Assembly: GCA_016771945.1 (NCBI GenBank)
Contig: QZLF01000002.1
Coordinates: 248,001-312,000 of the forward strand
Direction: 5' to 3'
Length of the DNA: 64,000 nt
From: Candidatus Leucobacter sulfamidivorax
GTDB lineage: Bacteria > Actinomycetota > Actinomycetes > Actinomycetales > Microbacteriaceae
Shown: one piece after another, positions 1 to 64,000 of the stretch
Layout: the number at the start of each line of letters is the position of its first letter
Position numbering within the stretch: position 1 is the stretch's first letter
The notes under the pieces: model-generated
Database searches by the model: none
What the model was told of the DNA's origin: nothing
Seen by the model: only the letters and a program-made list of their open reading frames with translations
Program-made: the position numbers and the translations under genes

Positions 1-7
1 GCCACGG

Positions 8-937
8 GTGAACGTCTCGTTCATCCGCAGGAACGTGCTCTTCCTCGGACTCATCGCGCTCATCGTCATCTTCCAGACGATGAACGGATCGTTCCTCTCG
101 GTGGGGAACATCCGCGGCATCCTGCTGGATCTGTCCATCCTCATCATCGTGTCGGTTCCGGCGGCACTGCTGCTCATCGCGGGCTTCGTCGACTTCTCGG
201 TCGGCTCGGTGATCGGCATCTCCGGCGTCACCGCCGGCCTCATGCTGAACAACGCCCATGTACCGACCGGAGTGGCCGTGGCCACGGCGCTCGGAGTGGC
301 GCTCCTGGTCGGGGTCGTGAACGGCCTGCTGGTCAACATGCTCGGCTTCTCGCCGATCATCGTCACCTTCGGCACGCTGGCGCTGGTCGGCGGCATCGCG
401 CTCGGCATCGGCGCGATCCCGACCGTCGGCTACCCGGAGTCGTTCCAGAACATCGGCGGCGCCCAGGTGCTCGGGGTTCCCGTGCCGGTCATCATCGCCG
501 CGATCGTCTTCGTCGTGGGCGTGCTCATCGTGTGGAAGCTGCCGGTCGGTCGTCACATCTACGCCATCGGCTCGAACCGGGAAGCGGCGTACCTCTCCGC
601 GCTCAGGGTGCGCACCGTGCCGTTCGTGCTCTACCTGCTGACCGCGCTCGCCGCCGGGCTCGGCGGCATCATCACCGCGGCACGGCTCAACACGGCGTCG
701 TCGAGCACCGGAACCGGCTTCGAGCTGACGCTGCTCACCGCGATCCTGCTCGGCGGAGTGAGCTTCTTCGGAGGCTCGGGCACGCTCTTCGGCGTCATCG
801 TCGGCGTGCTCTTCCTCGGGGTGCTGCAGAACGGTCTCGTGATCCTCGGCGCTCCGAGCGCGGTGCAGCAGTCGGCGACCGGCGTCGTGCTGGTCTTCGC
901 GGCGGCCCTCAACTTCCTCGCGGAGCGAAGTCGCTGA
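8..937 (+). CDS. RbsC-type sugar ABC transporter permease (5' end uncertain)
   Basis: Membrane permease of a ribose/xylose-type ABC importer (BPD_transp_2 family). The 309 residues are almost wholly hydrophobic, with about eight to ten helices. They carry the family signature around residue 60 (FVDFSVGS, matching the GxxDLSVGS consensus) and the cytoplasmic loop AIGSNREAAYLSAL near residue 187, where the ATPase docks. RbsC proteins are usually 310-340 residues, so little or nothing is missing. The GTG start is tentative because the frame stays open to the window edge. The cognate ATPase and binding protein must lie outside the window to the left. The next gene, an amidohydrolase 97 bases downstream on the same strand, may process the imported compound. 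Substrate unknown. Confidence 0.85.
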   Translation: MNVSFIRRNVLFLGLIALIVIFQTMNGSFLSVGNIRGILLDLSILIIVSVPAALLLIAGFVDFSVGSVIGISGVTAGLMLNNAHVPTGVAVATALGVALLVGVVNGLLVNMLGFSPIIVTFGTLALVGGIALGIGAIPTVGYPESFQNIGGAQVLGVPVPVIIAAIVFVVGVLIVWKLPVGRHIYAIGSNREAAYLSALRVRTVPFVLYLLTALAAGLGGIITAARLNTASSSTGTGFELTLLTAILLGGVSFFGGSGTLFGVIVGVLFLGVLQNGLVILGAPSAVQQSATGVVLVFAAALNFLAERSR

Positions 938-1034
938 CACCCGGACGTATTACGGTGGGACCGGGGCGGCGCCGGAGGGCGATGACCGCGACACCCGCCG
1001 TCATCCATCGGCAACCGAACAGAATGGAAGACAG

Positions 1035-2690
1035 ATGGCCAGAGAGCGGGCGTTCATCAACGCCACGATCCACACCGTCGACGCGCGGGACACGGTCGCC
1101 GAGGCGATCCTGATCCGCGACGAGCGCATCGCCCTCGTGGGCACCACTCAGCAGGTGCTCGCCGCCGCCGGTCAGAGCTGCGTCATCGCCGACGCCGCCG
1201 GCAAGACCATCGTGCCCGGGTTCATCGACCCGCACTACCATCTCGGCTACGCGATGCTCGAACCGGTCTCGGTCGACTGCGCCATCCGCCCGGGCGACAC
1301 GATCGACGACGTGCTCGAGGCGATCTCACGGGCGACCAGGGAGCTGCCGCCGGGCCAGTGGATGCGGGGCTTCGGCTTCAGCCCCTGGGCGCTGCCCGGC
1401 GAGCGGGAGCCCAGTCTCGCCGAACTCGACGAGGCGGCGCCGAACAACCCCTTCTTCCTGCAGGACGAGTCCTGCCATCGAGGCTGGGCGAACTCGGCGG
1501 CGCTCGCGGAGGTCGGCATCGACGAGTACAGCCCGCAGCCGTGGGGCGGCACGGTGGTGAAGGATCACGCCGGCCGCCCGACCGGTGCGCTGCTCGAGGC
1601 GGCGGTGAACCCTCTCCAGACCCGATCCTGGCTCGACATGGCATCGGCCGACTGGGAGGCGACGCGCGCGCTGCTCACCCGGAAGATGCGGGAGCTCGCG
1701 GGTCTCGGCATCACCGGTCTCTGCGACGCCGCCGTGACCCCGGACATCGCCGATTTCTACGCGCGCGCCGACCGCGAGGGGAGCTTCCTCTTCACCGTGC
1801 AGCAGCTGCACACGGCGGACGACTTCTTCGGCAAGCAGGATCCCAGGCGCCCCGACTTCGTGCAGCGGGTGCACGAGCGCGAGAGCGATCGCCTGCGCAG
1901 CGGCACGATGAAGATCTTCGCCGATCCCGGTTTCCCCGACGGCCCGCTCATCTCGTGCTCGCACGGGGGCGTGCACTCGCACCGCGGCAACTCCTGGTAC
2001 AGCGCCGCCGAGGTGAAGGAGATCGTGCGCACCGCCGATTCCCTCGGCATCCGCACCGCCATCCACGCCATGGGCAACTGGGCGGTGGATGCGGTTCTCG
2101 ACTCCTACGAGGCCGTGCGCCGGGGCGATCTCACGAGCGAGGGGCTCATGCGCATCGAGCACGCCTTCGTCTCGGCGCCCCAGACCCAGGGGCCGCGCAT
2201 GGCCGAGCTCGGCGTCGACCTGGTCGCCATGCCGGGGTTGATCCATCACACCGGCCCGGCCTTCGACGCGGGATGGCGCGGCGAGTTCCGCGACGAGCTC
2301 ACGGTGATCCCGATCCGGTCGCTCATCGACGCCGGCGTGCGGGTGAGCTTCGCCTCGGACGGCCCGACGGGCCCGGTGGCCCCCGCGCACCTCATGTGGG
2401 GAGCAGTGACGCGCGCCTCGCTCACGGGGCAGCCGATCGATCCGCACGAGGCGGTGACCGCGGCGCAGGCGCTGCGCTGCTCGACGATCAACGCCGCTCA
2501 TGCCGCGGACCGCGGCGACGAGGCGGGCAGCCTCGAAGCGGGAAAGCGGGCCAACCTCGCGGTGCTGGACCGCGACATACTGCGCTGCGCGCCCGACGAG
2601 ATCCGCGAGATGCTGGTGCTCGAGACCGTGGTCGACGGCCGGACGATCTTCGAATGCGATGAGGCTCCGAGGCCTGCCGTGCTTGGCTGA
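1035..2690 (+). CDS. YtcJ-like metal-dependent amidohydrolase
   Basis: Cytosolic amidohydrolase of the Amidohydro_3/YtcJ group, 551 residues, the usual family length. The N-terminal beta-sandwich is followed by the metal motif FIDPHYHLG (HxH) near residue 65. Later barrel ligands fit AIHAMGNWAV (His) and EHAF, and the C-terminal SDGP supplies the last Asp. The family hydrolyses amides, formamides or cyclic ureides, but the substrate cannot be read from sequence. The ATG at 1035 follows GGAAGACAG, an acceptable ribosome site. It follows a sugar-type permease on the same strand, so it may act on what that transporter brings in (inference). Confidence 0.85.
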   Translation: MARERAFINATIHTVDARDTVAEAILIRDERIALVGTTQQVLAAAGQSCVIADAAGKTIVPGFIDPHYHLGYAMLEPVSVDCAIRPGDTIDDVLEAISRATRELPPGQWMRGFGFSPWALPGEREPSLAELDEAAPNNPFFLQDESCHRGWANSAALAEVGIDEYSPQPWGGTVVKDHAGRPTGALLEAAVNPLQTRSWLDMASADWEATRALLTRKMRELAGLGITGLCDAAVTPDIADFYARADREGSFLFTVQQLHTADDFFGKQDPRRPDFVQRVHERESDRLRSGTMKIFADPGFPDGPLISCSHGGVHSHRGNSWYSAAEVKEIVRTADSLGIRTAIHAMGNWAVDAVLDSYEAVRRGDLTSEGLMRIEHAFVSAPQTQGPRMAELGVDLVAMPGLIHHTGPAFDAGWRGEFRDELTVIPIRSLIDAGVRVSFASDGPTGPVAPAHLMWGAVTRASLTGQPIDPHEAVTAAQALRCSTINAAHAADRGDEAGSLEAGKRANLAVLDRDILRCAPDEIREMLVLETVVDGRTIFECDEAPRPAVLG

Positions 2691-2722
2691 ATCGGGCGGC
2701 GGCGCCTCCTAGTCTTGAAGGC

Positions 2723-5700
2723 ATGAAGGATCGCGGCGGCAGCACGGGCGGCGACGGCGCGCCCGCCGCGGGCGGACCGCGCGGCCCCGACTTCTTCGAC
2801 CTCGCCGGCAGCGATCCCGAACTGCTGAACTCCGGGGCGATCCCGGATCCGCAGCCGGGGCACACGCCGCTGTTCCGCTGGCTCGCCCAGGTGCTCACCG
2901 CGATCGAGGCGCGGCTGCGCGCCCGGGGTGCGGCTCCCGTGCGCGGCCTGATCCGCTTCTTCTGGATCTTCGTCGCGGCCGTCGGGGTCTTCCTGCTCGT
3001 CGGCCCGGTGGTGAACGAGCCCGCCGACTTCGATCAGATCATCGCCTCGTCGAAGGTCGCGGACGTCGACTGGGTCGCCCGCGACGCGAGGATCGACTAC
3101 TCGGTCGAGCGCGACGATGGGGCGCCTTCGTGGCCCAGGTGGGCGAGAGCTACACCGCCGACTTCCTGAACGGCCCCGAGCGCGCGATCGAGCGCCGCGT
3201 CGTGACCGAGTTCCACGGTCACGACGCGCGCTTCGCGCTGCACTCCGCGACGATCGACGGGGAGGAGGCCCGGGTGGACGTCGCCCGCGGCCCGGCCTAC
3301 ACGACGATCCGGGTCTCCCGCGCCGACGGCGAGCGGCTCGAGGGCGAGCACGAGATCGCGATCGCCTACGAGCTGCACGATCTCGTCTCGACCGTCGTCG
3401 ACGAGACGATCGACCGCCCGCTCGACCAGTGGTCGTGGCCGCTCTTCGCGAGCTGGCCGCAGGCCACCGCCGGCATCGAGGCCTCGTTCACGCTCAGCCG
3501 GGAGATCGCCGACGAGCTGGTGCGTGAGCCCACCGTCTACATCGGCTTCCTGCTCGCGAACGTCACGCAGCGGCTCGAGCCCGACGAGCGGACCGCGGAG
3601 TCGGTGCGCTACTCCTTCAGCAACGACCAGAACCTCCCGCCGAACACCGATTTCTGGTTCACCGCCTCCTTCGAGCCGGGCACCTTCGTGCAGCCGCCCA
3701 CCACCGCGCTGTTCTGGTGGCAGAGCTACGGCCCGCTGCTGCCGCTCGCGATACTCGCCGTGCTGCTGCTCTTCGCGCTCGCCGCCCGGCGGGTGGTCTG
3801 GGCCGACAGCGAGGGCGAGCCCTGGTACCTCCCGCGCAGCGAACCGCCCGACGACCTGCCGCCCGAGCTCGCGGCGCGCCTGCTGCGCCGCACCCGCCAC
3901 GCCGAGCTGATCGACGCGCTCCGGGCGAAGCCGGGACGCAAAGCGTCCGTCGGCCCGTCGGCCGACCCAGGCGCGCGCAGCGTCTTCAAGGATTCGACCG
4001 AGGGCGGCGCCGCCGCGCGCCGCGAGCGCTGGCTGCGCCACGTCGCGCGGGTCGGTCGCCGCACCGGGCGCTTCGGCAGCACCCCGACCGTCTGGGCCCA
4101 GGGCTCCCGGTGGTCGGGGTCCGGCAAGAACGATCCGATCCTCGAGCGGAAGCTGCGGTGGAAGCCCGACAGCTACGTCCGCGACACCTTCCTGCTCGCG
4201 CCGATCGCGATCACCCTCGTGCAGTGGGGGCTGCTGCGCCAGCTCTCGGAGCAGGTGATCCTCAGCGTCGTCTGGTGGCCCTTCGCCTTCGTCGTCGTCT
4301 CGACGGCGCTCGCGCTCGCCACGGTCGCGGCCGTGGCGAAGCCCCGCCCGCTCACCCGCGCGGGGGCGCTCGTGCTGCAGCAGCTCAAGGGCATCCGCGC
4401 CTACGCGCGATCCACCAGGCTGGCGGATCGCGGGCCGATCGACGATCCGCTGCTTCCCTATGCACTGCTCTTCGAACCGCCGCGCGCAGCGGGCGACGCC
4501 GCCACCGGGCTCGCGATCGACGAGGCCCGCGATCCCGGGCTCGCCCGGGGCTGGCGCGACGACCGCTTCATCTCGATTCCCGCGATGCTCGCGCTCGCCG
4601 CCTCGCTCGCGGTGCTCGCGGGTGCCATCGTCACGGTCTCGACGCAGCCCGCGCCCTATTCCCAGGACCACGATCACCTCACGCGCTTCGACGACCTGCC
4701 CGGCACTTTCTATACGCAGACCACCGGCTTCGAGATCGAGGCCGAGCTGAGCCGTGATGGGCACGGCGACGCGCGGCTCGGCGTCGTCGAGCGGAACACC
4801 GTCGACTTCGAGGAGAACGGACCGCGCGCGCCGCAGTTCGCGCGCGAGTGGCCGAGCGAGCGCCTGGGCCAGGATCTCGGGCTCGAGATCGTCTCGATGC
4901 GGATCGACGGCGAGGAGATCCCCTTCCGCGTGGTCGACAACCCCGTGACCGACAGTCGCGCCGCGGTGACGCAGCTCGCGAGGGCGCTCTCCGGGGAGCA
5001 CGAGGTCGAGGTCGAGTACGTGCTCGACCATCCGGTCGTCGCGGTGACGCGCGGAGCCGAGACCGTGGAGCAGCTGCGCTGGGTGGCGCAGTACTTCTTC
5101 TGGGAGGACGAGTTCTACCCGGATCTCCGCAGCCCCTTCGACGGCACCGAGCCCGTGCGCCCGATCAGGGTGCAGTTCGCGCTGGCGCCCGAGCTCGTCG
5201 ACGCGGTGCGGCAGGGCGGCTGGATCGACGGCGACTACGACCGCGCCAGGGAGCCGGGCGAGTTCGGCAACTGGTTCGCGCCCTGGGAGTACGAGGCCTC
5301 GCATCTGTCCGAGCGCACCGACGAGTTCGTCGACTTCCGCGTCGGATCGCTGAGCACGCGGGCCGACGGCGCCCAGGTGGCGGTGCTCGACTTCGACGCA
5401 TTCGACGAGGCGGTCGGCGAGCCCGTGAGCACGCACAGCGTCGGCCTCGGCAGCGACCTCGGCGTGCGCATCGACTTCGCGCGCGGTACCTTCGCGGATC
5501 TCGACCCCCGGGGCGTGGAGCAGCACCGGGCGGCCTATGCCATGCCGTACGCGGTGCTGCTCGTGCTGGCGGCGCTCGTGATCGCGGCGTCGATCGCGGT
5601 GCTCGCCGTCGCGACCCGCGTGCGCTGGTCGGGGCGCACCTCGAGCGTGTCGCTGCTGCTCGTCGGCTGGGCCGCGGTGCCGATCGCGGCGGTCGCCCAG

Positions 5701-5919
5701 TTCGTGCTCTTCTGCTGGGTCATCGGGCCGGCGCCGGGCAGCGACCCGCGGATCCCGGCCGCCCTGATCGTCGGCGGGCTCATGTTCGTCGCCGTCATCG
5801 CCGAGATGATCGCGGTCGGGCGCGCCGCAGCGGGTGCGGCGACCGCCGCAACGGTTGCGAAGAGGAAGAGCGGGAAGAATGCCGAGGAGAGATCCGGGAA
5901 GCAGACGGAGGAGAATTGA
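2723..5919 (+). CDS. DUF2207 membrane protein, tandem-domain, interrupted by a frameshift
   Basis: Reading frame starts at ATG 2723 with a cytoplasmic N-terminus and a membrane helix (WIFVAAVGVFLLVG), then enters an extracellular DUF2207 domain. In the GGGG run at about 3117-3122 the frame shifts by one base. The rest continues in another frame from about 3122 to 5919, where GAFVAQVGESYTADF matches the family's N-terminal beta-strand. The restored protein is about 1065 residues, nearly twice the family's usual ~600. It contains two DUF2207-like extracellular domains (residues ~130-330 and ~680-900), each followed by helices. The family has no known activity. A lost G in the homopolymer, real or a sequencing error, is the simplest cause. 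It ends 4 bases before the acyl-CoA synthetase start. Confidence 0.7.
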
Positions 5920-5923
5920 CCCC

Positions 5924-7759
5924 ATGAACGCAGCGACACCCACCGAGGCCTTCTTCGCAGCCCGAGACCGCCTGCTCGAGCTCTCCGGCCATCCCGACCG
6001 GGCCAGGGCGGAGTTCCGCTGGCCCGACGTCGGGCCGTCGTTCAACTGGGCGCACGACGTGTTCGATGTGATCGCGGAGGGCAACGACACCACCGCGCTG
6101 CGCATCGTCGAGAGCGGGGGAGGAGCCGCGCCCGGCGCCGGCACCCCCGAGATCGCGCGCAGTTTCGCCGAGCTGAAGCGACGCAGCGACCAGCTCGCGA
6201 ACTGGCTGCTCGAGATCGGCGCGCGTCAGGGCGATGTCGCCATGCTGATGCTGGGCAACCGTCTCGAACTCTGGGAGATCATGCTCGCCGCGCTCAAGAT
6301 CGGCGTCGTGATCCTGCCGGCCTCGGTCGTGCTCGGCACCCAGGAGCTCGTCGACCGCGTCGACCGGGGCCGCGTGCGCTGGGTCTTCGCCGCGCCCGAG
6401 GACGCGGCGAAATTCGCCGAGGTGCCGGGCGACTACCGCGGCGTCGTGGTCGGTGGCGACGCGGCGACGCCCGGGCAGCGCGGGGAGCCGGCCGGGTGGC
6501 TGTCCTTCGACGCCTCGTACGACGCCCCGGCCGTCCCCGTCGCGAAGACCACCGCGAGCACCGATCCCTCGCTCCTCTACTTCACCTCGGGCACGACGAG
6601 CCGGCCCAAGATCGTGGAGCACTCCCATGTGAGCTACCCGCTCGGCCACCTCACGACGATGGCGTGGATCGGTGTGCGCCCCGGCGACGTGCACTCCGTC
6701 GTGAGCGCGCCGGGGTGGGGCAAGCACGCCTGGTCGAGCTTCTTCTCCCCCTGGAACGTGGGCGCGACGATCTTCGTGCTGAACTACACGCGCTTCGACG
6801 CGGAGGACTTCGTCGCCGAGCTCGACCGCGCCGGGGTGAACACCTTCTGCGCGCCGCCGACCGTGTGGCGCATGCTCATCCAGCGCCGGCTCGAACGGAA
6901 GCCCCGCGGCCTGCGCGAGCTCGTCTCGGCGGGCGAGCCGCTGAACCCCGAGGTGATCGCCCGTATCGCCGAGTGGTGGGGGCTCGAGATCCGCGACGGC
7001 TACGGTCAGACCGAGACCACCGCGCTCGTCGGCAATCTCCCCGGCGACCGGGTGGTGCCGGGGGCGATGGGGCATCCGCTCCCCGGCGTGAACGCGGTGC
7101 TCGTCGATCCGCTCACCGGCGCCGAGACCGACGAGGGCGAGGTCTGCCTGGTGCTCGGTCCCTCCGCGCTTCGCGCGTCGCCTGCCCGCGCCGGCGCGGG
7201 CAGCGCCGTCGGCGCGCACAGCGATGCTTCGCACGGCGCCTTGCCGCCGGTGAACCTCATGACCGGGTACTTCGGCGACCCCGAGGCCACGGCGAAGGCC
7301 ATGCGCGACGGCCTCTTCCACACGGGCGACGTCGCCCAGCGCGGCGAGGGCGGTGCGCTGACCTTCGTCGGCCGCACCGACGACATCTTCAAGTCGAGCG
7401 ACTTCAAGGTCTCGCCTTTCGAGGTCGAGAGCGCGCTCATCGAGCACGCCTTCGTGGCCGAGGCGGCGGTCGTCGGGGCTCCCGACGAGACCCGGCTCAA
7501 CGTGACGAAGGCGTACGTCGCGCTCGCCGCCGGGGTGGCGGCCGATGGAGATACGGCGCGGGCGATCCTGCTGCACGCGCGCGAGGCGCTGCCGCCCTAC
7601 ATGCGGGTGCGGCGGATCGAGTTCTTCGAGCTGCCGAAGACGAGCTCGGGCAAGATCCGCCGGGTCGAGCTGCGGCGGCGCGAGATCGCGGCCTTCGAGG
7701 CCGGCGAGCGCATCGCGAGCGAGTGGCGCGAGGAGGACTTCCCCGGGCTCAAGGGCTGA
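5924..7759 (+). CDS. AMP-dependent acyl-CoA synthetase/ligase
   Basis: Acid-thiol ligase of the ANL superfamily, 611 residues; it activates a carboxylic acid as acyl-AMP and passes it to CoA. Seen directly: the P-loop A3 motif YFTSGTTSRPK near residue 215, A5 GYGQTE near 360, the hinge region DDIFKSSDFKV near 485, and the C-terminal SGKIRR lysine. ATG 5924 is chosen because GGAGGAG lies just upstream and the family's N-terminal FNWAHDV block follows. An in-frame insert of about 30 residues rich in Ala/Ser (about 7161-7250), between VCLVLGP and NLMTGYF, interrupts the adenylation domain and contains a 22-bp palindrome. It resembles medium-chain or acetyl-CoA synthetases more than MenE, despite menC and menB next door. 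Confidence 0.85.
   Translation: MNAATPTEAFFAARDRLLELSGHPDRARAEFRWPDVGPSFNWAHDVFDVIAEGNDTTALRIVESGGGAAPGAGTPEIARSFAELKRRSDQLANWLLEIGARQGDVAMLMLGNRLELWEIMLAALKIGVVILPASVVLGTQELVDRVDRGRVRWVFAAPEDAAKFAEVPGDYRGVVVGGDAATPGQRGEPAGWLSFDASYDAPAVPVAKTTASTDPSLLYFTSGTTSRPKIVEHSHVSYPLGHLTTMAWIGVRPGDVHSVVSAPGWGKHAWSSFFSPWNVGATIFVLNYTRFDAEDFVAELDRAGVNTFCAPPTVWRMLIQRRLERKPRGLRELVSAGEPLNPEVIARIAEWWGLEIRDGYGQTETTALVGNLPGDRVVPGAMGHPLPGVNAVLVDPLTGAETDEGEVCLVLGPSALRASPARAGAGSAVGAHSDASHGALPPVNLMTGYFGDPEATAKAMRDGLFHTGDVAQRGEGGALTFVGRTDDIFKSSDFKVSPFEVESALIEHAFVAEAAVVGAPDETRLNVTKAYVALAAGVAADGDTARAILLHAREALPPYMRVRRIEFFELPKTSSGKIRRVELRRREIAAFEAGERIASEWREEDFPGLKG
7182..7203. repeat. Perfect 22-bp palindrome inside the acyl-CoA synthetase insert
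   Basis: The 22 bases read identically on both strands, all G/C except for one A and one T, and lie inside an in-frame coding insert absent from the conserved domain. Such a stretch would fold strongly in the mRNA. It may be the scar of a small intragenic palindromic element (inference). Confidence 0.7.
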
Positions 7760-7809
7760 GGCGCGGTTGCCGGGGCTCGGTTTGGTTCCGGCTGAGGCTG
7801 AGCCGAGAC

Positions 7810-8883
7810 TCAGCCGCCGAGCAGCGCGCGACAGCGGGCGACTCGTTCGCGCCACCAGGCCTCGCGCTCGGGGGGCGCCGCATAGCGCTCGAGCAGCTCG
7901 GCGTCGAGGTCGGGGCGCCGCACCTCGATCTCGCCGGCGACCGGCAGCAGGGGATCCGCCGTCACGTCGCCGTCGAGCAGCGTGACCGTGCCCAGCCCGC
8001 ATGCGCCCGCGAGCGCGCCATCGGGCAGCGCCGCGGCCAGGTGCAGGCCCATCGCGATGCCGACGGAGGTGTCGAGCGCGCTCGACACGACGACCGGGAG
8101 ACCCGCTTCCGCGACGATCTCGAGCGCCCGCGCGATGCCGCCGAGCGGCTGGGCCTTCACGACGAGCAGGTCGGCGGCGCCGGCCCGGGCGACGGCGAGC
8201 GGATCCTCGGCCTTGCGCACGCTCTCGTCCGCAGCGATGCGGACGAGGGTCGACCCGTAACCAGCGGGTTCGGGGTTCGACGAGCTGCCGGCAGGGGAAG
8301 GGGGATTTGAACCTGCGACCCCTTGACCCCCAGTCAAGCGGGCTCGAACCCGGACGAGCTCGTCGACACCGGCGCACGGCTGCTCGGCGTAGTCGAGGTC
8401 GAACTCGGCGAGCACGGTCAGCGCCGCGACGGCCTCGTCGACGCTCCACCCGCCGTTGGCGTCGACCCGCACCGCGGCGTCCGGTCCCATCGCCTCGCGC
8501 ACGGCACGTACGCGCGCCACATCGTCGGCGAGCGTCTGCCCGCGCTCGGCGACCTTCACCTTGGCCGTGCGGCAGCCGGGGAAGCGGGCCAGCACGGACG
8601 GCACCTCGCCGGCCGGCACGGCGGGCACGGTGGCGTTGACCGCGATCCGGCCCCGCGTCACGGGGGGCAGCTCGCCCCAGCCGAACTCGATCGCCGCGGC
8701 GAGCCACGCGGCGGCCTCGGCGTCGCCGTACTCGACGAACGGCGAGAACTCGCTCGCCCCGTTCGGGGCGTCGAAGAGTACTGCCTCGCGCACGCTCACG
8801 CCGCGGAAGCGGGTGCGGGTCGGGATCGCCACCACTCGCGTGCACCCGAGCAGTTCATGGAGACCAGGCCGATCCGCTGTCAC
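7810..8883 (-). CDS. menC: o-succinylbenzoate synthase with a tRNA-derived insert
   Basis: MenC, enolase superfamily, dehydrates SHCHC to o-succinylbenzoate in menaquinone synthesis. Catalytic residues are visible: the KxK motif AKVKV (K108, K110), metal ligands in RVDANGG (D141), YAEQP (E167) and IAADES (D219), and the final Lys in VVKAQPLGG. Length is 357 residues against about 320-330 in actinobacterial relatives. The excess is a Gly/Ser/Pro-rich insert at about residues 184-213, between VRVRARL and VRIAADES. The DNA of that insert contains part of a tRNA-Pro. It keeps the frame and all catalytic residues, so the enzyme may still work. It is divergent from menB; the two starts are 172 bases apart around a long hairpin. 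Confidence 0.88.
   Translation of the reverse strand: MTADRPGLHELLGCTRVVAIPTRTRFRGVSVREAVLFDAPNGASEFSPFVEYGDAEAAAWLAAAIEFGWGELPPVTRGRIAVNATVPAVPAGEVPSVLARFPGCRTAKVKVAERGQTLADDVARVRAVREAMGPDAAVRVDANGGWSVDEAVAALTVLAEFDLDYAEQPCAGVDELVRVRARLTGGQGVAGSNPPSPAGSSSNPEPAGYGSTLVRIAADESVRKAEDPLAVARAGAADLLVVKAQPLGGIARALEIVAEAGLPVVVSSALDTSVGIAMGLHLAAALPDGALAGACGLGTVTLLDGDVTADPLLPVAGEIEVRRPDLDAELLERYAAPPEREAWWRERVARCRALLGG
8303..8340 (-). other. tRNA-Pro(GGG)-like fragment embedded in menC
   Basis: Read on the minus strand, this contains an anticodon arm CTTGA-CTGGGGG-TCAAG (anticodon GGG), a five-base variable loop GGGTC, and the start of a T arm, GCAGG-TTCAAAT-CC. It matches the second half of actinobacterial tRNA-Pro(GGG) as known to me, then diverges before the acceptor strand. 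No D arm or acceptor stem is present, so it is not a functional tRNA. The codons translate as LTGGQGVAGSNP inside MenC. tRNA 3' halves are typical of integration scars (established knowledge); an insertion origin here is inference. Confidence 0.7.
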
Positions 8884-8914
8884 GGATCCATCATCCCACC
8901 CCGTTCCCTACCCT

Positions 8915-8976
8915 CAAACAGTTGTCACTTTGCTGCTCTAAAACGTGAAATAGCGCAGCAAAGTGACAACTGTTTG
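8915..8976. repeat. Long perfect hairpin between divergent menC and menB
   Basis: Arms of 22 bases (8915-8936 and 8955-8976) are perfectly complementary, with an 18-base AT-rich loop. Because menC starts to the left and menB to the right, this is not a place for a terminator. It could act as an operator, a cruciform or a mobile palindrome. Confidence 0.85.
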
Positions 8977-9055
8977 GCGGGGCGGGAGGGGGACGGAGCG
9001 GGACGGAGCGGGTGCAGGGAGGGCGGCTCGGGCAGGGCCGAATAGGCTGGTGCCC

Positions 9056-9973
9056 ATGACTGAGCAGCAGGTCTCCGAACTCTTCGACCCGGCCGAGTGG
9101 GAGCCCGCGCCGGGCTCCGAGGGCTACACCGACATCACCGCGCACGTCAGCCGCGACGGCCGCATCGCGCGCGTCGCCTTCGACCGCGCGGAGGTGCGCA
9201 ACGCGTTCCGGCCGCGCACGGTCGACGAGCTCTACGACGCGCTCGACCGGGCGCGCATGAACCCCCGCATCGGCGCGGTGCTGCTCACCGGCAACGGTCC
9301 GAGCCCGCGCGACGGGGTGCGGGCGTTCTGCTCGGGCGGCGATCAGCGGATCCGCGGCCGCGATGGCTACAAGTACTCGGAGTCCGAGACGGAGGTCGGG
9401 CCCGAGGCCCGCGCCCGAGCCGGCCGCCTCCACATCCTCGAAGTGCAGCGGCTGATCCGCTTCATGCCCAAGGTCGTCATCGCGCTCGTGAACGGCTGGG
9501 CCGCCGGCGGCGGGCACTCGCTGAACGTGGTCTGCGACCTGTCGATCGCGAGCGCCGAGCACGCGCACTTCAAGCAGACCGACGCCGACGTCGGATCCTT
9601 CGACGCCGGCTACGGCAGCGCCTACTTCGCCCGCCAGATCGGGCAGAAGAACGCGCGCGAGGTGTTCTTCCTGGCGCGCGAGTACAGCGCCCAGCGCGCC
9701 TACGAGATGGGGGCGGTGAACGCCGTCGTGCCGCACGAGGAGCTCGAGCGGACCGGTATCGAGTGGGCGCGCGAGATCCTCGGCAAGTCGCCCACCGCGA
9801 TCCGCATGCTGAAGTACGCCTTCAACGCGGTCGACGACGGGCTCGTCGGCCAGCAGCTGTTCGCGGGCGAGACCACGCGCCTCGCCTACGGCACCGACGA
9901 GGCGGTCGAGGGACGCGATTCGTTCCTCGAGAAGCGCGACCCCGATTGGTCGCCGTATCCCTACCACTTCTGA
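9056..9973 (+). CDS. menB: 1,4-dihydroxy-2-naphthoyl-CoA synthase
   Basis: MenB, crotonase fold, closes the second ring of the menaquinone head group from o-succinylbenzoyl-CoA. The 305 residues contain the oxyanion-hole segment AFCSGGDQRIRG (near residue 87), VNGWAAGGGHSLNVVCD (near 145) and TDADVGSFDAGYGS (near 178), which are diagnostic of MenB rather than a general enoyl-CoA hydratase. The C-terminal YPYHF tail is also typical. ATG 9056 starts the conserved protein; upstream codons in the same frame have no family match and run into the hairpin. Divergent from menC, fitting a split men locus. Confidence 0.93.
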   Translation: MTEQQVSELFDPAEWEPAPGSEGYTDITAHVSRDGRIARVAFDRAEVRNAFRPRTVDELYDALDRARMNPRIGAVLLTGNGPSPRDGVRAFCSGGDQRIRGRDGYKYSESETEVGPEARARAGRLHILEVQRLIRFMPKVVIALVNGWAAGGGHSLNVVCDLSIASAEHAHFKQTDADVGSFDAGYGSAYFARQIGQKNAREVFFLAREYSAQRAYEMGAVNAVVPHEELERTGIEWAREILGKSPTAIRMLKYAFNAVDDGLVGQQLFAGETTRLAYGTDEAVEGRDSFLEKRDPDWSPYPYHF

Positions 9974-10047
9974 GGCCGCTCGGTTTTCAGTCGCCTGCCG
10001 GCCCTCGAATCCGGCCATCCCGGGCGGTACCCTTTCGTGCCGGAAAG

Positions 10048-10063
10048 TTACCCGCAAGAGGAA
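10048..10063. promoter_or_regulatory. TTACCC-N4-GGGTAA-type dyad, site 1
   Basis: TTACCCGCAAGAGGAA, 60 bases upstream of the monooxygenase start. It aligns without gaps with 11430-11445 and 12689-12704. The right half-site is degenerate (GAGGAA for GGGTAA). Likely binding site of the local LuxR-type regulator (inference). Confidence 0.6.
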
Positions 10064-10123
10064 TGCGGGCGTCGGAGCGGCGGACGTACTCTCGAAATCC
10101 ACCCCGGAGAGAGGACGACCATC

Positions 10124-11329
10124 GTGACCGCTGAAGTGGCTACCCCCGAGGAGAATCTGGCGCTCCTGAAGAGCCAGTATCCCGAGCCCGCCCGTGACGA
10201 GAACGGCATGACCCACCGCGAGCGCTTCGAGCGGCGTCGACTCGCCATCGGGCTCTTCCTGCCGACCCTCAGCGGCGGGGGCAGCGGGCACTACGCGAGC
10301 GACCTCGGCCTCTTCGCGCCGACCTGGCAGTACAACCTCGACTGCGCGCGCCGGGTGGACGAGCTGGGCTGGGACTTCATCTTCCCGGTCGGCCGTTGGC
10401 GCGGCACGGGCGGCCGGATCCATTTCCACGAGCTCTCGCTCGATGTGGTCTCGCTGACCGCAGCGCTCGCCTCTCAGACCGAGCGCTGCATGGTGTTCAC
10501 CACCTGGCACGTCTCGTACGGCTACCACCCCATGCACGTCGCGAAGATCGGCGTCGGCATGGACCACATCAGCAGCGGGCGCTGGGGGCTGAACGTCGTC
10601 ACCGGCTGGAAGCCCAGCGAGGTGCAGATGTTCGGCCTCCCGTTCCGAGACCGCGCGGAACGGTACCGGATGGCCGGCGAGTTCGTCTCGATGCTGGATC
10701 GGCTCTGGGCGGCCGAGGAGCCGATCGATCTCGAGGGGGAGTACTTCCAGGGCAAGGACTGCGTCGTCACGCCCGATCTGCTGGGCGGCCGGAAACCGCT
10801 GATCATCAACGCCGGCCAGTCCGAAGAGGGTCTGGCCTTCGCGGCCGAGCACGCCGACGTGGTGTTCATCCAGGGCGGCAGCGGCGACCGGAGCGACGAT
10901 GTCGAGGCGGTCCGCGAGGTCGTCGACCGAGTGCGCGCCGCAGCCGGGAGCCGGGGCCGCCGGCTGAAGGTCCTGCTGCCCGTCGTGATGCTGGTCCGCG
11001 ACACGGAGGAGGAGGCGCAGGCGCTTCGCCAGGAGATCCTCGACCACGCCGACTACGAGGCCGCTCAGAACACGATCAACGGGCTCACCGAGGGAAGCAA
11101 GTCGTGGCCTGACCACACGCTCGAGCCGGTCGTGCTGGGCCTCGGCGGTTTCAAGATGATCGGCACTCCCGAGCGGATCGCCGATCTGCTGGAGCAGCTC
11201 GGCGACGCCGGCGTCGATGGCGTGCAGCTGATCCTGTTCGACTACAAGAACGACATCGAGTACTTCGCGGAGAAGGTGCAGCCGCTGCTCGAGGAGCGCG
11301 GGCTGCGCGACATCCTCCCGCCGAGATGA
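10124..11329 (+). CDS. LLM-class flavin-dependent monooxygenase, RutA-like
   Basis: FMN/F420-type bacterial luciferase fold enzyme, 401 residues, closest in pattern to pyrimidine oxygenase RutA and alkanesulfonate monooxygenase. Seen: the N-terminal strand IGLFLPT, WDFIFPVGRWRGTGG, MDHISSGRWGLNVVTGW (flavin/substrate side) and KPLIINAGQSEEGLAFAAEHAD. RutA uses FMNH2 and O2 to open uracil; whether this enzyme uses a pyrimidine is inference. The GTG at 10124 follows GGAGAGAGGACG; the earlier in-frame codons run through the regulatory dyad. No other rut genes are near. It stands in front of a GAF/LuxR regulator and a ribose-type importer that share its upstream motif, so the three units probably form one regulon. 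Confidence 0.85.
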   Translation: MTAEVATPEENLALLKSQYPEPARDENGMTHRERFERRRLAIGLFLPTLSGGGSGHYASDLGLFAPTWQYNLDCARRVDELGWDFIFPVGRWRGTGGRIHFHELSLDVVSLTAALASQTERCMVFTTWHVSYGYHPMHVAKIGVGMDHISSGRWGLNVVTGWKPSEVQMFGLPFRDRAERYRMAGEFVSMLDRLWAAEEPIDLEGEYFQGKDCVVTPDLLGGRKPLIINAGQSEEGLAFAAEHADVVFIQGGSGDRSDDVEAVREVVDRVRAAAGSRGRRLKVLLPVVMLVRDTEEEAQALRQEILDHADYEAAQNTINGLTEGSKSWPDHTLEPVVLGLGGFKMIGTPERIADLLEQLGDAGVDGVQLILFDYKNDIEYFAEKVQPLLEERGLRDILPPR

Positions 11330-11429
11330 TGGCGATCGTACGCGGTCCATCGTCGCGCCGCTCCGCGGGTCGGCCTCCCGTCCCGCGGGGCGGTCCTGCC
11401 GGTCCGCGGGAGGGGCGGGCGGCCAGGCG

Positions 11430-11445
11430 TTACTCGAACGGGTAA
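11430..11445. promoter_or_regulatory. TTACCC-N4-GGGTAA-type dyad, site 2
   Basis: TTACTCGAACGGGTAA, about 105 bases upstream of the LuxR-type regulator; one mismatch from a perfect dyad. A further GGGTAA half-site lies at 11504-11509. Suggests autoregulation. Confidence 0.6.
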
Positions 11446-11550
11446 CTTTAGCGCTCCTCCTCCCGCGGCGACCCGACTTTCGATCGAGCTCTCCGAAACG
11501 ATTGGGTAAGCTGACGTCACTGACGGCGAGCCAGCGCGAGGGGAGTCGAT

Positions 11551-12642
11551 ATGGGGTCACTGCAGACACGCGCGCCGACAGCGGACCAGCAGCAGCGTCT
11601 GCACCGTTTCGTCGGCCGACTCCAGCAGGCGCTCACTCTGCGCGAGCTCTCGAACGTCGTGATCGACGGCATCACCGAGGTGATCCCGGCCGACAAGTCC
11701 GCCCTCTACCGGCTCGACGCCGATTCCCGGAAGGTGCTCGATGTCCATGCCGACGCGGACCACTGGTTCCTCGACGAGTACGAAGCGTACTGCCGGGAGG
11801 AGGATCCTCTGCTCTCCTACGTCGTCGACATCGGCAGGCCCATCGACTCGACGCGGGTCGTCGCCGGGGAGCATTGGAAGAATACGCCCAACTACGTGCT
11901 GCTGAGAAGGGCGGGGCTCAGCTATTCGCTCGAGGCTCCGGTCATGGCCTCCGGGATGCTGCTCGGCACGATGAACTTCGCGAGGTCGGAGGAGGCGGGC
12001 GCCTTCAGTTCCTCGGAGCTGACGGTGGCCACACTCATGTCCGAGCAGCTGGCCTTCGCTCTGGAGCGCGCGGCCAGGTTCGAGGTGAGCGGTCGGCGTG
12101 CGAGCCTGATGGAGAACGTCCTGGATCGCCTCTCCGAGGCCGTGGTCGTCACCGATCTCGACGCCCGCGTGCTCTTCCGCAATCGCGCTGCTCGCAAGGA
12201 CCCGAGTCTGGCCGGGAGGTCCCAGCCGGACGTCCCCGGCGAGGGTCAGGTGTTCGAGGAGCTGCTCTCGACCGCCATGGAGGACTTCCGCCTCAACGGC
12301 AAGCGCGTCCGTATCGGACGGATGCGCGGGGAGAACGGCAAGCAGCGGGTGGTGAAGAGCTATCGGCTCGGCGAGTCGCACGGAGCCGCGGTGACGATGG
12401 TGTTCGATGAGGGCGCCGATCCGGGCAGCCCCGCCCTGCCCGCCTGGAACGTCCTGACCAAGCGCGAGCAGGAGATCGCGCGGTTGGTCGCCGAAGGCCT
12501 GACCGCCAAGGAGATCTCGGAGCGCGCCTACATCACCGAGAACACGGTGAAGCAGCATCTGAAGCGTCTCTTCGCCAAGACCGACTCGCGGAACAGGGCC
12601 GAGCTGGTCCAGCGCATCTGGATGGCGGGCCGGGCCGGCTGA
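11551..12642 (+). CDS. GAF-PAS-LuxR transcriptional regulator
   Basis: DNA-binding regulator of 363 residues. An N-terminal GAF sensor (residues ~25-175, with VIPADKSALYRLD and SLEAPVMASGMLLGTMNFAR) binds a small ligand. A weaker PAS-like stretch follows (~190-280, LSEAVVVTDLDARVLFRNRAA). The C-terminal LuxR helix-turn-helix (~300-360) is clear: LTKREQEIARLVAEGLTAKE, then ITENTVKQHLKRLFAK. No receiver Asp is present, so it is not a two-component response regulator. ATG 11551 has GAGGGGAG five bases upstream. The TTACCC/GGGTAA dyad precedes this gene and both flanking units, making this protein the natural candidate to bind it (inference). Confidence 0.88.
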   Translation: MGSLQTRAPTADQQQRLHRFVGRLQQALTLRELSNVVIDGITEVIPADKSALYRLDADSRKVLDVHADADHWFLDEYEAYCREEDPLLSYVVDIGRPIDSTRVVAGEHWKNTPNYVLLRRAGLSYSLEAPVMASGMLLGTMNFARSEEAGAFSSSELTVATLMSEQLAFALERAARFEVSGRRASLMENVLDRLSEAVVVTDLDARVLFRNRAARKDPSLAGRSQPDVPGEGQVFEELLSTAMEDFRLNGKRVRIGRMRGENGKQRVVKSYRLGESHGAAVTMVFDEGADPGSPALPAWNVLTKREQEIARLVAEGLTAKEISERAYITENTVKQHLKRLFAKTDSRNRAELVQRIWMAGRAG

Positions 12643-12688
12643 GCGGCCGGCGCAGCGGATCCGCGATCGTTATCGACCACCGCGGAAA

Positions 12689-12704
12689 TAACCCGCAGGG
12701 GTAA
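12689..12704. promoter_or_regulatory. TTACCC-N4-GGGTAA-type dyad, site 3
   Basis: TAACCCGCAGGGGTAA, about 112 bases upstream of the importer ATPase start; one mismatch from the dyad consensus. Confidence 0.6.
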
Positions 12705-12816
12705 TGTGTGCGCCTGCGCGCTCTCTTATCGTCATAGACACGTTGCCGACCCGGGTCGACCGGAGCGGCACCGGCGAAGCCGCCCGTACCTGTCGATGAC
12801 GACCGTTGGAGATGCG

Positions 12817-14472
12817 ATGACGACCACTGACGATGCCGTGGGGACGGCGGCATCGGCGGTACGGGTCGCCGGCGTTTCGAAGACCTTCGGCGGGACCAAG
12901 GCTCTCGACGACGTGTCATTCGAGATCGCGCAGGGCTCGGTGCACGCGCTGCTCGGAGGCAACGGCTCGGGCAAATCGACGCTCATCAAGATCCTCGCCG
13001 GGGTGCACCAGGCGGACGAGGGCGGAACTCTTCGGGTCGGCGAGGCCTCGACGGCTGCCGATCGCATCACCCCGGGCTGGGCGCGGGAGGCCGGCCTGCA
13101 TTTCGTGCATCAGGCGATCGGGACCTTCCCGGATCTGAGCGTCGCCGAGAACTTCGCCGTCAACAGCTCGTTCGGGGGAGGGCTCCTCGCCCCCATCAGG
13201 TGGCGGAGCCTGCATCGGCAGGTTCAGGGGATCCTCGACAGATACGAAGTCGGGGTCCGCGCGACGACGATGATGGGCGATCTCCGCCCGGCGACGCAGA
13301 CCATGGTGGCGGTGGCGCGTGCGCTGCAGGGCGAGGAGAGCGCCGGCCGCGGCGTCCTCGTGCTCGACGAGCCCACGGCGACGCTGCCGAACGAAGAGGT
13401 CGACGTCGTGCTCCAGGCGATCGAGGGGTACAGGCGCCGCGGGCATACGGTGGTGCTCGTCACCCACCGGCTCGACGAGGTGATGGCGGTGTGCACCGAC
13501 GCGACGTTCCTGGTCGACGGGCGCCATCGACTCACCCGATCGCTCGCCGGCGTGACGCGCGCCGAGATGGTGCAGACCCTCACCCACGGCTTGGGCCTCG
13601 CGACCGGGACGCGTTCCGGCGCCGCGGCGAACGCGCCCGTCAGGCTCAAGATCGACCGTCTCGCGGCAGGCACGCTGACGGACTTCTCGCTCTCCGTGCG
13701 CCAGGGCGAGATCGTCGGCGTCTCAGGCCTTCTCGGCTCCGGGCGCAGCTCGCTGCTCCGCGTCCTGTTCGGAGCGCAGCGGCCCACGGCCGGCCGCATC
13801 GAACTGGACGGCCGTGCACTGGAGCCCGCCGACACGGCCGACGCGATGGGCGAGGGGATCGCCTACGTACCCGAGGATCGGGGCCGCGACTCGCTCTTCG
13901 GCAACCTCCCCGTGGCGCGGAATCTGTCGCTGCCCAGGATCGGCGCATACTGGCGGGCCGGGCTCCTCGACCGCCGCGCCGAGGCCTCGGAGGCCCGTGG
14001 CCTCGCGGAGCGCTATGGCATCGTCCTCTCCTCGGTCGAGGCGCCGATCTCCTCGCTCTCGGGCGGCAACCAGCAGAAGGTCGTCATCGCCCGGTGGCTG
14101 AGCCTCGCCCCCAGGCTGCTGCTGCTCGACGAGCCGACGCAAGGGGTCGACATCGCCGCCCGCGCGGCGATCCACGAGACCATCCGAGCGGCCGCCCGCG
14201 AGGGATGCTCAGTGCTGGTCGCGAGCTCGGATGCAGACGAGCTCGCGCAGTTGTCCGACCGGGTGGTCGGCCTGGTGGGCGGGCGCTCCCGCGGCGAGGT
14301 ATCCGGAGCGGCGGTCACTCAGGAGAGCTGCCTGGCGCTCGCGTATCAGGACGAGGGAGAGACCGGGCCGGTCGGCGGCTCGGACGACTCGCGGCCGTCC
14401 CCCGGAGCGTCTTCGGGCGGGACGAAGACGGATGACCCAGGTGACCCAGTGACTCGAGGAGGGGCGGCATGA
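12817..14472 (+). CDS. RbsA-type sugar ABC transporter ATP-binding protein
   Basis: Double-domain ATPase (551 residues) that drives the adjacent importer. Domain 1 has Walker A GGNGSGKST (near residue 48), Walker B VLVLDEPTA and a degenerate signature. Domain 2 has the degenerate Walker A LLGSGRSS, the signature LSGGNQQKV and Walker B LLLLDEPTQGVD. This asymmetric arrangement is the hallmark of the RbsA/MglA/XylG family. ATG 12817 is preferred over ATG 12796 because GGAG lies five bases before it. The stop overlaps the permease start by ATGA, so translation is coupled. First gene of an ATPase-permease-lipoprotein operon with a regulatory dyad upstream. Confidence 0.93.
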   Translation: MTTTDDAVGTAASAVRVAGVSKTFGGTKALDDVSFEIAQGSVHALLGGNGSGKSTLIKILAGVHQADEGGTLRVGEASTAADRITPGWAREAGLHFVHQAIGTFPDLSVAENFAVNSSFGGGLLAPIRWRSLHRQVQGILDRYEVGVRATTMMGDLRPATQTMVAVARALQGEESAGRGVLVLDEPTATLPNEEVDVVLQAIEGYRRRGHTVVLVTHRLDEVMAVCTDATFLVDGRHRLTRSLAGVTRAEMVQTLTHGLGLATGTRSGAAANAPVRLKIDRLAAGTLTDFSLSVRQGEIVGVSGLLGSGRSSLLRVLFGAQRPTAGRIELDGRALEPADTADAMGEGIAYVPEDRGRDSLFGNLPVARNLSLPRIGAYWRAGLLDRRAEASEARGLAERYGIVLSSVEAPISSLSGGNQQKVVIARWLSLAPRLLLLDEPTQGVDIAARAAIHETIRAAAREGCSVLVASSDADELAQLSDRVVGLVGGRSRGEVSGAAVTQESCLALAYQDEGETGPVGGSDDSRPSPGASSGGTKTDDPGDPVTRGGAA

Positions 14473-15473
14473 GCGCCGAAGATCTTGCCGGCAGCATCGC
14501 GCGACCGCGCACGGCGGGCACCGGCCGCGCCCTGCTGCTCGCGGAACGGTTCGCGCTCCCCGCCATCATGGTGGTGACGGCGGTCGTCTTCTGGGTCACG
14601 CAGCCCGCGTTCGGCACCTCGGCGAACATCCAGGCGATCCTGTCCTCCCAGTCGGTGATCCTGGTGCTCGCCATGGGCATGATCGTCCCGCTCATCGCCG
14701 GCAATTTCGACCTGTCCATCGGCTCGATCGCATCGCTCTCCTCGATCGTCGCAGCCAAGCTCATGGTCGAGCAGGGGGTTCCGGTCCTGCTGGCGCTCGC
14801 CCTCGGGCTCGTGTGCGCGATGGCCATCGGGGCGTTCAACGGCTATCTCGTCGCCTACGCGAACCTCGACGCCCTGATCGCAACGCTGGGGTCGTCCATC
14901 GTCATGACCGGGATCATCAGCTGGATCACCAACGATCTGGCGGTCACCGGCATCCCCTCGGGCATCACGCGGCTCGCGATCACCCCGGTCCTCGGCGTGC
15001 CGATTCTCGTGCTGCTGGCGCTTCTCGCCGCCGCGGTGGTCGCCTACCTCACCGCGCAGACCCCCTTCGGCCGTCGGCTGACCGCGATCGGCTCGAACCG
15101 GAATGCGGCCGATCTGGTCGGTATCGGCGTGCGCCGGCTGCAATTGGTCAGCTTCGTCATCTCGGGGTTCTTCGGAGGGATCGCGGGGATCATGCTGCTC
15201 GCGCAGCAGGGCAGCGGCAGCCCCGCGGTGAACCCCATCTCTCTCATACTCCCCGCCCTCGCCGCGTTGTTCCTGGGCGCTTCCGCCATCACCCCCGGCC
15301 AGTTCAACGTCCTGGGCACGCTCATCGGGCTCACCCTGGTCTCGGTGCTGGTCAGCGGCCTGATCCTCGCCGGCGCCAACACCTGGGTCCAGTCCATCGT
15401 GACGGGTGGCGCCCTGATCCTCGCGGTGGCAACATCCACCGCGCTCCGCAGGCGGCGGCTCGGCATGCGCTGA
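14469..15473 (+). CDS. RbsC-type sugar ABC transporter permease
   Basis: Inner-membrane permease (334 residues) of the ribose-type importer. It contains about ten hydrophobic helices, the signature GNFDLSIGSIASLSS near residue 78 and the coupling loop AIGSNRNAADLVGIGVRRL near residue 200. It overlaps the ATPase gene by four bases and is followed 31 bases later by the binding protein. It resembles, but is clearly distinct from, the permease at the left window edge. Substrate undefined; members of this family carry pentoses, inositols, nucleosides and autoinducer-2. Confidence 0.93.
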   Translation: MSAEDLAGSIARPRTAGTGRALLLAERFALPAIMVVTAVVFWVTQPAFGTSANIQAILSSQSVILVLAMGMIVPLIAGNFDLSIGSIASLSSIVAAKLMVEQGVPVLLALALGLVCAMAIGAFNGYLVAYANLDALIATLGSSIVMTGIISWITNDLAVTGIPSGITRLAITPVLGVPILVLLALLAAAVVAYLTAQTPFGRRLTAIGSNRNAADLVGIGVRRLQLVSFVISGFFGGIAGIMLLAQQGSGSPAVNPISLILPALAALFLGASAITPGQFNVLGTLIGLTLVSVLVSGLILAGANTWVQSIVTGGALILAVATSTALRRRRLGMR

Positions 15474-15504
15474 CCCGTCCCGAACCCATGAAGGATGGAA
15501 ACCC

Positions 15505-16680
15505 ATGAACCGGATAGCACCCAAGCGCGTCGGCATCGGAGCCGCTTCGCTTCTCACCGTCACCCTGCTCCTCTCGGGCTGCGCCTCGGGCGGCTCGGGC
15601 GATACCGGCGGAAGCGACGTTCCCGGCGCGACCGCGGGCGAGGTCTCCCCTGACGCCGTGGCCGCGGTCGAACGCGGGTTCGCCGCCGAGCACCGCGCAC
15701 TGCCGGCGGACGGCCCGACCGCTGTGGAGGGGGTGGACATGTGGTTGATCTCCTGCGGGCAGGCCTTCCTCGGCTGCTCCAGCACGACCAACGCGACTCA
15801 GGAGGCGCTGGAGACTCTCGGCTGGAACGTGACGCTCGTCGACGGCAAGGGGGATCCGAGCCTCTTCAACGACGGAATCCGCCAGGCGCTCGCCGCTCGG
15901 CCGGACGGGATCATGCTGGTCGGAATGGACTGTCCGGTGGTGAAGACCTCGCTCGAACAGGCCAAGGAGCAGGGGGTGCCGGTGGTCGCGCCCTACTCCT
16001 TCGACTGCGATGACCCGCTGGCCGGCGGCTCGGAGTCGCTCTTCTCCGCGCAGGTGAATTACGGGACCGAATCGACGGCCGAGTTCTTCGAGCAGTGGGG
16101 CGCGCTCCAGGCGGACTACGTCGCCGTTCAGACCGGGGGCGATGCGCAGGTGGTCGAGCTGAACGACCCGGGCTTCCTCTTCGCGCAGTACCGGAACCAG
16201 GGTTTCGACAAGCGCCTCGCGGAGGTCTGCGCTTCCTGCGAGGTCGTCGGGCAGACCGACTTCACCGCGAGTGATATGAGCGACGGACGCGCGGCGCAGA
16301 AGGCGAGCACGCTCTTCGCCCAGCACGCCGATGCGAACGTGTTCGTACCGGCGTACGATCCGCTCATCGCAGCGATCGCGCCGACTCTCGCCCCCGCAGC
16401 CGAGGCCGGCATGCTGGTCATCGGGAGCGAGGGGTACCCGGAGAACATCGCTCTGATCGAGCAGGGCATCCAGACCGTCGCGGTGGCGATGCCGGCGCAC
16501 TGGATCGGCTGGGCCGCCGCCGACACGATGAACCGCGTGCTCTCGGGCGAGACCAGCATGCCCGATGCCGGTATCGGGTTCGAGATCGTCGACAAGGATC
16601 ACAACATGCCCGCCGACGGCGTCTGGGTCCCCAATGCCGACTACGTGGCCAACTACAAGAGGATCTGGGGAGTCGGCTGA
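15505..16680 (+). CDS. Substrate-binding lipoprotein of ribose-type importer
   Basis: Extracytoplasmic solute-binding protein (Peripla_BP_4 type), 391 residues. The signal peptide ends in the lipobox LLLSGC at about residue 27, so Cys is lipidated. The periplasmic-binding fold is recognisable from VDMWLISCGQAFLGC, RPDGIMLVGMDCP and IGSEGYPENIALIEQGIQTVAVAMPAHWIGWAAAD. An unusual feature is six cysteines in the mature protein (CGQAFLGC, GMDC, FDCDD, CASC), enough for three disulfides; binding proteins of this family usually have few. ATG 15505 follows AAGGATGGAAACCC. Last gene of the importer operon; a terminator follows at 16697. Confidence 0.9.
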   Translation: MNRIAPKRVGIGAASLLTVTLLLSGCASGGSGDTGGSDVPGATAGEVSPDAVAAVERGFAAEHRALPADGPTAVEGVDMWLISCGQAFLGCSSTTNATQEALETLGWNVTLVDGKGDPSLFNDGIRQALAARPDGIMLVGMDCPVVKTSLEQAKEQGVPVVAPYSFDCDDPLAGGSESLFSAQVNYGTESTAEFFEQWGALQADYVAVQTGGDAQVVELNDPGFLFAQYRNQGFDKRLAEVCASCEVVGQTDFTASDMSDGRAAQKASTLFAQHADANVFVPAYDPLIAAIAPTLAPAAEAGMLVIGSEGYPENIALIEQGIQTVAVAMPAHWIGWAAADTMNRVLSGETSMPDAGIGFEIVDKDHNMPADGVWVPNADYVANYKRIWGVG

Positions 16681-16696
16681 TCGACCGATCCGCGGG

Positions 16697-16731
16697 AAGC
16701 GGGAGCGGGGCACGGGTCCCCGCTCCCGCTT
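16697..16731 (+). terminator. Terminator of the importer operon
   Basis: Perfect 14-bp stem (16697-16710 with 16718-16731) and a seven-base loop, starting 17 bases after the lipoprotein stop. There is no long T tract, as usual in high-GC actinobacteria. Confidence 0.75.
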
Positions 16732-16765
16732 CGTCTGCGGCGATGGTCGGGTCGTCCGGCCCCGG

Positions 16766-16795
16766 TTCGACAAGCGCGGGCGGATCCCCTAAACT
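16766..16795 (+). promoter_or_regulatory. Putative promoter of tRNA-Trp/secE/nusG
   Basis: TTCGAC, 18-base spacer, TAAACT, about 95 bases before the tRNA. Actinobacterial -10 boxes follow TAnnnT. It is the only convincing pair between the terminator at 16697 and the tRNA. Confidence 0.45.
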
Positions 16796-16890
16796 CGTAC
16801 GAGGTAGTTGACTTCTGCCAAGATTTTTCATGCCCTGAATCGAGTGCTCCGTTGCTGGACAGGGATGAGAATCGAGCAGGGGAAGCCCAT

Positions 16891-16966
16891 AGGGCGGTGG
16901 CGCAATTGGTAGCGCAGCGGTCTCCAAAACCGCAGGTTGCAGGTTCGAGTCCTGTCCGCCCTGCCA
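16891..16966 (+). tRNA. trnW: tRNA-Trp (CCA anticodon)
   Basis: The cloverleaf is complete. The acceptor stem AGGGCGG pairs with CCGCCCT, the anticodon loop CTCCAAA gives anticodon CCA, and the T arm is GCAGG-TTCGAGT-CCTGT. The 3' CCA is encoded (16964-16966). Placement 37 bases before secE is the standard actinobacterial order. Confidence 0.97.
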
Positions 16967-17003
16967 CACCCGGTGGTTCCGATCGCCGGGAGGAAGAGAG
17001 GAC

Positions 17004-17279
17004 GTGCGCGTGAGCAGCAAGGAAATCGACGAGACCGGCGACGGTCTGGTCGAGCGTGCCAAGGCCGACCGCTCCAAGCGGTCGTGGTTCGGCCGCATCG
17101 TCCTGTTCATTCAGCAGGTGTTCTCCGAGCTGAAGAAGGTCGTCACCCCCACCCGCAAAGAGCTCATCAACTACACCCTCGTGGTGCTGGGCTTCGTCGT
17201 GGTCATGATGGCGCTCGTGTGGGTGCTCGACCAGGCATTCGGCTGGGTCACCGTCTTCATCTTCGGCACCCCGGGCTAG
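17004..17279 (+). CDS. secE: Preprotein translocase subunit SecE
   Basis: SecE clamps SecY in the Sec channel. Ninety-one residues: a charged cytoplasmic N-terminus, the amphipathic helix FIQQVFSELKKVVTPTRKEL (the diagnostic SecE motif), then one membrane helix NYTLVVLGFVVVMMALVWVLD. That is the normal short bacterial form. Two GTG starts are possible, 17004 and 17010, both behind GGAGGAAGAGAGGA; spacing slightly favours 17010 for the nearest AGAGGA. It is followed by nusG after 99 bases and preceded by tRNA-Trp. Confidence 0.95.
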   Translation: MRVSSKEIDETGDGLVERAKADRSKRSWFGRIVLFIQQVFSELKKVVTPTRKELINYTLVVLGFVVVMMALVWVLDQAFGWVTVFIFGTPG

Positions 17280-17378
17280 CGCCCCGCACCGTCCGCATCG
17301 AGCGGGCGGATCGCCGAGACCCGAGCACCGAGACACGTCCCGCGGACCGCTTCCCGCGATCGAGAGCAAGAGAGTCAG

Positions 17379-18173
17379 ATGACGAGTGAGAACATGAACC
17401 CCGAGGCCGAGCTGGACGCCGCCCTCGACGCGCTGGCGAACCAGACCGACGCCGAGGCGGATGCCGAGGTCGACGACGCGCTCGAGATCGACAGCATGGA
17501 GGAGGCCGCCGCGGCCGCCGCCGCGATCGTCGAGGAGGAGGCGGACGCCGAGGCGGCCGAGGCCGACCCCTATGCCGCCTTCAAGGTCGAGCTGCGCCGC
17601 AAGCCGGGCAAGTGGTACGTCGTGCACAGCTACGCGGGCTACGAGCGCAAGGTGAAGTCGAACCTGTGGAACCGTCGCGAGACGATGGGCGCGGTCGACG
17701 ACATCTACGAGATCCAGGTCCCCATGGAAGAGGTCATGGAGGTCAAGAACGGCCAGCGCAAGATGGTGACCCGCGTGCGGATCCCGGGCTACGTGCTGGT
17801 GCGCATGAACCTCAACGAGAACTCGTGGTCCGTCGTGCGCCACACCCCGGGTGTGACCGGCTTCGTGGGCAACGCCCACAACCCAGTGCCGCTGCGCTTC
17901 AACGAGGCGTTCGAGATGCTGAAGAGCACGGTCGAGCTCGAGCCGGTGCTCGCGAAGTCCAAGGCCGCGGCGGGTGCCGCCGAGGCGGGCAACGTCGAGA
18001 TCGACTTCGAGATCGGCGAGACCATCACCATCAAGTCGGGCTCCTTCGAGGGGCTCCCCGGCACGATCAGCGAGATCAACGCCGCCTCGGGCAAGCTCAC
18101 CGTGCTGGTGTCGCTCTTCGAGCGCGAGACCCCGGTCGAGCTCAGCTTCGATCAGGTCACCAAGATGCTCTGA
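17379..18173 (+). CDS. nusG: Transcription termination/antitermination protein NusG
   Basis: NusG binds RNA polymerase and modulates pausing, Rho action and coupling to ribosomes. Length is 264 residues. Residues 1-~68 form an acidic Ala/Glu/Asp-rich extension, typical of actinobacteria. The NGN domain follows ([42 protein letters not shown]), and the C-terminal KOW domain ([16 protein letters not shown]) ends in SFDQVTKML. In most relatives rplK follows directly; here a terminator follows and rplK lies 35.7 kb away. Confidence 0.96.
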
Positions 18174-18200
18174 GGTCGCGTCGTCGCAGACCATCCCCCA

Positions 18201-18253
18201 GGGGGATGCGAAAGGCCCTCCGGCTTCGGCCCGGAGGGCCTTTCGCGTCCCCC
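18201..18253 (+). terminator. Terminator of secE-nusG
   Basis: A 23-bp stem (18201-18223 with 18231-18253, one G-U pair) around a CTTCGGC loop, followed by TTCGCTT. Its outer arm AGGGGGATGCGAA resembles the AAGGGGACGCGAA arm of the hairpins at 23003 and 33450, so they may share an origin. Confidence 0.85.
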
Positions 18254-18311
18254 TTCGCTTCATGCGGCGCGGTGGCGCCGGCTGCTTTGCAGGGCGCGAG
18301 AGGGCGCGGAC

Positions 18312-18656
18312 TCACACACCCAGTACGAGCCTGATCCCTGCGCCGATCTGCCTCATGAGGTAGGTCGGGACATGCCCGACGGGAAACGGATCGAGAAACT
18401 CGCGGCTCACCGGGCCGAGCTGAGTCACCACCGCCACGGAGTCCCGATCCAGCCCCGCGGTCTCTGCGGGTATGCGCACATTGCCAGGGAACGATTCGAG
18501 CCCGAGGTTCGAGGTGAGCGGGACGACGAGCACCGTTGTGATGCGGGAGTCGAGCAGCCATTTCTCCTGCAGAACGACGGCCGGGCGCACTTTCGCCGGT
18601 TCCGATCCGCGCGGTGAACCGAAGTCGACCCAGACGATATCGCCCCAGTCGATCAC
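18312..18656 (-). CDS. MazF/PemK-type toxin of a type II toxin-antitoxin pair
   Basis: Predicted endoribonuclease toxin, 114 residues, the usual MazF size. It starts with the family hallmark GDIVWVDFGSPRGSEPAKVRPAVVLQ cut here into recognisable parts: GDIVWVDF, the GSEPAKVRPAVV loop, and later TTVLVVPLTSN and VVTQLGPVSR (the conserved T/S and Q region). The GTG start overlaps the antitoxin stop (GTGA), so synthesis is coupled and the antitoxin comes first. It sits just after the nusG terminator, at the left edge of the accessory region, and could stabilise that region (inference). Confidence 0.85.
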   Translation of the reverse strand: MIDWGDIVWVDFGSPRGSEPAKVRPAVVLQEKWLLDSRITTVLVVPLTSNLGLESFPGNVRIPAETAGLDRDSVAVVTQLGPVSREFLDPFPVGHVPTYLMRQIGAGIRLVLGV

Positions 18657-18895
18657 CAGTCGACCTCGTCGTGCAGCAGGCGCTCGGATTCGCGAGTGAA
18701 GAGCGGGTCGGCAGGTTGACCGGCCAGATCGAGCGTTGCGTTCGCGATGGCGGTGAGCTCGGAACCGCCATCGAGTTCGTCGCAGAACCGCTGGGCCGCG
18801 CGGCGGTAGAACTCCGAACGGTTCATGCCGTGCTGCGCCGCGATCCGCTCGAATCGCGCGAAGTCGTCGTCAGGGATCGAGATCGCCGTCTTCAT
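18653..18895 (-). CDS. Ribbon-helix-helix antitoxin (MazE-like partner)
   Basis: An 80-residue antitoxin. The N-terminal ribbon-helix-helix DNA-binding fold is recognisable in MKTAISIPDDDFARFERIA followed by GMNRSEFYRRAAQRF. The C-terminal tail LFTRESERLLHDEVDW should bind and block the toxin. ATG 18895 is chosen because the RHH motif begins there and a -10-like TATACT ends six bases before it, the geometry of a leaderless mRNA. A 16-bp palindrome overlapping that promoter is the probable autorepression site. Its stop overlaps the toxin start. Confidence 0.8.
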   Translation of the reverse strand: MKTAISIPDDDFARFERIAAQHGMNRSEFYRRAAQRFCDELDGGSELTAIANATLDLAGQPADPLFTRESERLLHDEVDW

Positions 18896-18902
18896 GGATT
18901 GA

Positions 18903-18918
18903 GTATAACAAGTTATAC
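18903..18918. promoter_or_regulatory. Operator/promoter of the toxin-antitoxin pair
   Basis: GTATAACAAGTTATAC: perfect 7-2-7 inverted repeat. On the minus strand it overlaps the -10-like TATACT just before the antitoxin ATG, so RHH binding would block transcription. Confidence 0.65.
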
Positions 18919-19123
18919 CTAGCACTGGCCTCACTCGGGTCTCAGGCGAAACACGTTCGCGTGGTCTTTTCGCGACACCAGCTTCGTATGCGGGCATCAC
19001 CGGCAGGGTTGCGAATGCGGAATCTGTAGAGAGATCAGGAGATTCTCAGCGCGAACGGGCTTGTGAGGGGCGAAGGGGTCGGGGATGAGGATCTGCGACT
19101 CCGCCCCGCGAAATTTCGGGCAA

Positions 19124-19158
19124 TTGTTGCGGGTGTCATCGAGCAGCACCCGCAACAA
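19124..19158. repeat. Perfect hairpin in the 18.9-19.25 kb spacer
   Basis: TTGTTGCGGGTG (19124-19135) pairs perfectly with 19147-19158 across an 11-base loop. The spacer 18919-19195 otherwise shows no gene. The hairpin lies upstream of the flavin oxidase promoter and may terminate transcription entering the operon. Confidence 0.6.
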
Positions 19159-19195
19159 CCGCCGCATACTCGGGACAGCGCTGACCGAGTATCAA

Positions 19196-19227
19196 AGATT
19201 GACTGTGACTCAAAGTCAATCTAGTGT
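19196..19227 (+). promoter_or_regulatory. Promoter with overlapping operator for the flavin oxidase operon
   Basis: TTGACT (19199-19204), 17-base spacer, TAGTGT (19222-19227). A perfect inverted repeat AGATTGACT/AGTCAATCT (19196-19204 and 19214-19222) covers the -35 box and spacer. The TetR-type protein encoded at the end of the operon is the likely repressor (inference). Confidence 0.65.
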
Positions 19228-19251
19228 GGCTGCATCGGCAAGGAGGTCGGG

Positions 19252-20676
19252 ATGGCGGATCGGCGCAGCCAGGGGATCGCGGGACGGATCCCGGCATCAC
19301 TGACCGATCGGGGCATCGCGCCGGAGGCGATCCAGGATCCGGCCGTTCCATCCCGAGCTGCGGCCGGCACGCCCGACACCGCCCCGCTCGTGCGGGTGCG
19401 CTGCCGCGACGAGAGCGACGTGCTCGCCGCGATCACGGCCTGCGCGGGTCTCGGCGTGCCGATCTCGGTGCTCGGCGGCGGGTACTCTCCCGGAGCGCTC
19501 GGCGAGGCGGCGGGAACGGTCTGCCTCGACCTGGCGGGCCTCGACCGCATCGAGGTCGACCCGGAGGCGCGCACGGTCACCGTCGGGGGCGGCGTCACGG
19601 CCGGCGCGCTCGACCGCGCGCTCGACGGCACAGGGTTCGCCCTCAATCTCCCCGTCCCCAGTCGCATCGGCGTCGCCGGGGCCGCGCTCTCGGGCGGCGT
19701 CGGCGTGCTGCTGCGCCGTCTCGGCTTCATCGGCGACCGGATCGTCGCCGCGCGGCTGGTCGACGGCACCGGCACGGTCCGGCAGGTGGACGAGAGGCGC
19801 GATCCCGAGCTGCTCCGGGCGCTGCGCGGCGGCGGGGGCAACTTCGGCGCGGTCACCGAGCTGACGCTCGCGCCGGCGCCGATCCGCGACTTCCACGTCG
19901 TGCAGCTCGCCTTCGCGGCGGATCACGCAGCCGAGGGGCTGAGCTTGGTGCTCGACCTCGCCGCAGGGGCCGGCGACGACCTCACCGCGGTGGCCTTCGT
20001 GCGTGCCCTGCCGCCGCTGCCGGGCCTCGACCCGGCGCTCGTCGGCGGTGCCGGTGTGCTCGCGCTGCTCGTGCACGCGGGCGAGGCCGGGGTCGCCGAG
20101 CGCGATCTCGGCCCCGCGACCCTGCACCCGCGGGCCGCCGCGGTCGTCGCGGGCAGGCTCACGCCCCTGCAGCTGCGCGAGCGGCTGGAGCCGGCGTTCC
20201 CCTTCGAGCGCTTCGGGGCGCACTTCCGCTCCGGCTTCGCCGACCGCCTGGGCGACGGCGACATCGAGGCCTTCGTCGATGCGGCCGCCCCGCTGCCCGG
20301 GCCGCACTCCGCCTTCGAGATCGTGCCGCTCGGCGGAGCGGTGCGCCGCGGGGAGGGCTGCGCACCCGGCCGCGACGCGGCGTTCATGATCAACGTCATG
20401 GGGCTCTGGGTCGAGCCCGAGGAGGCCGCCGCGACGCGCGAATGGGCGGCGGGCCTCGATCGGGTGCTCGCGGCCGTGCGCCGCGACGAGGCGCGCGTGC
20501 CCGGCTTCGTCTCGCGCGACGAGGCGGGATCGGGGAACGCCGGCCTCGGCGACGCCGCCTACGCCGCCGGCGACGGCCCCGCGCTGCCGATCCTGCGCGA
20601 ACTCAAGAATCGTCACGACCCCCACCGACTCTTCACCACCGCACTCACCTTCACCACCGATCAGGAGCACGCATGA
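19252..20676 (+). CDS. FAD-linked (PCMH-type) oxidase
   Basis: Flavoprotein oxidase of the berberine-bridge/6-hydroxynicotine-oxidase group, 474 residues. The FAD domain shows VPISVLGGGYSPGA (near residue 75), ARTVTVGGGVTAGALDRAL and LRGGGGNFGAVTELTL. The C-terminal BBE segment KNRHDPHRLFTT is present. In covalent members a His precedes the Ser of GGGHS; here it is Tyr, so FAD is probably not linked there. The start has a full AAGGAGGT site. The stop overlaps the monooxygenase start by ATGA. Substrate unknown; such oxidases act on sugars, alcohols or aromatic ring systems. First gene of a three-gene TetR-controlled operon. Confidence 0.87.
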   Translation: MADRRSQGIAGRIPASLTDRGIAPEAIQDPAVPSRAAAGTPDTAPLVRVRCRDESDVLAAITACAGLGVPISVLGGGYSPGALGEAAGTVCLDLAGLDRIEVDPEARTVTVGGGVTAGALDRALDGTGFALNLPVPSRIGVAGAALSGGVGVLLRRLGFIGDRIVAARLVDGTGTVRQVDERRDPELLRALRGGGGNFGAVTELTLAPAPIRDFHVVQLAFAADHAAEGLSLVLDLAAGAGDDLTAVAFVRALPPLPGLDPALVGGAGVLALLVHAGEAGVAERDLGPATLHPRAAAVVAGRLTPLQLRERLEPAFPFERFGAHFRSGFADRLGDGDIEAFVDAAAPLPGPHSAFEIVPLGGAVRRGEGCAPGRDAAFMINVMGLWVEPEEAAATREWAAGLDRVLAAVRRDEARVPGFVSRDEAGSGNAGLGDAAYAAGDGPALPILRELKNRHDPHRLFTTALTFTTDQEHA

Positions 20677-22328
20677 ACACCACCCCCGACCGCTTCGACG
20701 TCGTCATCGTCGGAGCCGGCCCCGTCGGCCTCTCGGCCGCCATCGACCTCGCCCGCAGAGGCCGCAGCGTCGCGGTGCTCGAGCAGCGCGAGACCCCCTC
20801 GGATCAGCCCCGCGCCCATGTGATCAACGCGCGCACGATGGAGCTGTTCCGCCAGTGGGACGTCGCGGACACCATCCGCGAGGCCTCGCTGCCCCCGCAT
20901 CTCGCGACCGGCTTCGGCTGGCTGCCGAGCATCGCCGCGAACACGCTCGCCACCCTCGACTACCTCGACGACGACGCGGCCGAGCTGAACTCGCCCGAGC
21001 GCCTCGCCTCCTGCGCGCAGGACCTGATCGAGGGCGCGCTGCGCGACGAGCTGGCGAAGCACCCCTCCGCGCAGCTGCGCTTCGGCACGCGCGTGACGGC
21101 GCTCGAGGAGGGCGACGGCGGCGTGACGCTCACGACCGACGATGCTGCGGGTGGGGGCATCGTGAACGCCCGCTTCGTCATCGGAGCCGACGGCGCGAAC
21201 AGCACCGTGCGCGACCTCGTCGACGCGGGCCTGACGCGCAGCGCGGCCCTCGGCACCCGGGCGAACATCTACTTCCAGGCCGATCTCACCGAGGCGACGC
21301 GCTCGCGTCCGTACATCCTCTGGTTCATCATGTCGGCCGAGACGCAGGGCATCTTCATCGCGCTCAACGGCGCCGACCGCTGGGTGTACAGCGTCGAAGT
21401 GCCCGACGGCACCGATGTGAGGGCCGTCTTCACCGAGCAGTACTGCACCGAGCTCCTGCGTACGGCGACCGGCGTGGCGGATCTCGAGCCCGAGATCCTG
21501 AGCGTCCTGCCGTGGCGGGTCGACATGGCGATCGCGGATCGCTGGCGCGTCGGCGACGTCTTCCTCGTCGGCGACGCCGCGCACCAGTTCCCGCCGATGG
21601 GCGGCTTCGGCATGAACAGCGGGATCCAGGACGCGCACAACCTCGTCTGGAAGCTCGACGCCGTGCTGACCGGCGAGGCCGGCACGAGCCTGCTCGACAG
21701 CTACGAGCCCGAGCGGCGGGCGGTCGCCTCGCTGAACGCCGAGCGCTCGATGGAGAACGCCCGCAACCAGCAGGAGGCCGCGGCGATGCTCGCGGATCCG
21801 CAGGTGCTGCGCCTGCTCGCGCTGCCCGAGGGCGAGGAGATCCGCGGCCACTTCGCCGCAGGCGTCGCCCAGCAGAAGGAGGAGTTCCACTCCCAGGGCC
21901 AGATCTTCGGCACGGTCTACGAGTCGTCGGCCGTGGTCGGCGACGGCACCGCGGCGCCCGAGTCGACGGTCGCGCTCTATCGGCCGACCTCGGCGCCGGG
22001 CGCCCGTGCCCCGCATCTGCGCCTGCGCGGCCCGGGCGTCGATTCGGCGTCGAGCGTGCACCTCATCGCAGGGTGGACCCTGTTCTCGGCGGGCGAGGCC
22101 TGGCCCGCTCCCGAGGGCGTCGCGGCGTACGGCATCGCGGTGGGCGCGGGAGGCGCCGGCGACTACGCCGACGAGACCGGCCGCTGGGCCGAGACCTACG
22201 CGATCCCCGAGGGCGGCGCGGTGCTCGTGCGGCCCGACGGCCACATCGCGGCCCGGTGGATCGCCGCTCCCGCCGACCGCGCGGCCGCCGTGGCCGAGGC
22301 GCGCAGCCGGGTGCTGGCCCGGGCCTGA
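20673..22328 (+). CDS. FAD-dependent aromatic-ring-type monooxygenase (class A)
   Basis: NAD(P)H flavin hydroxylase of the PHBH/MhpA/PheA group, 551 residues. Motifs seen: the N-terminal dinucleotide fold VVIVGAGPVGLSAAIDLARRG, the DG motif FVIGADGANSTVRDLV (near 170), and the second FAD motif GDVFLVGDAAHQFPPMGG (near 300) followed by GFGMNSGIQDAHNLVWKL. The C-terminal thioredoxin-like domain is present, so it resembles the longer phenol/3-hydroxyphenylpropionate type. It is coupled by ATGA to the oxidase gene and followed after 41 bases by a TetR regulator. No ring-cleavage dioxygenase is in the window, so the true substrate is open. Confidence 0.9.
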   Translation: MNTTPDRFDVVIVGAGPVGLSAAIDLARRGRSVAVLEQRETPSDQPRAHVINARTMELFRQWDVADTIREASLPPHLATGFGWLPSIAANTLATLDYLDDDAAELNSPERLASCAQDLIEGALRDELAKHPSAQLRFGTRVTALEEGDGGVTLTTDDAAGGGIVNARFVIGADGANSTVRDLVDAGLTRSAALGTRANIYFQADLTEATRSRPYILWFIMSAETQGIFIALNGADRWVYSVEVPDGTDVRAVFTEQYCTELLRTATGVADLEPEILSVLPWRVDMAIADRWRVGDVFLVGDAAHQFPPMGGFGMNSGIQDAHNLVWKLDAVLTGEAGTSLLDSYEPERRAVASLNAERSMENARNQQEAAAMLADPQVLRLLALPEGEEIRGHFAAGVAQQKEEFHSQGQIFGTVYESSAVVGDGTAAPESTVALYRPTSAPGARAPHLRLRGPGVDSASSVHLIAGWTLFSAGEAWPAPEGVAAYGIAVGAGGAGDYADETGRWAETYAIPEGGAVLVRPDGHIAARWIAAPADRAAAVAEARSRVLARA

Positions 22329-22369
22329 TCGGGTCGGGTCGCGAGCGCGCACGCCCTAAGCTGAGGGGT

Positions 22370-22996
22370 ATGCCGAGAACGCCTTCATCCGCCTCCGACG
22401 AGCGCCGGCAGCGGCTGCTCACGGAGGGCATGGAGGCGTTCGGCACGACCCCCTACGACGAGGTCGTGGTCTCGGAGCTCGCCCGCCGAGCCGGAGTCGC
22501 GGCGGGGCTGCCGTTCCACTACTTCGGCAGCAAGCGCGGCTACTTCCTCGCGGTGCTCGGCCGCGTCGCGGTCGAGATGCGCGAGGTGCTCGTGCCGCCC
22601 GAGGGGCTTGCTCCCCGAGACGCCGTGCGCGAGATGATGCGGGCGCACATCCGCTGGCTCGGCGGCCACTCGCAGCAGTTGCGCGAGCTCGTGCGCGGGG
22701 GGCTGGGCGGCGACGCCGAGCTGCGCGCCGCCTTCGAGGCGGCCCGCTGGGAGGGCGCCAGCCAGCTGCTTGCGACCGTCGGCATCGACCACCTGGACGA
22801 GAACGCGCGCATCTTCGTCGCGGGGTGGATCGCGATGAAGGACGAGATCGTCATGTCGTGGTTCGACCGCGACGAGCAGGACCGCCTCGACGAGGAGCGG
22901 GTCATCGAGCTGCTCGTGCAGGTGCTCGCCGACACCCTGCTGCGGCTGGACGGCGCCGACCCGGCGGTGCGCTCGGCGGTCGAGGCGATCCGCTGA
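22370..22996 (+). CDS. TetR-family transcriptional regulator
   Basis: Repressor of 208 residues. The N-terminal TetR helix-turn-helix (residues ~15-60) is recognisable from RRQRLLTEGMEAFG, VVVSELARRAGVAAGLPFHYFGSKRGYFLAVL. The C-terminal helical domain should bind the inducer and make the dimer. It is the last gene of the operon with the flavin oxidase and monooxygenase and probably controls the inverted repeat at 19196-19222. It is followed by a hairpin shared with the convergent FAH-type gene. Confidence 0.88.
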   Translation: MPRTPSSASDERRQRLLTEGMEAFGTTPYDEVVVSELARRAGVAAGLPFHYFGSKRGYFLAVLGRVAVEMREVLVPPEGLAPRDAVREMMRAHIRWLGGHSQQLRELVRGGLGGDAELRAAFEAARWEGASQLLATVGIDHLDENARIFVAGWIAMKDEIVMSWFDRDEQDRLDEERVIELLVQVLADTLLRLDGADPAVRSAVEAIR

Positions 22997-23002
22997 CCTT
23001 CC

Positions 23003-23063
23003 CGCAAGGGGACGCGAATCGCTCTCCCGCGCGGGGTCGGAGAGCGATTCGCGTCCCCTTGCG
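23003..23063. terminator. Bidirectional terminator with repeated outer arm
   Basis: Perfect 25-bp stem (23003-23027 with 23039-23063), 11-base loop, between convergent genes. The outer 19 bases CGCAAGGGGACGCGAATCG are identical to those of the hairpin at 33450; the inner part differs but is compensated. Confidence 0.85.
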
Positions 23064-23071
23064 CCTCGACA

Positions 23072-23974
23072 TCACCCGTCGACGACCGGGGTCTCCATCA
23101 CGCCGAGGCCCGAGATCTCCATGCGCACCACGTCGCCCTCGAAGAGGTAGGACGGCGGATCCTGGAAGGCGCCGCAGCCCGTCGTCGTGCCGGTCATGAT
23201 GACGTCGCCGGGCGAGAGCTCCATGGCGCGCGAGAAGTCGGCGATGAGATGCGGGATGTCGATGATCATCTCGCTGCTCATCCCGTTCTGCCGCAGCTCG
23301 CCGTTCACCCAGCAGCGCAGGCGCAGATCGTGCGGATCCGGGATCTCGTCCTTAGTCACGAGCCAGGGCCCGAGCGGCGAGCCGGTGGGGATGCCCTTCG
23401 CCCGGGTCATCTGCTGGAACATCGGGTTGACGTGCACCTCCTTGAACGCGAGATCCCGCGCGGTCACGTCGTTCGAGATGCAGTAGCCGGCGACGTGCTC
23501 GTAGGCGCGCTCGAGCGGGATGTCGCTGCCGCCGCGTCCGATGATCACCCCGATCTCGGTCTCGTAGTCGAGCTGCTCCGAGTTGTAGGGGCGTTTCAGC
23601 GCATCCCTCGGCCCGATCACGGTGTTCGACGGCTTGAACACGATGATCGCCTCGGAGGGCGTGGGCGCGTCCTTCATGCCCGCGGCCTCGTCGACGTGCG
23701 ACTGGTAGTTGCCGCCGGCGACGATGACCTTCTCGGGCGCGGTGACGGGCGGACCAAGCCGTACCGAGTCCTCGTCGATCCAGACGGTGTCGTCGCGCGT
23801 CAGTGCCTCCTCGACCTCGGGCTGCAGCACGTCGAGCAGCGAGAGGAACTCGTTCATCTCGAGCGCGGAGCGGCCGAGCGAGCGCAGCAGCGGATCGAGC
23901 GGGGCGATGCCCTTGCCGGGAACGTAGATGCCGGGTCGCTCGGCGCGCACGGCGCCGAAGGTCACGAGCTTCAT
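23072..23974 (-). CDS. Fumarylacetoacetate hydrolase (FAH) family enzyme
   Basis: Metal-dependent C-C hydrolase/hydratase/decarboxylase of the FAH/MhpD/HpcE group, 300 residues, the usual single-FAH length. Seen: KVIVAGGNYQSHVDEA, the metal-binding EQLDYETEIGVIIG (two acidic ligands), GYCISNDVTARDL, and the closing MTGTTTGCGAF followed by LFEGDVVRMEISGLG. It could cleave a beta-dicarbonyl product or dehydrate/hydrolyse a 2-keto-3-deoxy acid. Given the IlvD-type dehydratase in the same operon the latter fits, but this is inference. Last gene of a nine-gene minus-strand operon, 23 bases after the Hyi-like gene. Confidence 0.9.
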   Translation of the reverse strand: MKLVTFGAVRAERPGIYVPGKGIAPLDPLLRSLGRSALEMNEFLSLLDVLQPEVEEALTRDDTVWIDEDSVRLGPPVTAPEKVIVAGGNYQSHVDEAAGMKDAPTPSEAIIVFKPSNTVIGPRDALKRPYNSEQLDYETEIGVIIGRGGSDIPLERAYEHVAGYCISNDVTARDLAFKEVHVNPMFQQMTRAKGIPTGSPLGPWLVTKDEIPDPHDLRLRCWVNGELRQNGMSSEMIIDIPHLIADFSRAMELSPGDVIMTGTTTGCGAFQDPPSYLFEGDVVRMEISGLGVMETPVVDG

Positions 23975-23997
23975 GGTGTCTCCTTCGTTTCAGAGTT

Positions 23998-24837
23998 TCA
24001 GATACCGGCGCCGATGGTCGGCGCCTGGAAGAGTGGGTCGTATTCGAGGCCGATGAGGCCGGTGTAGCCGATCTCGCGCAGGGCTCCCAGCACCGCGTCG
24101 AAGTCGATGTCGCCGGTGCCGGGCCGGCCCCGGCCGGGGGAGTCCGCGAACTGCACGTGCCCGATGAGCGGACCGTGGCGGCGGATCGCCAGGACCGGAT
24201 CCGTCCCCATCGTCGTGAGGTGGTAGACGTCGAGCAGCAGCGCCGCGTTGCCGCGGGCGCTGCGCGCCCTCGCCGCCGCGACGATCTCGGCCGTGCGATC
24301 GATGTCGACGAGGGGGTAGTCGGGGCTCGTGCGCGAGTTGAGAGTCTCGACCACGACAGTGGCGCCGTGCTCGCCGACGCGGTCGGCGACGCGCACGAGC
24401 CGATCGAGGGCGAGGGCGTCCTCCTCGTCCGCTCGCGCGGCGTCCTGCCGGTTGCCATACAGCGCGTTCACGACGCCGCAGCCGGTGCGCCGCAGGATCT
24501 CGCAGACGGAGTCGAGGTTCGCCTCGAACGCCTCCGCGGCATCGGGATCGGTGAGGATCCCGCGCCCGCTCGCGCCCCCGGCACCCGCGGTGAGGTTCAG
24601 CAGCGCGAGCCGCACCCCCGCCTGCTCGAAGGACTCGCAGAACGCCGCGAGCTCGGTTCGGCCTGCCGCCGCTCCGTCGAACGGCCACCAGCTCTCGGCG
24701 TAGCCGAAGCCCCGCTCGGCCGCCGCGGCGGGTCGCTCGGTGAAAGGCAGCTCGGGGAAGAGGATCGACAGATTGGCGGCGTACCTGGGTGCGCCTAGCG
24801 TGGGCGCGGCCGCCGCGCCGGCCGCCGGTGCCGTCAC
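23998..24837 (-). CDS. Hydroxypyruvate isomerase-like TIM-barrel protein
   Basis: Sugar-phosphate isomerase/epimerase family (AP_endonuc_2, Hyi-like), 279 residues. The conserved metal-site residues are visible: VVVETLN (Glu near 135), LLLDVYH (Asp and His near 175), GHVQFADSPGRGRPGTGDI (His; typical Hyi signature) and LIGLEYDP (Glu near 265). The GTG at 24837 overlaps the monooxygenase stop (GTGA) with GGAG upstream. Hyi isomerises hydroxypyruvate and tartronate semialdehyde; the HIBADH-like gene two places upstream could be a partner reductase. No glyoxylate carboligase is present in the window. Confidence 0.85.
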   Translation of the reverse strand: MTAPAAGAAAAPTLGAPRYAANLSILFPELPFTERPAAAAERGFGYAESWWPFDGAAAGRTELAAFCESFEQAGVRLALLNLTAGAGGASGRGILTDPDAAEAFEANLDSVCEILRRTGCGVVNALYGNRQDAARADEEDALALDRLVRVADRVGEHGATVVVETLNSRTSPDYPLVDIDRTAEIVAAARARSARGNAALLLDVYHLTTMGTDPVLAIRRHGPLIGHVQFADSPGRGRPGTGDIDFDAVLGALREIGYTGLIGLEYDPLFQAPTIGAGI

Positions 24838-26408
24838 GGCCGACGCTCCAGGATCCCGAGCAGGGCGGCTTCCCATTCCGCCGGATCCGCGGCGCCGCAC
24901 CAGGCGACGATGCCGTCGGGGCGCACGACCGCGGCCTCCGCGACCCCGAGCACCGCCGCGTCGGCGACGGCGGCCGAGCCGGGGAGTCCGAGCCGCTCGA
25001 GCACGGTCCGGGCAGCATCGACCCGGGCCGCATCCGCGACGACGATGCGGAAGCCGTCGACCGGATCGGTGTTGCTCGAGCGGCGCTCGCCGTCGATCAG
25101 CAGCGCGGTCTCGGGGAAGCGCGAGCCGAGCCGCGCCCGGGCCGTCGGCGATCCGTCGTTCGGATCACGGCCTGCGAGCGCCCCGGTCTCGTAGCGGAAC
25201 GCGAGATCCTGATCCGACGCGTCGACGTGGCCCCGCTGCGCGTCGAGCTGCTCGGCCAGCGCCTCGTCGTCGCCCGCCGCGATCGCCGCCTGGATGCGGC
25301 GGAAGCGGGCGCCATTCTCGGCGCTCCACGCCGCGTTGCTGCGGGCCACGGGCGCCCGTTCCGCCTCGTAGCTGTCGAGCAGCCCCGGCCCGGCGTTCCC
25401 CGCGAGCACGGCGGCGAGCTTCCAGACGAGGTTGTGCGCGTCCTGGATGCCGGTGTTCATGCCGAAGCCGCCGGTGGGCGGGAAGGTGTGGGCCGCGTCG
25501 CCCGCGAGGAAGACGCGCCCCTCGCGCCAGCGCTCGGCGACCTGGGCGCTGATCCGCCACGTCGTGATGTCGAGGATCTCGGGATCGACCTCATCCCCGA
25601 CCGCAGCGCCCACGGCCCGCGCGATGATCTCCCGCGCCTCCTCGGGCGTCGGCGGTTCGGGCCGCGTCTCGGAAGCGGGCTGCATGACCATCGTGATCCA
25701 GCGCTCCTTCCCGTCGACGCTCGCCACGCTCGCCGGGTGGCCGCTGCGCGCGCCGGTGTGGAACTGGATGCAGAGGCGATCCGCCGTCCACCGTGAGAGG
25801 TCGCCGCGCCAGTAGATGCTCTGCCCGTAGCCGATGACCGGCGCGCCCTCCATGCCGACGCCGAGCAGCCGTCGCACCGCGCTCGCCGCGCCGTCGGCGC
25901 CGATGAGGTAGTCGCCGCGGTGCACTGTGCCGCTCGCGTCGACCGCGCGCACGCCGTCATCGTCCTGCTCGATCGCGACCACGGGGGAGCCCAGGCGCAC
26001 CGTCACGAGCGGCTCGGCCTCGACCGCCCCGAGGATCGAGCGGAGTGCCGAGTCCTGGGCCACGCGGCAGGCGCGCGCGAGGGTCGTCGCCGATCCCTTC
26101 GATTCGATCTCGCCGGTGCGGGCGATCTCCTCGCCCGCGAGGGTGTCGCAGTAGATGAAGCGGTTCGCCTCCTCGGGCAGCGCGATCGCGTAGAGCGGGT
26201 CGGCGATGCCCCACTGCATGAAGAGCTCCATGGTACGCGGGCGGATGCCGCGGGCCTTCGGGTGGGTGCTCGGCGCCTCGTCCTGCTCGAGCACGGTCGA
26301 GGCGATGCCCGAACGTGCGAGCAGCAGTGCGGCTGCGAGCCCCACGGGACCGGCGCCGACGATGACGACGCGGGGCTCTTCCGCGACGCGATCCGGGTGC
26401 GGGTTCAT
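24834..26408 (-). CDS. FAD-dependent monooxygenase, phenol hydroxylase type
   Basis: Second class A flavin hydroxylase in the window, 524 residues. Motifs: VVIVGAGPVGLAAALLLARSG near residue 15, YLIGADGAASAVRRLL near 160, and GRVFLAGDAAHTFPPTGG near 290, followed by FGMNTGIQDAHNLVWKL. ATG 26408 has GGAGG upstream and overlaps the stop of the preceding dehydrogenase gene by ATGA. It resembles 2,4-dichlorophenol and 3-hydroxyphenylacetate hydroxylase-like enzymes but is not close to the copy at 20673. An aromatic hydroxylase sandwiched among sugar-acid-type enzymes is unusual. Substrate unknown. Confidence 0.9.
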   Translation of the reverse strand: MNPHPDRVAEEPRVVIVGAGPVGLAAALLLARSGIASTVLEQDEAPSTHPKARGIRPRTMELFMQWGIADPLYAIALPEEANRFIYCDTLAGEEIARTGEIESKGSATTLARACRVAQDSALRSILGAVEAEPLVTVRLGSPVVAIEQDDDGVRAVDASGTVHRGDYLIGADGAASAVRRLLGVGMEGAPVIGYGQSIYWRGDLSRWTADRLCIQFHTGARSGHPASVASVDGKERWITMVMQPASETRPEPPTPEEAREIIARAVGAAVGDEVDPEILDITTWRISAQVAERWREGRVFLAGDAAHTFPPTGGFGMNTGIQDAHNLVWKLAAVLAGNAGPGLLDSYEAERAPVARSNAAWSAENGARFRRIQAAIAAGDDEALAEQLDAQRGHVDASDQDLAFRYETGALAGRDPNDGSPTARARLGSRFPETALLIDGERRSSNTDPVDGFRIVVADAARVDAARTVLERLGLPGSAAVADAAVLGVAEAAVVRPDGIVAWCGAADPAEWEAALLGILERRP

Positions 26409-27313
26409 GATTCCTCCTGCATTCCCTGCGCGGCAGGGCTCGGCGCGGTGACGGCGAGGTGCATCACCGCGGGGTCGTCGTCGGCCAGGCCGAGTGCGAT
26501 CGCCCGCTCGAACAGGGTGCGCGAGCCCTCGAAGACCGGGTAGGCGGCAGGGTCGTCGATCAGCTCCTCGATCAGCTCCTGGATCTCGATCATGCCGCCC
26601 GTCCTCACTCCGGTGCCCTGCACGGCTCCGGCGCGCAGCTGCGCGAGGGCGCGGGTGAGCATGGCGCTGCCGGCCCAGCCCTTCTCGAGCACGGAGCCCG
26701 CGGTGTCGAGGTCGATGCCGAGGCGGTGCAGCAGGGCGACGGCCTCGGCCGCCGACGCCATCTGCGAGCTCACGAGCAGCTGGTTCACGAGCTTCAACTG
26801 CAGTCCGGCGCCCGGGCCGCCGATGGGCGTCACCTGGGCGCAGTAGGCGCTCACCACCGCGGCGGCCGCCTCGATCGCGGCAGGGTCGCCGCCCGCCATG
26901 GCCGCCAGCCGGCCTTCTCGGGTGCCCTCCGGTCCTCCGGTGACGGGCATGTCGACGAATGCGGCGCCGAGCCCGGCGAACCTCCGCTGGACCTCCGCCG
27001 CGACGACCGGCGAGAAGGTGCCGTGCTCGACGAAGACCCGGCCGGGCCGCGCGGCCTCGATGAGGCCGCCGGGGCCGAGGTACACGCGCTCGACCGCGGC
27101 GGAGTCGAGCAGGCAGCTCAGCACGATGCCGGCGCGCTCGGCCACGAGGCGCGGCGACTCGACCCATTCGGCGCCCGCCTGCTCGGCCCGGGCCGCGTTG
27201 CCGCGCGTGCGGTTGGTGACGACGACGGGACGGCCCGCGGCGCGCAGGCGCAGCACCATCTCGGTGCCCATGGCGCCGGTGCCGATGAAGCCGACGGGCT
27301 CTGCGAGACTCAT
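26405..27313 (-). CDS. NAD(P)-dependent beta-hydroxyacid dehydrogenase (HIBADH/GlxR type)
   Basis: Dehydrogenase of the 3-hydroxyisobutyrate/tartronate-semialdehyde reductase family, 302 residues. The Rossmann motif GFIGTGAMGTEM begins at residue 8, the substrate-binding VDMPVTGGPEGTREG lies near 118, and the catalytic Lys is in QLKLVNQLLV near 170. These are all diagnostic. Both ends overlap neighbouring genes by ATGA, so it is tightly coupled to the dehydratase upstream and the monooxygenase downstream. It could reduce tartronate semialdehyde made by the Hyi-like protein, or oxidise another hydroxyacid. Confidence 0.9.
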   Translation of the reverse strand: MSLAEPVGFIGTGAMGTEMVLRLRAAGRPVVVTNRTRGNAARAEQAGAEWVESPRLVAERAGIVLSCLLDSAAVERVYLGPGGLIEAARPGRVFVEHGTFSPVVAAEVQRRFAGLGAAFVDMPVTGGPEGTREGRLAAMAGGDPAAIEAAAAVVSAYCAQVTPIGGPGAGLQLKLVNQLLVSSQMASAAEAVALLHRLGIDLDTAGSVLEKGWAGSAMLTRALAQLRAGAVQGTGVRTGGMIEIQELIEELIDDPAAYPVFEGSRTLFERAIALGLADDDPAVMHLAVTAPSPAAQGMQEES

Positions 27314-29049
27314 GCGGTCTGCTCCGTTCGTCCGGGGGTGCGAGATGCGCCGGGCGCGCTCACCCCGTCGGCGCGCAGGAAGTCGAAGTCGCAGCCCGTG
27401 TCGGCCTGCTGCACGTGGCCGCGGTAGAGCCGCTCGTAGCCGCGGCTCGGCACGGGTTCGATCCGCAATTCCGCGCGTCTGCGCGCGAGCTCCTCGTCGG
27501 GAACCAGCAGATCGATGCGGTTCGAGGCCGCGTCGAAGCGGATCGGGTCGCCGTCGCGGACGAGGGCGAGCGGGCCGCCGACGGCCGCCTCGGGGGCGAC
27601 GTGCAGGATCACGGTGCCGGAGGCGGTGCCGCTCATGCGGGCGTCCGACACCCGGACCATGTCGGTGACGCCCTCCGCGAGCAGCCGGGCCGGGATCGGC
27701 AGATGCCCGACCTCGGGCATGCCCGATCCGCCGATGGGTCCGACGCCGCGCAGCACGAGCACGGAGGAGGCGTCGACCCCGAGATCGGGGGAGTCGATCC
27801 GCGACCGCAGATCCTCGACGCCGTCGAAGACGACCGCCCGTCCGATGTGGGAGAGCAGGTCGGGGCTCGCGGCGGAGAGCTTGACCACCGCGCCGTCGGG
27901 AGCGAGCGTGCCCGACACGAGCCCGATCGCCCCGACGGGCCCCTTCGGCTCGGCGCGGGAGCCGATCGTGCCGCCGTCGCGCCGGGGCGGTGCGACCGAC
28001 TCGCGCCAGGGCCGGTCGTCGCCGGCGAGCCGGTCGAGGTTCACGAGATCGCCGAGCTGGTGCATGAGGGCGGGGATGCCCCCGTCGGCCTCGACCTCGT
28101 GCAGGAAGCCCTCGCCTGAGGGCCGCACGTCGACGAGGAACGGCGTCGTCTCGCTCAGCTCCCGCAGCACGGAGGCGTCGAGGGGGATGCCGAGTCGGCC
28201 CGCGAAGGCGAGCAGGTGGATGACGGCGTTGGTGGATCCGCCGACCGCGCACACCGCGCGGAAGGCGTCGTGCAGCGCCGAGGCGTCGACGATGTCGGCG
28301 GGAGATCGACCGGCCAGCGCGCGGGCGACGATCAGGCGGCCGGTGCGCTCGGCGATCCCGGACCGCTCCTCCGTGCCCGCCCCGGCCAGCGAGCTGCCGG
28401 GCAGCGACATGCCGAGCACCTCGGTGATGACGGCCATCGTGGTCGCGGTGCCCATGACGTTGCAGGTGCCCACGCCGCAGCTGACCTGGGACTCGAACTC
28501 GCGCCAGCCCGCGTCGTCGAGGACGCCCGAGCGGCGCTCGTCGATGATGGGCCAGAAGTTCTCGACCGTCATCGGTTCTCCGCGCCAGCAGGAGAGCGGA
28601 CGGGGGCCGGCCGCGACCGCGAGCGCGGGTTTGCCGGCGCTGAAGGCGCCCATGAGCAGGGCGGGGATCGTCTTGTCGCAGCCGCCCAGCAGCACGACCC
28701 CGTCGATCGGGCTCGCGCGGATCATCTCCTCGACGTCCATCGCCATGAGGTTGCGCAGGTAGAGGCTCGTCGGCCTCACGAAGGGCTCGGCGAGCGAGAT
28801 CGTGGGGAACTCAAGGGGCAGGCCGCCCGCGGCCACGATCCCGCGCTTCACGTGCTCGGCGACATCGCGCAGGCCCCCGTTGCAGGGGTTGAGCTCGCTC
28901 CAGGTGTTCGCGATGCCGATGACCGGGCGATCCGCGATGTCGTCCCGGGTGAGGCCGGTGCCGCGCAGGAAGCCGCGGGCGAGCGTGCCGTCGGGCCCGG
29001 GGTCGCTGAAGAGCTCGCCGCCGACCCTGCTGATGTGTTCTTGTGACAT
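27310..29049 (-). CDS. IlvD/Edd-family dehydratase
   Basis: Iron-sulfur dehydratase, 579 residues. The three cluster cysteines are visible in ELNPCNGG, LLGGCDKTIPAL and CGVGTCNVMGTATTM; the C-terminal RVSDARMSGTASGTVILHVAPEA is also typical. The family contains dihydroxyacid dehydratase and sugar-acid dehydratases such as those for arabinonate, xylonate and fuconate. Its place in a catabolic operon with an importer and FAH-type hydrolase, far from ilv genes, favours a sugar-acid-like substrate over valine/isoleucine synthesis (inference). The stop overlaps the dehydrogenase start. The 60-base gap to the upstream binding-protein gene is the largest but one in the operon. Confidence 0.9.
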   Translation of the reverse strand: MSQEHISRVGGELFSDPGPDGTLARGFLRGTGLTRDDIADRPVIGIANTWSELNPCNGGLRDVAEHVKRGIVAAGGLPLEFPTISLAEPFVRPTSLYLRNLMAMDVEEMIRASPIDGVVLLGGCDKTIPALLMGAFSAGKPALAVAAGPRPLSCWRGEPMTVENFWPIIDERRSGVLDDAGWREFESQVSCGVGTCNVMGTATTMAVITEVLGMSLPGSSLAGAGTEERSGIAERTGRLIVARALAGRSPADIVDASALHDAFRAVCAVGGSTNAVIHLLAFAGRLGIPLDASVLRELSETTPFLVDVRPSGEGFLHEVEADGGIPALMHQLGDLVNLDRLAGDDRPWRESVAPPRRDGGTIGSRAEPKGPVGAIGLVSGTLAPDGAVVKLSAASPDLLSHIGRAVVFDGVEDLRSRIDSPDLGVDASSVLVLRGVGPIGGSGMPEVGHLPIPARLLAEGVTDMVRVSDARMSGTASGTVILHVAPEAAVGGPLALVRDGDPIRFDAASNRIDLLVPDEELARRRAELRIEPVPSRGYERLYRGHVQQADTGCDFDFLRADGVSAPGASRTPGRTEQTA

Positions 29050-29109
29050 TGCCGTCCTCGGAGATGCTGAGGGGAGAGGGGCGGGGCGGCTCGGGGCCGC
29101 CCCGCCGTC

Positions 29110-30099
29110 TCAGGAGGTGCGGATCATCTCGCTCGCGGGGATCTTGCCCTCGATGGCGCCGTACTTGGCGAAGACGTCGAGGAGCGGCTGCACCTGGTCG
29201 GCCTTGAGGGGGCCCACCTGGTACTCGCCGAGCGCGACGACCGGCGGTACCTGATCGTTGAGGCCGGTGTTCGGCACGAACTCCGCGACCTCCTCGAGGT
29301 TCTCGGCGGCGTAGGAGTAGGCCTCCTGGATCGCCGCCATGAACTGCGCGGTGATCTCGGGGTTCTCGTCCATGTACTCGATCGCGCCGATGAAGACCGC
29401 GCCCGGCGCGCCCGGGATGGTGAGATCGCCCGTGACGTAGCTGAGCACGTCCACCTTGCCGGTCTCGATCGCGGCCGAGAGGAAGGGCTCGTTCACGAAG
29501 GCGGCGTCGACCGTGCCGTCGGCCACGGCGTCGCCGATGGCCGGGAAGGGCACGGCGATCTTGGTGAGCGAGGCGTAGTCGCCGCCCAGCGCGTCGATGG
29601 TGAAGGCGTGCGAGGGATCGACCTCGGTCGAGTCGGCGGCCCAGGTCTCGATCTGGGAGGCCTCGGTGATGCCGGCCTCCTTGTTCACGATGACGGCCTG
29701 GTACTTCGAATCGGGATCGGTGGGGATCACGTTCGCCGCGCCGATCAGGCTGATCGGGATCCCCTTCTCGATCGCCTGCACCGCCGAGCCGAAGCCGGCC
29801 ATGCTGAACTGGGTCTGCCCGTTCAGGGTGTTCGGGATCGCCACGGCGCCGTCCTCGAGCACGACGAGCTCGACCTCGAGCCCGTGATCGGCGAAGACGC
29901 CGCGGTCGGCCGCGAGATACATCGGCGTCGAGGTGGCGGCTCCCGGGCTGACCGCCACGGTGAGCTTCACGAGCTCCCCCGAGCCGTCGGTCGCGGGGGT
30001 GTCGCCGCCGCTGTCGCCCCCGCCACCGCTGCTGCAGGCGCTCAGGGCGAGGACCGCCGCCGCGGCGACGGCGGACAATCGGATCAGTCGTGACTTCAT
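29110..30099 (-). CDS. NitT/TauT-type substrate-binding lipoprotein
   Basis: Solute-binding protein (SsuA/THI5/NMT1 type), 329 residues. The signal peptide ends in the lipobox ALSAC near residue 21, followed by a Gly/Ser/Asp-rich linker. The mature part has the type II binding-protein pattern: TVAVSPGAATSTPMYLAADRGVFADHGLEVELV, GQTQFSMAGFGSAVQAIEKG and VADGTVDAAFVNEPFLSAA, quoted here by segments. It delivers substrate to the two permeases upstream. Homologues carry sulfonates, nitrate, thiamine precursors or aromatic acids. An 88-base gap separates it from the ATPase gene. Confidence 0.88.
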   Translation of the reverse strand: MKSRLIRLSAVAAAAVLALSACSSGGGGDSGGDTPATDGSGELVKLTVAVSPGAATSTPMYLAADRGVFADHGLEVELVVLEDGAVAIPNTLNGQTQFSMAGFGSAVQAIEKGIPISLIGAANVIPTDPDSKYQAVIVNKEAGITEASQIETWAADSTEVDPSHAFTIDALGGDYASLTKIAVPFPAIGDAVADGTVDAAFVNEPFLSAAIETGKVDVLSYVTGDLTIPGAPGAVFIGAIEYMDENPEITAQFMAAIQEAYSYAAENLEEVAEFVPNTGLNDQVPPVVALGEYQVGPLKADQVQPLLDVFAKYGAIEGKIPASEMIRTS

Positions 30100-30187
30100 C
30101 GTCGGTTCTCCTTCGTTATCTGTGTGGTTCTCGGGTCTGTGAATTCTGGATTGCGGGTCGCGGGTCGCGTATCGCGGATCGCGCCGG

Positions 30188-31009
30188 TCATGCCGCCGCC
30201 GCTGCCGGCGGCGCGTCGTGCCTCACCTCGCGCAGCACCGCCGCGCGCAGCTCGGCGAAGCGGGGCTCGGACTTGGTCGAGATCTGGTCGCGGTCGACGC
30301 CGAGGTCGATCGTGAAGTCGCTCACGACGTTCGCCGGCTGGCCGCCGAGCACGATGACGCGGTCGGACATGTAGACGGCCTCGTCGATGTCGTGCGTGAC
30401 CGAGATCACGGTGATCGCGAAGCGGCGGCGCAGCGCCAGCAGCAGGTCCTCGAGGTCGGAACGGGTCTGGGCGTCGACCGAGGCGAAGGGCTCGTCCATG
30501 AGCAGCACCTTCGGCCGGTAGGCGAGCGCCCGGGCGATGGCGACGCGCTGCTGCATGCCGCCCGAGAGCTGCCACGGGTACTGGCGCAGCGTGTGGGCGA
30601 GGCCGACCGCAGAGAGCGCCTCCTCGGCGCGCTCCTTGCGCTCGGCAGCCGAGTCGACCTTGCCCCGCAGCGGCAGCGTCACGTTGCCCTCGATCGTCAG
30701 CCAGGGCAGCAGCGAGCGGCTGTAGTCCTGGAACACGACCGCGAGGCTCGGCGGCGGCCCCTGCACCGCGACGCCCTCGAACCTGACCTCGCCCGAGGTC
30801 GGCGTGAGCAGGCCCGCGATGCAGCGCAGCACCGTCGACTTGCCGGAGCCCGAGGGGCCGACGATCGAGACGTACTCCTCGCGCCGCACGGTGAGGTCGA
30901 GGGACTCGAGGATCATCCGGCCCGTCTCGCCGTCGCCGAAGCGCTTCGAGATGCCCGCCAGCTCGACGACCGGCTCCCGCGGCTCGGCCGGGGTCTCGCG
31001 CTCGCCCAT
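30188..31009 (-). CDS. NitT/TauT-type ABC transporter ATP-binding protein
   Basis: ATPase of 273 residues. Walker [10 protein letters not shown] is near residue 50, the Q-loop is in [14 protein letters not shown], the signature is [16 protein letters not shown] and Walker B is [12 protein letters not shown], with the switch His in [10 protein letters not shown]. The [10 protein letters not shown] stretch after the Q-loop is typical for SsuB/TauB relatives. The ATG shares one base with the permease stop (TGATG), indicating coupled translation. Confidence 0.92.
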
Positions 31010-31773
31010 CACTTCCGCCCCCGCATGCCCAGGTGCCATTTCAGTACGCGCCTTTCCAGGTAGTCGAATGATTTGTTCAGCAGGTAGCCCACGACGCCCA
31101 TGAGCAGGATCGCGGTCCACATGCCCGGCAGGTCGAAGCTGTACTGCGCCGATCGCGCGAAGGCTCCGACGCCCTCGGCCGACACCACCATCTCGGTGAC
31201 GATCACGACGATGAGGGAGAGCGCGAGGCCGACGCGCACCCCGGCGAAGATCTGCGGCGAGGCTCCCGGGAGGGTGACCCGCATCAGCTGCTGGAGGGAG
31301 TTCACGCGGAAGACGGCGGTCGTGTCGCGCACCGTGCCGTCGATGCCGCGCACCCCGTCGATCGTGTTCAGCAGCACGGGCCAGACCGAGGCGAAGGCGA
31401 CGACCGAGATCCGCATCGTCATGTCGATGCCGAGCGCCGAGATGAACGCGGGCACGATCGCGATGGCGGGGAGTGCCCGCAGGAACTCGAGCAGCGGCGA
31501 GAAGAAACGGTAGAGGCCGGCGCTCGAGGCGAGCAGCACGCCGCCCGCGATGCCGACGACGATCGCGATCGAGTAGCCGACGGCGAAGGTGACGAGCGTG
31601 GGGACGAGGTACTCGACCGTGCCCGCGAAGATCCAGACGTTCCAGAACTCGACGAGGATCTCGCTGAGCGGCGGGAAGTAGAGCGACTCGCTGCCGGCCG
31701 ACCACCACCACCAGACGGCGATGACGAGGACGGGGATGACGAGCTCGAGGGCGATGCGTGCCGGGCGGGACAT
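31009..31773 (-). CDS. NitT/TauT-type ABC transporter permease (second)
   Basis: Membrane permease, 254 residues, about six helices. The EAA loop is seen around residues 150-170 (TAVFRVNSLQQLMRVTLPGA), with FLRALPAIAIVPAF before it. Coupled by TGATG overlaps to the ATPase downstream and the other permease upstream. Together with that gene it should form a heterodimeric channel; many SsuC-type systems use one permease gene, so two is a modest departure. Confidence 0.9.
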   Translation of the reverse strand: MSRPARIALELVIPVLVIAVWWWWSAGSESLYFPPLSEILVEFWNVWIFAGTVEYLVPTLVTFAVGYSIAIVVGIAGGVLLASSAGLYRFFSPLLEFLRALPAIAIVPAFISALGIDMTMRISVVAFASVWPVLLNTIDGVRGIDGTVRDTTAVFRVNSLQQLMRVTLPGASPQIFAGVRVGLALSLIVVIVTEMVVSAEGVGAFARSAQYSFDLPGMWTAILLMGVVGYLLNKSFDYLERRVLKWHLGMRGRK

Positions 31774-32621
31774 CAGGACTCCCTCCGGTTCGCGGCGTGC
31801 CAGAACATGGCACGGCGCTCGAGCGCGGCGAACGCCAGATTGATGACGACGCCGAGCAGGCCGCTGAGCAGCACGAAGACGAAGGCCCTGGCCGGGTTGC
31901 TGTTCGCCTGCGCGAGCAGGATCTGCTGGCCGATGCCCGGCGCGCTCGTGACGATCTCGGTGCCGATCGCCACCATCAGCGCGACGGTGGCGGCGACGCG
32001 GATGCCGGTCGCGACGAGCGGCGCGGCGCTCGGGATGAAGAGGAAGGCGACGCGGTCGACGGCGCGCACGCGGAAGACGCCGACCGAGTCCCGCGCCACG
32101 GGGTCGACGTGGCCGATGGCGTAGCGCGCGTGGATGAGGATCGGCCAGACCGAGGCGATGACGATGAGCGTCACCTTCATCTCGAGGGTCGAGCCCATGA
32201 GCAGCACGACGAGCGGCACGAGCATGATCGCCGGGACGGTGCGCAGGAAGTCGACGATGCCCTGGCTCATGGTGGTCGCGATCGTGCTCGCCCCGATGAG
32301 CATGCCCGCCGGGATGCCGATGGCCGCCGCGATGAGCATGCCGAGCGCCCAGCCGGCGAGGGTCGCGCCGAGCGCGGCCCAGAACGCGGGGGTCGGCACG
32401 GTGGTGAGCGCGGCCTCCCACACCGCGACCACGCCGGGGATGGCGCGGGCGTCGAGGACGCGCGCCGTGACCTCCCATGCGACGAGCACGAGCAGCACGA
32501 GCCCGATCCGCTCGGCGATGAGACGCGGCATGCTGATCCGCCCGCTCCGCCCGCGTGCGCGGTTGCTGCCGCCGCGGCTGCGGGGGCGCTCCGCCGCGGC
32601 GACTGGATCGATTGCGGTCAC
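31773..32621 (-). CDS. NitT/TauT-type ABC transporter permease (first)
   Basis: Membrane permease, 282 residues. A basic N-terminal tail of about 30 residues precedes six helices; the conserved FLRTVPAIMLVPLVVLL and the EAA-type loop GVFRVRAVDRVAFLFIPSAA are visible. GTG 32621 is chosen because GGAGG lies four bases before it; a further-upstream ATG lacks a ribosome site. It is the first gene of the nine-gene operon, transcribed away from the divergent GntR gene. Confidence 0.88.
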   Translation of the reverse strand: MTAIDPVAAAERPRSRGGSNRARGRSGRISMPRLIAERIGLVLLVLVAWEVTARVLDARAIPGVVAVWEAALTTVPTPAFWAALGATLAGWALGMLIAAAIGIPAGMLIGASTIATTMSQGIVDFLRTVPAIMLVPLVVLLMGSTLEMKVTLIVIASVWPILIHARYAIGHVDPVARDSVGVFRVRAVDRVAFLFIPSAAPLVATGIRVAATVALMVAIGTEIVTSAPGIGQQILLAQANSNPARAFVFVLLSGLLGVVINLAFAALERRAMFWHAANRRES

Positions 32622-32757
32622 GACACCTCCCTGTGTTCGACCTGTAGCGAGTTTGACATATTTGATGTGCATGCAGCAAGCATTTCTGTGATATATCTAT
32701 AGATGCACGGATCCGCCCGGCCATACTGGGGGATCGAGAACCCGAAGCGGAGGCGCC
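32622..32757. promoter_or_regulatory. Divergent control region between importer operon and GntR gene
   Basis: A 136-base AT-rich spacer in otherwise GC-rich DNA. It contains the perfect palindrome ATCTATAGAT (32695-32704) inside GTGATATATCTATAGATGC, a plausible FCD-type GntR operator, and AT-rich -10-like hexamers facing both ways. Exact promoters cannot be fixed by eye. Confidence 0.5.
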
Positions 32758-33390
32758 ATGTCACTCACCGAGAAGGTGTACGAGCAGCTGAAGATGCAGA
32801 TCCTCCGCGTCGAGAAGGCGCCCGGCGATGTGATCTTCGAAGCGGATCTCGCCGAGGAGTTCGGCGTCAGTCGCACCCCCGTGCGCGAGGCGCTCTCGCT
32901 GCTCGCGAACCGCGGCTGGGTGGTGGTGCTGCCGAGGAAGGGGTATCTGATCCGTCCCGTGGAGCTGCGCGACATCGGCGAGATCTTCACCGTGCGGCGC
33001 ATGCTCGAGCCCTCGCTCGCCGAGCTGGCGGCGCGCTCGACCAACCCGGCGCAGCTCGAACGGCTGCGCGCGCTGATCGAGCAGCAGGAGTCGAGCGCCG
33101 AGCTCGCGGACGCGCTCGAGGCCGCCCGCGGCTTCCACCTGCTGCTCGCCGAGCTCTCGGGCAGCGAGCGCCTCCGATCGATGCTGACCGACCTCGTCGA
33201 GGAGGTGCAGCGGCTGCACTACCTGCTGCCCTCCATCGAGCACCACATCACCTCGGCCGACGAGCTGCGCGCGCACCGCCTCATCATCGAGGCGATCGCG
33301 AGCGGGGATCCCGAGCGGGCCAGGGCGCAGATGGTCGAGCACCTGCAGGAGGTCGCGCAGACGCTCGTGAAGGGGTTCTCCGGGGTCTGA
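32758..33390 (+). CDS. GntR-family regulator, FCD subfamily
   Basis: Regulator of 210 residues. The N-terminal winged helix is clear (LTEKVYEQLKMQIL, FGVSRTPVREALSLLANRGWVV, PRKGYLIRP). It is followed by an all-helical FCD ligand domain with the metal-binding His pattern in FHLLLAEL, IEHH and RAHRLIIEAI. FCD regulators usually sense organic acids (established). It is divergent from the nine-gene importer/catabolic operon, so it very likely controls that operon. Confidence 0.9.
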   Translation: MSLTEKVYEQLKMQILRVEKAPGDVIFEADLAEEFGVSRTPVREALSLLANRGWVVVLPRKGYLIRPVELRDIGEIFTVRRMLEPSLAELAARSTNPAQLERLRALIEQQESSAELADALEAARGFHLLLAELSGSERLRSMLTDLVEEVQRLHYLLPSIEHHITSADELRAHRLIIEAIASGDPERARAQMVEHLQEVAQTLVKGFSGV

Positions 33391-33449
33391 TCCGGTCGAT
33401 CCTGCCCCGCCGCTCTTCGCTGCTCTCCGCCTGACCGTTCTTCCGTCTC

Positions 33450-33512
33450 CCGCAAGGGGACGCGAATCGTCGTCCTGCGCGCCGCAAGACGACGATTCGC
33501 GTCCCCTTGCGG
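33450..33512. terminator. Bidirectional terminator, second copy of the repeated hairpin
   Basis: Perfect 25-bp stem (33450-33474 with 33488-33512), 13-base loop, between convergent genes. The outer CGCAAGGGGACGCGAATCG is shared with the 23003 hairpin; the inner five or six bases differ on both arms together. Confidence 0.85.
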
Positions 33513-33525
33513 CGCGGGGAACCCG

Positions 33526-34905
33526 CTACCGCGCCCGCGCCTCGAAGATCGCGCCCGGGTTCATGATGCCCTGCGGGTCGAGCGCGTCCTTGATCTGCTG
33601 CCCGATCTCGAGCACGTCGGCGCCGATCTGACTCTCGAGCCACGGCCGCTTCAGCTTGCCCACACCGTGCTCGCCCGAGATCGTGCCGCCGAGCGACACC
33701 GCGAGCGACATGATCTCGCCGTACGCGGCCTCGGCGCGACGCTGCGCCTCGACGTCGGCGGGATCGAAGACGACGAGCGGATGCGTGTTGCCGTCGCCGG
33801 CGTGCGCGATGAAGGCGATCTCGGTGCGGTGCTGCGCGGCGATCCGCTCGATCCCGGCGATGAGCCCGCCGAGCCGGGGGATGGGCGCGCCGACGTCGGA
33901 GAGCAGCAGACGCCCGCGGGCCTCGACGGCCGGGATCGCGACCCGGCGCGCGTGCGCGAGCTGCTCGCCGCGCTCCGGGCTCGTCTCCTCGACGAGCGTC
34001 GCGCCGTGCCGTCCGAAGGCCTCGACCATGGTGGCGATGTCGCGGCCCGAAGGGTCGAGATCGTCGCTGCCGGCGAGCACGAAGGCCTCGGCCGAGCGGT
34101 CGAGCCCGAGGCCCAGCAGGTCCTCGACGGCGTTCACGGCGTTGCGGTCCATGTACTCGAGCAGGCTGGGGCGGATCGCGGCCGCGATCTCCCCGATCGC
34201 GGCCGCGGCCTGCGACGAGCTCGAGAACCAGGCCACGACGCGCCGCGGCGCCGGCGGAGCGGGCAGCAGCCGCACGATGATCTCGGTGACCACGCCGAGC
34301 GTGCCCTCGCTGCCGACGAAGAGCTTCACGAGCGACAGCCCCGCCACGTCCTTGACGAGCGGCCCGCCGAGACGGATCGCTCGGCCGTCGGCGAGCACCA
34401 CCTCGAGCCCGAGCACGTAGTCGACGGTCACCCCGTACTTCACGCAGCAGAGGCCGCCCGCGTTCGTCGCGATGTTGCCGCCGATCGAGCAGATGTCGAA
34501 GGAGGCGGGATCCGGCGGGTACCAGAGCCCGCGCTCGGCGACCGCCGCCTTCAGCTCCGAGTTCAGCAGCCCCGGCTGCACGGTCGCCGTGCGGGTCGCG
34601 GGATCCACCGTGACGGCGCGCATGCGCTCGGTCGAGAGCACGATGCCGCCGGCCACGGCGGTGGCGCCGCCCGAGAGGCCGGTGCCCATGCCGCGGGGCA
34701 CGATCGGCACGCCGTGCCGGGAGGCCCAGGCGACGACCGCCTGCACCTCGGCGGTCGAGCCGGGCAGGGCGACCGCGAGCGGTACGCCCGCCGCGGGGTC
34801 GAGGGCCCGGTCGCGACGGTAGGGCTCGATGTCCTCCGAGGCGGTGAGGACCGCGCCGGGCAGTAGCGCGGCGAGCTCCGCGAGCGCCTCGCCGCCCCCG
34901 CTCAC
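33526..34905 (-). CDS. FAD-linked glycolate/D-lactate oxidase, GlcD-like
   Basis: FAD-binding oxidoreductase of the GlcD/D-2-hydroxyacid dehydrogenase group, 459 residues. The PCMH FAD domain shows [16 protein letters not shown] near 70, [22 protein letters not shown] near 135 and [16 protein letters not shown] near 210. The C-terminal domain has [15 protein letters not shown] and [12 protein letters not shown] with the catalytic His residues. It would oxidise glycolate to glyoxylate, which the upstream malate synthase condenses with acetyl-CoA. GTG 34905 overlaps the malate synthase stop (GTGA). No GlcE/GlcF partners are present. Confidence 0.9.
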
Positions 34906-37088
34906 GATCCCTGCCGCTTCTTCGCGCGCCGCAGCGCATGCAGCAGCGGCTCGGTGTAGCCGTTCGGCTGCGCGGCGCCCTCGACGATCAGACGCCGGGC
35001 GGCCTCGAAGGCGATGCCGGGCTTGTCGCCCGAGGCGCCGAGCAGCGGCTCGTAGGCGGGGTCGCCCGCGTTCTGGCGATCCACCACCGCGGAGAGCCGG
35101 CGCAGGCTCTCGTCGACCTGCCCCTCGTCGATCACCCCGTGCGCGAGCCAGTTCGCGAGCAGCTGGCTCGAGATGCGCAGGGTGGCGCGATCCTCCATGA
35201 GCGCCACGTCGTGGATGTCGGGAACCTTCGAGCAGCCGACGCCCTGGTCGATCCAGCGCACCACGTAGCCGAGGATCGACTGCACGTTGTTGTCGACCTC
35301 GGTGGCGACGACCTCGGGCGTCAGATCGCCCTCGCCCGCGAGCGGGATCCCCAGCAGCACGTCGAGGCTGTCGCCGGGCAGCGCAGGCAGCGCCCGCCGC
35401 GCCGCGAAGGCGTCGAGCTCGTGGTAGTGGAGGGCGTGCAGGGTCGCGGCGGTCGGCGACGGCACCCAGGCGGTCGAGGCGCCCGACTTCACGTGTCCGA
35501 TCTTCTGCTCGAGCATGTCGTGCATGAGGTCGGGCATCGCCCACATGCCCTTGCCGATCTGCGCCCGGCCGTCGAGGCCGCAGTCGACGCCGATCGCGAC
35601 GTTGCGCCGCTCGTAGACGTCGAGCCACGGCCGCGTGCGGATCGCCCCCTTCGGCAGCATCGGACCCGCCCACAGCGAGGTGTGGATCTCGTCGCCCGTG
35701 CGGTCGAGGAACCCGGTGTTGATGAACACCACCCGCTCGCCCGCGGCGGCGATGCAGGCCGCGAGGTTCGCCGAGGTGCGGCGCTCCTCGTCCATGATGC
35801 CGATCTTCACGGTGTTCGCGGGCAGCCCGTAGAGGGCCTCGACCCGCCCGAAGAGCTCGGAGGCGAAGGCGGCCTCGTCGGGGCCGTGCATCTTGGGCTT
35901 CACGATGTAGACGGAGCCGGTGCGCGAGTTCCAGCCCGCGCTCGGGCCGCGCAGGTCGCCGAGCGCGCCGAGCACGGTCATGATCGCGTCGAGGATCCCC
36001 TCGGGCACCTCCGCGCCGTCGCGGTCGAGCACGGCGTCGGTGGTCATGAGGTGGCCGACGTTGCGGATGAAGAGGGTGGATCGCCCGGGCAGCGAAAGAG
36101 TGCCGCCGTCCGCGGCGCCGCCCGCGGCGATGTACTCGCGGTCGGGGTTCATCGCGCGGGTGAAGGTGCGGCCATCCTTCGCGACCTCCTCCCGCAGGGT
36201 GCCGTCGTTCAGTCCCTTCCAGTTGCGGTAGCCGAGGGCCTTGTCGTCCGCGTCGACGGCCGCGACCGAGTCCTCGAGGTCCATGATCGTGGTGAGCGCC
36301 GACTCCACGACGATGTCCTGCACGCCGGCCGCATCGGTGGATCCGATGGCCCCGCCGCGGTCGATCGCGATCTCGAGGTGCAGGCCGTTGTGGCGCAGCA
36401 GCACGGCGTTCGGAGCATCCGGGGCGCCGGCGTAGCCGACGAAGGCGTCCGGATCCACGAGCGCGGTCGTCGTGCCGTCCGCGAGGGCGACCGCGAGGGC
36501 GGCGTTCTCGACCGTGTACGCGGCTGCGTCGGCGTGCGAGCCGTAGGCGAGGGGCGCCGCGCGGTCGAGCAGGTCGCGGCCGAAGGCGATCACGGCCCTG
36601 CCGCGCGCGGGGTTGTACTCCGCGCCGGGGGCGAGCCGGCCCGTGCGATCGATCGCGTCGGTGCCGTAGAGCGCGTCGTAGAGGGAGCCCCAGCGGGCGT
36701 TCGCCGCGTTGAGGGCGAAGCGCGCGTTCAGCAGCGGCACCACGAGCTGCGGGCCGGCGAGGCTCGCGATCTCGGGATCGACGTTCTCGGTGGTGACGGC
36801 GACGGCGTCCGGCTCGGGCCGCAGGTAGCCGATCTCCTCGAGGAAGGCGCGGTACTCGGCGGGGTCCGGGACTCCGGGGCGGTCCCGGTGCCAGTCGTCG
36901 ATGCGGGCCTGCAGGGCGTCGCGCTCGGCGAGCAGCGCGCGGTTCCTCGGGGCGAGCTCGTGGACGATCCCGCTCACCCCCTGCCAGAAGGCGTCGGCGT
37001 CGAGGCCGTGCTCGGCGAGGGCCGCTTCCGCGAAGTCGGCGATGGGCGGTGCGACGGAGAGGTCCGCGCGTGCGAGGTGGTCGGTCAT
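34902..37088 (-). CDS. glcB: Malate synthase G
   Basis: Condenses glyoxylate with acetyl-CoA to malate; monomeric G isoform of 728 residues, the normal length. Seen: [17 protein letters not shown] (active-site acidic residues), [11 protein letters not shown], the substrate loop [29 protein letters not shown] and the C-terminal [25 protein letters not shown] 37088 has GGAGG seven bases ahead; ATG 37094 overlaps the previous stop (ATGA) but sits almost on that site. It forms an operon with the GlcG-like and GlcD-like genes, a compact route from glycolate to malate. Confidence 0.95.
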
Positions 37089-37090
37089 GG

Positions 37091-37513
37091 TCATGCCTCC
37101 GTTCGATCGGCGCCGAGCAGCGCCAGAGTTTCGGTCGCGACCGCGAGATCGACCGCGGGCGGGCCGCCCGCGACCCCGAGGCCGCCCACGTGCACGCCGT
37201 CGAAGACGAGCGGCAGGCCGCCAGCGATGCGGGTCAGCGTGCCGCCCGTGCCGAGCGGCAGCGCCACGGCGAGCGGTTCGGGCAGCTCGCTCGAGGGCTT
37301 GCCGGTCGAGGCGGAGGTCTTCGCCTTCCGTGTCGAGGTCTCGGCGCTGTGCGGGGTCGCGCCGTCGGCCATGCCGTAGGCGACGACCGTCATCGAGGGA
37401 TCGGCGACGGTCACGACGGGGCGGATGCCGTGCTTCGCGCCGACCTCCATGGCGAGGGCGACGGCGCGGGCGGCGGTCTCGTACGAGATCCGGGGCACGG
37501 TGATGTAGGTCAT
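37091..37513 (-). CDS. GlcG/HbpS-like protein
   Basis: Small protein of 140 residues with the GlcG/HbpS fold: [59 protein letters not shown] and the glycine-rich [20 protein letters not shown], given by segments. GlcG accompanies glycolate oxidase genes in many bacteria; its role is unproven, and relatives bind haem. ATG 37513 is the first Met of the conserved domain, with GAGAGAAC in front. The leader 37514-37633 is purine-rich on the transcribed strand, with several GAACGCG repeats. It is the first gene of the glycolate operon. Confidence 0.85.
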
Positions 37514-37633
37514 GTTCTCTCTCGTCTGCATTCTCTCGTTCGCGCTTTTTCGTCCGCGTTCTCCGCGTTCGCGTTCTTCCGTCCGGGTTCTCGCCCGGGT
37601 GCGGTCGACACGGCTCCGGGCGACGTGATCCAC

Positions 37634-37683
37634 GATACGGAGAATTCGACATCATGGAATTTTTATTCCGTATCATGGAATTT
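37634..37683 (+). promoter_or_regulatory. IclR promoter/operator cluster
   Basis: GATACGGA (37634-37641) and TCCGTATC (37667-37674) form an inverted repeat. ATCATGGAATTT occurs twice (37651-37662 and 37672-37683), exactly 21 bases or two helical turns apart. A -10-like TATCAT (37671-37676) ends seven bases before ATG 37684, suggesting a leaderless transcript. Confidence 0.6.
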
Positions 37684-38526
37684 ATGAGGACGAAGCGGAA
37701 GGATGCGGCGGAGAGCGCCGGGAGCACTGGGAGCGCCGGGAGCGGATCGGGGGCGGCGCGCGGCGACGGCGCGCAGTCGGGGACCGCCCCGACCGGCACC
37801 GTGCAGTCGGTCGAGCGGGCGTTCCACGTGCTCGAGGCGCTCGCCGACGCGGAGGGCGCGCTGCCGCTCTCGGAGCTCGCCGCGGCGACGCGCCTGCCCC
37901 AGCCCACGGCGCATCGCCTGCTGCGCACGATGGAGGAGCTCGGCTACGTGCGGCAGCTCGATACACGCAGCTATGCGCTCGGGCCCGGCCTCATCAGGCT
38001 CGGCAGCCGGGCGACGCCCCCGCTCGCCGCACGCGCGCAGCCGATCATGGTCGAGCTCGAGGAGATCGCCCGGGAGACCGTGAACCTCGCGGTGCTCGAC
38101 GGCGACCGCGTCGCCTACATCGGTCAGGTGCCGTCGCGGCACCAGATGCGCATGTTCACCGAGGTGGGCCGCCGTGTGCTGCCCCACTCGGCGGGTGTCG
38201 GCAAGGCGATCCTCTCGATGCTGCCCGAGACGCGGGTGCGCGAGATCGTCGGGCGCACCGGCATGCCCCGCTTCACCCCGACCACCATCACCGGGATCGA
38301 CGCGCTGATCGCCGATCTGCGGGAGAGCCGGCGGCGCGGCTTCGCCGTGGACGACGGCGAGCGCGAGGTGGGAGTGCGGTGCATCGCGGTGCCGGTGCCG
38401 GGAAGCGCACCGCCCGCGGCGCTCTCGATCTCGGGACCGAGCGCGCGCGTCGACGACGATCTCGCCCGCACCATCACCGACGCCCTGCTCGCGGCGGCCG
38501 CGCGTCTCGCCGAGGAGATCGGCTGA
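37684..38526 (+). CDS. IclR-family transcriptional regulator
   Basis: Regulator of 280 residues. A Ser/Gly/Ala-rich N-terminus leads into the IclR winged helix ([50 protein letters not shown]). The C-terminal effector domain has [61 protein letters not shown], quoted by segments. ATG 37684 is chosen for its leaderless geometry; two earlier in-frame ATGs fall inside the operator repeats and have no ribosome site. Divergent from the glycolate operon, it is the probable regulator of both; IclR relatives sense glyoxylate or aromatic acids. Confidence 0.88.
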
Positions 38527-38649
38527 GGCGCTCTGGGCCCCGCCCTGTCCGTCCGGCTCCGGCTCCCGTCCGCTCCGGCCCAGCTCGCCCTGCCCCCTCG
38601 CCCGGCCCCGCTCGCCCCGGCTCCCGCTCGCCCCGATCGCGCGCAATGA

Positions 38650-38694
38650 TGCGCGTATTGCTGCCCGGGCTCGCGCCGGACAGCAATACGCGCA
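38650..38694. repeat. Hairpin downstream of the IclR gene
   Basis: TGCGCGTATTGCTG (38650-38663) pairs perfectly with 38681-38694; four more pairs form inside. May end the IclR transcript, or belong to the hairpin family seen elsewhere in the window. The stretch 38527-38649 is a pyrimidine-rich, gene-free run. Confidence 0.65.
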
Positions 38695-38699
38695 CTGTG

Positions 38700-39003
38700 A
38701 GGATCGGTGTCAGCTGGTCTGGGACTGGCTGGCAGGGTAGGTACCGGCCGTGCTGTCCCCGTGGTTGTGGCTCATACGCGCACCGACCCCCTTCTCCTGG
38801 GGTGTCTTGCAATAGACCTGCCCAACCGTGCGGGATGGCCGGCCGGTACCTGCCCGGTCCACTCCGGTGACTTGATCAGAAGGCTGTCCACCTCTGAGGT
38901 GTGACTCGTCACAGTGTTGTCCCGAAGTGATTCCTCCCCGGACCGGTACCGGCCGTGAACGGCCGACTCCCGCAGTCCGTCAGCACCGAAGGAATCAACC
39001 GTC
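38700..39003 (+). ncRNA. Candidate IS110 bridge-RNA region
   Basis: In the IS110 group the non-coding end 5' of the recombinase gene yields a bridge RNA that pairs with donor and target DNA (established knowledge). Here the 5' region has no reading frame but holds GGTACCGGCCGTG twice (38740-38752, 38945-38957) and its inverted core GGCCGGTACC (38841-38850), plus short hairpins around 38885-38915. RNA limits and guide loops cannot be assigned without alignment of relatives. Confidence 0.45.
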
Positions 39004-40071
39004 ATGTCTAGCATCGCGCATACGCGCCCGTTTGTCGTCGGCGTAGACACCCACGCCAGGCACCACGTCTACGCCGTCCTCACCACCACCGGTGAGGTCC
39101 TCGATACGCGCGAGTTCCCGACTCATCGCGCGGGTATCGCCCGCGCGATCGCTTGGGCCGCCCGCCGTACCGGCGGTGATCTCGCAACACTCTGGGCGAT
39201 CGAGGGCACCGCTTCTTACGGGGCGCTCCTGACCGCAGCGGTCACCGCGACCGGATACCAGGTTGCTGAGGCCCCGCGCTTGGGCACGCATCGCGGGCAC
39301 GGGGTCGGGAAGTCCGACCCGCTCGACGCGCAGCGCATCGCGGCCGCTGTGCTCCCGCTCGATACCACCCAGCTGCGTGTCCCGCGCCTGGGAGACGGGA
39401 TACGGGCCTCGCTGCGGGTCCTGGTCGCGGCCCGCGACTTGATGACCGGTGAGCGGACCCGCAGCGTGAACGCGCTCACCGCGCTGCTGCGCATTCATGA
39501 CCTCGGGGTTGATGCGCGCCATCCGCTCACCGGCCCTGGGCTGCGGCAGGTGAGCGGATGGCGGGCCCGCAGCGAATCCCTGACGCACCAGATCGCTCGG
39601 ACGGAAGCGACCCGACTCGCGAAACGGGTCCGGGCACTCGATGACGAGTTGGCCCGGAATCTTGCACGACTGACTGAACTTGTCAGGGCGAGCGCGGCGG
39701 CGCCGTTGCTGGAGGAGCCCGGGTTCGGGCCGGTATCGCTCGCGATCTGCCTCACCGTGTGGTCACACCCCGGTCGGGTCCGGTCAGAGGCTGCGTTCGC
39801 GTCGCTCGCGGGTGTGAACCCGATCCCGGCGTCTTCGGGGAACACTGTCCGGTATCGACTCAACCGGGGCGGCGATCGGCGGTTGAATCGTGCTCTGCAC
39901 ATGGTCGCGCTTACTCGGATGACTCATGATGAACGGACCCGCGCGTATGTTGAGAAACGGCGGGCTCAGGGGCGGACCCTGAAAGAGATCCGGCGTGGCC
40001 TCAAACGCTATCTCGCCCGTCATGTGTACCGGGTACTCACCGCTGCCCAGCCCGCACCGTTACCGGCTTGA
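39004..40071 (+). CDS. IS110-family transposase (DEDD recombinase)
   Basis: Full-length transposase, 355 residues. The N-terminal RuvC-like domain shows the acidic tetrad: VVGVDTHARHH (Asp), LWAIEGTASYG (Glu), and GKSDPLDAQRIA (two Asp). A coiled middle part leads to the C-terminal Transposase_20 domain with EPGFGPVSLAIC, FASLAGVNPIPASSGNT (catalytic Ser region) and RGGDRRLNRALHMVAL. No frameshift or stop, so it looks active. Lies between the IclR gene and the SDR gene without visibly breaking either. Confidence 0.92.
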   Translation: MSSIAHTRPFVVGVDTHARHHVYAVLTTTGEVLDTREFPTHRAGIARAIAWAARRTGGDLATLWAIEGTASYGALLTAAVTATGYQVAEAPRLGTHRGHGVGKSDPLDAQRIAAAVLPLDTTQLRVPRLGDGIRASLRVLVAARDLMTGERTRSVNALTALLRIHDLGVDARHPLTGPGLRQVSGWRARSESLTHQIARTEATRLAKRVRALDDELARNLARLTELVRASAAAPLLEEPGFGPVSLAICLTVWSHPGRVRSEAAFASLAGVNPIPASSGNTVRYRLNRGGDRRLNRALHMVALTRMTHDERTRAYVEKRRAQGRTLKEIRRGLKRYLARHVYRVLTAAQPAPLPA

Positions 40072-40104
40072 CAAACATAGAAGGGTCTATCGCGGTGCCG
40101 CGGA

Positions 40105-40884
40105 TCAGACCGCGGTGTACCCCCCGTCGGCGGTGAAGACCGCACCGGTGATGAAGGACGCCGCGTCCGAGAGCAGGAACGCGACGACCCCCGAGAGCTC
40201 CTCGGGCTCGGCGATGCGGCCCTGCGGCGTGCCCTCCGCCATCGCCTCGAGCGCGGCGGGATCGTCGAGCCATCCGGTGAGGATGTCGGTGCGCACCGAG
40301 CCGGGCGCCACGACGTTGATGCGGATGCCCTGTCGCGCGTAGTCGATCGCCGCCGACTTGCTGAGCCCGACGACGCCGTGCTTGCTCGCGCAGTACGGGC
40401 CGATGCCCGGCGCGACGATGACGCCGCCGACCGAGGCCGTGTTGACGATCGCGCCGCCGCCCGCGCGCAGCAGCGCGGGGATCTCGTGCCGCATCGAGCG
40501 GTAGACCCCGCCGAGGTTGACGTCGAGGATGCGCGCGTACTCCTCGGGCTCCTGCTCATGCAGCGGGAGCGAGGGCCCCTGCGTGCCGGCGTTGTTGAAA
40601 GCGAGGTGGAGCGCGCCGAAGGTCTGCTCGGCGAACTCCACGGCCGCGCGCACGGAATCGTCGTCCGCGACATCCACGCGCACGGCGGTGGCCGCGCCTC
40701 CCTCGGCGACGATGCCGTCGGCGATCTCCCGGCAGGCGTCGAGCTTACGGGCGCCGAGCACGACCGAGGCCCCGCAGCGCGCGAGGTGGCGCGAGGCGGC
40801 GGCGCCGATGCCCTGGCTCGCGCCCGTCACGAGGCAGACCCTGCCGCTGAGATCCTGATGCCCCGGGGCGGGGATGGTGGTCAT
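40105..40884 (-). CDS. Short-chain dehydrogenase/reductase
   Basis: Classical SDR, 259 residues. The NAD(P) motif CLVTGASQGIGAAASRHLAR begins near residue 17, followed by LAFNNAGTQG, the catalytic Ser in NTASVGG, YCASKHGVVGLSKS (YxxxK) and the closing VAFLLSDAASFITGAVFTADGG. It has its own site (GAAAGGAACC) 44 bases after the FGGY kinase stop on the same strand, so it is probably the last gene of the TrpA-like/importer operon and may oxidise an alcohol of the imported substrate. Its 3' end is close to the IS110 right end. Confidence 0.9.
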   Translation of the reverse strand: MTTIPAPGHQDLSGRVCLVTGASQGIGAAASRHLARCGASVVLGARKLDACREIADGIVAEGGAATAVRVDVADDDSVRAAVEFAEQTFGALHLAFNNAGTQGPSLPLHEQEPEEYARILDVNLGGVYRSMRHEIPALLRAGGGAIVNTASVGGVIVAPGIGPYCASKHGVVGLSKSAAIDYARQGIRINVVAPGSVRTDILTGWLDDPAALEAMAEGTPQGRIAEPEELSGVVAFLLSDAASFITGAVFTADGGYTAV

Positions 40885-40928
40885 GATGGTTCCTTTCGAT
40901 GGAGCGGGAAGAAGAAGGGGTCGGCCCG

Positions 40929-42401
40929 CTACTCGGGCCGCATGCGCGCGTGCACCTCGCGCAGCGCCGCGTAGCTCTGCCGGTAGAGGGCGTAGAGCTC
41001 CTCGTAGCATGCGGAGTTGTCCGCCGACGGTTCGAAGACGGCGTCGTGGACCACCAGGCGGCGGGACGCGTCCCAGGGATCGGCGCCGGTGTCGACCGCC
41101 GCGGCGAACACGGCGGCCCCGACGACCGCGGTGTCCTTCTCCACGCTGCGGCGCATCTCGCGGCCGGTGACGTCGGCGACGATCTGGCACCACAGCGGCG
41201 ACTGCGAGCCGCCGCCCGACAGCGTGGCCACGGTCGAGGGCACGGAGGCCGCGACGTCGACGGCGTCCATCAGCTCGCGCGCCGAGCAGGCGATGCCCTC
41301 GAGCACCGCGCGCGACAGGTCGGCGAAGCCGGATCCTGCGCTGAGGCCCAGGAACCACCCCCGCACATCCGCGTCCCAGAGCGGCGCGCGCTCGCCGAGC
41401 AGATGCGGCGCGAACATGACGCCATTCGCACCGGGCGGCGAATCGGCCGCGGCGGCGATCACGTCGTCGATCGAGCGCCCGCTGATCCCGGCCCACCAGC
41501 GCAGCGAGTCGCCGCCCGACTGGGTGGGGCCCGCGTGCACCTGGCGTCCGCGGTACGGGGCGAAGTTCGCGACTCCCGGCCCCGAGGTCCCGCCGACCCC
41601 GACAGATCCGCCGATCACCGAGGTGCCGAGGATCACCATCGCGTCGCCGGGCTCCCGGAGGCCCGAGCCGAGGGTGTTGCCCATGCCGTCCATGCTCCCG
41701 GTCGCCATCGGGGTGCCCGCAGGGACCCCGTGCCAGTCCGCGAGCGTGCGGCCGACGACCTCCTCGGGCCACTGCAGCGGTGCCAGTCGCTCCGGTAGCC
41801 CCGGGGCCCCCGCGACGCCGAGCACGTAGTCGGGCACCGGCGTCGCGGTCTTGAACGAGGCGAAGGGGTCGGTGGCGACCGATCCGGTCAGCCGGGCGTT
41901 CACATAGTCCTTGGGGAACAGCACCCAGCGGGTGCGGGCCCACGCCGCGGGGTCGTTCGCCGCGAGCCAGAGCGCGCGCGGCACCGGGTTGGAGGCGTCG
42001 AGCGGATCGGGCGCGCCCCACTCCGCGATGCGGCCGGCCTCGCCGAGGCGCTCGTTGACGGCGTCGACCTCGGCCGCGCAGCGCACGTCCTGCCAGGAGA
42101 AGGCCTCGGTCACGGGCTCGAGGGCCTCGTCGACGAAGATGTGCGTGTCGACCTGGCTCGTGATGCCGATGCTGCGCACGGTGCCGAGGTCGACCGTCTC
42201 GGCGAGGGCCGCGACGCTCGCGTCCACCGCGTCGAACCACTCGCGCGCGTCCTGCACCGCCCAGCCCGGACGCGGCCTGCTGATCGCGTAGCCCTGCGAA
42301 CCGACCGCGAGCGACTCCCCGTTCTCGCCGAACGCGATCGCCTTCGTCGTCGTGCTGCCCACGTCGACTCCGATGTAGACGGCGGGTGTCTCAGTGCCCA
42401 T
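40929..42401 (-). CDS. FGGY-family carbohydrate kinase
   Basis: Sugar or polyol kinase of the xylulokinase/glycerol-kinase superfamily, 490 residues. N-terminal ATPase motif VYIGVDVGSTTTKAIAF; GITSQVDTHIFVD; GSMDGMGNTLGSG; LLGERAPLWDADVRGWFLGL; and the C-terminal adenosine motif LSGGGSQSPLWCQIVADV. The start overlaps the upstream TrpA-like gene by 11 bases. Kinase plus aldolase in one operon suggests that a hydroxylated side chain is phosphorylated before cleavage (inference). Exact substrate class cannot be told from sequence; relatives phosphorylate xylulose, ribulose, erythritol or autoinducer-2. Confidence 0.9.
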   Translation of the reverse strand: MGTETPAVYIGVDVGSTTTKAIAFGENGESLAVGSQGYAISRPRPGWAVQDAREWFDAVDASVAALAETVDLGTVRSIGITSQVDTHIFVDEALEPVTEAFSWQDVRCAAEVDAVNERLGEAGRIAEWGAPDPLDASNPVPRALWLAANDPAAWARTRWVLFPKDYVNARLTGSVATDPFASFKTATPVPDYVLGVAGAPGLPERLAPLQWPEEVVGRTLADWHGVPAGTPMATGSMDGMGNTLGSGLREPGDAMVILGTSVIGGSVGVGGTSGPGVANFAPYRGRQVHAGPTQSGGDSLRWWAGISGRSIDDVIAAAADSPPGANGVMFAPHLLGERAPLWDADVRGWFLGLSAGSGFADLSRAVLEGIACSARELMDAVDVAASVPSTVATLSGGGSQSPLWCQIVADVTGREMRRSVEKDTAVVGAAVFAAAVDTGADPWDASRRLVVHDAVFEPSADNSACYEELYALYRQSYAALREVHARMRPE

Positions 42402-43155
42402 CGAGCGCCCCTCTCAGGCTGTCGAGCAATCCGGTCAATTCTCGCTCGCCGCGCAGCGCCGCCGCCACGCACGCGGAGCCGACGATGACGCCGTCGGCTC
42501 CGAGCTCCACCGCGCGCCTGGCGTGCTCGGGGGTCGAGATGCCGAACCCGAGCGCGAGCGGCGCGGTCACGCCCTCCGCGCGCAGGCGCGCCAGCAGCTC
42601 CTCGTTGTCGGCTCCGACCTCGGGCCGCATGCCGGTCACGCCGGCCGCGGCCGCGACCATGACGTACGACTGCGCGCCGACCGCCTGCCGCACCTGCGCC
42701 GGGCTCGGGTCGTGGTCGAGGAAGGGGATGTCCAGCAGGCCGTGCGCCGCGGCGCGCGCGGGGATCCTCTCGGGATCCGCGTCGGGCAGCAGCAGGCCGC
42801 CGGCGCCGGACGCGGCGACCGCCGACAGGTAGGCGTCGTCCGGATCGCGCCGGTAGCTCATCCACACGGCCGCGGGGCCTCCCGCCGCCTCGAGCTGCCC
42901 GGCGAGCAGCTCTGACGCGCGCCGGGTGTCGACGCCGGACTCCACCGCGCGCCGCATCGAGTCGGAGATCGTCGGCCCGTCGAGCGTGGCTTCGCGCACG
43001 GGGATGCCGCATTCGACCACGTCGACTCCGCACCGCACGTACCGCTCGGCGGTCGCTGCCGCGCACGCGGGATCGCCGAGCGGCAGGTAGCAGATGAGCA
43101 CCGGACGGCCCGCGGCGCGCAGCGACGCCGCGCGCATGGGATCGGCGGCCGTCAC
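42391..43155 (-). CDS. Tryptophan synthase alpha-like lyase (orphan, copy 1)
   Basis: TIM-barrel protein of the TrpA family, 254 residues, with no TrpB nearby. Both catalytic acids of TrpA are kept: Glu48 in VVECGIPV and Asp59 in TLDGPTIS (E49 and D60 in Salmonella TrpA). The phosphate site is also kept: AAAGVTGMRPEV, LGFGISTPEHARRAVELGADG and VIVGSACV. TrpA splits indole-3-glycerol phosphate into indole and glyceraldehyde 3-phosphate; stand-alone homologues such as plant BX1/IGL do so without TrpB. Here, between an ATPase gene and an FGGY kinase gene, a related retro-aldol cleavage of an imported, phosphorylated compound is likely (inference). GTG start overlaps the ATPase stop. Confidence 0.87.
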   Translation of the reverse strand: MTAADPMRAASLRAAGRPVLICYLPLGDPACAAATAERYVRCGVDVVECGIPVREATLDGPTISDSMRRAVESGVDTRRASELLAGQLEAAGGPAAVWMSYRRDPDDAYLSAVAASGAGGLLLPDADPERIPARAAAHGLLDIPFLDHDPSPAQVRQAVGAQSYVMVAAAAGVTGMRPEVGADNEELLARLRAEGVTAPLALGFGISTPEHARRAVELGADGVIVGSACVAAALRGERELTGLLDSLRGALDGH

Positions 43156-43955
43156 GAGGAGTCCTCCGCGGAGGCGATCTGCGCGCCGATCGTGGAATCG
43201 CTCGCGGCGAGCTCCGGCCGCAGCAGTGAGCGGATCTCGTGCCGCAGCGGCACGAACGCCGGATCCGCGATCGTCTGGTCGAAGTCGCGCTCCCGGCCGA
43301 ACGGCACGTCGAACACGGCGCGGATGCGCGCCGGCCGGCTCGACATCACCACGACCTGGTCGGCGAGCAGCAGTGCCTCGTCGATGTCGTGCGTGACGAG
43401 CATCGTCGTGGTCGCGTTGCGCCGCACGATCTGCAGGAGTTCCTCCTGCAGATATCCGCGGGTGAGCGCGTCGAGCGCTCCGAACGGCTCGTCCATCAGC
43501 AGCAGCGTCGGCTCGAGCGCGAGACCGCGGGCGAGCGCCACGCGCTGCTGCATGCCTCCGCTGAGCTGATGCGGGTACTTGTCGCCGTGCTCCTCGAGGT
43601 GCACCAGTTCGAGCGCGGCGCGGGCGCGTTCCCGCCGCTCGGCCGCTCCTATGCCGATCTGCTCGAGGCTGAACTCGACGTTCGCCTGCACCTTGCGCCA
43701 GGGCAGCAGTCGCGGGCCCTGGAAGACGTAGGCGCTCGTCAGGTCCGCGCGTGCCAGCTCGATCGAGCCCGAGGTGACCTCGGTGAGGCCGGCCAGCAGG
43801 TTCAGCAGCGTCGACTTGCCGCAGCCGGAGGGCCCGATGATGGCGACCAGCGATCCCTCCTGCACCTCGAGGTTGATGTCCTCGAGCACCGGGAGGTCGG
43901 TCTTGGGGTAGGTCTTGCCCACCCCGCGAAAGCGGATCAGCGGCTCGGCGGTCAT
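43152..43955 (-). CDS. NitT/TauT-type ABC transporter ATP-binding protein
   Basis: ATPase of 267 residues. Walker A GPSGCGKST near residue 41, Q-loop in YVFQGPRLLPWRKV, signature [16 protein letters not shown], Walker B LLLMDEPFGALD, switch His in [10 protein letters not shown]. Energises the import of the substrate bound by the lipoprotein at 44780. It is coupled to the permease upstream (ATGA) and the TrpA-like gene downstream (GTGA), which ties the lyase physically to the transporter. Confidence 0.93.
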   Translation of the reverse strand: MTAEPLIRFRGVGKTYPKTDLPVLEDINLEVQEGSLVAIIGPSGCGKSTLLNLLAGLTEVTSGSIELARADLTSAYVFQGPRLLPWRKVQANVEFSLEQIGIGAAERRERARAALELVHLEEHGDKYPHQLSGGMQQRVALARGLALEPTLLLMDEPFGALDALTRGYLQEELLQIVRRNATTTMLVTHDIDEALLLADQVVVMSSRPARIRAVFDVPFGRERDFDQTIADPAFVPLRHEIRSLLRPELAASDSTIGAQIASAEDSS

Positions 43956-44776
43956 GAGGCCTCCTTCCGGTGGCGGGTGAGATAGCGCTCGACGGGACGG
44001 AAGATGCCGTACTCGAAGATCACGGTGAGCACGACGACCGAGAGGCCCCACATGAACACCGCCTTGGTGTCGAGCAGCTTGATGGCGGTGCTCACCTGGA
44101 AGCCGATGCCCGGGGCGCCCGTCAGGTACTCGGCGAACAGCGTGATCTGCCACGAGACGCCCAGCGCCACCCGGGCGCCGGCGAGGAAGTAGGGCACGAC
44201 CGAGGGCAGCACGATGGAGCGCATGATGACCGACTCGCGCGACTGATAGGCCCGCGCCATGTCGACGAGATCCTGGTCGATCGCCCGCGTGCCCTGGATG
44301 ACGTTGAGCAGGAAGTAGGTGATCGATCCCGCGATCGTCACCGCGATCACCGACGACTCGTTCGCTCCGAGCACGATGAGCGCCAGCGCGATCAGCACGA
44401 TGGTGGGCACCGTCTGCAGGAAGATGAGCGGGATGCGCGTCAGGTCCTCGGCGATCCTCGAGCGGCCGATCAGGATGCCGAGCGGCAGCCCGATCACCAG
44501 GACCGCGCCGAAGGAGATGACCATCTGCTGCAGGGTCGCCAGCACCTCGGCCGTCCACACGCCGCGGCTGAAGGCGTCCAGGAACGAGTCCCAGACCGCC
44601 GCCGGGGCCGGCAGCAGGTACGCGGGCAGCCGGGTGGCGGCGAGAGACCAGATGATGTAGATCACCACCACCGAGCCGACGACCCGGGTGGGCCGCAGCC
44701 ACCGCGCGCGGCTGGACCTGCCGCGCGCGGTGACCGCGGCGATCGCCGCAGTGCTCGGATTTGCAGCGTCGGACAT
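43952..44776 (-). CDS. NitT/TauT-type ABC transporter permease
   Basis: Membrane permease, 274 residues. A cytoplasmic N-terminus with several Arg residues is followed by six helices; the conserved FLQTVPTIVLIALALIVLG and the coupling loop ARAYQSRESVIMRSIVLPS are visible. It starts only 4 bases after the binding-protein stop and overlaps the ATPase gene. Single permease, so probably a homodimeric channel. Confidence 0.92.
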   Translation of the reverse strand: MSDAANPSTAAIAAVTARGRSSRARWLRPTRVVGSVVVIYIIWSLAATRLPAYLLPAPAAVWDSFLDAFSRGVWTAEVLATLQQMVISFGAVLVIGLPLGILIGRSRIAEDLTRIPLIFLQTVPTIVLIALALIVLGANESSVIAVTIAGSITYFLLNVIQGTRAIDQDLVDMARAYQSRESVIMRSIVLPSVVPYFLAGARVALGVSWQITLFAEYLTGAPGIGFQVSTAIKLLDTKAVFMWGLSVVVLTVIFEYGIFRPVERYLTRHRKEAS

Positions 44777-44779
44777 GTA

Positions 44780-45808
44780 TCAACCCGCCGATACGATGAA
44801 CAGCGACGCGGGATCCTTCGGAGCCTCCGCGATGAAGCCCGACTCCTGGAGCAGCGGATACAGCTCCGTCCAGGTCTCCACATCGCGCTGGCTCACGCGC
44901 TTCTGCTCCTCGGTCATGTCGGTGAGGTTCAGCACCTGGCCGACGAGCTCGAGCTGCTCCGGCGGCACGCCGCTCACCTCGCTGGCGACCGCGATGACCG
45001 TCGCGGGGTCCTCCTGGAAGAGCGTCCAGACCTCCTGCGTCACCTCGACGAGCGTCGCGATGAACTCGGGGTTCTGCTCGGCGAAGGCGGTGCTGGTGAT
45101 GAAGCCGCCGTTCATGACGCCCGGGTCGCCGAAGGCCTCCTCGAACGCCTGCTGCACGTTGAAGATCGGCGTGTAGCCGTCCTCCAGCAGCGGCGCGGTG
45201 GCGGGAGCCTCGAGGAACGCCGCGTCGACGCGGCCCTGCGCGAGCTCCTGCGCCGCCGCATCGGTCTCCACGAGCTCGAAGTACTCGTCGATCCGCTCCC
45301 CGGTCGCGGCCATCACCGCGGCCTGCTCGCCGCCGAAGCGGCTCGCCAGCGGCGCGATGGCGACGCGCTTCCCGGCGAGGTCCTCGATCGAGGTCGCCGT
45401 CGACCCCGGAGCGACCAGCAGTTCGGGGCCGGGCGTCCAGCGCGCCATCGGGAAGAAGTAGCTCGTGTCGATCCCGTACTGCTCCTTGATGCGCGGCTGG
45501 AACGACGGCACCGTCGTGATGACGTCGAGATCGCCGCGCCCGAAGGCGGGGACCTGCGTGGTCGCATCGAGCACGGTGAACTCGACGGTGTAGTCGGTGT
45601 CCGCGAAGAGCTCGTCGGACTTGCCCTGCATGTAGGCGTAGATGGGGTGGAACGGCACGTCGATGCCGACGACGACCTTCTCGGCGGCGGCATCCTTGAC
45701 GCCGGCGGGATCGTTCGCCCCGGAGTCGGCGTTGCCTGTGCATCCCGTGACCAGGGTGGTGATCGCCAGGGCCGCCGCGGCGGCGAGGGCGAAGCGTGAT
45801 TTCTTCAT
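44780..45808 (-). CDS. NitT/TauT-type substrate-binding lipoprotein
   Basis: Solute-binding protein of 342 residues. Signal peptide with lipobox LVTGC at about residue 23. The mature domain shows VVVGIDVPFHPIYAYMQGK, FGRGDLDVITTVPSFQ, ASRFGGEQAAVMAATGE and QGRVDAAFLEAPATAPLL, the two-lobed type II pattern. ATG 45808 follows GAGGAAACAGAA and overlaps the regulator stop by ATGA, an unusual direct coupling of a regulator with an exported binding protein. Substrate unknown. Confidence 0.88.
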   Translation of the reverse strand: MKKSRFALAAAAALAITTLVTGCTGNADSGANDPAGVKDAAAEKVVVGIDVPFHPIYAYMQGKSDELFADTDYTVEFTVLDATTQVPAFGRGDLDVITTVPSFQPRIKEQYGIDTSYFFPMARWTPGPELLVAPGSTATSIEDLAGKRVAIAPLASRFGGEQAAVMAATGERIDEYFELVETDAAAQELAQGRVDAAFLEAPATAPLLEDGYTPIFNVQQAFEEAFGDPGVMNGGFITSTAFAEQNPEFIATLVEVTQEVWTLFQEDPATVIAVASEVSGVPPEQLELVGQVLNLTDMTEEQKRVSQRDVETWTELYPLLQESGFIAEAPKDPASLFIVSAG

Positions 45809-46731
45809 TTCTGTTTCCTCACTGGTTTCTTGAGTGGTTCGGACTGAGCGGGTTGGTGTGCGGGGGGAGTGCGGGGCCGGGTGCGCCGGCCGCCTCGGAC
45901 GAAGGGCGTCGAGGCGTCGGTCACCTCGGGCGCGTCGCTCGTGAACATGAGGGAGACGCCGGGTCCGTCGGGGCGACGGTCCGCCGAGACCACGACCTTG
46001 TCGCCCGCGATGAGGGCGCGATCGTCGACGACGGCCCGTCCGCCGTCGTCGAAGGTGAGCCTGGCCGAGAGCAGCGCGGCGTCGCCCGGCCGGCGGCGCA
46101 GCATCTCGGCGGAATCCTCGTCGAGCAGGCTCGCCTGGAGCGTCTCGGTGGCATGGTCGATGCGGATGCCGAGGTCGGAGTACAGCACCTCGTAGAGCGA
46201 GCGGTTCTCGAGCACCGCGGCGTCGAGCCCGCCTCCGATCGCGGGGGGCAGGAGCGACGTCTGCAGCACGAGCGGCTCGTCGTCGACGTAGCGCAGACGC
46301 ACGAGCTCGAACGCCTCGTCGCTCGGCAGCGACATCCTCTTCTGCTCGATCGGCGACACCGTGACCAGTGTGTAGCCGAGCACCTCGGTGCGCAGCGAGC
46401 GGCCGGAGTCGGTGATCTGCGCGGCGAAGCTGGCGAGCGAGCCGAGCGGCAGCCGATAGGGCTGGCTGCGCACATAGGTGCCCTTGCCCTGCGTCGTCAT
46501 GACCAGCCCGCGCTCGACGAGCACCTGGATCGCCTGACGCACCGTCATCAGGGTGACGCCGAAGCTCTCGGCGAGCTCCTTCTGCGGAGGGAGCATCTCC
46601 CCGGGCTCGAGCTCCTGTTCGACGATCGCCAGTGCGATCGCGCGCGAGATCGCGATGTACTTCGGCAGCCCGTCGTCGCGGCGGAACGAGATGCTCGGGA
46701 GACGGAGGCCCGTGGGCTCGGGGCGGGTCAT
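45805..46731 (-). CDS. GntR-family regulator, HutC/UTRA subfamily
   Basis: Regulator of 308 residues. Winged helix at residues ~20-90 (PKYIAISRAIALAIVEQELEPGE, FGVTLMTVRQAIQVLVERGLV, TQGKGTYV). A UTRA/chorismate-lyase-like ligand domain follows (~105-260). The last ~40 residues are a basic Pro/Arg-rich tail not typical of the family. It is encoded inside the operon it probably controls, between the second TrpA-like gene and the binding protein, overlapping both by four bases. The palindrome at 47564-47575 is its most likely operator. Confidence 0.88.
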   Translation of the reverse strand: MTRPEPTGLRLPSISFRRDDGLPKYIAISRAIALAIVEQELEPGEMLPPQKELAESFGVTLMTVRQAIQVLVERGLVMTTQGKGTYVRSQPYRLPLGSLASFAAQITDSGRSLRTEVLGYTLVTVSPIEQKRMSLPSDEAFELVRLRYVDDEPLVLQTSLLPPAIGGGLDAAVLENRSLYEVLYSDLGIRIDHATETLQASLLDEDSAEMLRRRPGDAALLSARLTFDDGGRAVVDDRALIAGDKVVVSADRRPDGPGVSLMFTSDAPEVTDASTPFVRGGRRTRPRTPPAHQPAQSEPLKKPVRKQK

Positions 46732-47531
46732 CGCTCGACCTCCGCGTGACGCACGAGCGCGGGGGAGAGGTCGTCGATGACCGCCGTCGTCTGCTCGGCA
46801 CCGCTCTCCGCGGCCGACACGAGACGGGTGCCGACGATCGCGCCGTCCGCACCCGCCGACATCACGACGATGGCCTCCGCGTACCCCCGGACGCCGAAGC
46901 CCACGAGCACGACGTATGGCTTGCCGTCCATCGCCTCGGCGAGTTCGCCCAGGCGCTCCCGAGCCTTCTCGGGGTTGAAGGCGCCGCCGGTCTGCAGGTC
47001 GGCCGATTGCAGGTAGATGATCGGATCGGGCAGGATGCCCGAGGCGATCAGCTCGAGATCCTCCTGCAGGTGCAGGAAGACCACCGCGTCGATGCCGAGT
47101 TCGCGCGCGCGAGCGCCGAGCGCGAGCTGATCGGCCACGGGGGTCTGGGGGAGGAGGAAGGCGTCGATGTCGGCGGCCGACAGCGCCTCGAGGAATCCTT
47201 CGGGCGTGATCTCGTCGAGCGTGCGCGCATAGGCGAGCCCGATGATAGTGTCGCCCGGATGGCGCCGGCTCGCAGCGGCGAGCCGCAGCGCCTCGTCGAC
47301 CGTCTTCGTGCGCTCCGAGGCCTGCAGCGCGGCGCGCTGGATGAGCGGCCCGTCGAGCTCCGGAGCCGGACCCGGCATGCTCACCTCGAGCGCGTCGAGA
47401 CCGGCTTCGAAGGCGGCGCCGACGGCCTCGGCGAACCCCTCGGGATCCGGGAAGCCGGAGGGCAGGAAGCCGACGAGGATGCCGCGCTGTTCTTCGCGAG
47501 CCTGGGCGATCCGTGTCCGCAGACGTGTCAT
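46728..47531 (-). CDS. Tryptophan synthase alpha-like lyase (orphan, copy 2)
   Basis: Second TrpA-family TIM barrel in the operon, 267 residues, clearly divergent from copy 1. With ATG 47531 the catalytic residues fall at exactly Glu49 (ALEVSMPG) and Asp60 (ELDGPLIQ), as in TrpA. The phosphate site remains in LVGFGVRGYAEA and GADGAIVGTRLV. Residues that contact TrpB and the indole pocket are not obviously kept (for example QSADLQTGG replaces the GVTG loop). ATG 47531 has AAAGGAAC upstream; ATG 47558 lacks a site but could be used on a leaderless RNA. First gene of the operon. The pair may process two related intermediates or form a heteromer (inference). Confidence 0.85.
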   Translation of the reverse strand: MTRLRTRIAQAREEQRGILVGFLPSGFPDPEGFAEAVGAAFEAGLDALEVSMPGPAPELDGPLIQRAALQASERTKTVDEALRLAAASRRHPGDTIIGLAYARTLDEITPEGFLEALSAADIDAFLLPQTPVADQLALGARARELGIDAVVFLHLQEDLELIASGILPDPIIYLQSADLQTGGAFNPEKARERLGELAEAMDGKPYVVLVGFGVRGYAEAIVVMSAGADGAIVGTRLVSAAESGAEQTTAVIDDLSPALVRHAEVER

Positions 47532-47563
47532 TCGGGGTTCCTTTGACTGGTTCTTCATCGAAC

Positions 47564-47575
47564 TGTTCTAGAACA
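47564..47575. promoter_or_regulatory. Operator palindrome of the TrpA-like operon
   Basis: TGTTCTAGAACA, a perfect 12-bp palindrome, extended imperfectly to ACTGTTCTAGAACACT. It overlaps a TAGTGT -10-like box on the minus strand and lies 33 bases before ATG 47531. The form fits HutC-type GntR sites. Confidence 0.65.
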
Positions 47576-47625
47576 CTAGATCAGATCGCGATCCGCCGTC
47601 AAGCCTCCGAAACCCCTCGGAACGG

Positions 47626-47660
47626 CGGAGGGCCCCTCGCATCGCGCGAAGGGCCCTCCG
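47626..47660 (-). terminator. Terminator of dps
   Basis: CGGAGGGCCC (47626-47635) pairs perfectly with 47651-47660 over a 15-base loop, just downstream of the dps stop on the minus strand. Separates dps from the TrpA-like operon. Confidence 0.75.
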
Positions 47661-47683
47661 AGTGCCGGCGGATCCGGCGGTTC

Positions 47684-48172
47684 CTACTCGGCGAAGTGCG
47701 AGAAGAGGAACCAGCGATCCTTGTCGAGCTGCTGCGCGATCGCGATGGCGAGGTCCTGGCTCACCGGATCGACCTCCTCGAGACCGTCGACGGCGCGGTA
47801 GACGGTCGCGAGCGCGGCGTCGAGCTGGGCGACGACCTCGCGCACGGTGACCTCCCACTGCTGGAAGCCGGGCTTCAGCTCCGGGGTCGAGGTGCGGCTC
47901 GCCACGGTGCCGATGCGGCCGTCGACCGGCAGCCCGAGGGCGATGATGCGCTCGGCGGCGGTGTCGGCGGCCTCCTGCGCGTGCTCCACGACCTGGTCGA
48001 GGAACTCGTGCACGCCGACGAAGTTGACGCCGCGCACGTGCCAGTGCGCCTGCTTGCCGTTGACCGCGAGCGCGATCAGGTCGTGCACGACGGGGGCGAG
48101 GTACTGGGCGACCCCGGTCGGGCGGTTGACGTCGCCCTGCGCGGCGGGCACCTGGGTCTCGTGAATGGACAT
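47684..48172 (-). CDS. dps: DNA starvation/stationary phase protection protein Dps
   Basis: Ferritin-like dodecamer protein of 162 residues that oxidises Fe2+ and shields DNA. The intersubunit ferroxidase residues are visible in QAHWHVRGVNFVGVHEFLDQ and HAQEAADTAAERI (His, His, Asp, Glu). The C-terminal QQLDKDRWFLFSHF is typical. ATG 48172 begins the protein; GGAGG lies ten bases upstream. It is separated from the TrpA-like operon by a terminator, so it is an independent unit. Confidence 0.93.
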   Translation of the reverse strand: MSIHETQVPAAQGDVNRPTGVAQYLAPVVHDLIALAVNGKQAHWHVRGVNFVGVHEFLDQVVEHAQEAADTAAERIIALGLPVDGRIGTVASRTSTPELKPGFQQWEVTVREVVAQLDAALATVYRAVDGLEEVDPVSQDLAIAIAQQLDKDRWFLFSHFAE

Positions 48173-48354
48173 ATCGGTTCGACCTCCATCTGTTCTCTTC
48201 GCACCGCTTGTGGCGGTGCTCGAAAGCGCCGGATCCCTCCGGCCTGTGCACTCCACGATACGCTTCTGAATCTCACGCGCAAGCAAGCGAAGGCTTCGCT
48301 AAGTCCCCGGGAATCGGGCCGGAACGGGGAGTCGCGAGGCGTAGGGTGGTGGGC

Positions 48355-49296
48355 GTGAAGCGGGTCGCGATCGTCGTGATGGAGGGGGCGAAGCCCCTCG
48401 ACGTCGGCATCCCGGCCCAGGTGTTCGCCACGCGGGCGAGCATGCCCTACGAGGTGCGCGTGTGCGGCGTCGAGACCGGGCTCGTGGCGGGAGCCGACGG
48501 CATCTCGTATCACGTCGAGCACGGCCTGGAGACTCTCGAGGACGCCGACATCGTCTTCATCCCGGGGTATCTCGCGCCCGACGCCCGGCCGCCGCGGCCG
48601 GAACTGCTGGACGCGCTGCGCCGCGCGCACGCCGGGGGCACCCGGCTCGCCGCCATATCGACCGGGGCCTTCGCGCTCGCCGCCACGGGTCTGCTCGACG
48701 GCAGGCGGGCCACCACGCACTGGCACTACACGCAGGCCTTCGCGGAGCAGTTCCCGAGGGTCGAGCTGAACGAGGACGTGCTGTTCGTCGACGAGGGGTC
48801 CGTGCGCACCTCGGCGGGCGCCGCCTCGGGGATCGCTCTCTGCCCGCACATGCTGCGCGGCGATCTCGGCCTCACCGCGGCCAACCACGCGGCCAGGAGG
48901 CTGGTCGCCGCGCCGTACCGGAGCGGGGGCCAGGCCCAGTTCGTGCAGCGCAGCGTGCCGCCCGCGCACGGCGAGCGGTTCTCGGCTACCCGAGAGTGGG
49001 CGCTGCGCCGGCTGAGCGAGCCGCTGACCGTGGCGCGCCTGGCCGCGCATGCGCGGGTGTCGGCGCGCACCTTCGCGCGCGGCTTCGTCGAGGAGACCGG
49101 TTACACCCCCATGCGCTGGGTGATGCGGGCCAGGGTCGATCTCGCGCGCGAGCTGCTGGAGAACACCGCGGAGGGCGTCGACGCGATCGCCCAGACCGCG
49201 GGCCTCGGCACCGGCGCGAACCTCCGGCTGCACTTCCGGCGCGTGCTCGGCACCACGCCGAGCGAGTACCGCCGAGCATTCTCCCGGGAGGAGTGA
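48355..49296 (+). CDS. GlxA-type AraC regulator (DJ-1/PfpI plus HTH)
   Basis: Transcription factor of 313 residues. The N-terminal DJ-1/PfpI-like domain (1-~180) has VAIVVMEGAKPLDVGIPAQVF, DIVFIPGYL and AISTGAFALAATGLLDGRRATTHW, quoted in parts; the family's nucleophile Cys is replaced by Thr in ISTGAF, so no enzyme activity is expected. The C-terminal AraC domain (~205-310) has two helix-turn-helix units: LTVARLAAHARVSARTFARGF and AIAQTAGLGTGANLRLHFRR. GTG 48355 begins the first strand. Divergent from dps; the targets are unknown. Confidence 0.88.
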   Translation: MKRVAIVVMEGAKPLDVGIPAQVFATRASMPYEVRVCGVETGLVAGADGISYHVEHGLETLEDADIVFIPGYLAPDARPPRPELLDALRRAHAGGTRLAAISTGAFALAATGLLDGRRATTHWHYTQAFAEQFPRVELNEDVLFVDEGSVRTSAGAASGIALCPHMLRGDLGLTAANHAARRLVAAPYRSGGQAQFVQRSVPPAHGERFSATREWALRRLSEPLTVARLAAHARVSARTFARGFVEETGYTPMRWVMRARVDLARELLENTAEGVDAIAQTAGLGTGANLRLHFRRVLGTTPSEYRRAFSREE

Positions 49297-49473
49297 CGGG
49301 GCGTCTTGTCGGCGCGGTGGCGTGACGCGATCGTTCGCCGAGTGCGAGATCCCGATCCGGGCTTGGCAGTATCCTTTCGAACATCGTCATTGATGCCACT
49401 GGAGATGGGCGACCGTGCTCGCGAACAATCGACTTGAGAGACGATCGAGAACCTGAGGAGTCGGTACACCACC

Positions 49474-50472
49474 ATGAGCAACCGCATCGCCATCAACGGA
49501 TTCGGCCGCATCGGGCGCGGAGTGCTGCGCGTGATGCTCGAACGGGACATCGAGCTGGAGGCCGTCGCGGTGAACGACCTCACCGACGGCGCCATGCTCG
49601 CGCACCTGCTCGAGTGGGACAGCGTCTACGGCCGGCTGAAGCGCGACATCTCGTTCGAGAACGGCGAGCTGCGCGTCGACGACCGCCGCATCAGGGTGTT
49701 CGCCGAGCCCGACCCCGCGAAGCTGCCCTGGGGCGAGCTCGGCGTCGACGTTGTGCTCGAGTCCACGGGCCGCTTCACCGACGCGGCGGGGGCGCGGAAG
49801 CACCTCGAGGCGGGGGCCGGGCGCGTGCTCGTCAGCGCCCCGGCGACGGGTGCGGACCTCACGGTCGTGATCGGCGTGAACGACCATCTGTACGATCCCG
49901 AGCGGCACCGAATCATCTCGAACGCCTCCTGCACGACCAACGCATTCGCTCCGCTGGCGCAGGTGCTCGACGATCTCGCCGGCATCGAGCAGGGCTTCAT
50001 GACGACCGTCCACGCCTATACGCAGGACCAGAACCTCATCGACGGGCCGCACCGCGATCCGCGGCGGGCCCGGGCGGCGGCGCTCAACATCGTGCCGACC
50101 TCGACCGGCGCCGCGAAGGCGATCGGTCTCGTGCTGCCGCAGCTCGACGGCAGGCTCTCGGGCACCTCGATGCGCGTGCCCGTGCCCGTCGGCTCGATCG
50201 TCGAGCTCAACGCAGCCGTCTCGCGCGAGGTGACGCGCGAGGAGGTGCTCGAGGCGTATCGGGCGGCTTCCGAGGGGGCCTTGCAGGACGTGCTCGAGTA
50301 CTCCGACGAGCCCCTCGTGTCCTCAGACATCGTCGGCAACCGGCACTCGTCGATCTTCGACTCCGAGCTCACGGAGGTGCACGGCAGGCACATCAAGGTC
50401 ACCAGCTGGTACGACAACGAGTGGGGCTTCTCGAACCGCGCGGCGGAGATGCTCACCCGGCTGGCGCGCTGA
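49474..50472 (+). CDS. gap: Glyceraldehyde-3-phosphate dehydrogenase
   Basis: Oxidises glyceraldehyde 3-phosphate to 1,3-bisphosphoglycerate with NAD+; 332 residues. NAD fold IAINGFGRIGRGVLR at the N-terminus, catalytic Cys in SNASCTTNAFAPL (near 150), TTVHAYTQDQ, NIVPTSTGAAKAIG and the C-terminal WYDNEWGFSNR. It stands alone, without pgk or tpi, inside the accessory region. It could therefore be a second copy serving triose phosphate released by the TrpA-like lyases nearby (inference); whether the genome has another gap cannot be seen. Confidence 0.95.
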   Translation: MSNRIAINGFGRIGRGVLRVMLERDIELEAVAVNDLTDGAMLAHLLEWDSVYGRLKRDISFENGELRVDDRRIRVFAEPDPAKLPWGELGVDVVLESTGRFTDAAGARKHLEAGAGRVLVSAPATGADLTVVIGVNDHLYDPERHRIISNASCTTNAFAPLAQVLDDLAGIEQGFMTTVHAYTQDQNLIDGPHRDPRRARAAALNIVPTSTGAAKAIGLVLPQLDGRLSGTSMRVPVPVGSIVELNAAVSREVTREEVLEAYRAASEGALQDVLEYSDEPLVSSDIVGNRHSSIFDSELTEVHGRHIKVTSWYDNEWGFSNRAAEMLTRLAR

Positions 50473-50498
50473 GGCTTCCCCGACGGGCCGACCGGGGG

Positions 50499-50960
50499 CT
50501 ATCCGAGGGACTTTGCGAGGTAGACCAGCTCCACGTCCTCACTGAGCCTTTCGCGGCGGATCTCCGCGTAGCCCTCGCGAGCGTAGAGGCGCAGGTTCGC
50601 CTCGCTCCTGTGGCCGGTGAAGAGTTCGGCGCGCCCGGCCCCCGAGGACCGCTCCGCCAGGCGGAGGAGCATCGTGCCCAGCCCGGCGCCCTGCCGGTCG
50701 GGGGCGACGACGAGCCTCCCGATATGGGCGGTGTCCTCCTCCACCCTCCAGCGGACCGAGGCGACTATCCGGTCGCCCAGGGTGGCGACCAGCCCTCCGC
50801 CCTCGCTCAGCTCCTGCTCGAGCGCCTCGAGCGTCTGCGTCAACGCGGGGAGGAACGGGTCGCCGTAGAGCTGCGCCTCGGTGGCGTACGCGGCCCGCTG
50901 CAACGTCAGGATCTCGCCGGCGTCCGCGGTCGAGGCCGGGCGGGTCGTGCATTCATCCAT
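50499..50960 (-). CDS. GNAT-family N-acetyltransferase
   Basis: Acetyl-CoA-dependent acyltransferase of 153 residues. The GNAT core is visible in EDTAHIGRLVVAPDRQGAG, followed by LGTMLLRLAE (the acetyl-CoA pyrophosphate loop, R/Q-x-x-G-x-G/A) and LYAREGYAEIRRERL. ATG 50960 with AGGATG in front gives the normal family length. Convergent with gap. Substrate cannot be predicted. The interrupted hairpin and the IS1595-type element begin 70-85 bases upstream. Confidence 0.85.
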   Translation of the reverse strand: MDECTTRPASTADAGEILTLQRAAYATEAQLYGDPFLPALTQTLEALEQELSEGGGLVATLGDRIVASVRWRVEEDTAHIGRLVVAPDRQGAGLGTMLLRLAERSSGAGRAELFTGHRSEANLRLYAREGYAEIRRERLSEDVELVYLAKSLG

Positions 50961-51044
50961 GGGGGCATCCTTCCACGGGGCGGCGGTCGCGCGCATGCGC
51001 TCGCGCTGGCGCGATCCGCCCCGGCTTGCCGCCGAAAGAAGGAA

Positions 51045-52144
51045 TCGGGCTCTCCACTTAACCGGACTACCCTCACTGGATGAGCACACTACTGGCAGGA
51101 CATGATTATCCGGGATCGATGGGCGAGTTCCTCGCTTGGTTCAGCACTGACGAGGCCTGCCGGGATTACCTGGCTTGGCTGCGCTGGCCGAGCGGCTTCA
51201 CCTACGACCGATGCGGGCACGAGGACGGATGGCGCATCGCTGATGGGCGTTGGAAGTGCTCATCCTGTTCGCATCGTACGTCGGTAACGGCGGGCACAAT
51301 CTTTGATCGGACCCGCACCCCGCTGACGGTGTGGTTCCAAGCGGTGTGGGCGTTCGCGACACCAAAAGACGGCGTCTCGGCACTCGGACTGCAGCGCACT
51401 CTCGAGTTCGGGTCGTACCAGACCGCGTGGGCGATCCTGCATCGCCTGCGATCTGTGCTCACTCGCCCGGACAGAGAACTGCTCCACGGCATCGTCGAGG
51501 TCGACGAGACGTACATCGGCGGCGAAGAGCCCGGCCTGTCTGGCGGGCGGGCTCGCGGGAAGAAAGCCCTCGTCGCGGTTGCTGTCGAGGAGCACGAGCC
51601 CCGCGGCTACGGCCGATGCCGCATGGAGACCATCGAGGATGCTTCCCGCGCCACGCTCCACCGGTTCATCAGAGAGTACATCGCCCCCGGCAGTCGGGTC
51701 ATCACCGATGGGTGGGGCAGCTACCGTGGACTCGACCTGATCGGCTATATCCATGAACCCCGGAACCAGAACGCTGCAAGAGCGCGAGGCGAAGATGTCG
51801 GGACGCTGCTGCCGGGAGTGCACCGCGTGGCCTCACTTGCGAAACGATGGCTGTTGTCGACTCATCAAGGCGCGGTCGATAGGGCGCACCTGGATGAATA
51901 CCTTGGAGAGTTCTGCTTTCGGTTCAACCGGCGTACTTCGAACAGTCGCGGTTTGTTGTTCTACCGCGTTCTTGAACTCGCTGTCGGTCACTCCCCGGTT
52001 CGCTACAAGGATCTCGCCCGCGGCACCCGCTCTCGGAGCGTGTCGCCGATACCGCCGCGCACGACCGGGCATCCGCCCTCGATCGAGCGCGCTACCGGGG
52101 AATGGCCCTGGCGATCACGTTAGTCCGGTTAAGTGGAGAGCCCT
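51045..52144 (+). mobile_element. IS1595-family insertion sequence
   Basis: Perfect 23-bp terminal inverted repeats lie at 51047-51069 and 52121-52143 (outer bases GGGCTCTCC). AAGAAGGAA is present on both sides (51036-51044 and 52145-52153) and looks like the target duplication, 8-9 bases as expected for this family, with one or two extra bases between it and the repeats. About 1.1 kb, one intact transposase gene, no cargo. Confidence 0.88.
51080..52123 (+). CDS. IS1595-family transposase
   Basis: Transposase of 347 residues. An N-terminal zinc-ribbon-like segment (residues ~35-65, RCGHEDGWRI and WKCSSCSHR) precedes the ISXO2-like DDE domain: IVEVDETYIGG (first Asp), VITDGWGSYRGL (second Asp) and HLDEYLGEFCFRFNRR (Glu region). 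The first zinc ribbon knuckle has lost one Cys (TYDRCG where CPxCG is usual), so metal binding may be weak. Otherwise intact and flanked by perfect inverted repeats, so probably recent. Confidence 0.9.
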   Translation: MSTLLAGHDYPGSMGEFLAWFSTDEACRDYLAWLRWPSGFTYDRCGHEDGWRIADGRWKCSSCSHRTSVTAGTIFDRTRTPLTVWFQAVWAFATPKDGVSALGLQRTLEFGSYQTAWAILHRLRSVLTRPDRELLHGIVEVDETYIGGEEPGLSGGRARGKKALVAVAVEEHEPRGYGRCRMETIEDASRATLHRFIREYIAPGSRVITDGWGSYRGLDLIGYIHEPRNQNAARARGEDVGTLLPGVHRVASLAKRWLLSTHQGAVDRAHLDEYLGEFCFRFNRRTSNSRGLLFYRVLELAVGHSPVRYKDLARGTRSRSVSPIPPRTTGHPPSIERATGEWPWRSR

Positions 52145-52325
52145 AAGAAGGAAAATGCACGTTCACCCGCGAGAAAACGTGCATTTCCCTTCCTTCGGCG
52201 CGGGTAGAAAAGGGTCGGGGGAGGCGGCAAGGGCGAATCGGCATGGGCAGAGCGTCGGAGGCGGACCGCAGAGCCGGATCGGCGCGCGAGCGCAGTCGCC
52301 CGCTCACGGCGGGGAACCTCATTTA

Positions 52326-53725
52326 AATATGCCCGCGAAACATCTTCGGTGACTCACGAAGGAATGCCCGCGTAATTGCTGAGTTTAACCGGCTTGTTTC
52401 GCCCGCGGTCGGGCGGGTTTGACCCCAGCGGTCGCGTCGGGCTGTTTCGCGTACTCAGCGGCTTCGAGTTTGCGTGTCTTGTCGGCGGCGAGCCAGGTGA
52501 GGCGTTGCTGGAGCCGGTCGATCTCGCGGGCGATATGCGCGGGGTTCAAACTGTCCCGGTACGCGGTCAGCTCCGCAGCCTTCTCGCTGGTGAGGACGCC
52601 GGATCGGAGAACCCGGTCGAACGGGGTCGCAAGCGTGTCATAGACGCGTCTGCGGCGGCCCTTACCGTCGGTGTCCCATCCGATGGGTTTCTTCGTCGGG
52701 GTGAGGAAGTTGTGGCGGTCGTTCACGAGCGGCCAGAGCTCGTTCAAGAGCTTCAGTTGCGGCGCCGTGTCGTATCGCCAGTAGAAGCCGTATCTGCGGA
52801 CGATCTGGTTGTTCTTCGATTCGACCGTGGCCTGATCGTTCTTCTTGTACGGGCGTGATCTGGTGAAGTAGATATCAAGTTCAGCGGCCCACCCGATGAC
52901 GTTGTAGTTGATGAACTCGCTCCCGTTATCAAAATCGACTCCGGTCACCTCGAACGGGGTGTCAGCGATGAACCGGTCAAGCGCGTCACGCAGGTGCAGA
53001 TGCGCGTTGTTGCGGATCGAACGAGTGTACGTCCACCCGGTGTGCATGTCCGTCATGTCGAGGGTCCTCGCGAACTCGCCCTTGAGCACAGGCCCGCAGT
53101 GGGCGACGGTGTCGCCCTCGAAGAACCCGGGCACCTGCTCAATCTCATCCCCAGCCTTCCGGACGGTGATCGAGTTGCGCAGCAACGGGCCCGATGTGGT
53201 TGTGGTGATGCCGCGCAGCGGGTCCTTTGCGCGGGCGGGTGCAAGATAGCGGTCGATCGTTGCTGGGCTCATCGCGAGCAACTCGTCACACACCCTGTCG
53301 GAGTAGCCGCCCGTGCCCGGCACCAACTCCCCGTGAGTTTCAAGGAGCATCAGCTGCAACTCCATCGTGGCGGTGAGGTACTTCCCGCTGATCCCGCCCG
53401 CGAACGCCCACACCCGCTGCAACACCGTGATTGCTTGCTCGGAGTACTTCAACGCCCGCGGCTTCCTCTTTCTGGTACCGACGCGGCGTGGTTTCAGTGC
53501 TGCTTTCAGTTGCCGGCGTGCGTTGTCTCTGGACCAGCCCGTGATCGCGCACACCTCGTCGAGTAGCTTGCTCTTTGCACCTTTTTCTGCGGCCGCGTAT
53601 TGCCGCGCGAACTTTCTGGTGATCTCGTGTGTGGCTCGCATTGATAGCCCACTTCCCATGAAACTGATGATGTCGTTTCGCGGGCATTTTTATTTGAGTC
53701 ACCGGAATCGTTTCGCGGGCATATT
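52326..53725 (-). mobile_element. 1.4-kb insertion sequence with composite ends
   Basis: AATATGCCCGCGAAAC (52326-52341) is repeated inverted at 53710-53725. Each end also holds, in the same order, CGGTGACTCA (52347-52356; 53695-53704 inverted) and AATGCCCGCG (52363-52372; 53679-53688 inverted). These are probably tandem transposase-binding sites. One intact gene. No target duplication could be recognised. It lies in the rplK upstream region. Confidence 0.85.
52385..53659 (-). CDS. Transposase with rve-type integrase core
   Basis: Transposase of 424 residues. The N-terminal helix-turn-helix region (FARQYAAAEKGAKSKLLDEVCAITGWSRDNARRQL, in parts) precedes a DDE integrase core: FFEGDTVAHCG (Asp), VTGVDFDNGSEFIN (Asp) and RSRPYKKNDQATVESKN (Glu). 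A Lys/Arg-rich C-terminus follows. The pattern is that of the integrase-core transposases grouped with IS481 or ISNCY; I cannot place it further. Complete frame, flanked by matching inverted ends, so probably functional. Confidence 0.87.
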   Translation of the reverse strand: MGSGLSMRATHEITRKFARQYAAAEKGAKSKLLDEVCAITGWSRDNARRQLKAALKPRRVGTRKRKPRALKYSEQAITVLQRVWAFAGGISGKYLTATMELQLMLLETHGELVPGTGGYSDRVCDELLAMSPATIDRYLAPARAKDPLRGITTTTSGPLLRNSITVRKAGDEIEQVPGFFEGDTVAHCGPVLKGEFARTLDMTDMHTGWTYTRSIRNNAHLHLRDALDRFIADTPFEVTGVDFDNGSEFINYNVIGWAAELDIYFTRSRPYKKNDQATVESKNNQIVRRYGFYWRYDTAPQLKLLNELWPLVNDRHNFLTPTKKPIGWDTDGKGRRRRVYDTLATPFDRVLRSGVLTSEKAAELTAYRDSLNPAHIAREIDRLQQRLTWLAADKTRKLEAAEYAKQPDATAGVKPARPRAKQAG

Positions 53726-53768
53726 AGGTGAGGCACGTCGCACGGTGGCGCGATCCGCCCCGATGGCG

Positions 53769-53774
53769 TAGACT
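53769..53774 (+). promoter_or_regulatory. Putative -10 box of rplK-rplA
   Basis: TAGACT, 123 bases before rplK and 44 bases beyond the insertion sequence end; no good -35 is seen. If rplK once shared the nusG promoter, this or the IS must now supply it. Confidence 0.35.
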
Positions 53775-53857
53775 TTTCTGGTTTGCGTCTGCGCACCCTT
53801 CGGGGCGGCAGCGGAACGCGGACACCGCACCGCCCCCGGACCGTCCGGGACGCGGGA

Positions 53858-53880
53858 GAGACCGGTGAGAGCCCGGTCTC
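53858..53880 (+). promoter_or_regulatory. Leader hairpin before rplK
   Basis: GAGACCGG pairs with CCGGTCTC around a seven-base loop, 16 bases before the rplK start and touching the GAGGAAGGAA ribosome site. Such a leader could be the L1 autoregulatory site known for L11 operons; this is inference. Confidence 0.35.
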
Positions 53881-53896
53881 GAGGAAGGAAACGATC

Positions 53897-54328
53897 ATGG
53901 CAAAAGCCAAGAAGGTCTCCGGTCTGATCAAGCTTCAGATCGCGGCCGGCGCCGCCAACCCGGCACCCCCCGTGGGTCCCGCGCTGGGTCAGCACGGCGT
54001 CAACATCATGGAGTTCTGCAAGGCCTACAACGCGGCCACGGAGAGCCAGCGGGGCAACATCATCCCCGTCGAGATCACCGTCTACGAGGATCGCTCGTTC
54101 GACTTCATCCTGAAGACCCCGCCCGCCGCCGAGCTGCTGAAGAAGGCCGCCGGCGTGCAGAAGGGCTCCGGCACCCCGCACACCGTCAAGGTGGCGAAGG
54201 TCAGCGCCGAGCAGGTTCGCCAGATCGCCGAGCAGAAGCAGGCCGATCTGAACGCGAACGACATCGACGCTGCGGCGAAGATCATCGCGGGCACCGCCCG
54301 CTCCATGGGCATCACGGTCGAGGGCTAA
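53897..54328 (+). CDS. rplK: 50S ribosomal protein L11
   Basis: L11 of the GTPase-associated centre, 143 residues. N-terminal [29 protein letters not shown] with the helix-breaking prolines, then [35 protein letters not shown] and the C-terminal rRNA-binding domain [26 protein letters not shown], quoted in parts. ATG 53897 has GAGGAAGGAA upstream. Followed by rplA after 12 bases. It is cut off from secE-nusG by 35.7 kb. Confidence 0.97.
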
Positions 54329-54340
54329 GGGGCAGAGAAC

Positions 54341-55030
54341 ATGGCACAGAAGTCGAAGGCGTACCGCGCCGCTGCCGCCAAGATCCAGGACGGCAAGTTC
54401 TACACTCCCGCCGAGGCCGTGGCCCTGGCGAAGGAGACCGGGTCCACCAAGACCGATGCGACCGTCGAGGTCGCCGTGAAGCTCGGCGTCGATCCCCGCA
54501 AGGCGGATCAGATGGTGCGCGGCACCGTCAACCTGCCGCACGGCACGGGCAAGACCGCCCGCGTCATCGTGTTCGCGAACGGCCCGGCGGCCGAGGCCGC
54601 GCTCGCGGCCGGCGCCGACGAGGTCGGCGGCGACGAGCTCATCGAGAAGGTCGCCGGCGGCTGGACCGATTTCGACTCGGCGGTCTCGACCCCCGAGCTC
54701 ATGGGCAAGGTCGGCCGTCTGGGCAAGGTGCTGGGCCCCCGCGGCCTCATGCCGAACCCCAAGACCGGCACCGTGACCCCGGATCCGGCCAAGGCCGTGA
54801 CCGACATCAAGGGCGGCAAGATCGAGTTCCGCGTCGACAAGCACGCCAACGTGCACTTCATCGTCGGCAAGTCCTCGTTCTCGCCCGAGCAGCTGAACGA
54901 CAACATCTCGGCCGTGCTCGAGGAGATCGTGCGCCTCAAGCCGAGCTCGTCGAAGGGCAAGTACGTGCTGAAGGGCGCGGTCTCGACCACCTTCGGCCCG
55001 GGCATCCCGCTCGACGTCAACACCATCTGA
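54341..55030 (+). CDS. rplA: 50S ribosomal protein L1
   Basis: L1 of the stalk, 229 residues, normal length. Seen: the N-terminal [80 protein letters not shown] (the conserved L1 signature) and the final [16 protein letters not shown]. It binds 23S rRNA and in many bacteria represses its own mRNA. Ends the short operon; a terminator follows. Confidence 0.97.
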
Positions 55031-55046
55031 GCCTCGCGCTCGGACC

Positions 55047-55083
55047 GCGGAACCCCCGGCCTCGGCCGGGGGTTCTCCGCTTT
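55047..55083 (+). terminator. Terminator of rplK-rplA
   Basis: GAACCCCCGGC/GCCGGGGGTTC stem (55050-55060 with 55065-55075), CTCG loop, extended by GCGG/CCGC, ending in TTT. Starts 16 bases after the stop. Confidence 0.85.
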
Positions 55084-55105
55084 CCTCCCCGTCATTCAAC
55101 ATAGA

Positions 55106-55111
55106 TATGAT
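55106..55111 (+). promoter_or_regulatory. -10 box for the kinase operon
   Basis: TATGAT in an AT-rich island; six bases later comes GTG 55118. That spacing is typical of leaderless actinobacterial transcripts. No clear -35. Confidence 0.5.
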
Positions 55112-55117
55112 GTATCC

Positions 55118-55201
55118 GTGTCCGAGCCCACCTGCGCCGAACGGGGGCTGACTTCTCGTCGCCCGCGCGGCGCGAGCGACCCCGCGCGAGCCCGTGGCTG
55201 A
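55118..55201 (+). CDS. Possible leaderless 27-codon leader peptide
   Basis: GTG 55118 opens a 27-codon frame ending in TGA at 55199-55201, six bases past the first base of the kinase GTG (55194), in another frame. With the -10 box six bases upstream the RNA would begin at or near this GTG. The kinase has no clear ribosome site, so coupling through this small frame is plausible. The product (rich in Arg, Pro and Ala) has no recognisable family. Confidence 0.35.
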   Translation: MSEPTCAERGLTSRRPRGASDPARARG

Positions 55202-56315
55202 GGCCGCACCCCCCGCGCCGCCGCAGATCTCGGGATTCGGCTACGTACGCCCTCTCGGATCGGGCGGTTTCGCGCATGTCTACCTCTACGAGCAGGACAT
55301 GCCGCGCCGCGTCGTCGCCGTGAAGGTGCTCGAGGGAGGCCTGCACACCCCCCGCGATCGCAGCGACTTCGAGGCCGAGGCCGACGCCATGGCGCGGCTG
55401 TCGAGCCACCCCTCGATCGTCTCGGTCTGGGACGCGGGGGTGTCGGCCGACGGCAAGCCCTACATCGCGATGGAGTACTGCCCCGACTCGATGCGCGAGC
55501 GCACGCGCGGCAGGCCCGCGTCCCTCGACGTCGTGCTCGACGCCGGCGTGCGCCTCGCGGGCGCGCTCGAGACCGCGCACCGGGCCGGCGTGCTGCACCG
55601 CGACATCAAGCCCTCGAACGTGCTGATCGCCACGACCGGGCGCCCTGCGCTCTCCGACTTCGGCATCTCCATGCTCGCCGGAAGAGGCTCCTCCGACGAC
55701 AAGGCCCGCGCCATGTCGATCCCCTGGGCCGCTCCCGAGGTGATCACGAACGCCAGCACGGGAACGGTGGCGAGCGAGATCTGGTCGCTCGGCGCGACCC
55801 TCTACACCTTCGCCGCGGGCCGCTCGCCGTTCGAGCACGTCGACCGCGCGCAGAACACCCAGGCCAAGATGGTCTCCCGCATCACCCAGGCCAAGTACAC
55901 CCCGGTGCCGGGGGCGCAGGGCTACGGAGCCTTCGACGCGGTCATGGCCCGCGCCATGAGCCCGCGCCCCGAGCAGCGCTTCGCCTCCATGCGCGAGTTC
56001 GCCGAGGCGCTGCGGCAGCTGCAGCGCCAGTACGGCTTCGACGTCACGCCGCTCGACCTCGTGGAGGCGGGATGGGTCACCCCCGCGGCGGCGCCCGGGC
56101 CGGTGCGCACCCCCGCGGCCTCCTCGGTGCGGTCGACGAGCCGGGCGCGGCAGCGCGCCGAGCTGCGCGCCGCCGAGTACGAGGCGGATCACGACGGCAT
56201 CGTCGCCGACAAGCCCTCGTCGCCGCTGAAGGCCGGCCTCATCGGAGCCGGCATCACCGTCGCCGTCGCCACCGCGCTGGTCGCGGTCTCCCTCATGGCC
56301 GGCTGGATCGGATGA
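55194..56315 (+). CDS. Membrane-anchored Ser/Thr protein kinase
   Basis: Hanks-type kinase of 373 residues. Gly-rich loop LGSGGFAHVYLY, ATP Lys in VVAVKVLEGG, catalytic loop VLHRDIKPSNVLI, DFG in LSDFGISML, and SIPWAAPEV followed by EIWSLGATLYTFAAGRSPF, so it should be active. Residues ~265-345 are a linker with basic and acidic stretches, and one membrane helix (GLIGAGITVAVATALVAVSLMAG) closes the protein, leaving almost nothing outside. It lacks PASTA repeats. The stop overlaps the start of the giant Ig-like gene (ATGA), which suggests that the two products work together. Confidence 0.88.
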   Translation: MAEAAPPAPPQISGFGYVRPLGSGGFAHVYLYEQDMPRRVVAVKVLEGGLHTPRDRSDFEAEADAMARLSSHPSIVSVWDAGVSADGKPYIAMEYCPDSMRERTRGRPASLDVVLDAGVRLAGALETAHRAGVLHRDIKPSNVLIATTGRPALSDFGISMLAGRGSSDDKARAMSIPWAAPEVITNASTGTVASEIWSLGATLYTFAAGRSPFEHVDRAQNTQAKMVSRITQAKYTPVPGAQGYGAFDAVMARAMSPRPEQRFASMREFAEALRQLQRQYGFDVTPLDLVEAGWVTPAAAPGPVRTPAASSVRSTSRARQRAELRAAEYEADHDGIVADKPSSPLKAGLIGAGITVAVATALVAVSLMAGWIG

Positions 56316-59300
56316 ACGCGGCGAAGGAGGCGCGACCCCGCGGGGCGCGCCGGACGGGGACCCGGGCGACGCGGCGCCGCTGGCAGGCATGGGTCGCGGG
56401 CGGCGCGATCCTCGCCGTCGCGGCGACGGTCGCGGTCGTGGTCGCCGGCTTCGACTCGCGCGAGACGCCGCGCGAGGATCCCTCGGTGTGGGTGGCGCGC
56501 TCCAGCGGCCAGTACGCGCGCGTCAACACGGAGACCGCCGAGATCGACACGGTGCGCCTGGTCGACAGCCCGAGCTCGGTCGTGCAGTCGGGCGGTCTCA
56601 GCCTGCTGCTGACCCAGGGCTACGGCCGCGCCTGGACGATCGACCCGAGCTCGCCGCGCGACATCCAGGACTCCGCGGGCTCCGGCGCCGCGGACGAGGA
56701 CACCGCGGACGAGGATGCTGCGGGCGACGGCGCCGGCGAAGCCGCCCAGGACGGCGAGGCCGCTACGGGGAGCCCCGCGACGGGCGACACCGCGACGGCG
56801 GACTCCGGATCCGCGAGCGGGATCCGCACCCCCGACGGCACCCGGCAGGTGATCGCGGAGGGCGACCGCGTGCTCTTCCACACCGAGGCCGGCGCGGCCT
56901 ACCTCGCCTCGGTGATCGCGGGGGAGGACGGGCGGCCCGCGCTCGGCGCCCCGATGCCGCTCGATCCGCTCGCCGACGAGCGGGACGCCGACGAGCAGGA
57001 CGCGGAGGAGGGGGATCCCGACGGGGCCGACTCGTCAGACGCGGCCGAGGCCGACGGCCCGGGCGAGCAGGGCTACCAGGTTGCCGCCGCCGCGCTCGAC
57101 GCGAACGGCCTCGTGGCGCTGTTCTCCCCGACGGAGCAGGGCATCCGCTGGTACGACGCCGCACGGGAGCGCTTCCGGGGAGGCCTCAGCGCGGTGCCCG
57201 CCGAGGTGCCTGCGCAGGGCGTGCAGCTCGCGATCGTCGCCGGCAAGTGGGTGCTCTTCGACGAGGGGAACGGCCTGCTGTGGCGCGAGGACCTCGCCGA
57301 CCCGGTCGAGCTCGACACGACGGGCGTCGCGCTGCTGCAGGGCTCGAGCACCGAGGTCGCGGGCGGCGAGATCGCCGGCACGGACGCGCTCGTCGCCGAC
57401 GAGGCGGGCCTGTGGGTGGTGGATCGCGACGGCCGCGCCGAGCGCATCGCCGAGGCGAGCGGCGTGCCCGCCCGCCCGCAGCAGGCGGGGGAGCTCGCCG
57501 CGGCGTGGATCGGCTCGTCCGGAGCCGGCATGTGGACGAGCGGCGCGGGCTACGCCCCGCTCGAACTCGACGAGACCGTCGAGGATCTGGCGGATCCCGA
57601 TCCGGTGATCCGCACGAACGGCGGGCGGGCGCTCATCGCCGAGGCCCGCAGCGGCATGATGTGGACGGTGCCGGACGGCCGGCTCATCCCGGTCGAGCAG
57701 TGGACGCTCGTCGACCCGCCGAAGAACCAGGAGGGCGAGGTCGTCACGCAGGACGTCACCGAGCAGGAGCCCCCGGTCGCCACCGACGACGCCTTCGGCG
57801 TGCGCGCCGGGGAGCCGGCTCTGCTGCCCGTGCTGCTGAACGACTTCGATCCCAACCGCAAGGACGTGCTCACGGTCGTGCCCGACGGGCTCGGCGAGGG
57901 GCTGCCCGCCGAGTTCGGCACCCTGGCCGCGCTGAGCGACGGCCAGGGCCTCACCGTGCAGCCGAGCGCGGCGGCGCAGGGCTCCGTCAGCTTCGGCTAC
58001 CGCATCACCGACGGCGTGAACGTCTCGGAACCCGCGACGGTGACCCTCACGGTCGTCGACGACTCCGTGAACACGGCCCCCGAGTGGTGCCCGGTGACGG
58101 GGTGCCAGCGCCCCTGGCCGAGCCCCGAGCTCGCGCCCGGCGGCACGCTCGTGCTGCCGATCCTCGAGGGCTGGGTCGATCCCGAGGGCGACCCGATGAT
58201 GCTCGCCGACGCGTCGCCCGCGAATCCGGCCGACCCCGTCCGGGTGCTCATCACGGCCGACGGCCGGCTGGCCGTGCGGCACACCGACGCGAACGCCCCG
58301 GACGGCGACATCGTCGTCCGGGTGCGCGTGACCGACGGGCGAGGGGAGGCCGTCGAGCGCGAGCTGCGGATCCGGGTGCGGCCCGGGGCTGCCCTCGACC
58401 TCGCGCCCATGGCCGTGACGGTGAAGACCGGCGAAGCCCAGGTGCTGCGGCCCCTCGAGCGCGCGATCGGCGGATCGGGCTCGTTCCAGCTCGTCGACGC
58501 CATCGTGCAGCAGGGGGCGCTGAGCGCCGTGGTGAACACGGGCTCGGGCACGATCGAGACGACGGCCGCGGCCGCGGGCAGCGCGATCATCGCGGTCACC
58601 GTGCGCGACTCGGTCACCGAGCAGGAGGCGACCAGCGTCATCCGCGTCACCGCGGTCGACACGCGGGGCAGCTACAGCGTGCCCCCGCTGCGAGCCTTCG
58701 TACGGCCGCTCGCCGACACCACGGTCGACGTGCTGGCGGCGCTGCCGGGCGCGAACGCCCGCGCGCTCACGGTGCAGTCGGCCACGGTGCGCGACGGCCA
58801 GCTGCGCGCCGACGTGATCGAGCACTCGCGCATCCGCCTCTCGGGCGCCACGCCCGACGGGCAGCCGGGCCGCATCGGCTCGGTCGAGGTCGTCATCGAC
58901 GAGGGCGGCACGGCCACGCAGGCGCGGCTCACCGTCTTCCAGGTCCCCGCGACGGTCGGCGGCGCGATCGCGGTGGCCGACACGGCGACCGTGCGCGCCG
59001 GATCCGTCGTCGACATCCCGGTGCTCGACAACGACGTGGCGCCCCCGGGCGAGCGGCTCGTGCTGCACCCCGAGGTGGGCGCGCCGGGCGCCGAGGGCGA
59101 GCTCGCCTTCGCCTCGGGCGGGCGCGTGCGCTACCTCGCCCCGGAGACGCCGGGCACCTACACGGTCAGCTACACCGCCTACGGGGCATCGAGCCCCGAG
59201 CTCAGCGACGTCGGCCACGTCCGGGTCACGGTGCTGCCCACCGGGGCCAACCGGCCGCCGCAGCCCGCGACCGTGACGGTGCGCGTGGCGCCGGGGGAGC

Positions 59301-62300
59301 GCGTGAGCACCGCGATCCCGCTCTCGGGGGTCGACCCCGACGGCGACCGCGTGCGCCTCGTCTCGGTCGGCACGCCCGAGGACGCGCAGCTCTCGGCGAC
59401 GATCCTGGCCCGCACGAGCGCCGTGCAGGTCGAGGCCTCGCAGAGCGCGGCCCGCGGCACCCAGACCGTCGCCTACACCGTGCGCGACTCCTTCGGCGGG
59501 GAGGCCGAGGGCCGGCTGCGCATCATCGTCACCGACCCCGATCCCGGCGGGGGCGCCCCGGTGGTCTACAGCGACTACGTGCGGATCGCGCGCGGCGCCG
59601 TCGATCCCGCGACCGTGCGGCCGCTCGAGAACGACCTCGACCCCTCCGGCGGCACGCTCGAGCTCGTCTCGGTGGTGCCCAACGTGCCGGGCGGCGAGGA
59701 GTCGCCCGCCTATGCGGCCCTCGCGGCGCGCCTCGACACCTCGCGGATCGACCAGGGCATCGTGCGCGTCACCGGCGGCGAGGAGCTCGGCACCGTCTCG
59801 TTCAAGTACACGGTGCGCTCGAGCAAGAGCAAGAGCACGGCCGACGGGCTGATCGTGGTGCAGGTCTCCGAGCGGATCGGCCTGCAGGCGCCCGCCATCA
59901 CCGACACGGTGCTCTCGGTGCGCGACCGCGCCGACTTCCAGCGCTCGGGCGTCGACGTCGTCACCGATCGGGTGCGCTGGGCGGGCGGCGACGTCGGGGC
60001 GCTCGAGCTCTCGCTCTGGGGCAGCGCGGCGGAGCGCTACAGCGTGAGCGGATCCAAGATCCTCGGCAGCTACCGCGCGGAGGGCGACCTCGTGCCGTTC
60101 CGCCTCGCCGGCCTCGACGCCACGGGTGCGGAGGTCGAGAGCTTCGGCTTCCTGATCGTCCCGCCCCTCGACGAGCTGCGGCTCACGCTGCGCCCGGGCC
60201 TGCCGCCGATCTCGGTCGACGAGGACAAGAGCATCGACGTGAACGTCGCGGACATGCTCGACCTCGGGCCGGGCGACACCGTGGAGCTCGATCAGTCCGC
60301 GTTCTCGACGCAGCGCGGGCAGGCGAGCTGCCAGGCCACGGGCACGACCACCCTGCGCTACACGGCGGGCAAGGAGGCCCCCTGGAGCGACAGCTGCACC
60401 GTGCGGGTACGCCTCACCGAACAGCGCAGCTACACGGCGCTCGCCCTGCCGATCTCGGTCGTGCCGCGCGAGCCGGTCGTGCAGCTGAACCCCCTCACGC
60501 GCACCATCGCGCCGGGCGAGACCCAGACCATCGACCTCGTCGACATGGTCGGCTGGCAGGGCGGACGCGAGGGGCAGGTGTCGTCGCTGCAGTGGCAGCT
60601 CGCGCCGGTCGGCGGATCCTTCGAGGTCACCGCCTCGGGCTCCCAGGTGCAGGTGCTGGCCCGGGCCGATGCCGTGCCCGGGGCGCAGCAGGCCGCGAGC
60701 GTGACGGTGACGGGGGCGGGCAGCAGCCAGGCCGTGCTCACGCTCCGGGTGGGAGAGGCGGCCCAGGACGCCCCGAGAGGCGCCACGGTCGCGCTGCAGT
60801 GCACGGTCGGATCGAGCTGCGAGACGCCGCTCGTGAACCGGCCGGGCGAGCACGACCCCTTCGCGGGCAAGCCCGGCGGAGGACTCCACGTCGTCTCGGT
60901 CGACGGCAGCGCCTGCACCTACGGCAGCCTGCAGATGGCCGGAGACTCCGTGCGGGTGAGCTGGGCCGACGCCCGCGGCCCCGGCGGCCGCTGCACGGCG
61001 AACTACACCGTGCGCGACGCGCAGAACCGCACCGGCACCGGGACGATCGAGTTCGACGCCCAGGGCGTGCCGCGCGCGCCCGCGAGCATCTCGCAGCTGC
61101 GCTACGGCGCCGACAGCGTCACGCTCGAGGTGCAGCTGGGCGAGGCCGCGAACGCCCACCCCGCCGTGACCGGCGTCGTCATCGACATGGACGGCTCGCG
61201 GACCGGCGCGAGCTGCTCGCCGAGCGGCGGCGCCTACGAGTGCACGGTGTCGGGCCTCGAAGTGGGCGTCAAGCACAGCTTCACCGCGCGGGCGGTCAAC
61301 GCGGTCGGCGAGTCCGACCCGACTGCGAACGCCGCGACCGGCTGGGCGTACCGCACCCCGAGCAGGCCCACGGCGACCGCGACCCAGCTCTCGGCAGAAT
61401 CGGCGACCCAGGGCACCATGCGCCTCGACATCACCACGACCGACTCCACGACGGGCGGCTTCCGGGTCACCGCCGGCGGCCAGACGCAGACGGTGGCGGT
61501 CGGCGCCCCCGTGCAGTTCGCGGGCCTCGCGGTCGGGCCGGTCGCCTGGCAGGTCGTGCCCGTGAGCAAGCACGAGGTGCCGCCGGGCGACACGGCCGAC
61601 GGCGAGGTCGCCTCGGGCACCTTCGACCTCGGCGGGCGCCCGATCGTGCAGGTATCGGCCTCATCCACCAGCCCGACCACCGCGGATATCGTCGTGACAG
61701 TGAACGCCAATGGCGGAAGCGATGTGAAGTGGGGCTTCAACTACCAGCAGGGTAGGAACGGCACTCCGGCTTGCTCGGCCACCACTCCGGGTACCTCCGG
61801 CTTCGGGACCGCGACTGTCTCGCCCTACCGCTGGGTGAGCATCTCAGGCTGCGCCGAAAACAACTGGGGCCCTGCCGAGACTCAATACACTCAGTTGCGT
61901 CTGGGCGGTGATCCGGCCGCGCCTCAGGTCAACTCGGGCATCACGATCGCGACCGCCGCGACGGGCGGCGAGTACCAGCTCGTCTCCGGTCCCATGGTCA
62001 CGCCAGTGGGCGACCTGCAACTGCAGTACCAGGTACAGGGAGTGACATACGACTTGGGAGTAGACCCGTTCCCGCTCTGGCTGGATCCGAACTCGCTCGC
62101 CACCGCCCAAGTGCGTCAATGCGCCGACGATGCCTGCTCGCCCTACGCAGCCATTGGATCCAATGTCCCGGCGACGGTGAGAGTCGACATCGCGAGCTGC
62201 ATCCCCGCCGACGCCGATGCGAACACGCTGCGGCTGCGGGTGTCGGCCGCTGCGCGCAACTTCGCGGTGCCGAGCTACGATGGCACGACGTTCACCGTCT

Positions 62301-62407
62301 CCTGGACGGGGGACTTCGCGCCGCTCAACACGCTCAGCGTCGCGGTGCCCGCGTGCGCGCCGCCGCCGGGTCCGGACCCCGAGCCCGAGCCCGGCGGGGG
62401 CGGCTGA
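56312..62407 (+). CDS. Giant membrane-anchored Ig-like/fibronectin protein
   Basis: Protein of 2031 residues. Layout: basic cytoplasmic N-terminus, one membrane helix at about 25-47, an acidic Asp/Ala/Glu-rich linker, then a propeller-like region to about residue 480. A chain of Ig/cadherin-like repeats follows, several starting with the pattern DDAFGVRAGEPALLPVLLNDFDPN (in variants VADTATVRAGSVVDIPVLDNDV). Fibronectin type III-like modules lie near 1590-1790, a compositionally different C-terminal part near 1790-2010, and a Pro/Glu/Gly tail closes it. No sortase motif. Such proteins are encoded with kinase, MoxR and DUF58 genes in many actinobacteria; the function is unknown, and surface adhesion or sensing is a guess. 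Confidence 0.85.
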   Translation: MNAAKEARPRGARRTGTRATRRRWQAWVAGGAILAVAATVAVVVAGFDSRETPREDPSVWVARSSGQYARVNTETAEIDTVRLVDSPSSVVQSGGLSLLLTQGYGRAWTIDPSSPRDIQDSAGSGAADEDTADEDAAGDGAGEAAQDGEAATGSPATGDTATADSGSASGIRTPDGTRQVIAEGDRVLFHTEAGAAYLASVIAGEDGRPALGAPMPLDPLADERDADEQDAEEGDPDGADSSDAAEADGPGEQGYQVAAAALDANGLVALFSPTEQGIRWYDAARERFRGGLSAVPAEVPAQGVQLAIVAGKWVLFDEGNGLLWREDLADPVELDTTGVALLQGSSTEVAGGEIAGTDALVADEAGLWVVDRDGRAERIAEASGVPARPQQAGELAAAWIGSSGAGMWTSGAGYAPLELDETVEDLADPDPVIRTNGGRALIAEARSGMMWTVPDGRLIPVEQWTLVDPPKNQEGEVVTQDVTEQEPPVATDDAFGVRAGEPALLPVLLNDFDPNRKDVLTVVPDGLGEGLPAEFGTLAALSDGQGLTVQPSAAAQGSVSFGYRITDGVNVSEPATVTLTVVDDSVNTAPEWCPVTGCQRPWPSPELAPGGTLVLPILEGWVDPEGDPMMLADASPANPADPVRVLITADGRLAVRHTDANAPDGDIVVRVRVTDGRGEAVERELRIRVRPGAALDLAPMAVTVKTGEAQVLRPLERAIGGSGSFQLVDAIVQQGALSAVVNTGSGTIETTAAAAGSAIIAVTVRDSVTEQEATSVIRVTAVDTRGSYSVPPLRAFVRPLADTTVDVLAALPGANARALTVQSATVRDGQLRADVIEHSRIRLSGATPDGQPGRIGSVEVVIDEGGTATQARLTVFQVPATVGGAIAVADTATVRAGSVVDIPVLDNDVAPPGERLVLHPEVGAPGAEGELAFASGGRVRYLAPETPGTYTVSYTAYGASSPELSDVGHVRVTVLPTGANRPPQPATVTVRVAPGERVSTAIPLSGVDPDGDRVRLVSVGTPEDAQLSATILARTSAVQVEASQSAARGTQTVAYTVRDSFGGEAEGRLRIIVTDPDPGGGAPVVYSDYVRIARGAVDPATVRPLENDLDPSGGTLELVSVVPNVPGGEESPAYAALAARLDTSRIDQGIVRVTGGEELGTVSFKYTVRSSKSKSTADGLIVVQVSERIGLQAPAITDTVLSVRDRADFQRSGVDVVTDRVRWAGGDVGALELSLWGSAAERYSVSGSKILGSYRAEGDLVPFRLAGLDATGAEVESFGFLIVPPLDELRLTLRPGLPPISVDEDKSIDVNVADMLDLGPGDTVELDQSAFSTQRGQASCQATGTTTLRYTAGKEAPWSDSCTVRVRLTEQRSYTALALPISVVPREPVVQLNPLTRTIAPGETQTIDLVDMVGWQGGREGQVSSLQWQLAPVGGSFEVTASGSQVQVLARADAVPGAQQAASVTVTGAGSSQAVLTLRVGEAAQDAPRGATVALQCTVGSSCETPLVNRPGEHDPFAGKPGGGLHVVSVDGSACTYGSLQMAGDSVRVSWADARGPGGRCTANYTVRDAQNRTGTGTIEFDAQGVPRAPASISQLRYGADSVTLEVQLGEAANAHPAVTGVVIDMDGSRTGASCSPSGGAYECTVSGLEVGVKHSFTARAVNAVGESDPTANAATGWAYRTPSRPTATATQLSAESATQGTMRLDITTTDSTTGGFRVTAGGQTQTVAVGAPVQFAGLAVGPVAWQVVPVSKHEVPPGDTADGEVASGTFDLGGRPIVQVSASSTSPTTADIVVTVNANGGSDVKWGFNYQQGRNGTPACSATTPGTSGFGTATVSPYRWVSISGCAENNWGPAETQYTQLRLGGDPAAPQVNSGITIATAATGGEYQLVSGPMVTPVGDLQLQYQVQGVTYDLGVDPFPLWLDPNSLATAQVRQCADDACSPYAAIGSNVPATVRVDIASCIPADADANTLRLRVSAAARNFAVPSYDGTTFTVSWTGDFAPLNTLSVAVPACAPPPGPDPEPEPGGGG

Positions 62408-62513
62408 GCCCGGCTCGCGCAGGCCGATCCGCCCAGGACCGCGTCTCCCGAACCCGCTCGACCGATCCCGCCCACCGACCCAGAACCCTCACGCACGACA
62501 GAAGGACAGGCAC

Positions 62514-63518
62514 ATGACGACCCAGCAGGCAGCCCCGACGGCCCCGCCCTCGACGGCGCCGCTCTCGCCCGAGCGCGCGATCTGGGCCGGCGACTCGCTG
62601 CGCACGACCGCCGATGCGATGGAGCAAGTGATCCACGGCAAGCGCCGCGTGGTCGAGCTCGTGCTCGCGACCGCCGTCGCGGGCGGGCACGTACTGCTCG
62701 AGGACGTGCCGGGCACGGGCAAGACGGCGCTCGCGCGCACGCTGGCGCAGGTGATGCAGGGGTCGGCGTCCCGCATCCAGTTCACGCCCGACCTGCTGCC
62801 CGGCGACGTGACCGGCATCACAGTCTACGACCAGCGCCAGGGCGTGTTCGAGTTCCACGCCGGCCCGATCTTCGCGAACGTGGTGCTCGCCGACGAGATC
62901 AACCGCGCCAGCCCGAAGACGCAGTCGGCGCTGCTCGAGGTCATGGAGGAGCGGCAGGTCACGGTCGACGGCGAGACGCATCCGGTGGGCACGCCGTTCA
63001 TGGTCATCGCGACGCAGAACCCCGTCGAGCAGGCCGGCACCTACCGGCTGCCCGAGGCCCAGCTCGACCGCTTCGCGATCAAGACCTCGATCGGCTACCC
63101 GGACGCGACCGCGATGCACCGCATCCTGCAGCAGCAGGCGTCGAAGCCGGAGATCCGGCCGGTGATGAACACGGGCACCCTGCTGCAGCTGCAGGAGTTC
63201 GCGGACCAGGTCTTCGTCAACCCGCTCATCGCCGACTACATCACCCGCCTGGTCGAGGCCACGCGCTCCGCCGCCGAGGTGCGACTCGGCGCGAGCGTAC
63301 GCGGTGCGCTCGCCCTGCAGCGCATGGCCGTGTCGTGGGCGCTGCTGCAGGGCCGCGCCTACGTGGTGCCCGACGACGTGCGCGACCTCGCGATCTCGGT
63401 GCTCGCGCACCGGCTGGTGCTCGAGCCCGAGGCCGAGTTCGACGGCGTCACCGCCGAACAGGTCATCGGTCGGATCCTGCTCGACGTCCCCCAGCCCCAG
63501 GAGAACGGCGCGGCGTGA
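62514..63518 (+). CDS. MoxR-type AAA+ ATPase
   Basis: Chaperone-like ATPase of 334 residues. Walker A EDVPGTGKTALARTLA near residue 65, FTPDLLPGDVTGITVYDQ, Walker B VVLADEINRASPKTQSALLEVMEE, sensor 1 VIATQNPVEQAGTYRLPEAQLDRF, and the C-terminal lid. Given here by segments; all are diagnostic of the MoxR/AAA_3 group. These enzymes act with DUF58 and VWA or transglutaminase partners in assembly of other complexes (established in general). ATG 62514 has AGAAGGACAGG upstream. Its stop overlaps the DUF58 gene start. Confidence 0.93.
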   Translation: MTTQQAAPTAPPSTAPLSPERAIWAGDSLRTTADAMEQVIHGKRRVVELVLATAVAGGHVLLEDVPGTGKTALARTLAQVMQGSASRIQFTPDLLPGDVTGITVYDQRQGVFEFHAGPIFANVVLADEINRASPKTQSALLEVMEERQVTVDGETHPVGTPFMVIATQNPVEQAGTYRLPEAQLDRFAIKTSIGYPDATAMHRILQQQASKPEIRPVMNTGTLLQLQEFADQVFVNPLIADYITRLVEATRSAAEVRLGASVRGALALQRMAVSWALLQGRAYVVPDDVRDLAISVLAHRLVLEPEAEFDGVTAEQVIGRILLDVPQPQENGAA

Positions 63519-64000
63519 CCCAGGAGACGACGCGCAGCCGGCGCCTCTGGCAGACCGGCACGCGCACCGGCACCCGAACGCGCTTCGGCGACACCACCCG
63601 CGCGGGTGGCGGCCGAGCGCGCCGGGGGGCGCACGCGAAGCGGTGGTGGCGTCACACGCGCCGCCGGCTGCGGCGCGCCTGGAACGCGGTCACGCAGGCG
63701 ATCACCCCCGTGGGTTGGTTCGTGATCGCGCTCGCGCTGGCCGGGCTCGTCACGGGTGCCGCGCTCGGGTGGATCGAGGGGTGGTTCGTCGCCGTGTTCG
63801 GCGCGCTCATCCTGCTCGTCGGGCTGCCCTTCCTGCTCGGCTCCCGCGCCTACCGCACGCGCCTGCTGATGAGCCGCCCGAACGTGGTCGCCGGCGGATC
63901 GGTGGAGTTGCGCGTCGAGATCGAGAACACCGCCGGGCGGCCGCAGCTGCCGGCGGTCGCGGAGCTGCCGGTGGGCGACGCGCTGCGCGAGCTCACGGTG
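63515..64000 (+). CDS. DUF58 protein, 5' part (runs off the window)
   Basis: GTG 63515 overlaps the MoxR stop (GTGA), and the frame stays open to the window end, giving 162 residues. An Arg/Thr-rich cytoplasmic N-terminus of about 65 residues is followed by two membrane helices (VGWFVIALALAGLVTGAAL and WFVAVFGALILLVGLPFLL). A beta-rich stretch then begins (VVAGGSVELRVEIENTAGR) that matches the start of DUF58 proteins encoded behind MoxR genes. The DUF58 core itself lies outside the window. Confidence 0.8.
   Translation, partial: MTQETTRSRRLWQTGTRTGTRTRFGDTTRAGGGRARRGAHAKRWWRHTRRRLRRAWNAVTQAITPVGWFVIALALAGLVTGAALGWIEGWFVAVFGALILLVGLPFLLGSRAYRTRLLMSRPNVVAGGSVELRVEIENTAGRPQLPAVAELPVGDALRELTV

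Follow-up and report, generated by a model that had tools for sequence, protein, structure and literature searches.

Two TrpA-family lyases encoded apart from TrpB in an importer–kinase operon of Candidatus Leucobacter sulfamidivorax, with a possible role in catabolism of an indolyl compound

The window analysed here, a 64,000-nt stretch of the genome of Candidatus Leucobacter sulfamidivorax, carries a compact, seldom encountered operon that, judged by gene content, joins two modules encoding different TrpA-family lyases, TrpA1 and TrpA2. The tentatively preferred reading, which falls just short of an even prospect, is a self-contained, GntR-controlled catabolic operon for import, phosphorylation and TrpA-type retro-aldol cleavage, releasing glyceraldehyde 3-phosphate and indole or a close analogue. 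Through the ABC importer the cell would take up a compound in which an indolyl group, or a closely related aryl group, bears a glycerol-like side chain, and the FGGY kinase would phosphorylate the terminal hydroxyl of that side chain. TrpA2 would then cleave the phosphorylated compound by the TrpA retro-aldol reaction with no TrpB partner, and TrpA1 would probably act likewise, either on this compound or on a stereoisomer of it. Glyceraldehyde 3-phosphate would enter glycolysis. An indole monooxygenase of the VpIndA1 type would oxidise the aromatic product; two relatives have the gene for it within the operon itself, and the genome of the window has it on an unlinked island. We infer all of these steps from sequence, as well as the substrate, the inducer and the binding of GntR to its motif; that the substrate is indole-3-glycerol would be a guess. 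The original prediction had proposed import, phosphorylation and a lyase split to glyceraldehyde 3-phosphate and a second product. This outline is still the best reading, and two other TrpA2 operons, which encode an indole-type monooxygenase, now lend some support to identifying the second product as indole or a close analogue.

The operon comprises eight tightly packed minus-strand ORFs, all found in the window and spanning 47531 to 40105. All eight products score above their Pfam family cut-offs (PF00290 twice, GntR with UTRA, NMT1 with Phosphonate-bd, BPD_transp_1, ABC_tran, FGGY_N with FGGY_C, and adh_short), in agreement with the eight mostly overlapping genes and the families first assigned to them. 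Adjacent genes overlap by 4–11 bases, except for gaps of 3 bases between solute-binding protein and permease and of 44 bases between kinase and SDR. The features are as follows:

47566..47579, minus strand: putative GntR operator CTAGTGTTCTAGAA, exact match
46728..47531, minus strand: TrpA1, TrpA-family lyase of subfamily 1; the ORF opens at 47558
45805..46731, minus strand: GntR/UTRA regulator (Pfam; identity to GntR of relative operons)
44780..45808, minus strand: solute-binding protein, NMT1/SsuA-like (Pfam and NCBI profiles; lipoprotein signal by eye)
43952..44776, minus strand: NitT/TauT-type permease (profiles; 61–62% identity in TrpA2 operons)
43152..43955, minus strand: NitT/TauT-type ATPase (profiles; 59–65% identity in TrpA2 operons)
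42391..43155, minus strand: TrpA2, TrpA-family lyase of subfamily 2 (PF00290)
40929..42401, minus strand: FGGY kinase, type a, xylulokinase-like (FGGY_N and FGGY_C)
40105..40884, minus strand: SDR, type 2, accessory (adh_short; relative in the G785 operon)

For TrpA1, a start at 47531 is likelier than one at 47558, considering the upstream ribosome site and the alignment start of the relatives, both judged by eye; it yields the E49/D60 numbering used earlier. A promoter and terminator scan of 47500–47750 found neither.

The exact motif CTAGTNNTCTAGAA occurs once per genome in eight of nine genomes, always immediately upstream of the operon, and is common to both module types; it is presumed to be the GntR site. 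When up to two mismatches are allowed, the window holds a single match, yet at least one match arises in 31 of 100 shuffles. With up to one mismatch, the operator is absent from the indole island of the window's genome. The regulator is 61–70% identical to the GntR of five TrpA1 operons and 36–40% identical to that of two TrpA2 operons, and the solute-binding protein is 53–54% identical to those of the two TrpA2 operons. Both the operator at 47566–47579 and the merger of two modules that are separate elsewhere had been missed originally.

The comparison set consisted of the window and eight relative loci (six TrpA1 relatives and two TrpA2 operons). The module TrpA1–GntR–CUT2 importer–FGGYb, with a ribose/allose-like importer, was found in five of the six TrpA1 relatives. 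The module GntR–NitT importer–TrpA2–FGGYa is present in two genomes of the phylum besides the window's (G785 and G1221), giving three TrpA2 operons in this analysis; in both genomes an SDR and a group-E monooxygenase of the VpIndA1 type follow in the same run. The two lyases, originally treated as one set, do occur together in the window, but this pairing is peculiar to it (one of nine loci), each being found alone elsewhere. In seven of the eight relative loci, genes for an ABC importer and for an FGGY kinase lie in one run with the lyase gene, the eighth locus (L042) being a short metagenome scaffold, and the idea that the lyases are linked to transporters thus withstood the neighbourhood check proposed for it. 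The association is not a matter of chance, because other genera show these neighbouring genes again, together with the same operator.

Both proteins match PF00290, with 104.6 and 112.3 bits (cut-off 27). The alignment shows that E49, D60, Y102, T183, G211, G213 and G234 (E. coli numbering) are conserved in 7/7 TrpA1 and 3/3 TrpA2, and the glycine-rich phosphate site is retained in both window proteins, as had been noted for the catalytic Glu and Asp (E48/D59 and E49/D60) and the phosphate site. Retro-aldol chemistry is predicted because E49, D60, T183 and the phosphate site are kept. The loop-2 residue D56, invariant in 35/35 canonical TrpA, is A or P in 7/7 TrpA1; in TrpA2 it is E in the window's protein and D in the other two. 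M replaces Y175 in 3/3 TrpA2, which also carry D/E-H-D at positions 155–157, whereas TrpA1 keeps Y175. G181 of loop 6 is kept in TrpA2 but is L or V in TrpA1, whose loop 6 is remodelled. Q at D130 and D at A180 characterise 7/7 TrpA1 and 0/3 TrpA2, while the Q at 177 of TrpA1 is also present in two TrpA2. Given these substitutions (M175 and D/E-H-D in TrpA2; Q130 and loop 6 in TrpA1), the pockets therefore differ from those of TrpA and BX1. The proteins share fold, E49/D60/T183 and phosphate site with the TrpA of tryptophan synthase; however, trpB does not adjoin them, D56 is lost in all seven TrpA1 and the window's TrpA2, and they form separate clades. Catalytic E49 and D60 are likewise common to the plant stand-alone lyases BX1/IGL and all ten proteins, which differ in their bacterial, catabolic setting with kinase and importer alongside, and in M175 of TrpA2.

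The C-terminal 92 residues of E. coli TrpB, used as query, gave no match at E 1e-3, neither in the window nor in the eight relative loci. The same query detects trpB directly upstream of the genome's canonical trpA, which lies elsewhere (G000:C4, L001), bearing out the earlier statement that the locus has no TrpB. In a tree with 35 canonical TrpA, from which BX1 was left out, TrpA1 and TrpA2 form separate deep clades; E. coli TrpA sits on a very long branch, and its grouping with TrpA2 (80/23) is not trusted. TrpA1 is 31% identical to the canonical TrpA of the same genome, and TrpA2 is 32–42% identical to canonical TrpA among the order-wide matches listed. The window's TrpA2 has matches at E ≤ 1e-20 in 282 of 396 genomes from the order, its own at 2e-160 and the next best at 6e-32; the next 29 matches assigned to loci (L005–L033), considered as TrpA2 relatives, fall with canonical TrpA and were rejected. 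At E ≤ 1e-25, TrpA1 had no carrier besides the window's genome among 396 genomes across the phylum, and among 299 drawn genomes it was found in the window's genome (G000) and G473 only.

The monooxygenase of G1221 has as its best PDB match 7z4x (E 2.9e-182), which we take to be VpIndA1; the styrene monooxygenase 3ihm gives E 4.9e-43, and the NCBI StyA model 229 bits, below its cut-off of 550. An indole fingerprint S46–Q48–M50 has been distinguished from a styrene N46–V48–H50 (PMC13101512). S-Q-M occupies the first three fingerprint positions in five of seven aligned group-E enzymes, the later three positions being compared by eye; the remaining two, that of Leucobacter and that at L063 of the window's genome, carry N-V-H. 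VpIndA1-type enzymes occur in the operons of G785 and G1221 and in islands of G000 and G473. The indole-oxidation island of the window's genome (L062) is unlinked to the operon; its monooxygenase is 59–62% identical to the TrpA2-operon enzymes, and its neighbours are an SDR, a flavin reductase, an isatin hydrolase that matches 5nnb (E 3.6e-76) and a hydroxylase of the salicylyl-CoA type, which scores 1189.9 bits against a cut-off of 1078. Alpinimonas, in which TrpA1 is the sole non-canonical TrpA, has an indole island (L073) with monooxygenase, flavin reductase and SDR. The iif/ind clusters of Acinetobacter and Cupriavidus (PMC6221969) have the adjoining group-E monooxygenase, flavin reductase and SDR in common with islands L062 and L073 (not the window); the differences are the isatin hydrolase and CoA-type hydroxylase in the islands here, and the SDR and monooxygenase that follow the import–kinase–TrpA2 module in two genomes.

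PF17885 is rare at E ≤ 1e-40, being found in 2 of 160 genomes in a family draw (G000 and G473) and in 1 of 149 in another draw. Both carriers among the 160 are the only two TrpA1 carriers among the 299, the smaller set possibly but not necessarily being part of the larger, and the figure for this association, 1/C(160,2) = 7.9e-5, is post hoc. The association is weakened because the TrpA1 carriers Leucobacter massiliensis and Microbacterium resistens (Microbacteriaceae according to the tree) have no indole-type enzyme. Among the six TrpA1 relatives, only Alpinimonas has one; the PF17885 protein of Leucobacter belongs to another subfamily (N-V-H), and none was found at E ≤ 0.001 in two Tessaracoccus, M. 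resistens and a Pseudonocardia MAG.

The SDR had been given the oxidation of an alcohol group in the pathway; in the present reading it is outside the operon core. No SDR was found inside the five CUT2 operons; the Leucobacter CUT2 locus has one at 41% identity, about 2.5 kb past the operon on the opposite strand. A relative in the G785 operon is 56% and 54% identical over two frames. In TrpA2 operons, the SDRs may serve indole oxidation instead of acting on the side chain.

A more specific scheme, doubtful in such detail, is bacterial scavenging in which the final branch of tryptophan synthesis works in the catabolic direction: indole-3-glycerol from outside the cell would be imported, phosphorylated again by a dedicated FGGY kinase to indole-3-glycerol phosphate (IGP), and split by two independent stand-alone lyases; of the products, glyceraldehyde 3-phosphate and indole, the latter would be degraded via isatin and anthraniloyl-CoA. 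For the general reading count the retained residues, the runs of module and monooxygenase, the shared operator and the co-occurrence of indole genes. Against it count the five of six TrpA1 relatives that have no indole-type monooxygenase, the usual company of TrpA1 with a CUT2 importer, the altered pockets, the island without operator, the xylulokinase-like kinases and the small number of TrpA2 operons, three.

Kinase–aldolase sugar operons, such as those for fuculose and rhamnulose, combine an importer, an FGGY kinase, an aldolase and a local regulator. The parts are the same here, the proposed aldolase being of the TrpA fold. The strongest alternative, in itself unlikely, is a sugar or polyol pathway, in which a ketose or deoxy-sugar phosphate is the product of the FGGY kinases, the TrpA-fold enzymes are plain aldolases yielding glyceraldehyde 3-phosphate and a small carbonyl, and the link of TrpA2 to indole is coincidental or a later addition. 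The window kinase, with FGGY_N and FGGY_C present, is 45–47% identical to TrpA2-operon kinases and 28–34% to two TrpA1-operon kinases compared; its best NCBI model is XylB (251.4 bits, below the cut-off of 380.25), and both kinase types, a and b, match xylulokinases best, not aryl-polyol kinases. This agrees with a sugar substrate, as do the ribose/allose-like importers of five TrpA1 operons, the remodelled lyase pockets and the scarcity of indole-type monooxygenases among TrpA1 relatives. However, such a monooxygenase, rare in both genome draws, lies in the same run in two TrpA2 operons. Moreover, E49 and D60, kept in 10/10 proteins, have roles in the protonation of indole C3 and the deprotonation of N1 (PMC12930369).

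It is improbable that the roles are split, with TrpA2 as the indole-releasing lyase and TrpA1 as an isomerase, epimerase or lyase for another phosphorylated compound that shares only the GntR. The separate clades, the occurrence of each lyase alone and the D180 and Q130 confined to TrpA1 would fit such a division; the common operator and related regulators of the two module types, and the indole island in Alpinimonas beside TrpA1 alone, speak against it. Indole salvage, in which freed indole feeds the cell's own TrpB for tryptophan rather than being degraded, is very unlikely: the genome has trpB and most TrpA1 relatives have no indole-type monooxygenase, but the window and Alpinimonas genomes carry indole-oxidation islands and two TrpA2 operons include the monooxygenase. 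Ordinary duplicated trpA copies, placed in a transporter operon by chance, can scarcely be credited. TrpA2 (P0006), in their favour, narrowly exceeds the NCBI trpA equivalog cut-off (TIGR00262; 104.0 against 102.35 bits); against them, TrpA1 (P0001) falls below it (80.2), both lie deep and apart from canonical TrpA, and the neighbourhoods are conserved in other genera.

If the preferred reading, import followed by phosphorylation and TrpA-type cleavage, is true, it would add a catabolic stand-alone TrpA-family lyase in bacteria, two TrpA-fold subfamilies encoded apart from TrpB, and a new kinase–lyase entry into indole degradation, and thus a new microbial way of using indole compounds. It would also suggest that indolyl- or aryl-glycerols are a natural nutrient so far overlooked, for which the operon supplies a binding protein, a kinase and a regulator ready for use. 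Consistent with the original prediction, which knew of no described pathway with this gene set, none was found in the titles and abstract openings of the openly licensed literature among the matches listed.

Finally, a search of plasmids with the solute-binding protein gave no matches, and TrpA-like genes are absent from the surrounding 10 and 6 kb, respectively, of the two best plasmid FGGY relatives inspected (of 726 records), from Rhizobium sp. BG6 and Burkholderia arboris. TrpA1 matched 28 plasmid records and TrpA2 matched 20, all below 60% identity and mostly annotated as trpA.

The operon that pairs an FGGY carbohydrate kinase with TrpA-family lyases is real, rare and conserved, and it occurs in two versions that are joined in the window of Candidatus Leucobacter sulfamidivorax (G000).

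47531 to 40105, minus strand: eight ORFs encoding, in gene order, the lyase TrpA1, a GntR/UTRA regulator, a solute-binding protein (SBP), a permease, an ATPase, the lyase TrpA2, an FGGY kinase and an SDR
47566-47579: putative operator CTAGTNNTCTAGAA, immediately ahead of the first operon gene

The operon start is counted from 47531, the TrpA1 ORF opening at 47558, and successive junctions from TrpA1 to the SDR measure -4, -4, +3, -4, -4, -11 and +44 bases. The 3.84 Mb assembly (11 contigs) holds three genes matching the TrpA family profile PF00290, namely TrpA1, TrpA2 and a canonical trpA on contig C4 with trpB upstream.

The TrpA1 version was detected (E ≤ 1e-25) in two of 299 family genomes, own included, and across 396 phylum genomes only in G000 itself. 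A pattern scan of an 84,980-species collection yielded six loci, in Leucobacter massiliensis, two Tessaracoccus, Alpinimonas, Microbacterium resistens and a Pseudonocardia MAG. Five of them share the order TrpA1, GntR, RbsA-like ATPase, RbsC-like permease, FGGY kinase and RbsB-like SBP (read in Alpinimonas from locus L036); the sixth, the MAG locus, is a scaffold of 8.2 kb on which TrpA1 is followed by what is left of a GntR gene. In each of the five non-MAG genomes PF00290 has just two matches, TrpA1 and a stronger one that groups with canonical TrpA. In the MAG, which is perhaps incomplete, the TrpA1-like gene is the sole PF00290 match, and this profile found no canonical trpA. Immediately upstream of the Alpinimonas operon (L036, 5178-9523, plus strand) lie MmgE/PrpD, PEP-mutase family and citrate synthase genes, likely a methylcitrate cycle. 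The L. massiliensis operon directly follows a NitT/TauT-like importer (L037, 3022-9804, plus strand; SBP 26%, permease 27% and ATPase 41% identical to the window's), in a stretch also encoding two more membrane proteins, transporters by eye.

The TrpA2 version is carried by two relatives. A search with the window kinase (E ≤ 1e-85) across 296 phylum genomes returned itself and one relative, G785, and a TrpA2 pair search (E ≤ 1e-40) across 249 genomes of the class of G785 returned G785 and G1221. Both have GntR, SBP, permease, ATPase, TrpA2 and FGGY in the window's order, with identities of 53-54% (SBP), 61-62% (permease), 59-65% (ATPase), 47-52% (TrpA2) and 45-47% (FGGY), and TrpA1 is absent from these two loci. 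The window joins the two modules: its GntR belongs with those of the TrpA1 module (61-70% identity, versus 36-40% to those of the TrpA2 module), and its importer, TrpA2 and kinase are the forms seen in the TrpA2 module.

The same CTAGTNNTCTAGAA stands immediately ahead of the first gene in the relative loci L036, L037, L038, L040, L041, L058 and L066. In a search allowing up to one mismatch, eight of nine genomes have a single exact copy, which sits at the operon. The ninth, the Pseudonocardia MAG, has no exact copy and a single one-mismatch site, away from the operon. Additional one-mismatch sites occur in Alpinimonas (one) and G1221 (two, one overlapping the exact site). The reversed pattern, at the same tolerance, gave 0-11 matches per genome and strand versus 0-2 for the operator, and, for the window alone, 31 of 100 shuffles contained a match at up to two mismatches; therefore, the case for the operator rests on the placement of the eight exact sites and not on rarity. 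GntR would presumably bind this motif which, being common to both modules together with a related regulator, suggests one inducer class for both.

In the proposed pathway, the substrate would enter through the importer, whose genes are observed, a terminal hydroxyl would be phosphorylated, and C–C cleavage would release glyceraldehyde 3-phosphate and an aromatic product. By analogy with the iif clusters, reviewed in PMC6221969, a monooxygenase and an SDR would then oxidise indole. For TrpA2 this indole reading has reasonable support, because all three TrpA2 genomes carry an indole-type monooxygenase, two of them inside the operon. For TrpA1 it is weak, because such an enzyme is found only in the own genome and one of six relatives. 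The family of NMT1-type SBPs includes binders of riboflavin or thiamine precursors, so by analogy a heteroaromatic with a polyol chain could suit this SBP. The use of a CUT2 importer by the TrpA1 operons favours a sugar-like ligand, and indole-3-glycerol would fit both importer types only loosely.

In G1221 the genes after TrpA2 and FGGY encode an SDR and a group-E monooxygenase (E 2.9e-182 to 7z4x, which we take to be VpIndA1 of Variovorax paradoxus, originally named VpStyA1). Formation of indigo from indole by VpStyA1 is described in PMC6017014. In G785 the order after FGGY is SDR, monooxygenase, a second match to the Smoa_sbd profile (PF17885) accompanied by a flavin reductase, and lastly an SDR related to that of the window and split across two frames. 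Since these monooxygenase genes lie between the kinase and the SDR relative, the window operon may be rearranged; the window SDR is accessory. An IS110-like transposase ORF (family by eye; 39004-40071, plus strand) adjoins that SDR on the opposite strand, ending 33 bases beyond its stop. The indole-monooxygenase residue fingerprint (S-Q-M), as given in section 11 of PMC13101512, is present in five of seven aligned group-E enzymes; the styrene-type N-V-H occurs in the other two, the L. massiliensis enzyme and a second enzyme of G000. The latter (L063, 9321-10862, minus strand, contig C1) is 51% identical to one in L. massiliensis. Elsewhere in G785 (L075, 9426-19043, contig C2), another indole-type monooxygenase and an SDR lie near apparent trp genes (TrpG-like by eye, and a TrpA match).

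PF17885 matched six of 160 family genomes at E ≤ 1e-20 and two, G000 and Alpinimonas, at E ≤ 1e-40; in the class of G785 the counts were 2/149 and 1/149 (G785), respectively. Among the eight relatives, G785, G1221, Alpinimonas and L. massiliensis matched and the remaining four did not. None of 14 control genomes matched in these three surveys; at a laxer E ≤ 1 two did, both under the cut-off.

Unlinked to the operon, G000 carries an island (L062, 5848-18270, contig C3) encoding an SDR, an indole-type monooxygenase, a flavin reductase and an isatin hydrolase that matches 5nnb at E 3.6e-76. It also encodes a bifunctional salicylyl-CoA-type hydroxylase/oxidoreductase that scores above the cut-off and is presumably of the anthraniloyl-CoA type. 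Alpinimonas has a similar island, 82-84% identical in the isatin hydrolase and CoA-type hydroxylase. A review (PMC6221969) does not settle whether indole degradation truly passes through isatin, a question on which the G000 island, with its isatin hydrolase and salicylyl/anthraniloyl-CoA-type hydroxylase, bears.

Two further gene groups lie in the window:

23072-30099, minus strand: FAH-family hydrolase, xylose-isomerase-like TIM barrel, IlvD/Edd dehydratase and NMT1-type binding protein, possibly a sugar-acid pathway
34902-38526: glyoxylate module, with genes for malate synthase G and an HbpS/GlcG-like protein that diverge from a regulator gene (by eye, IclR-like)
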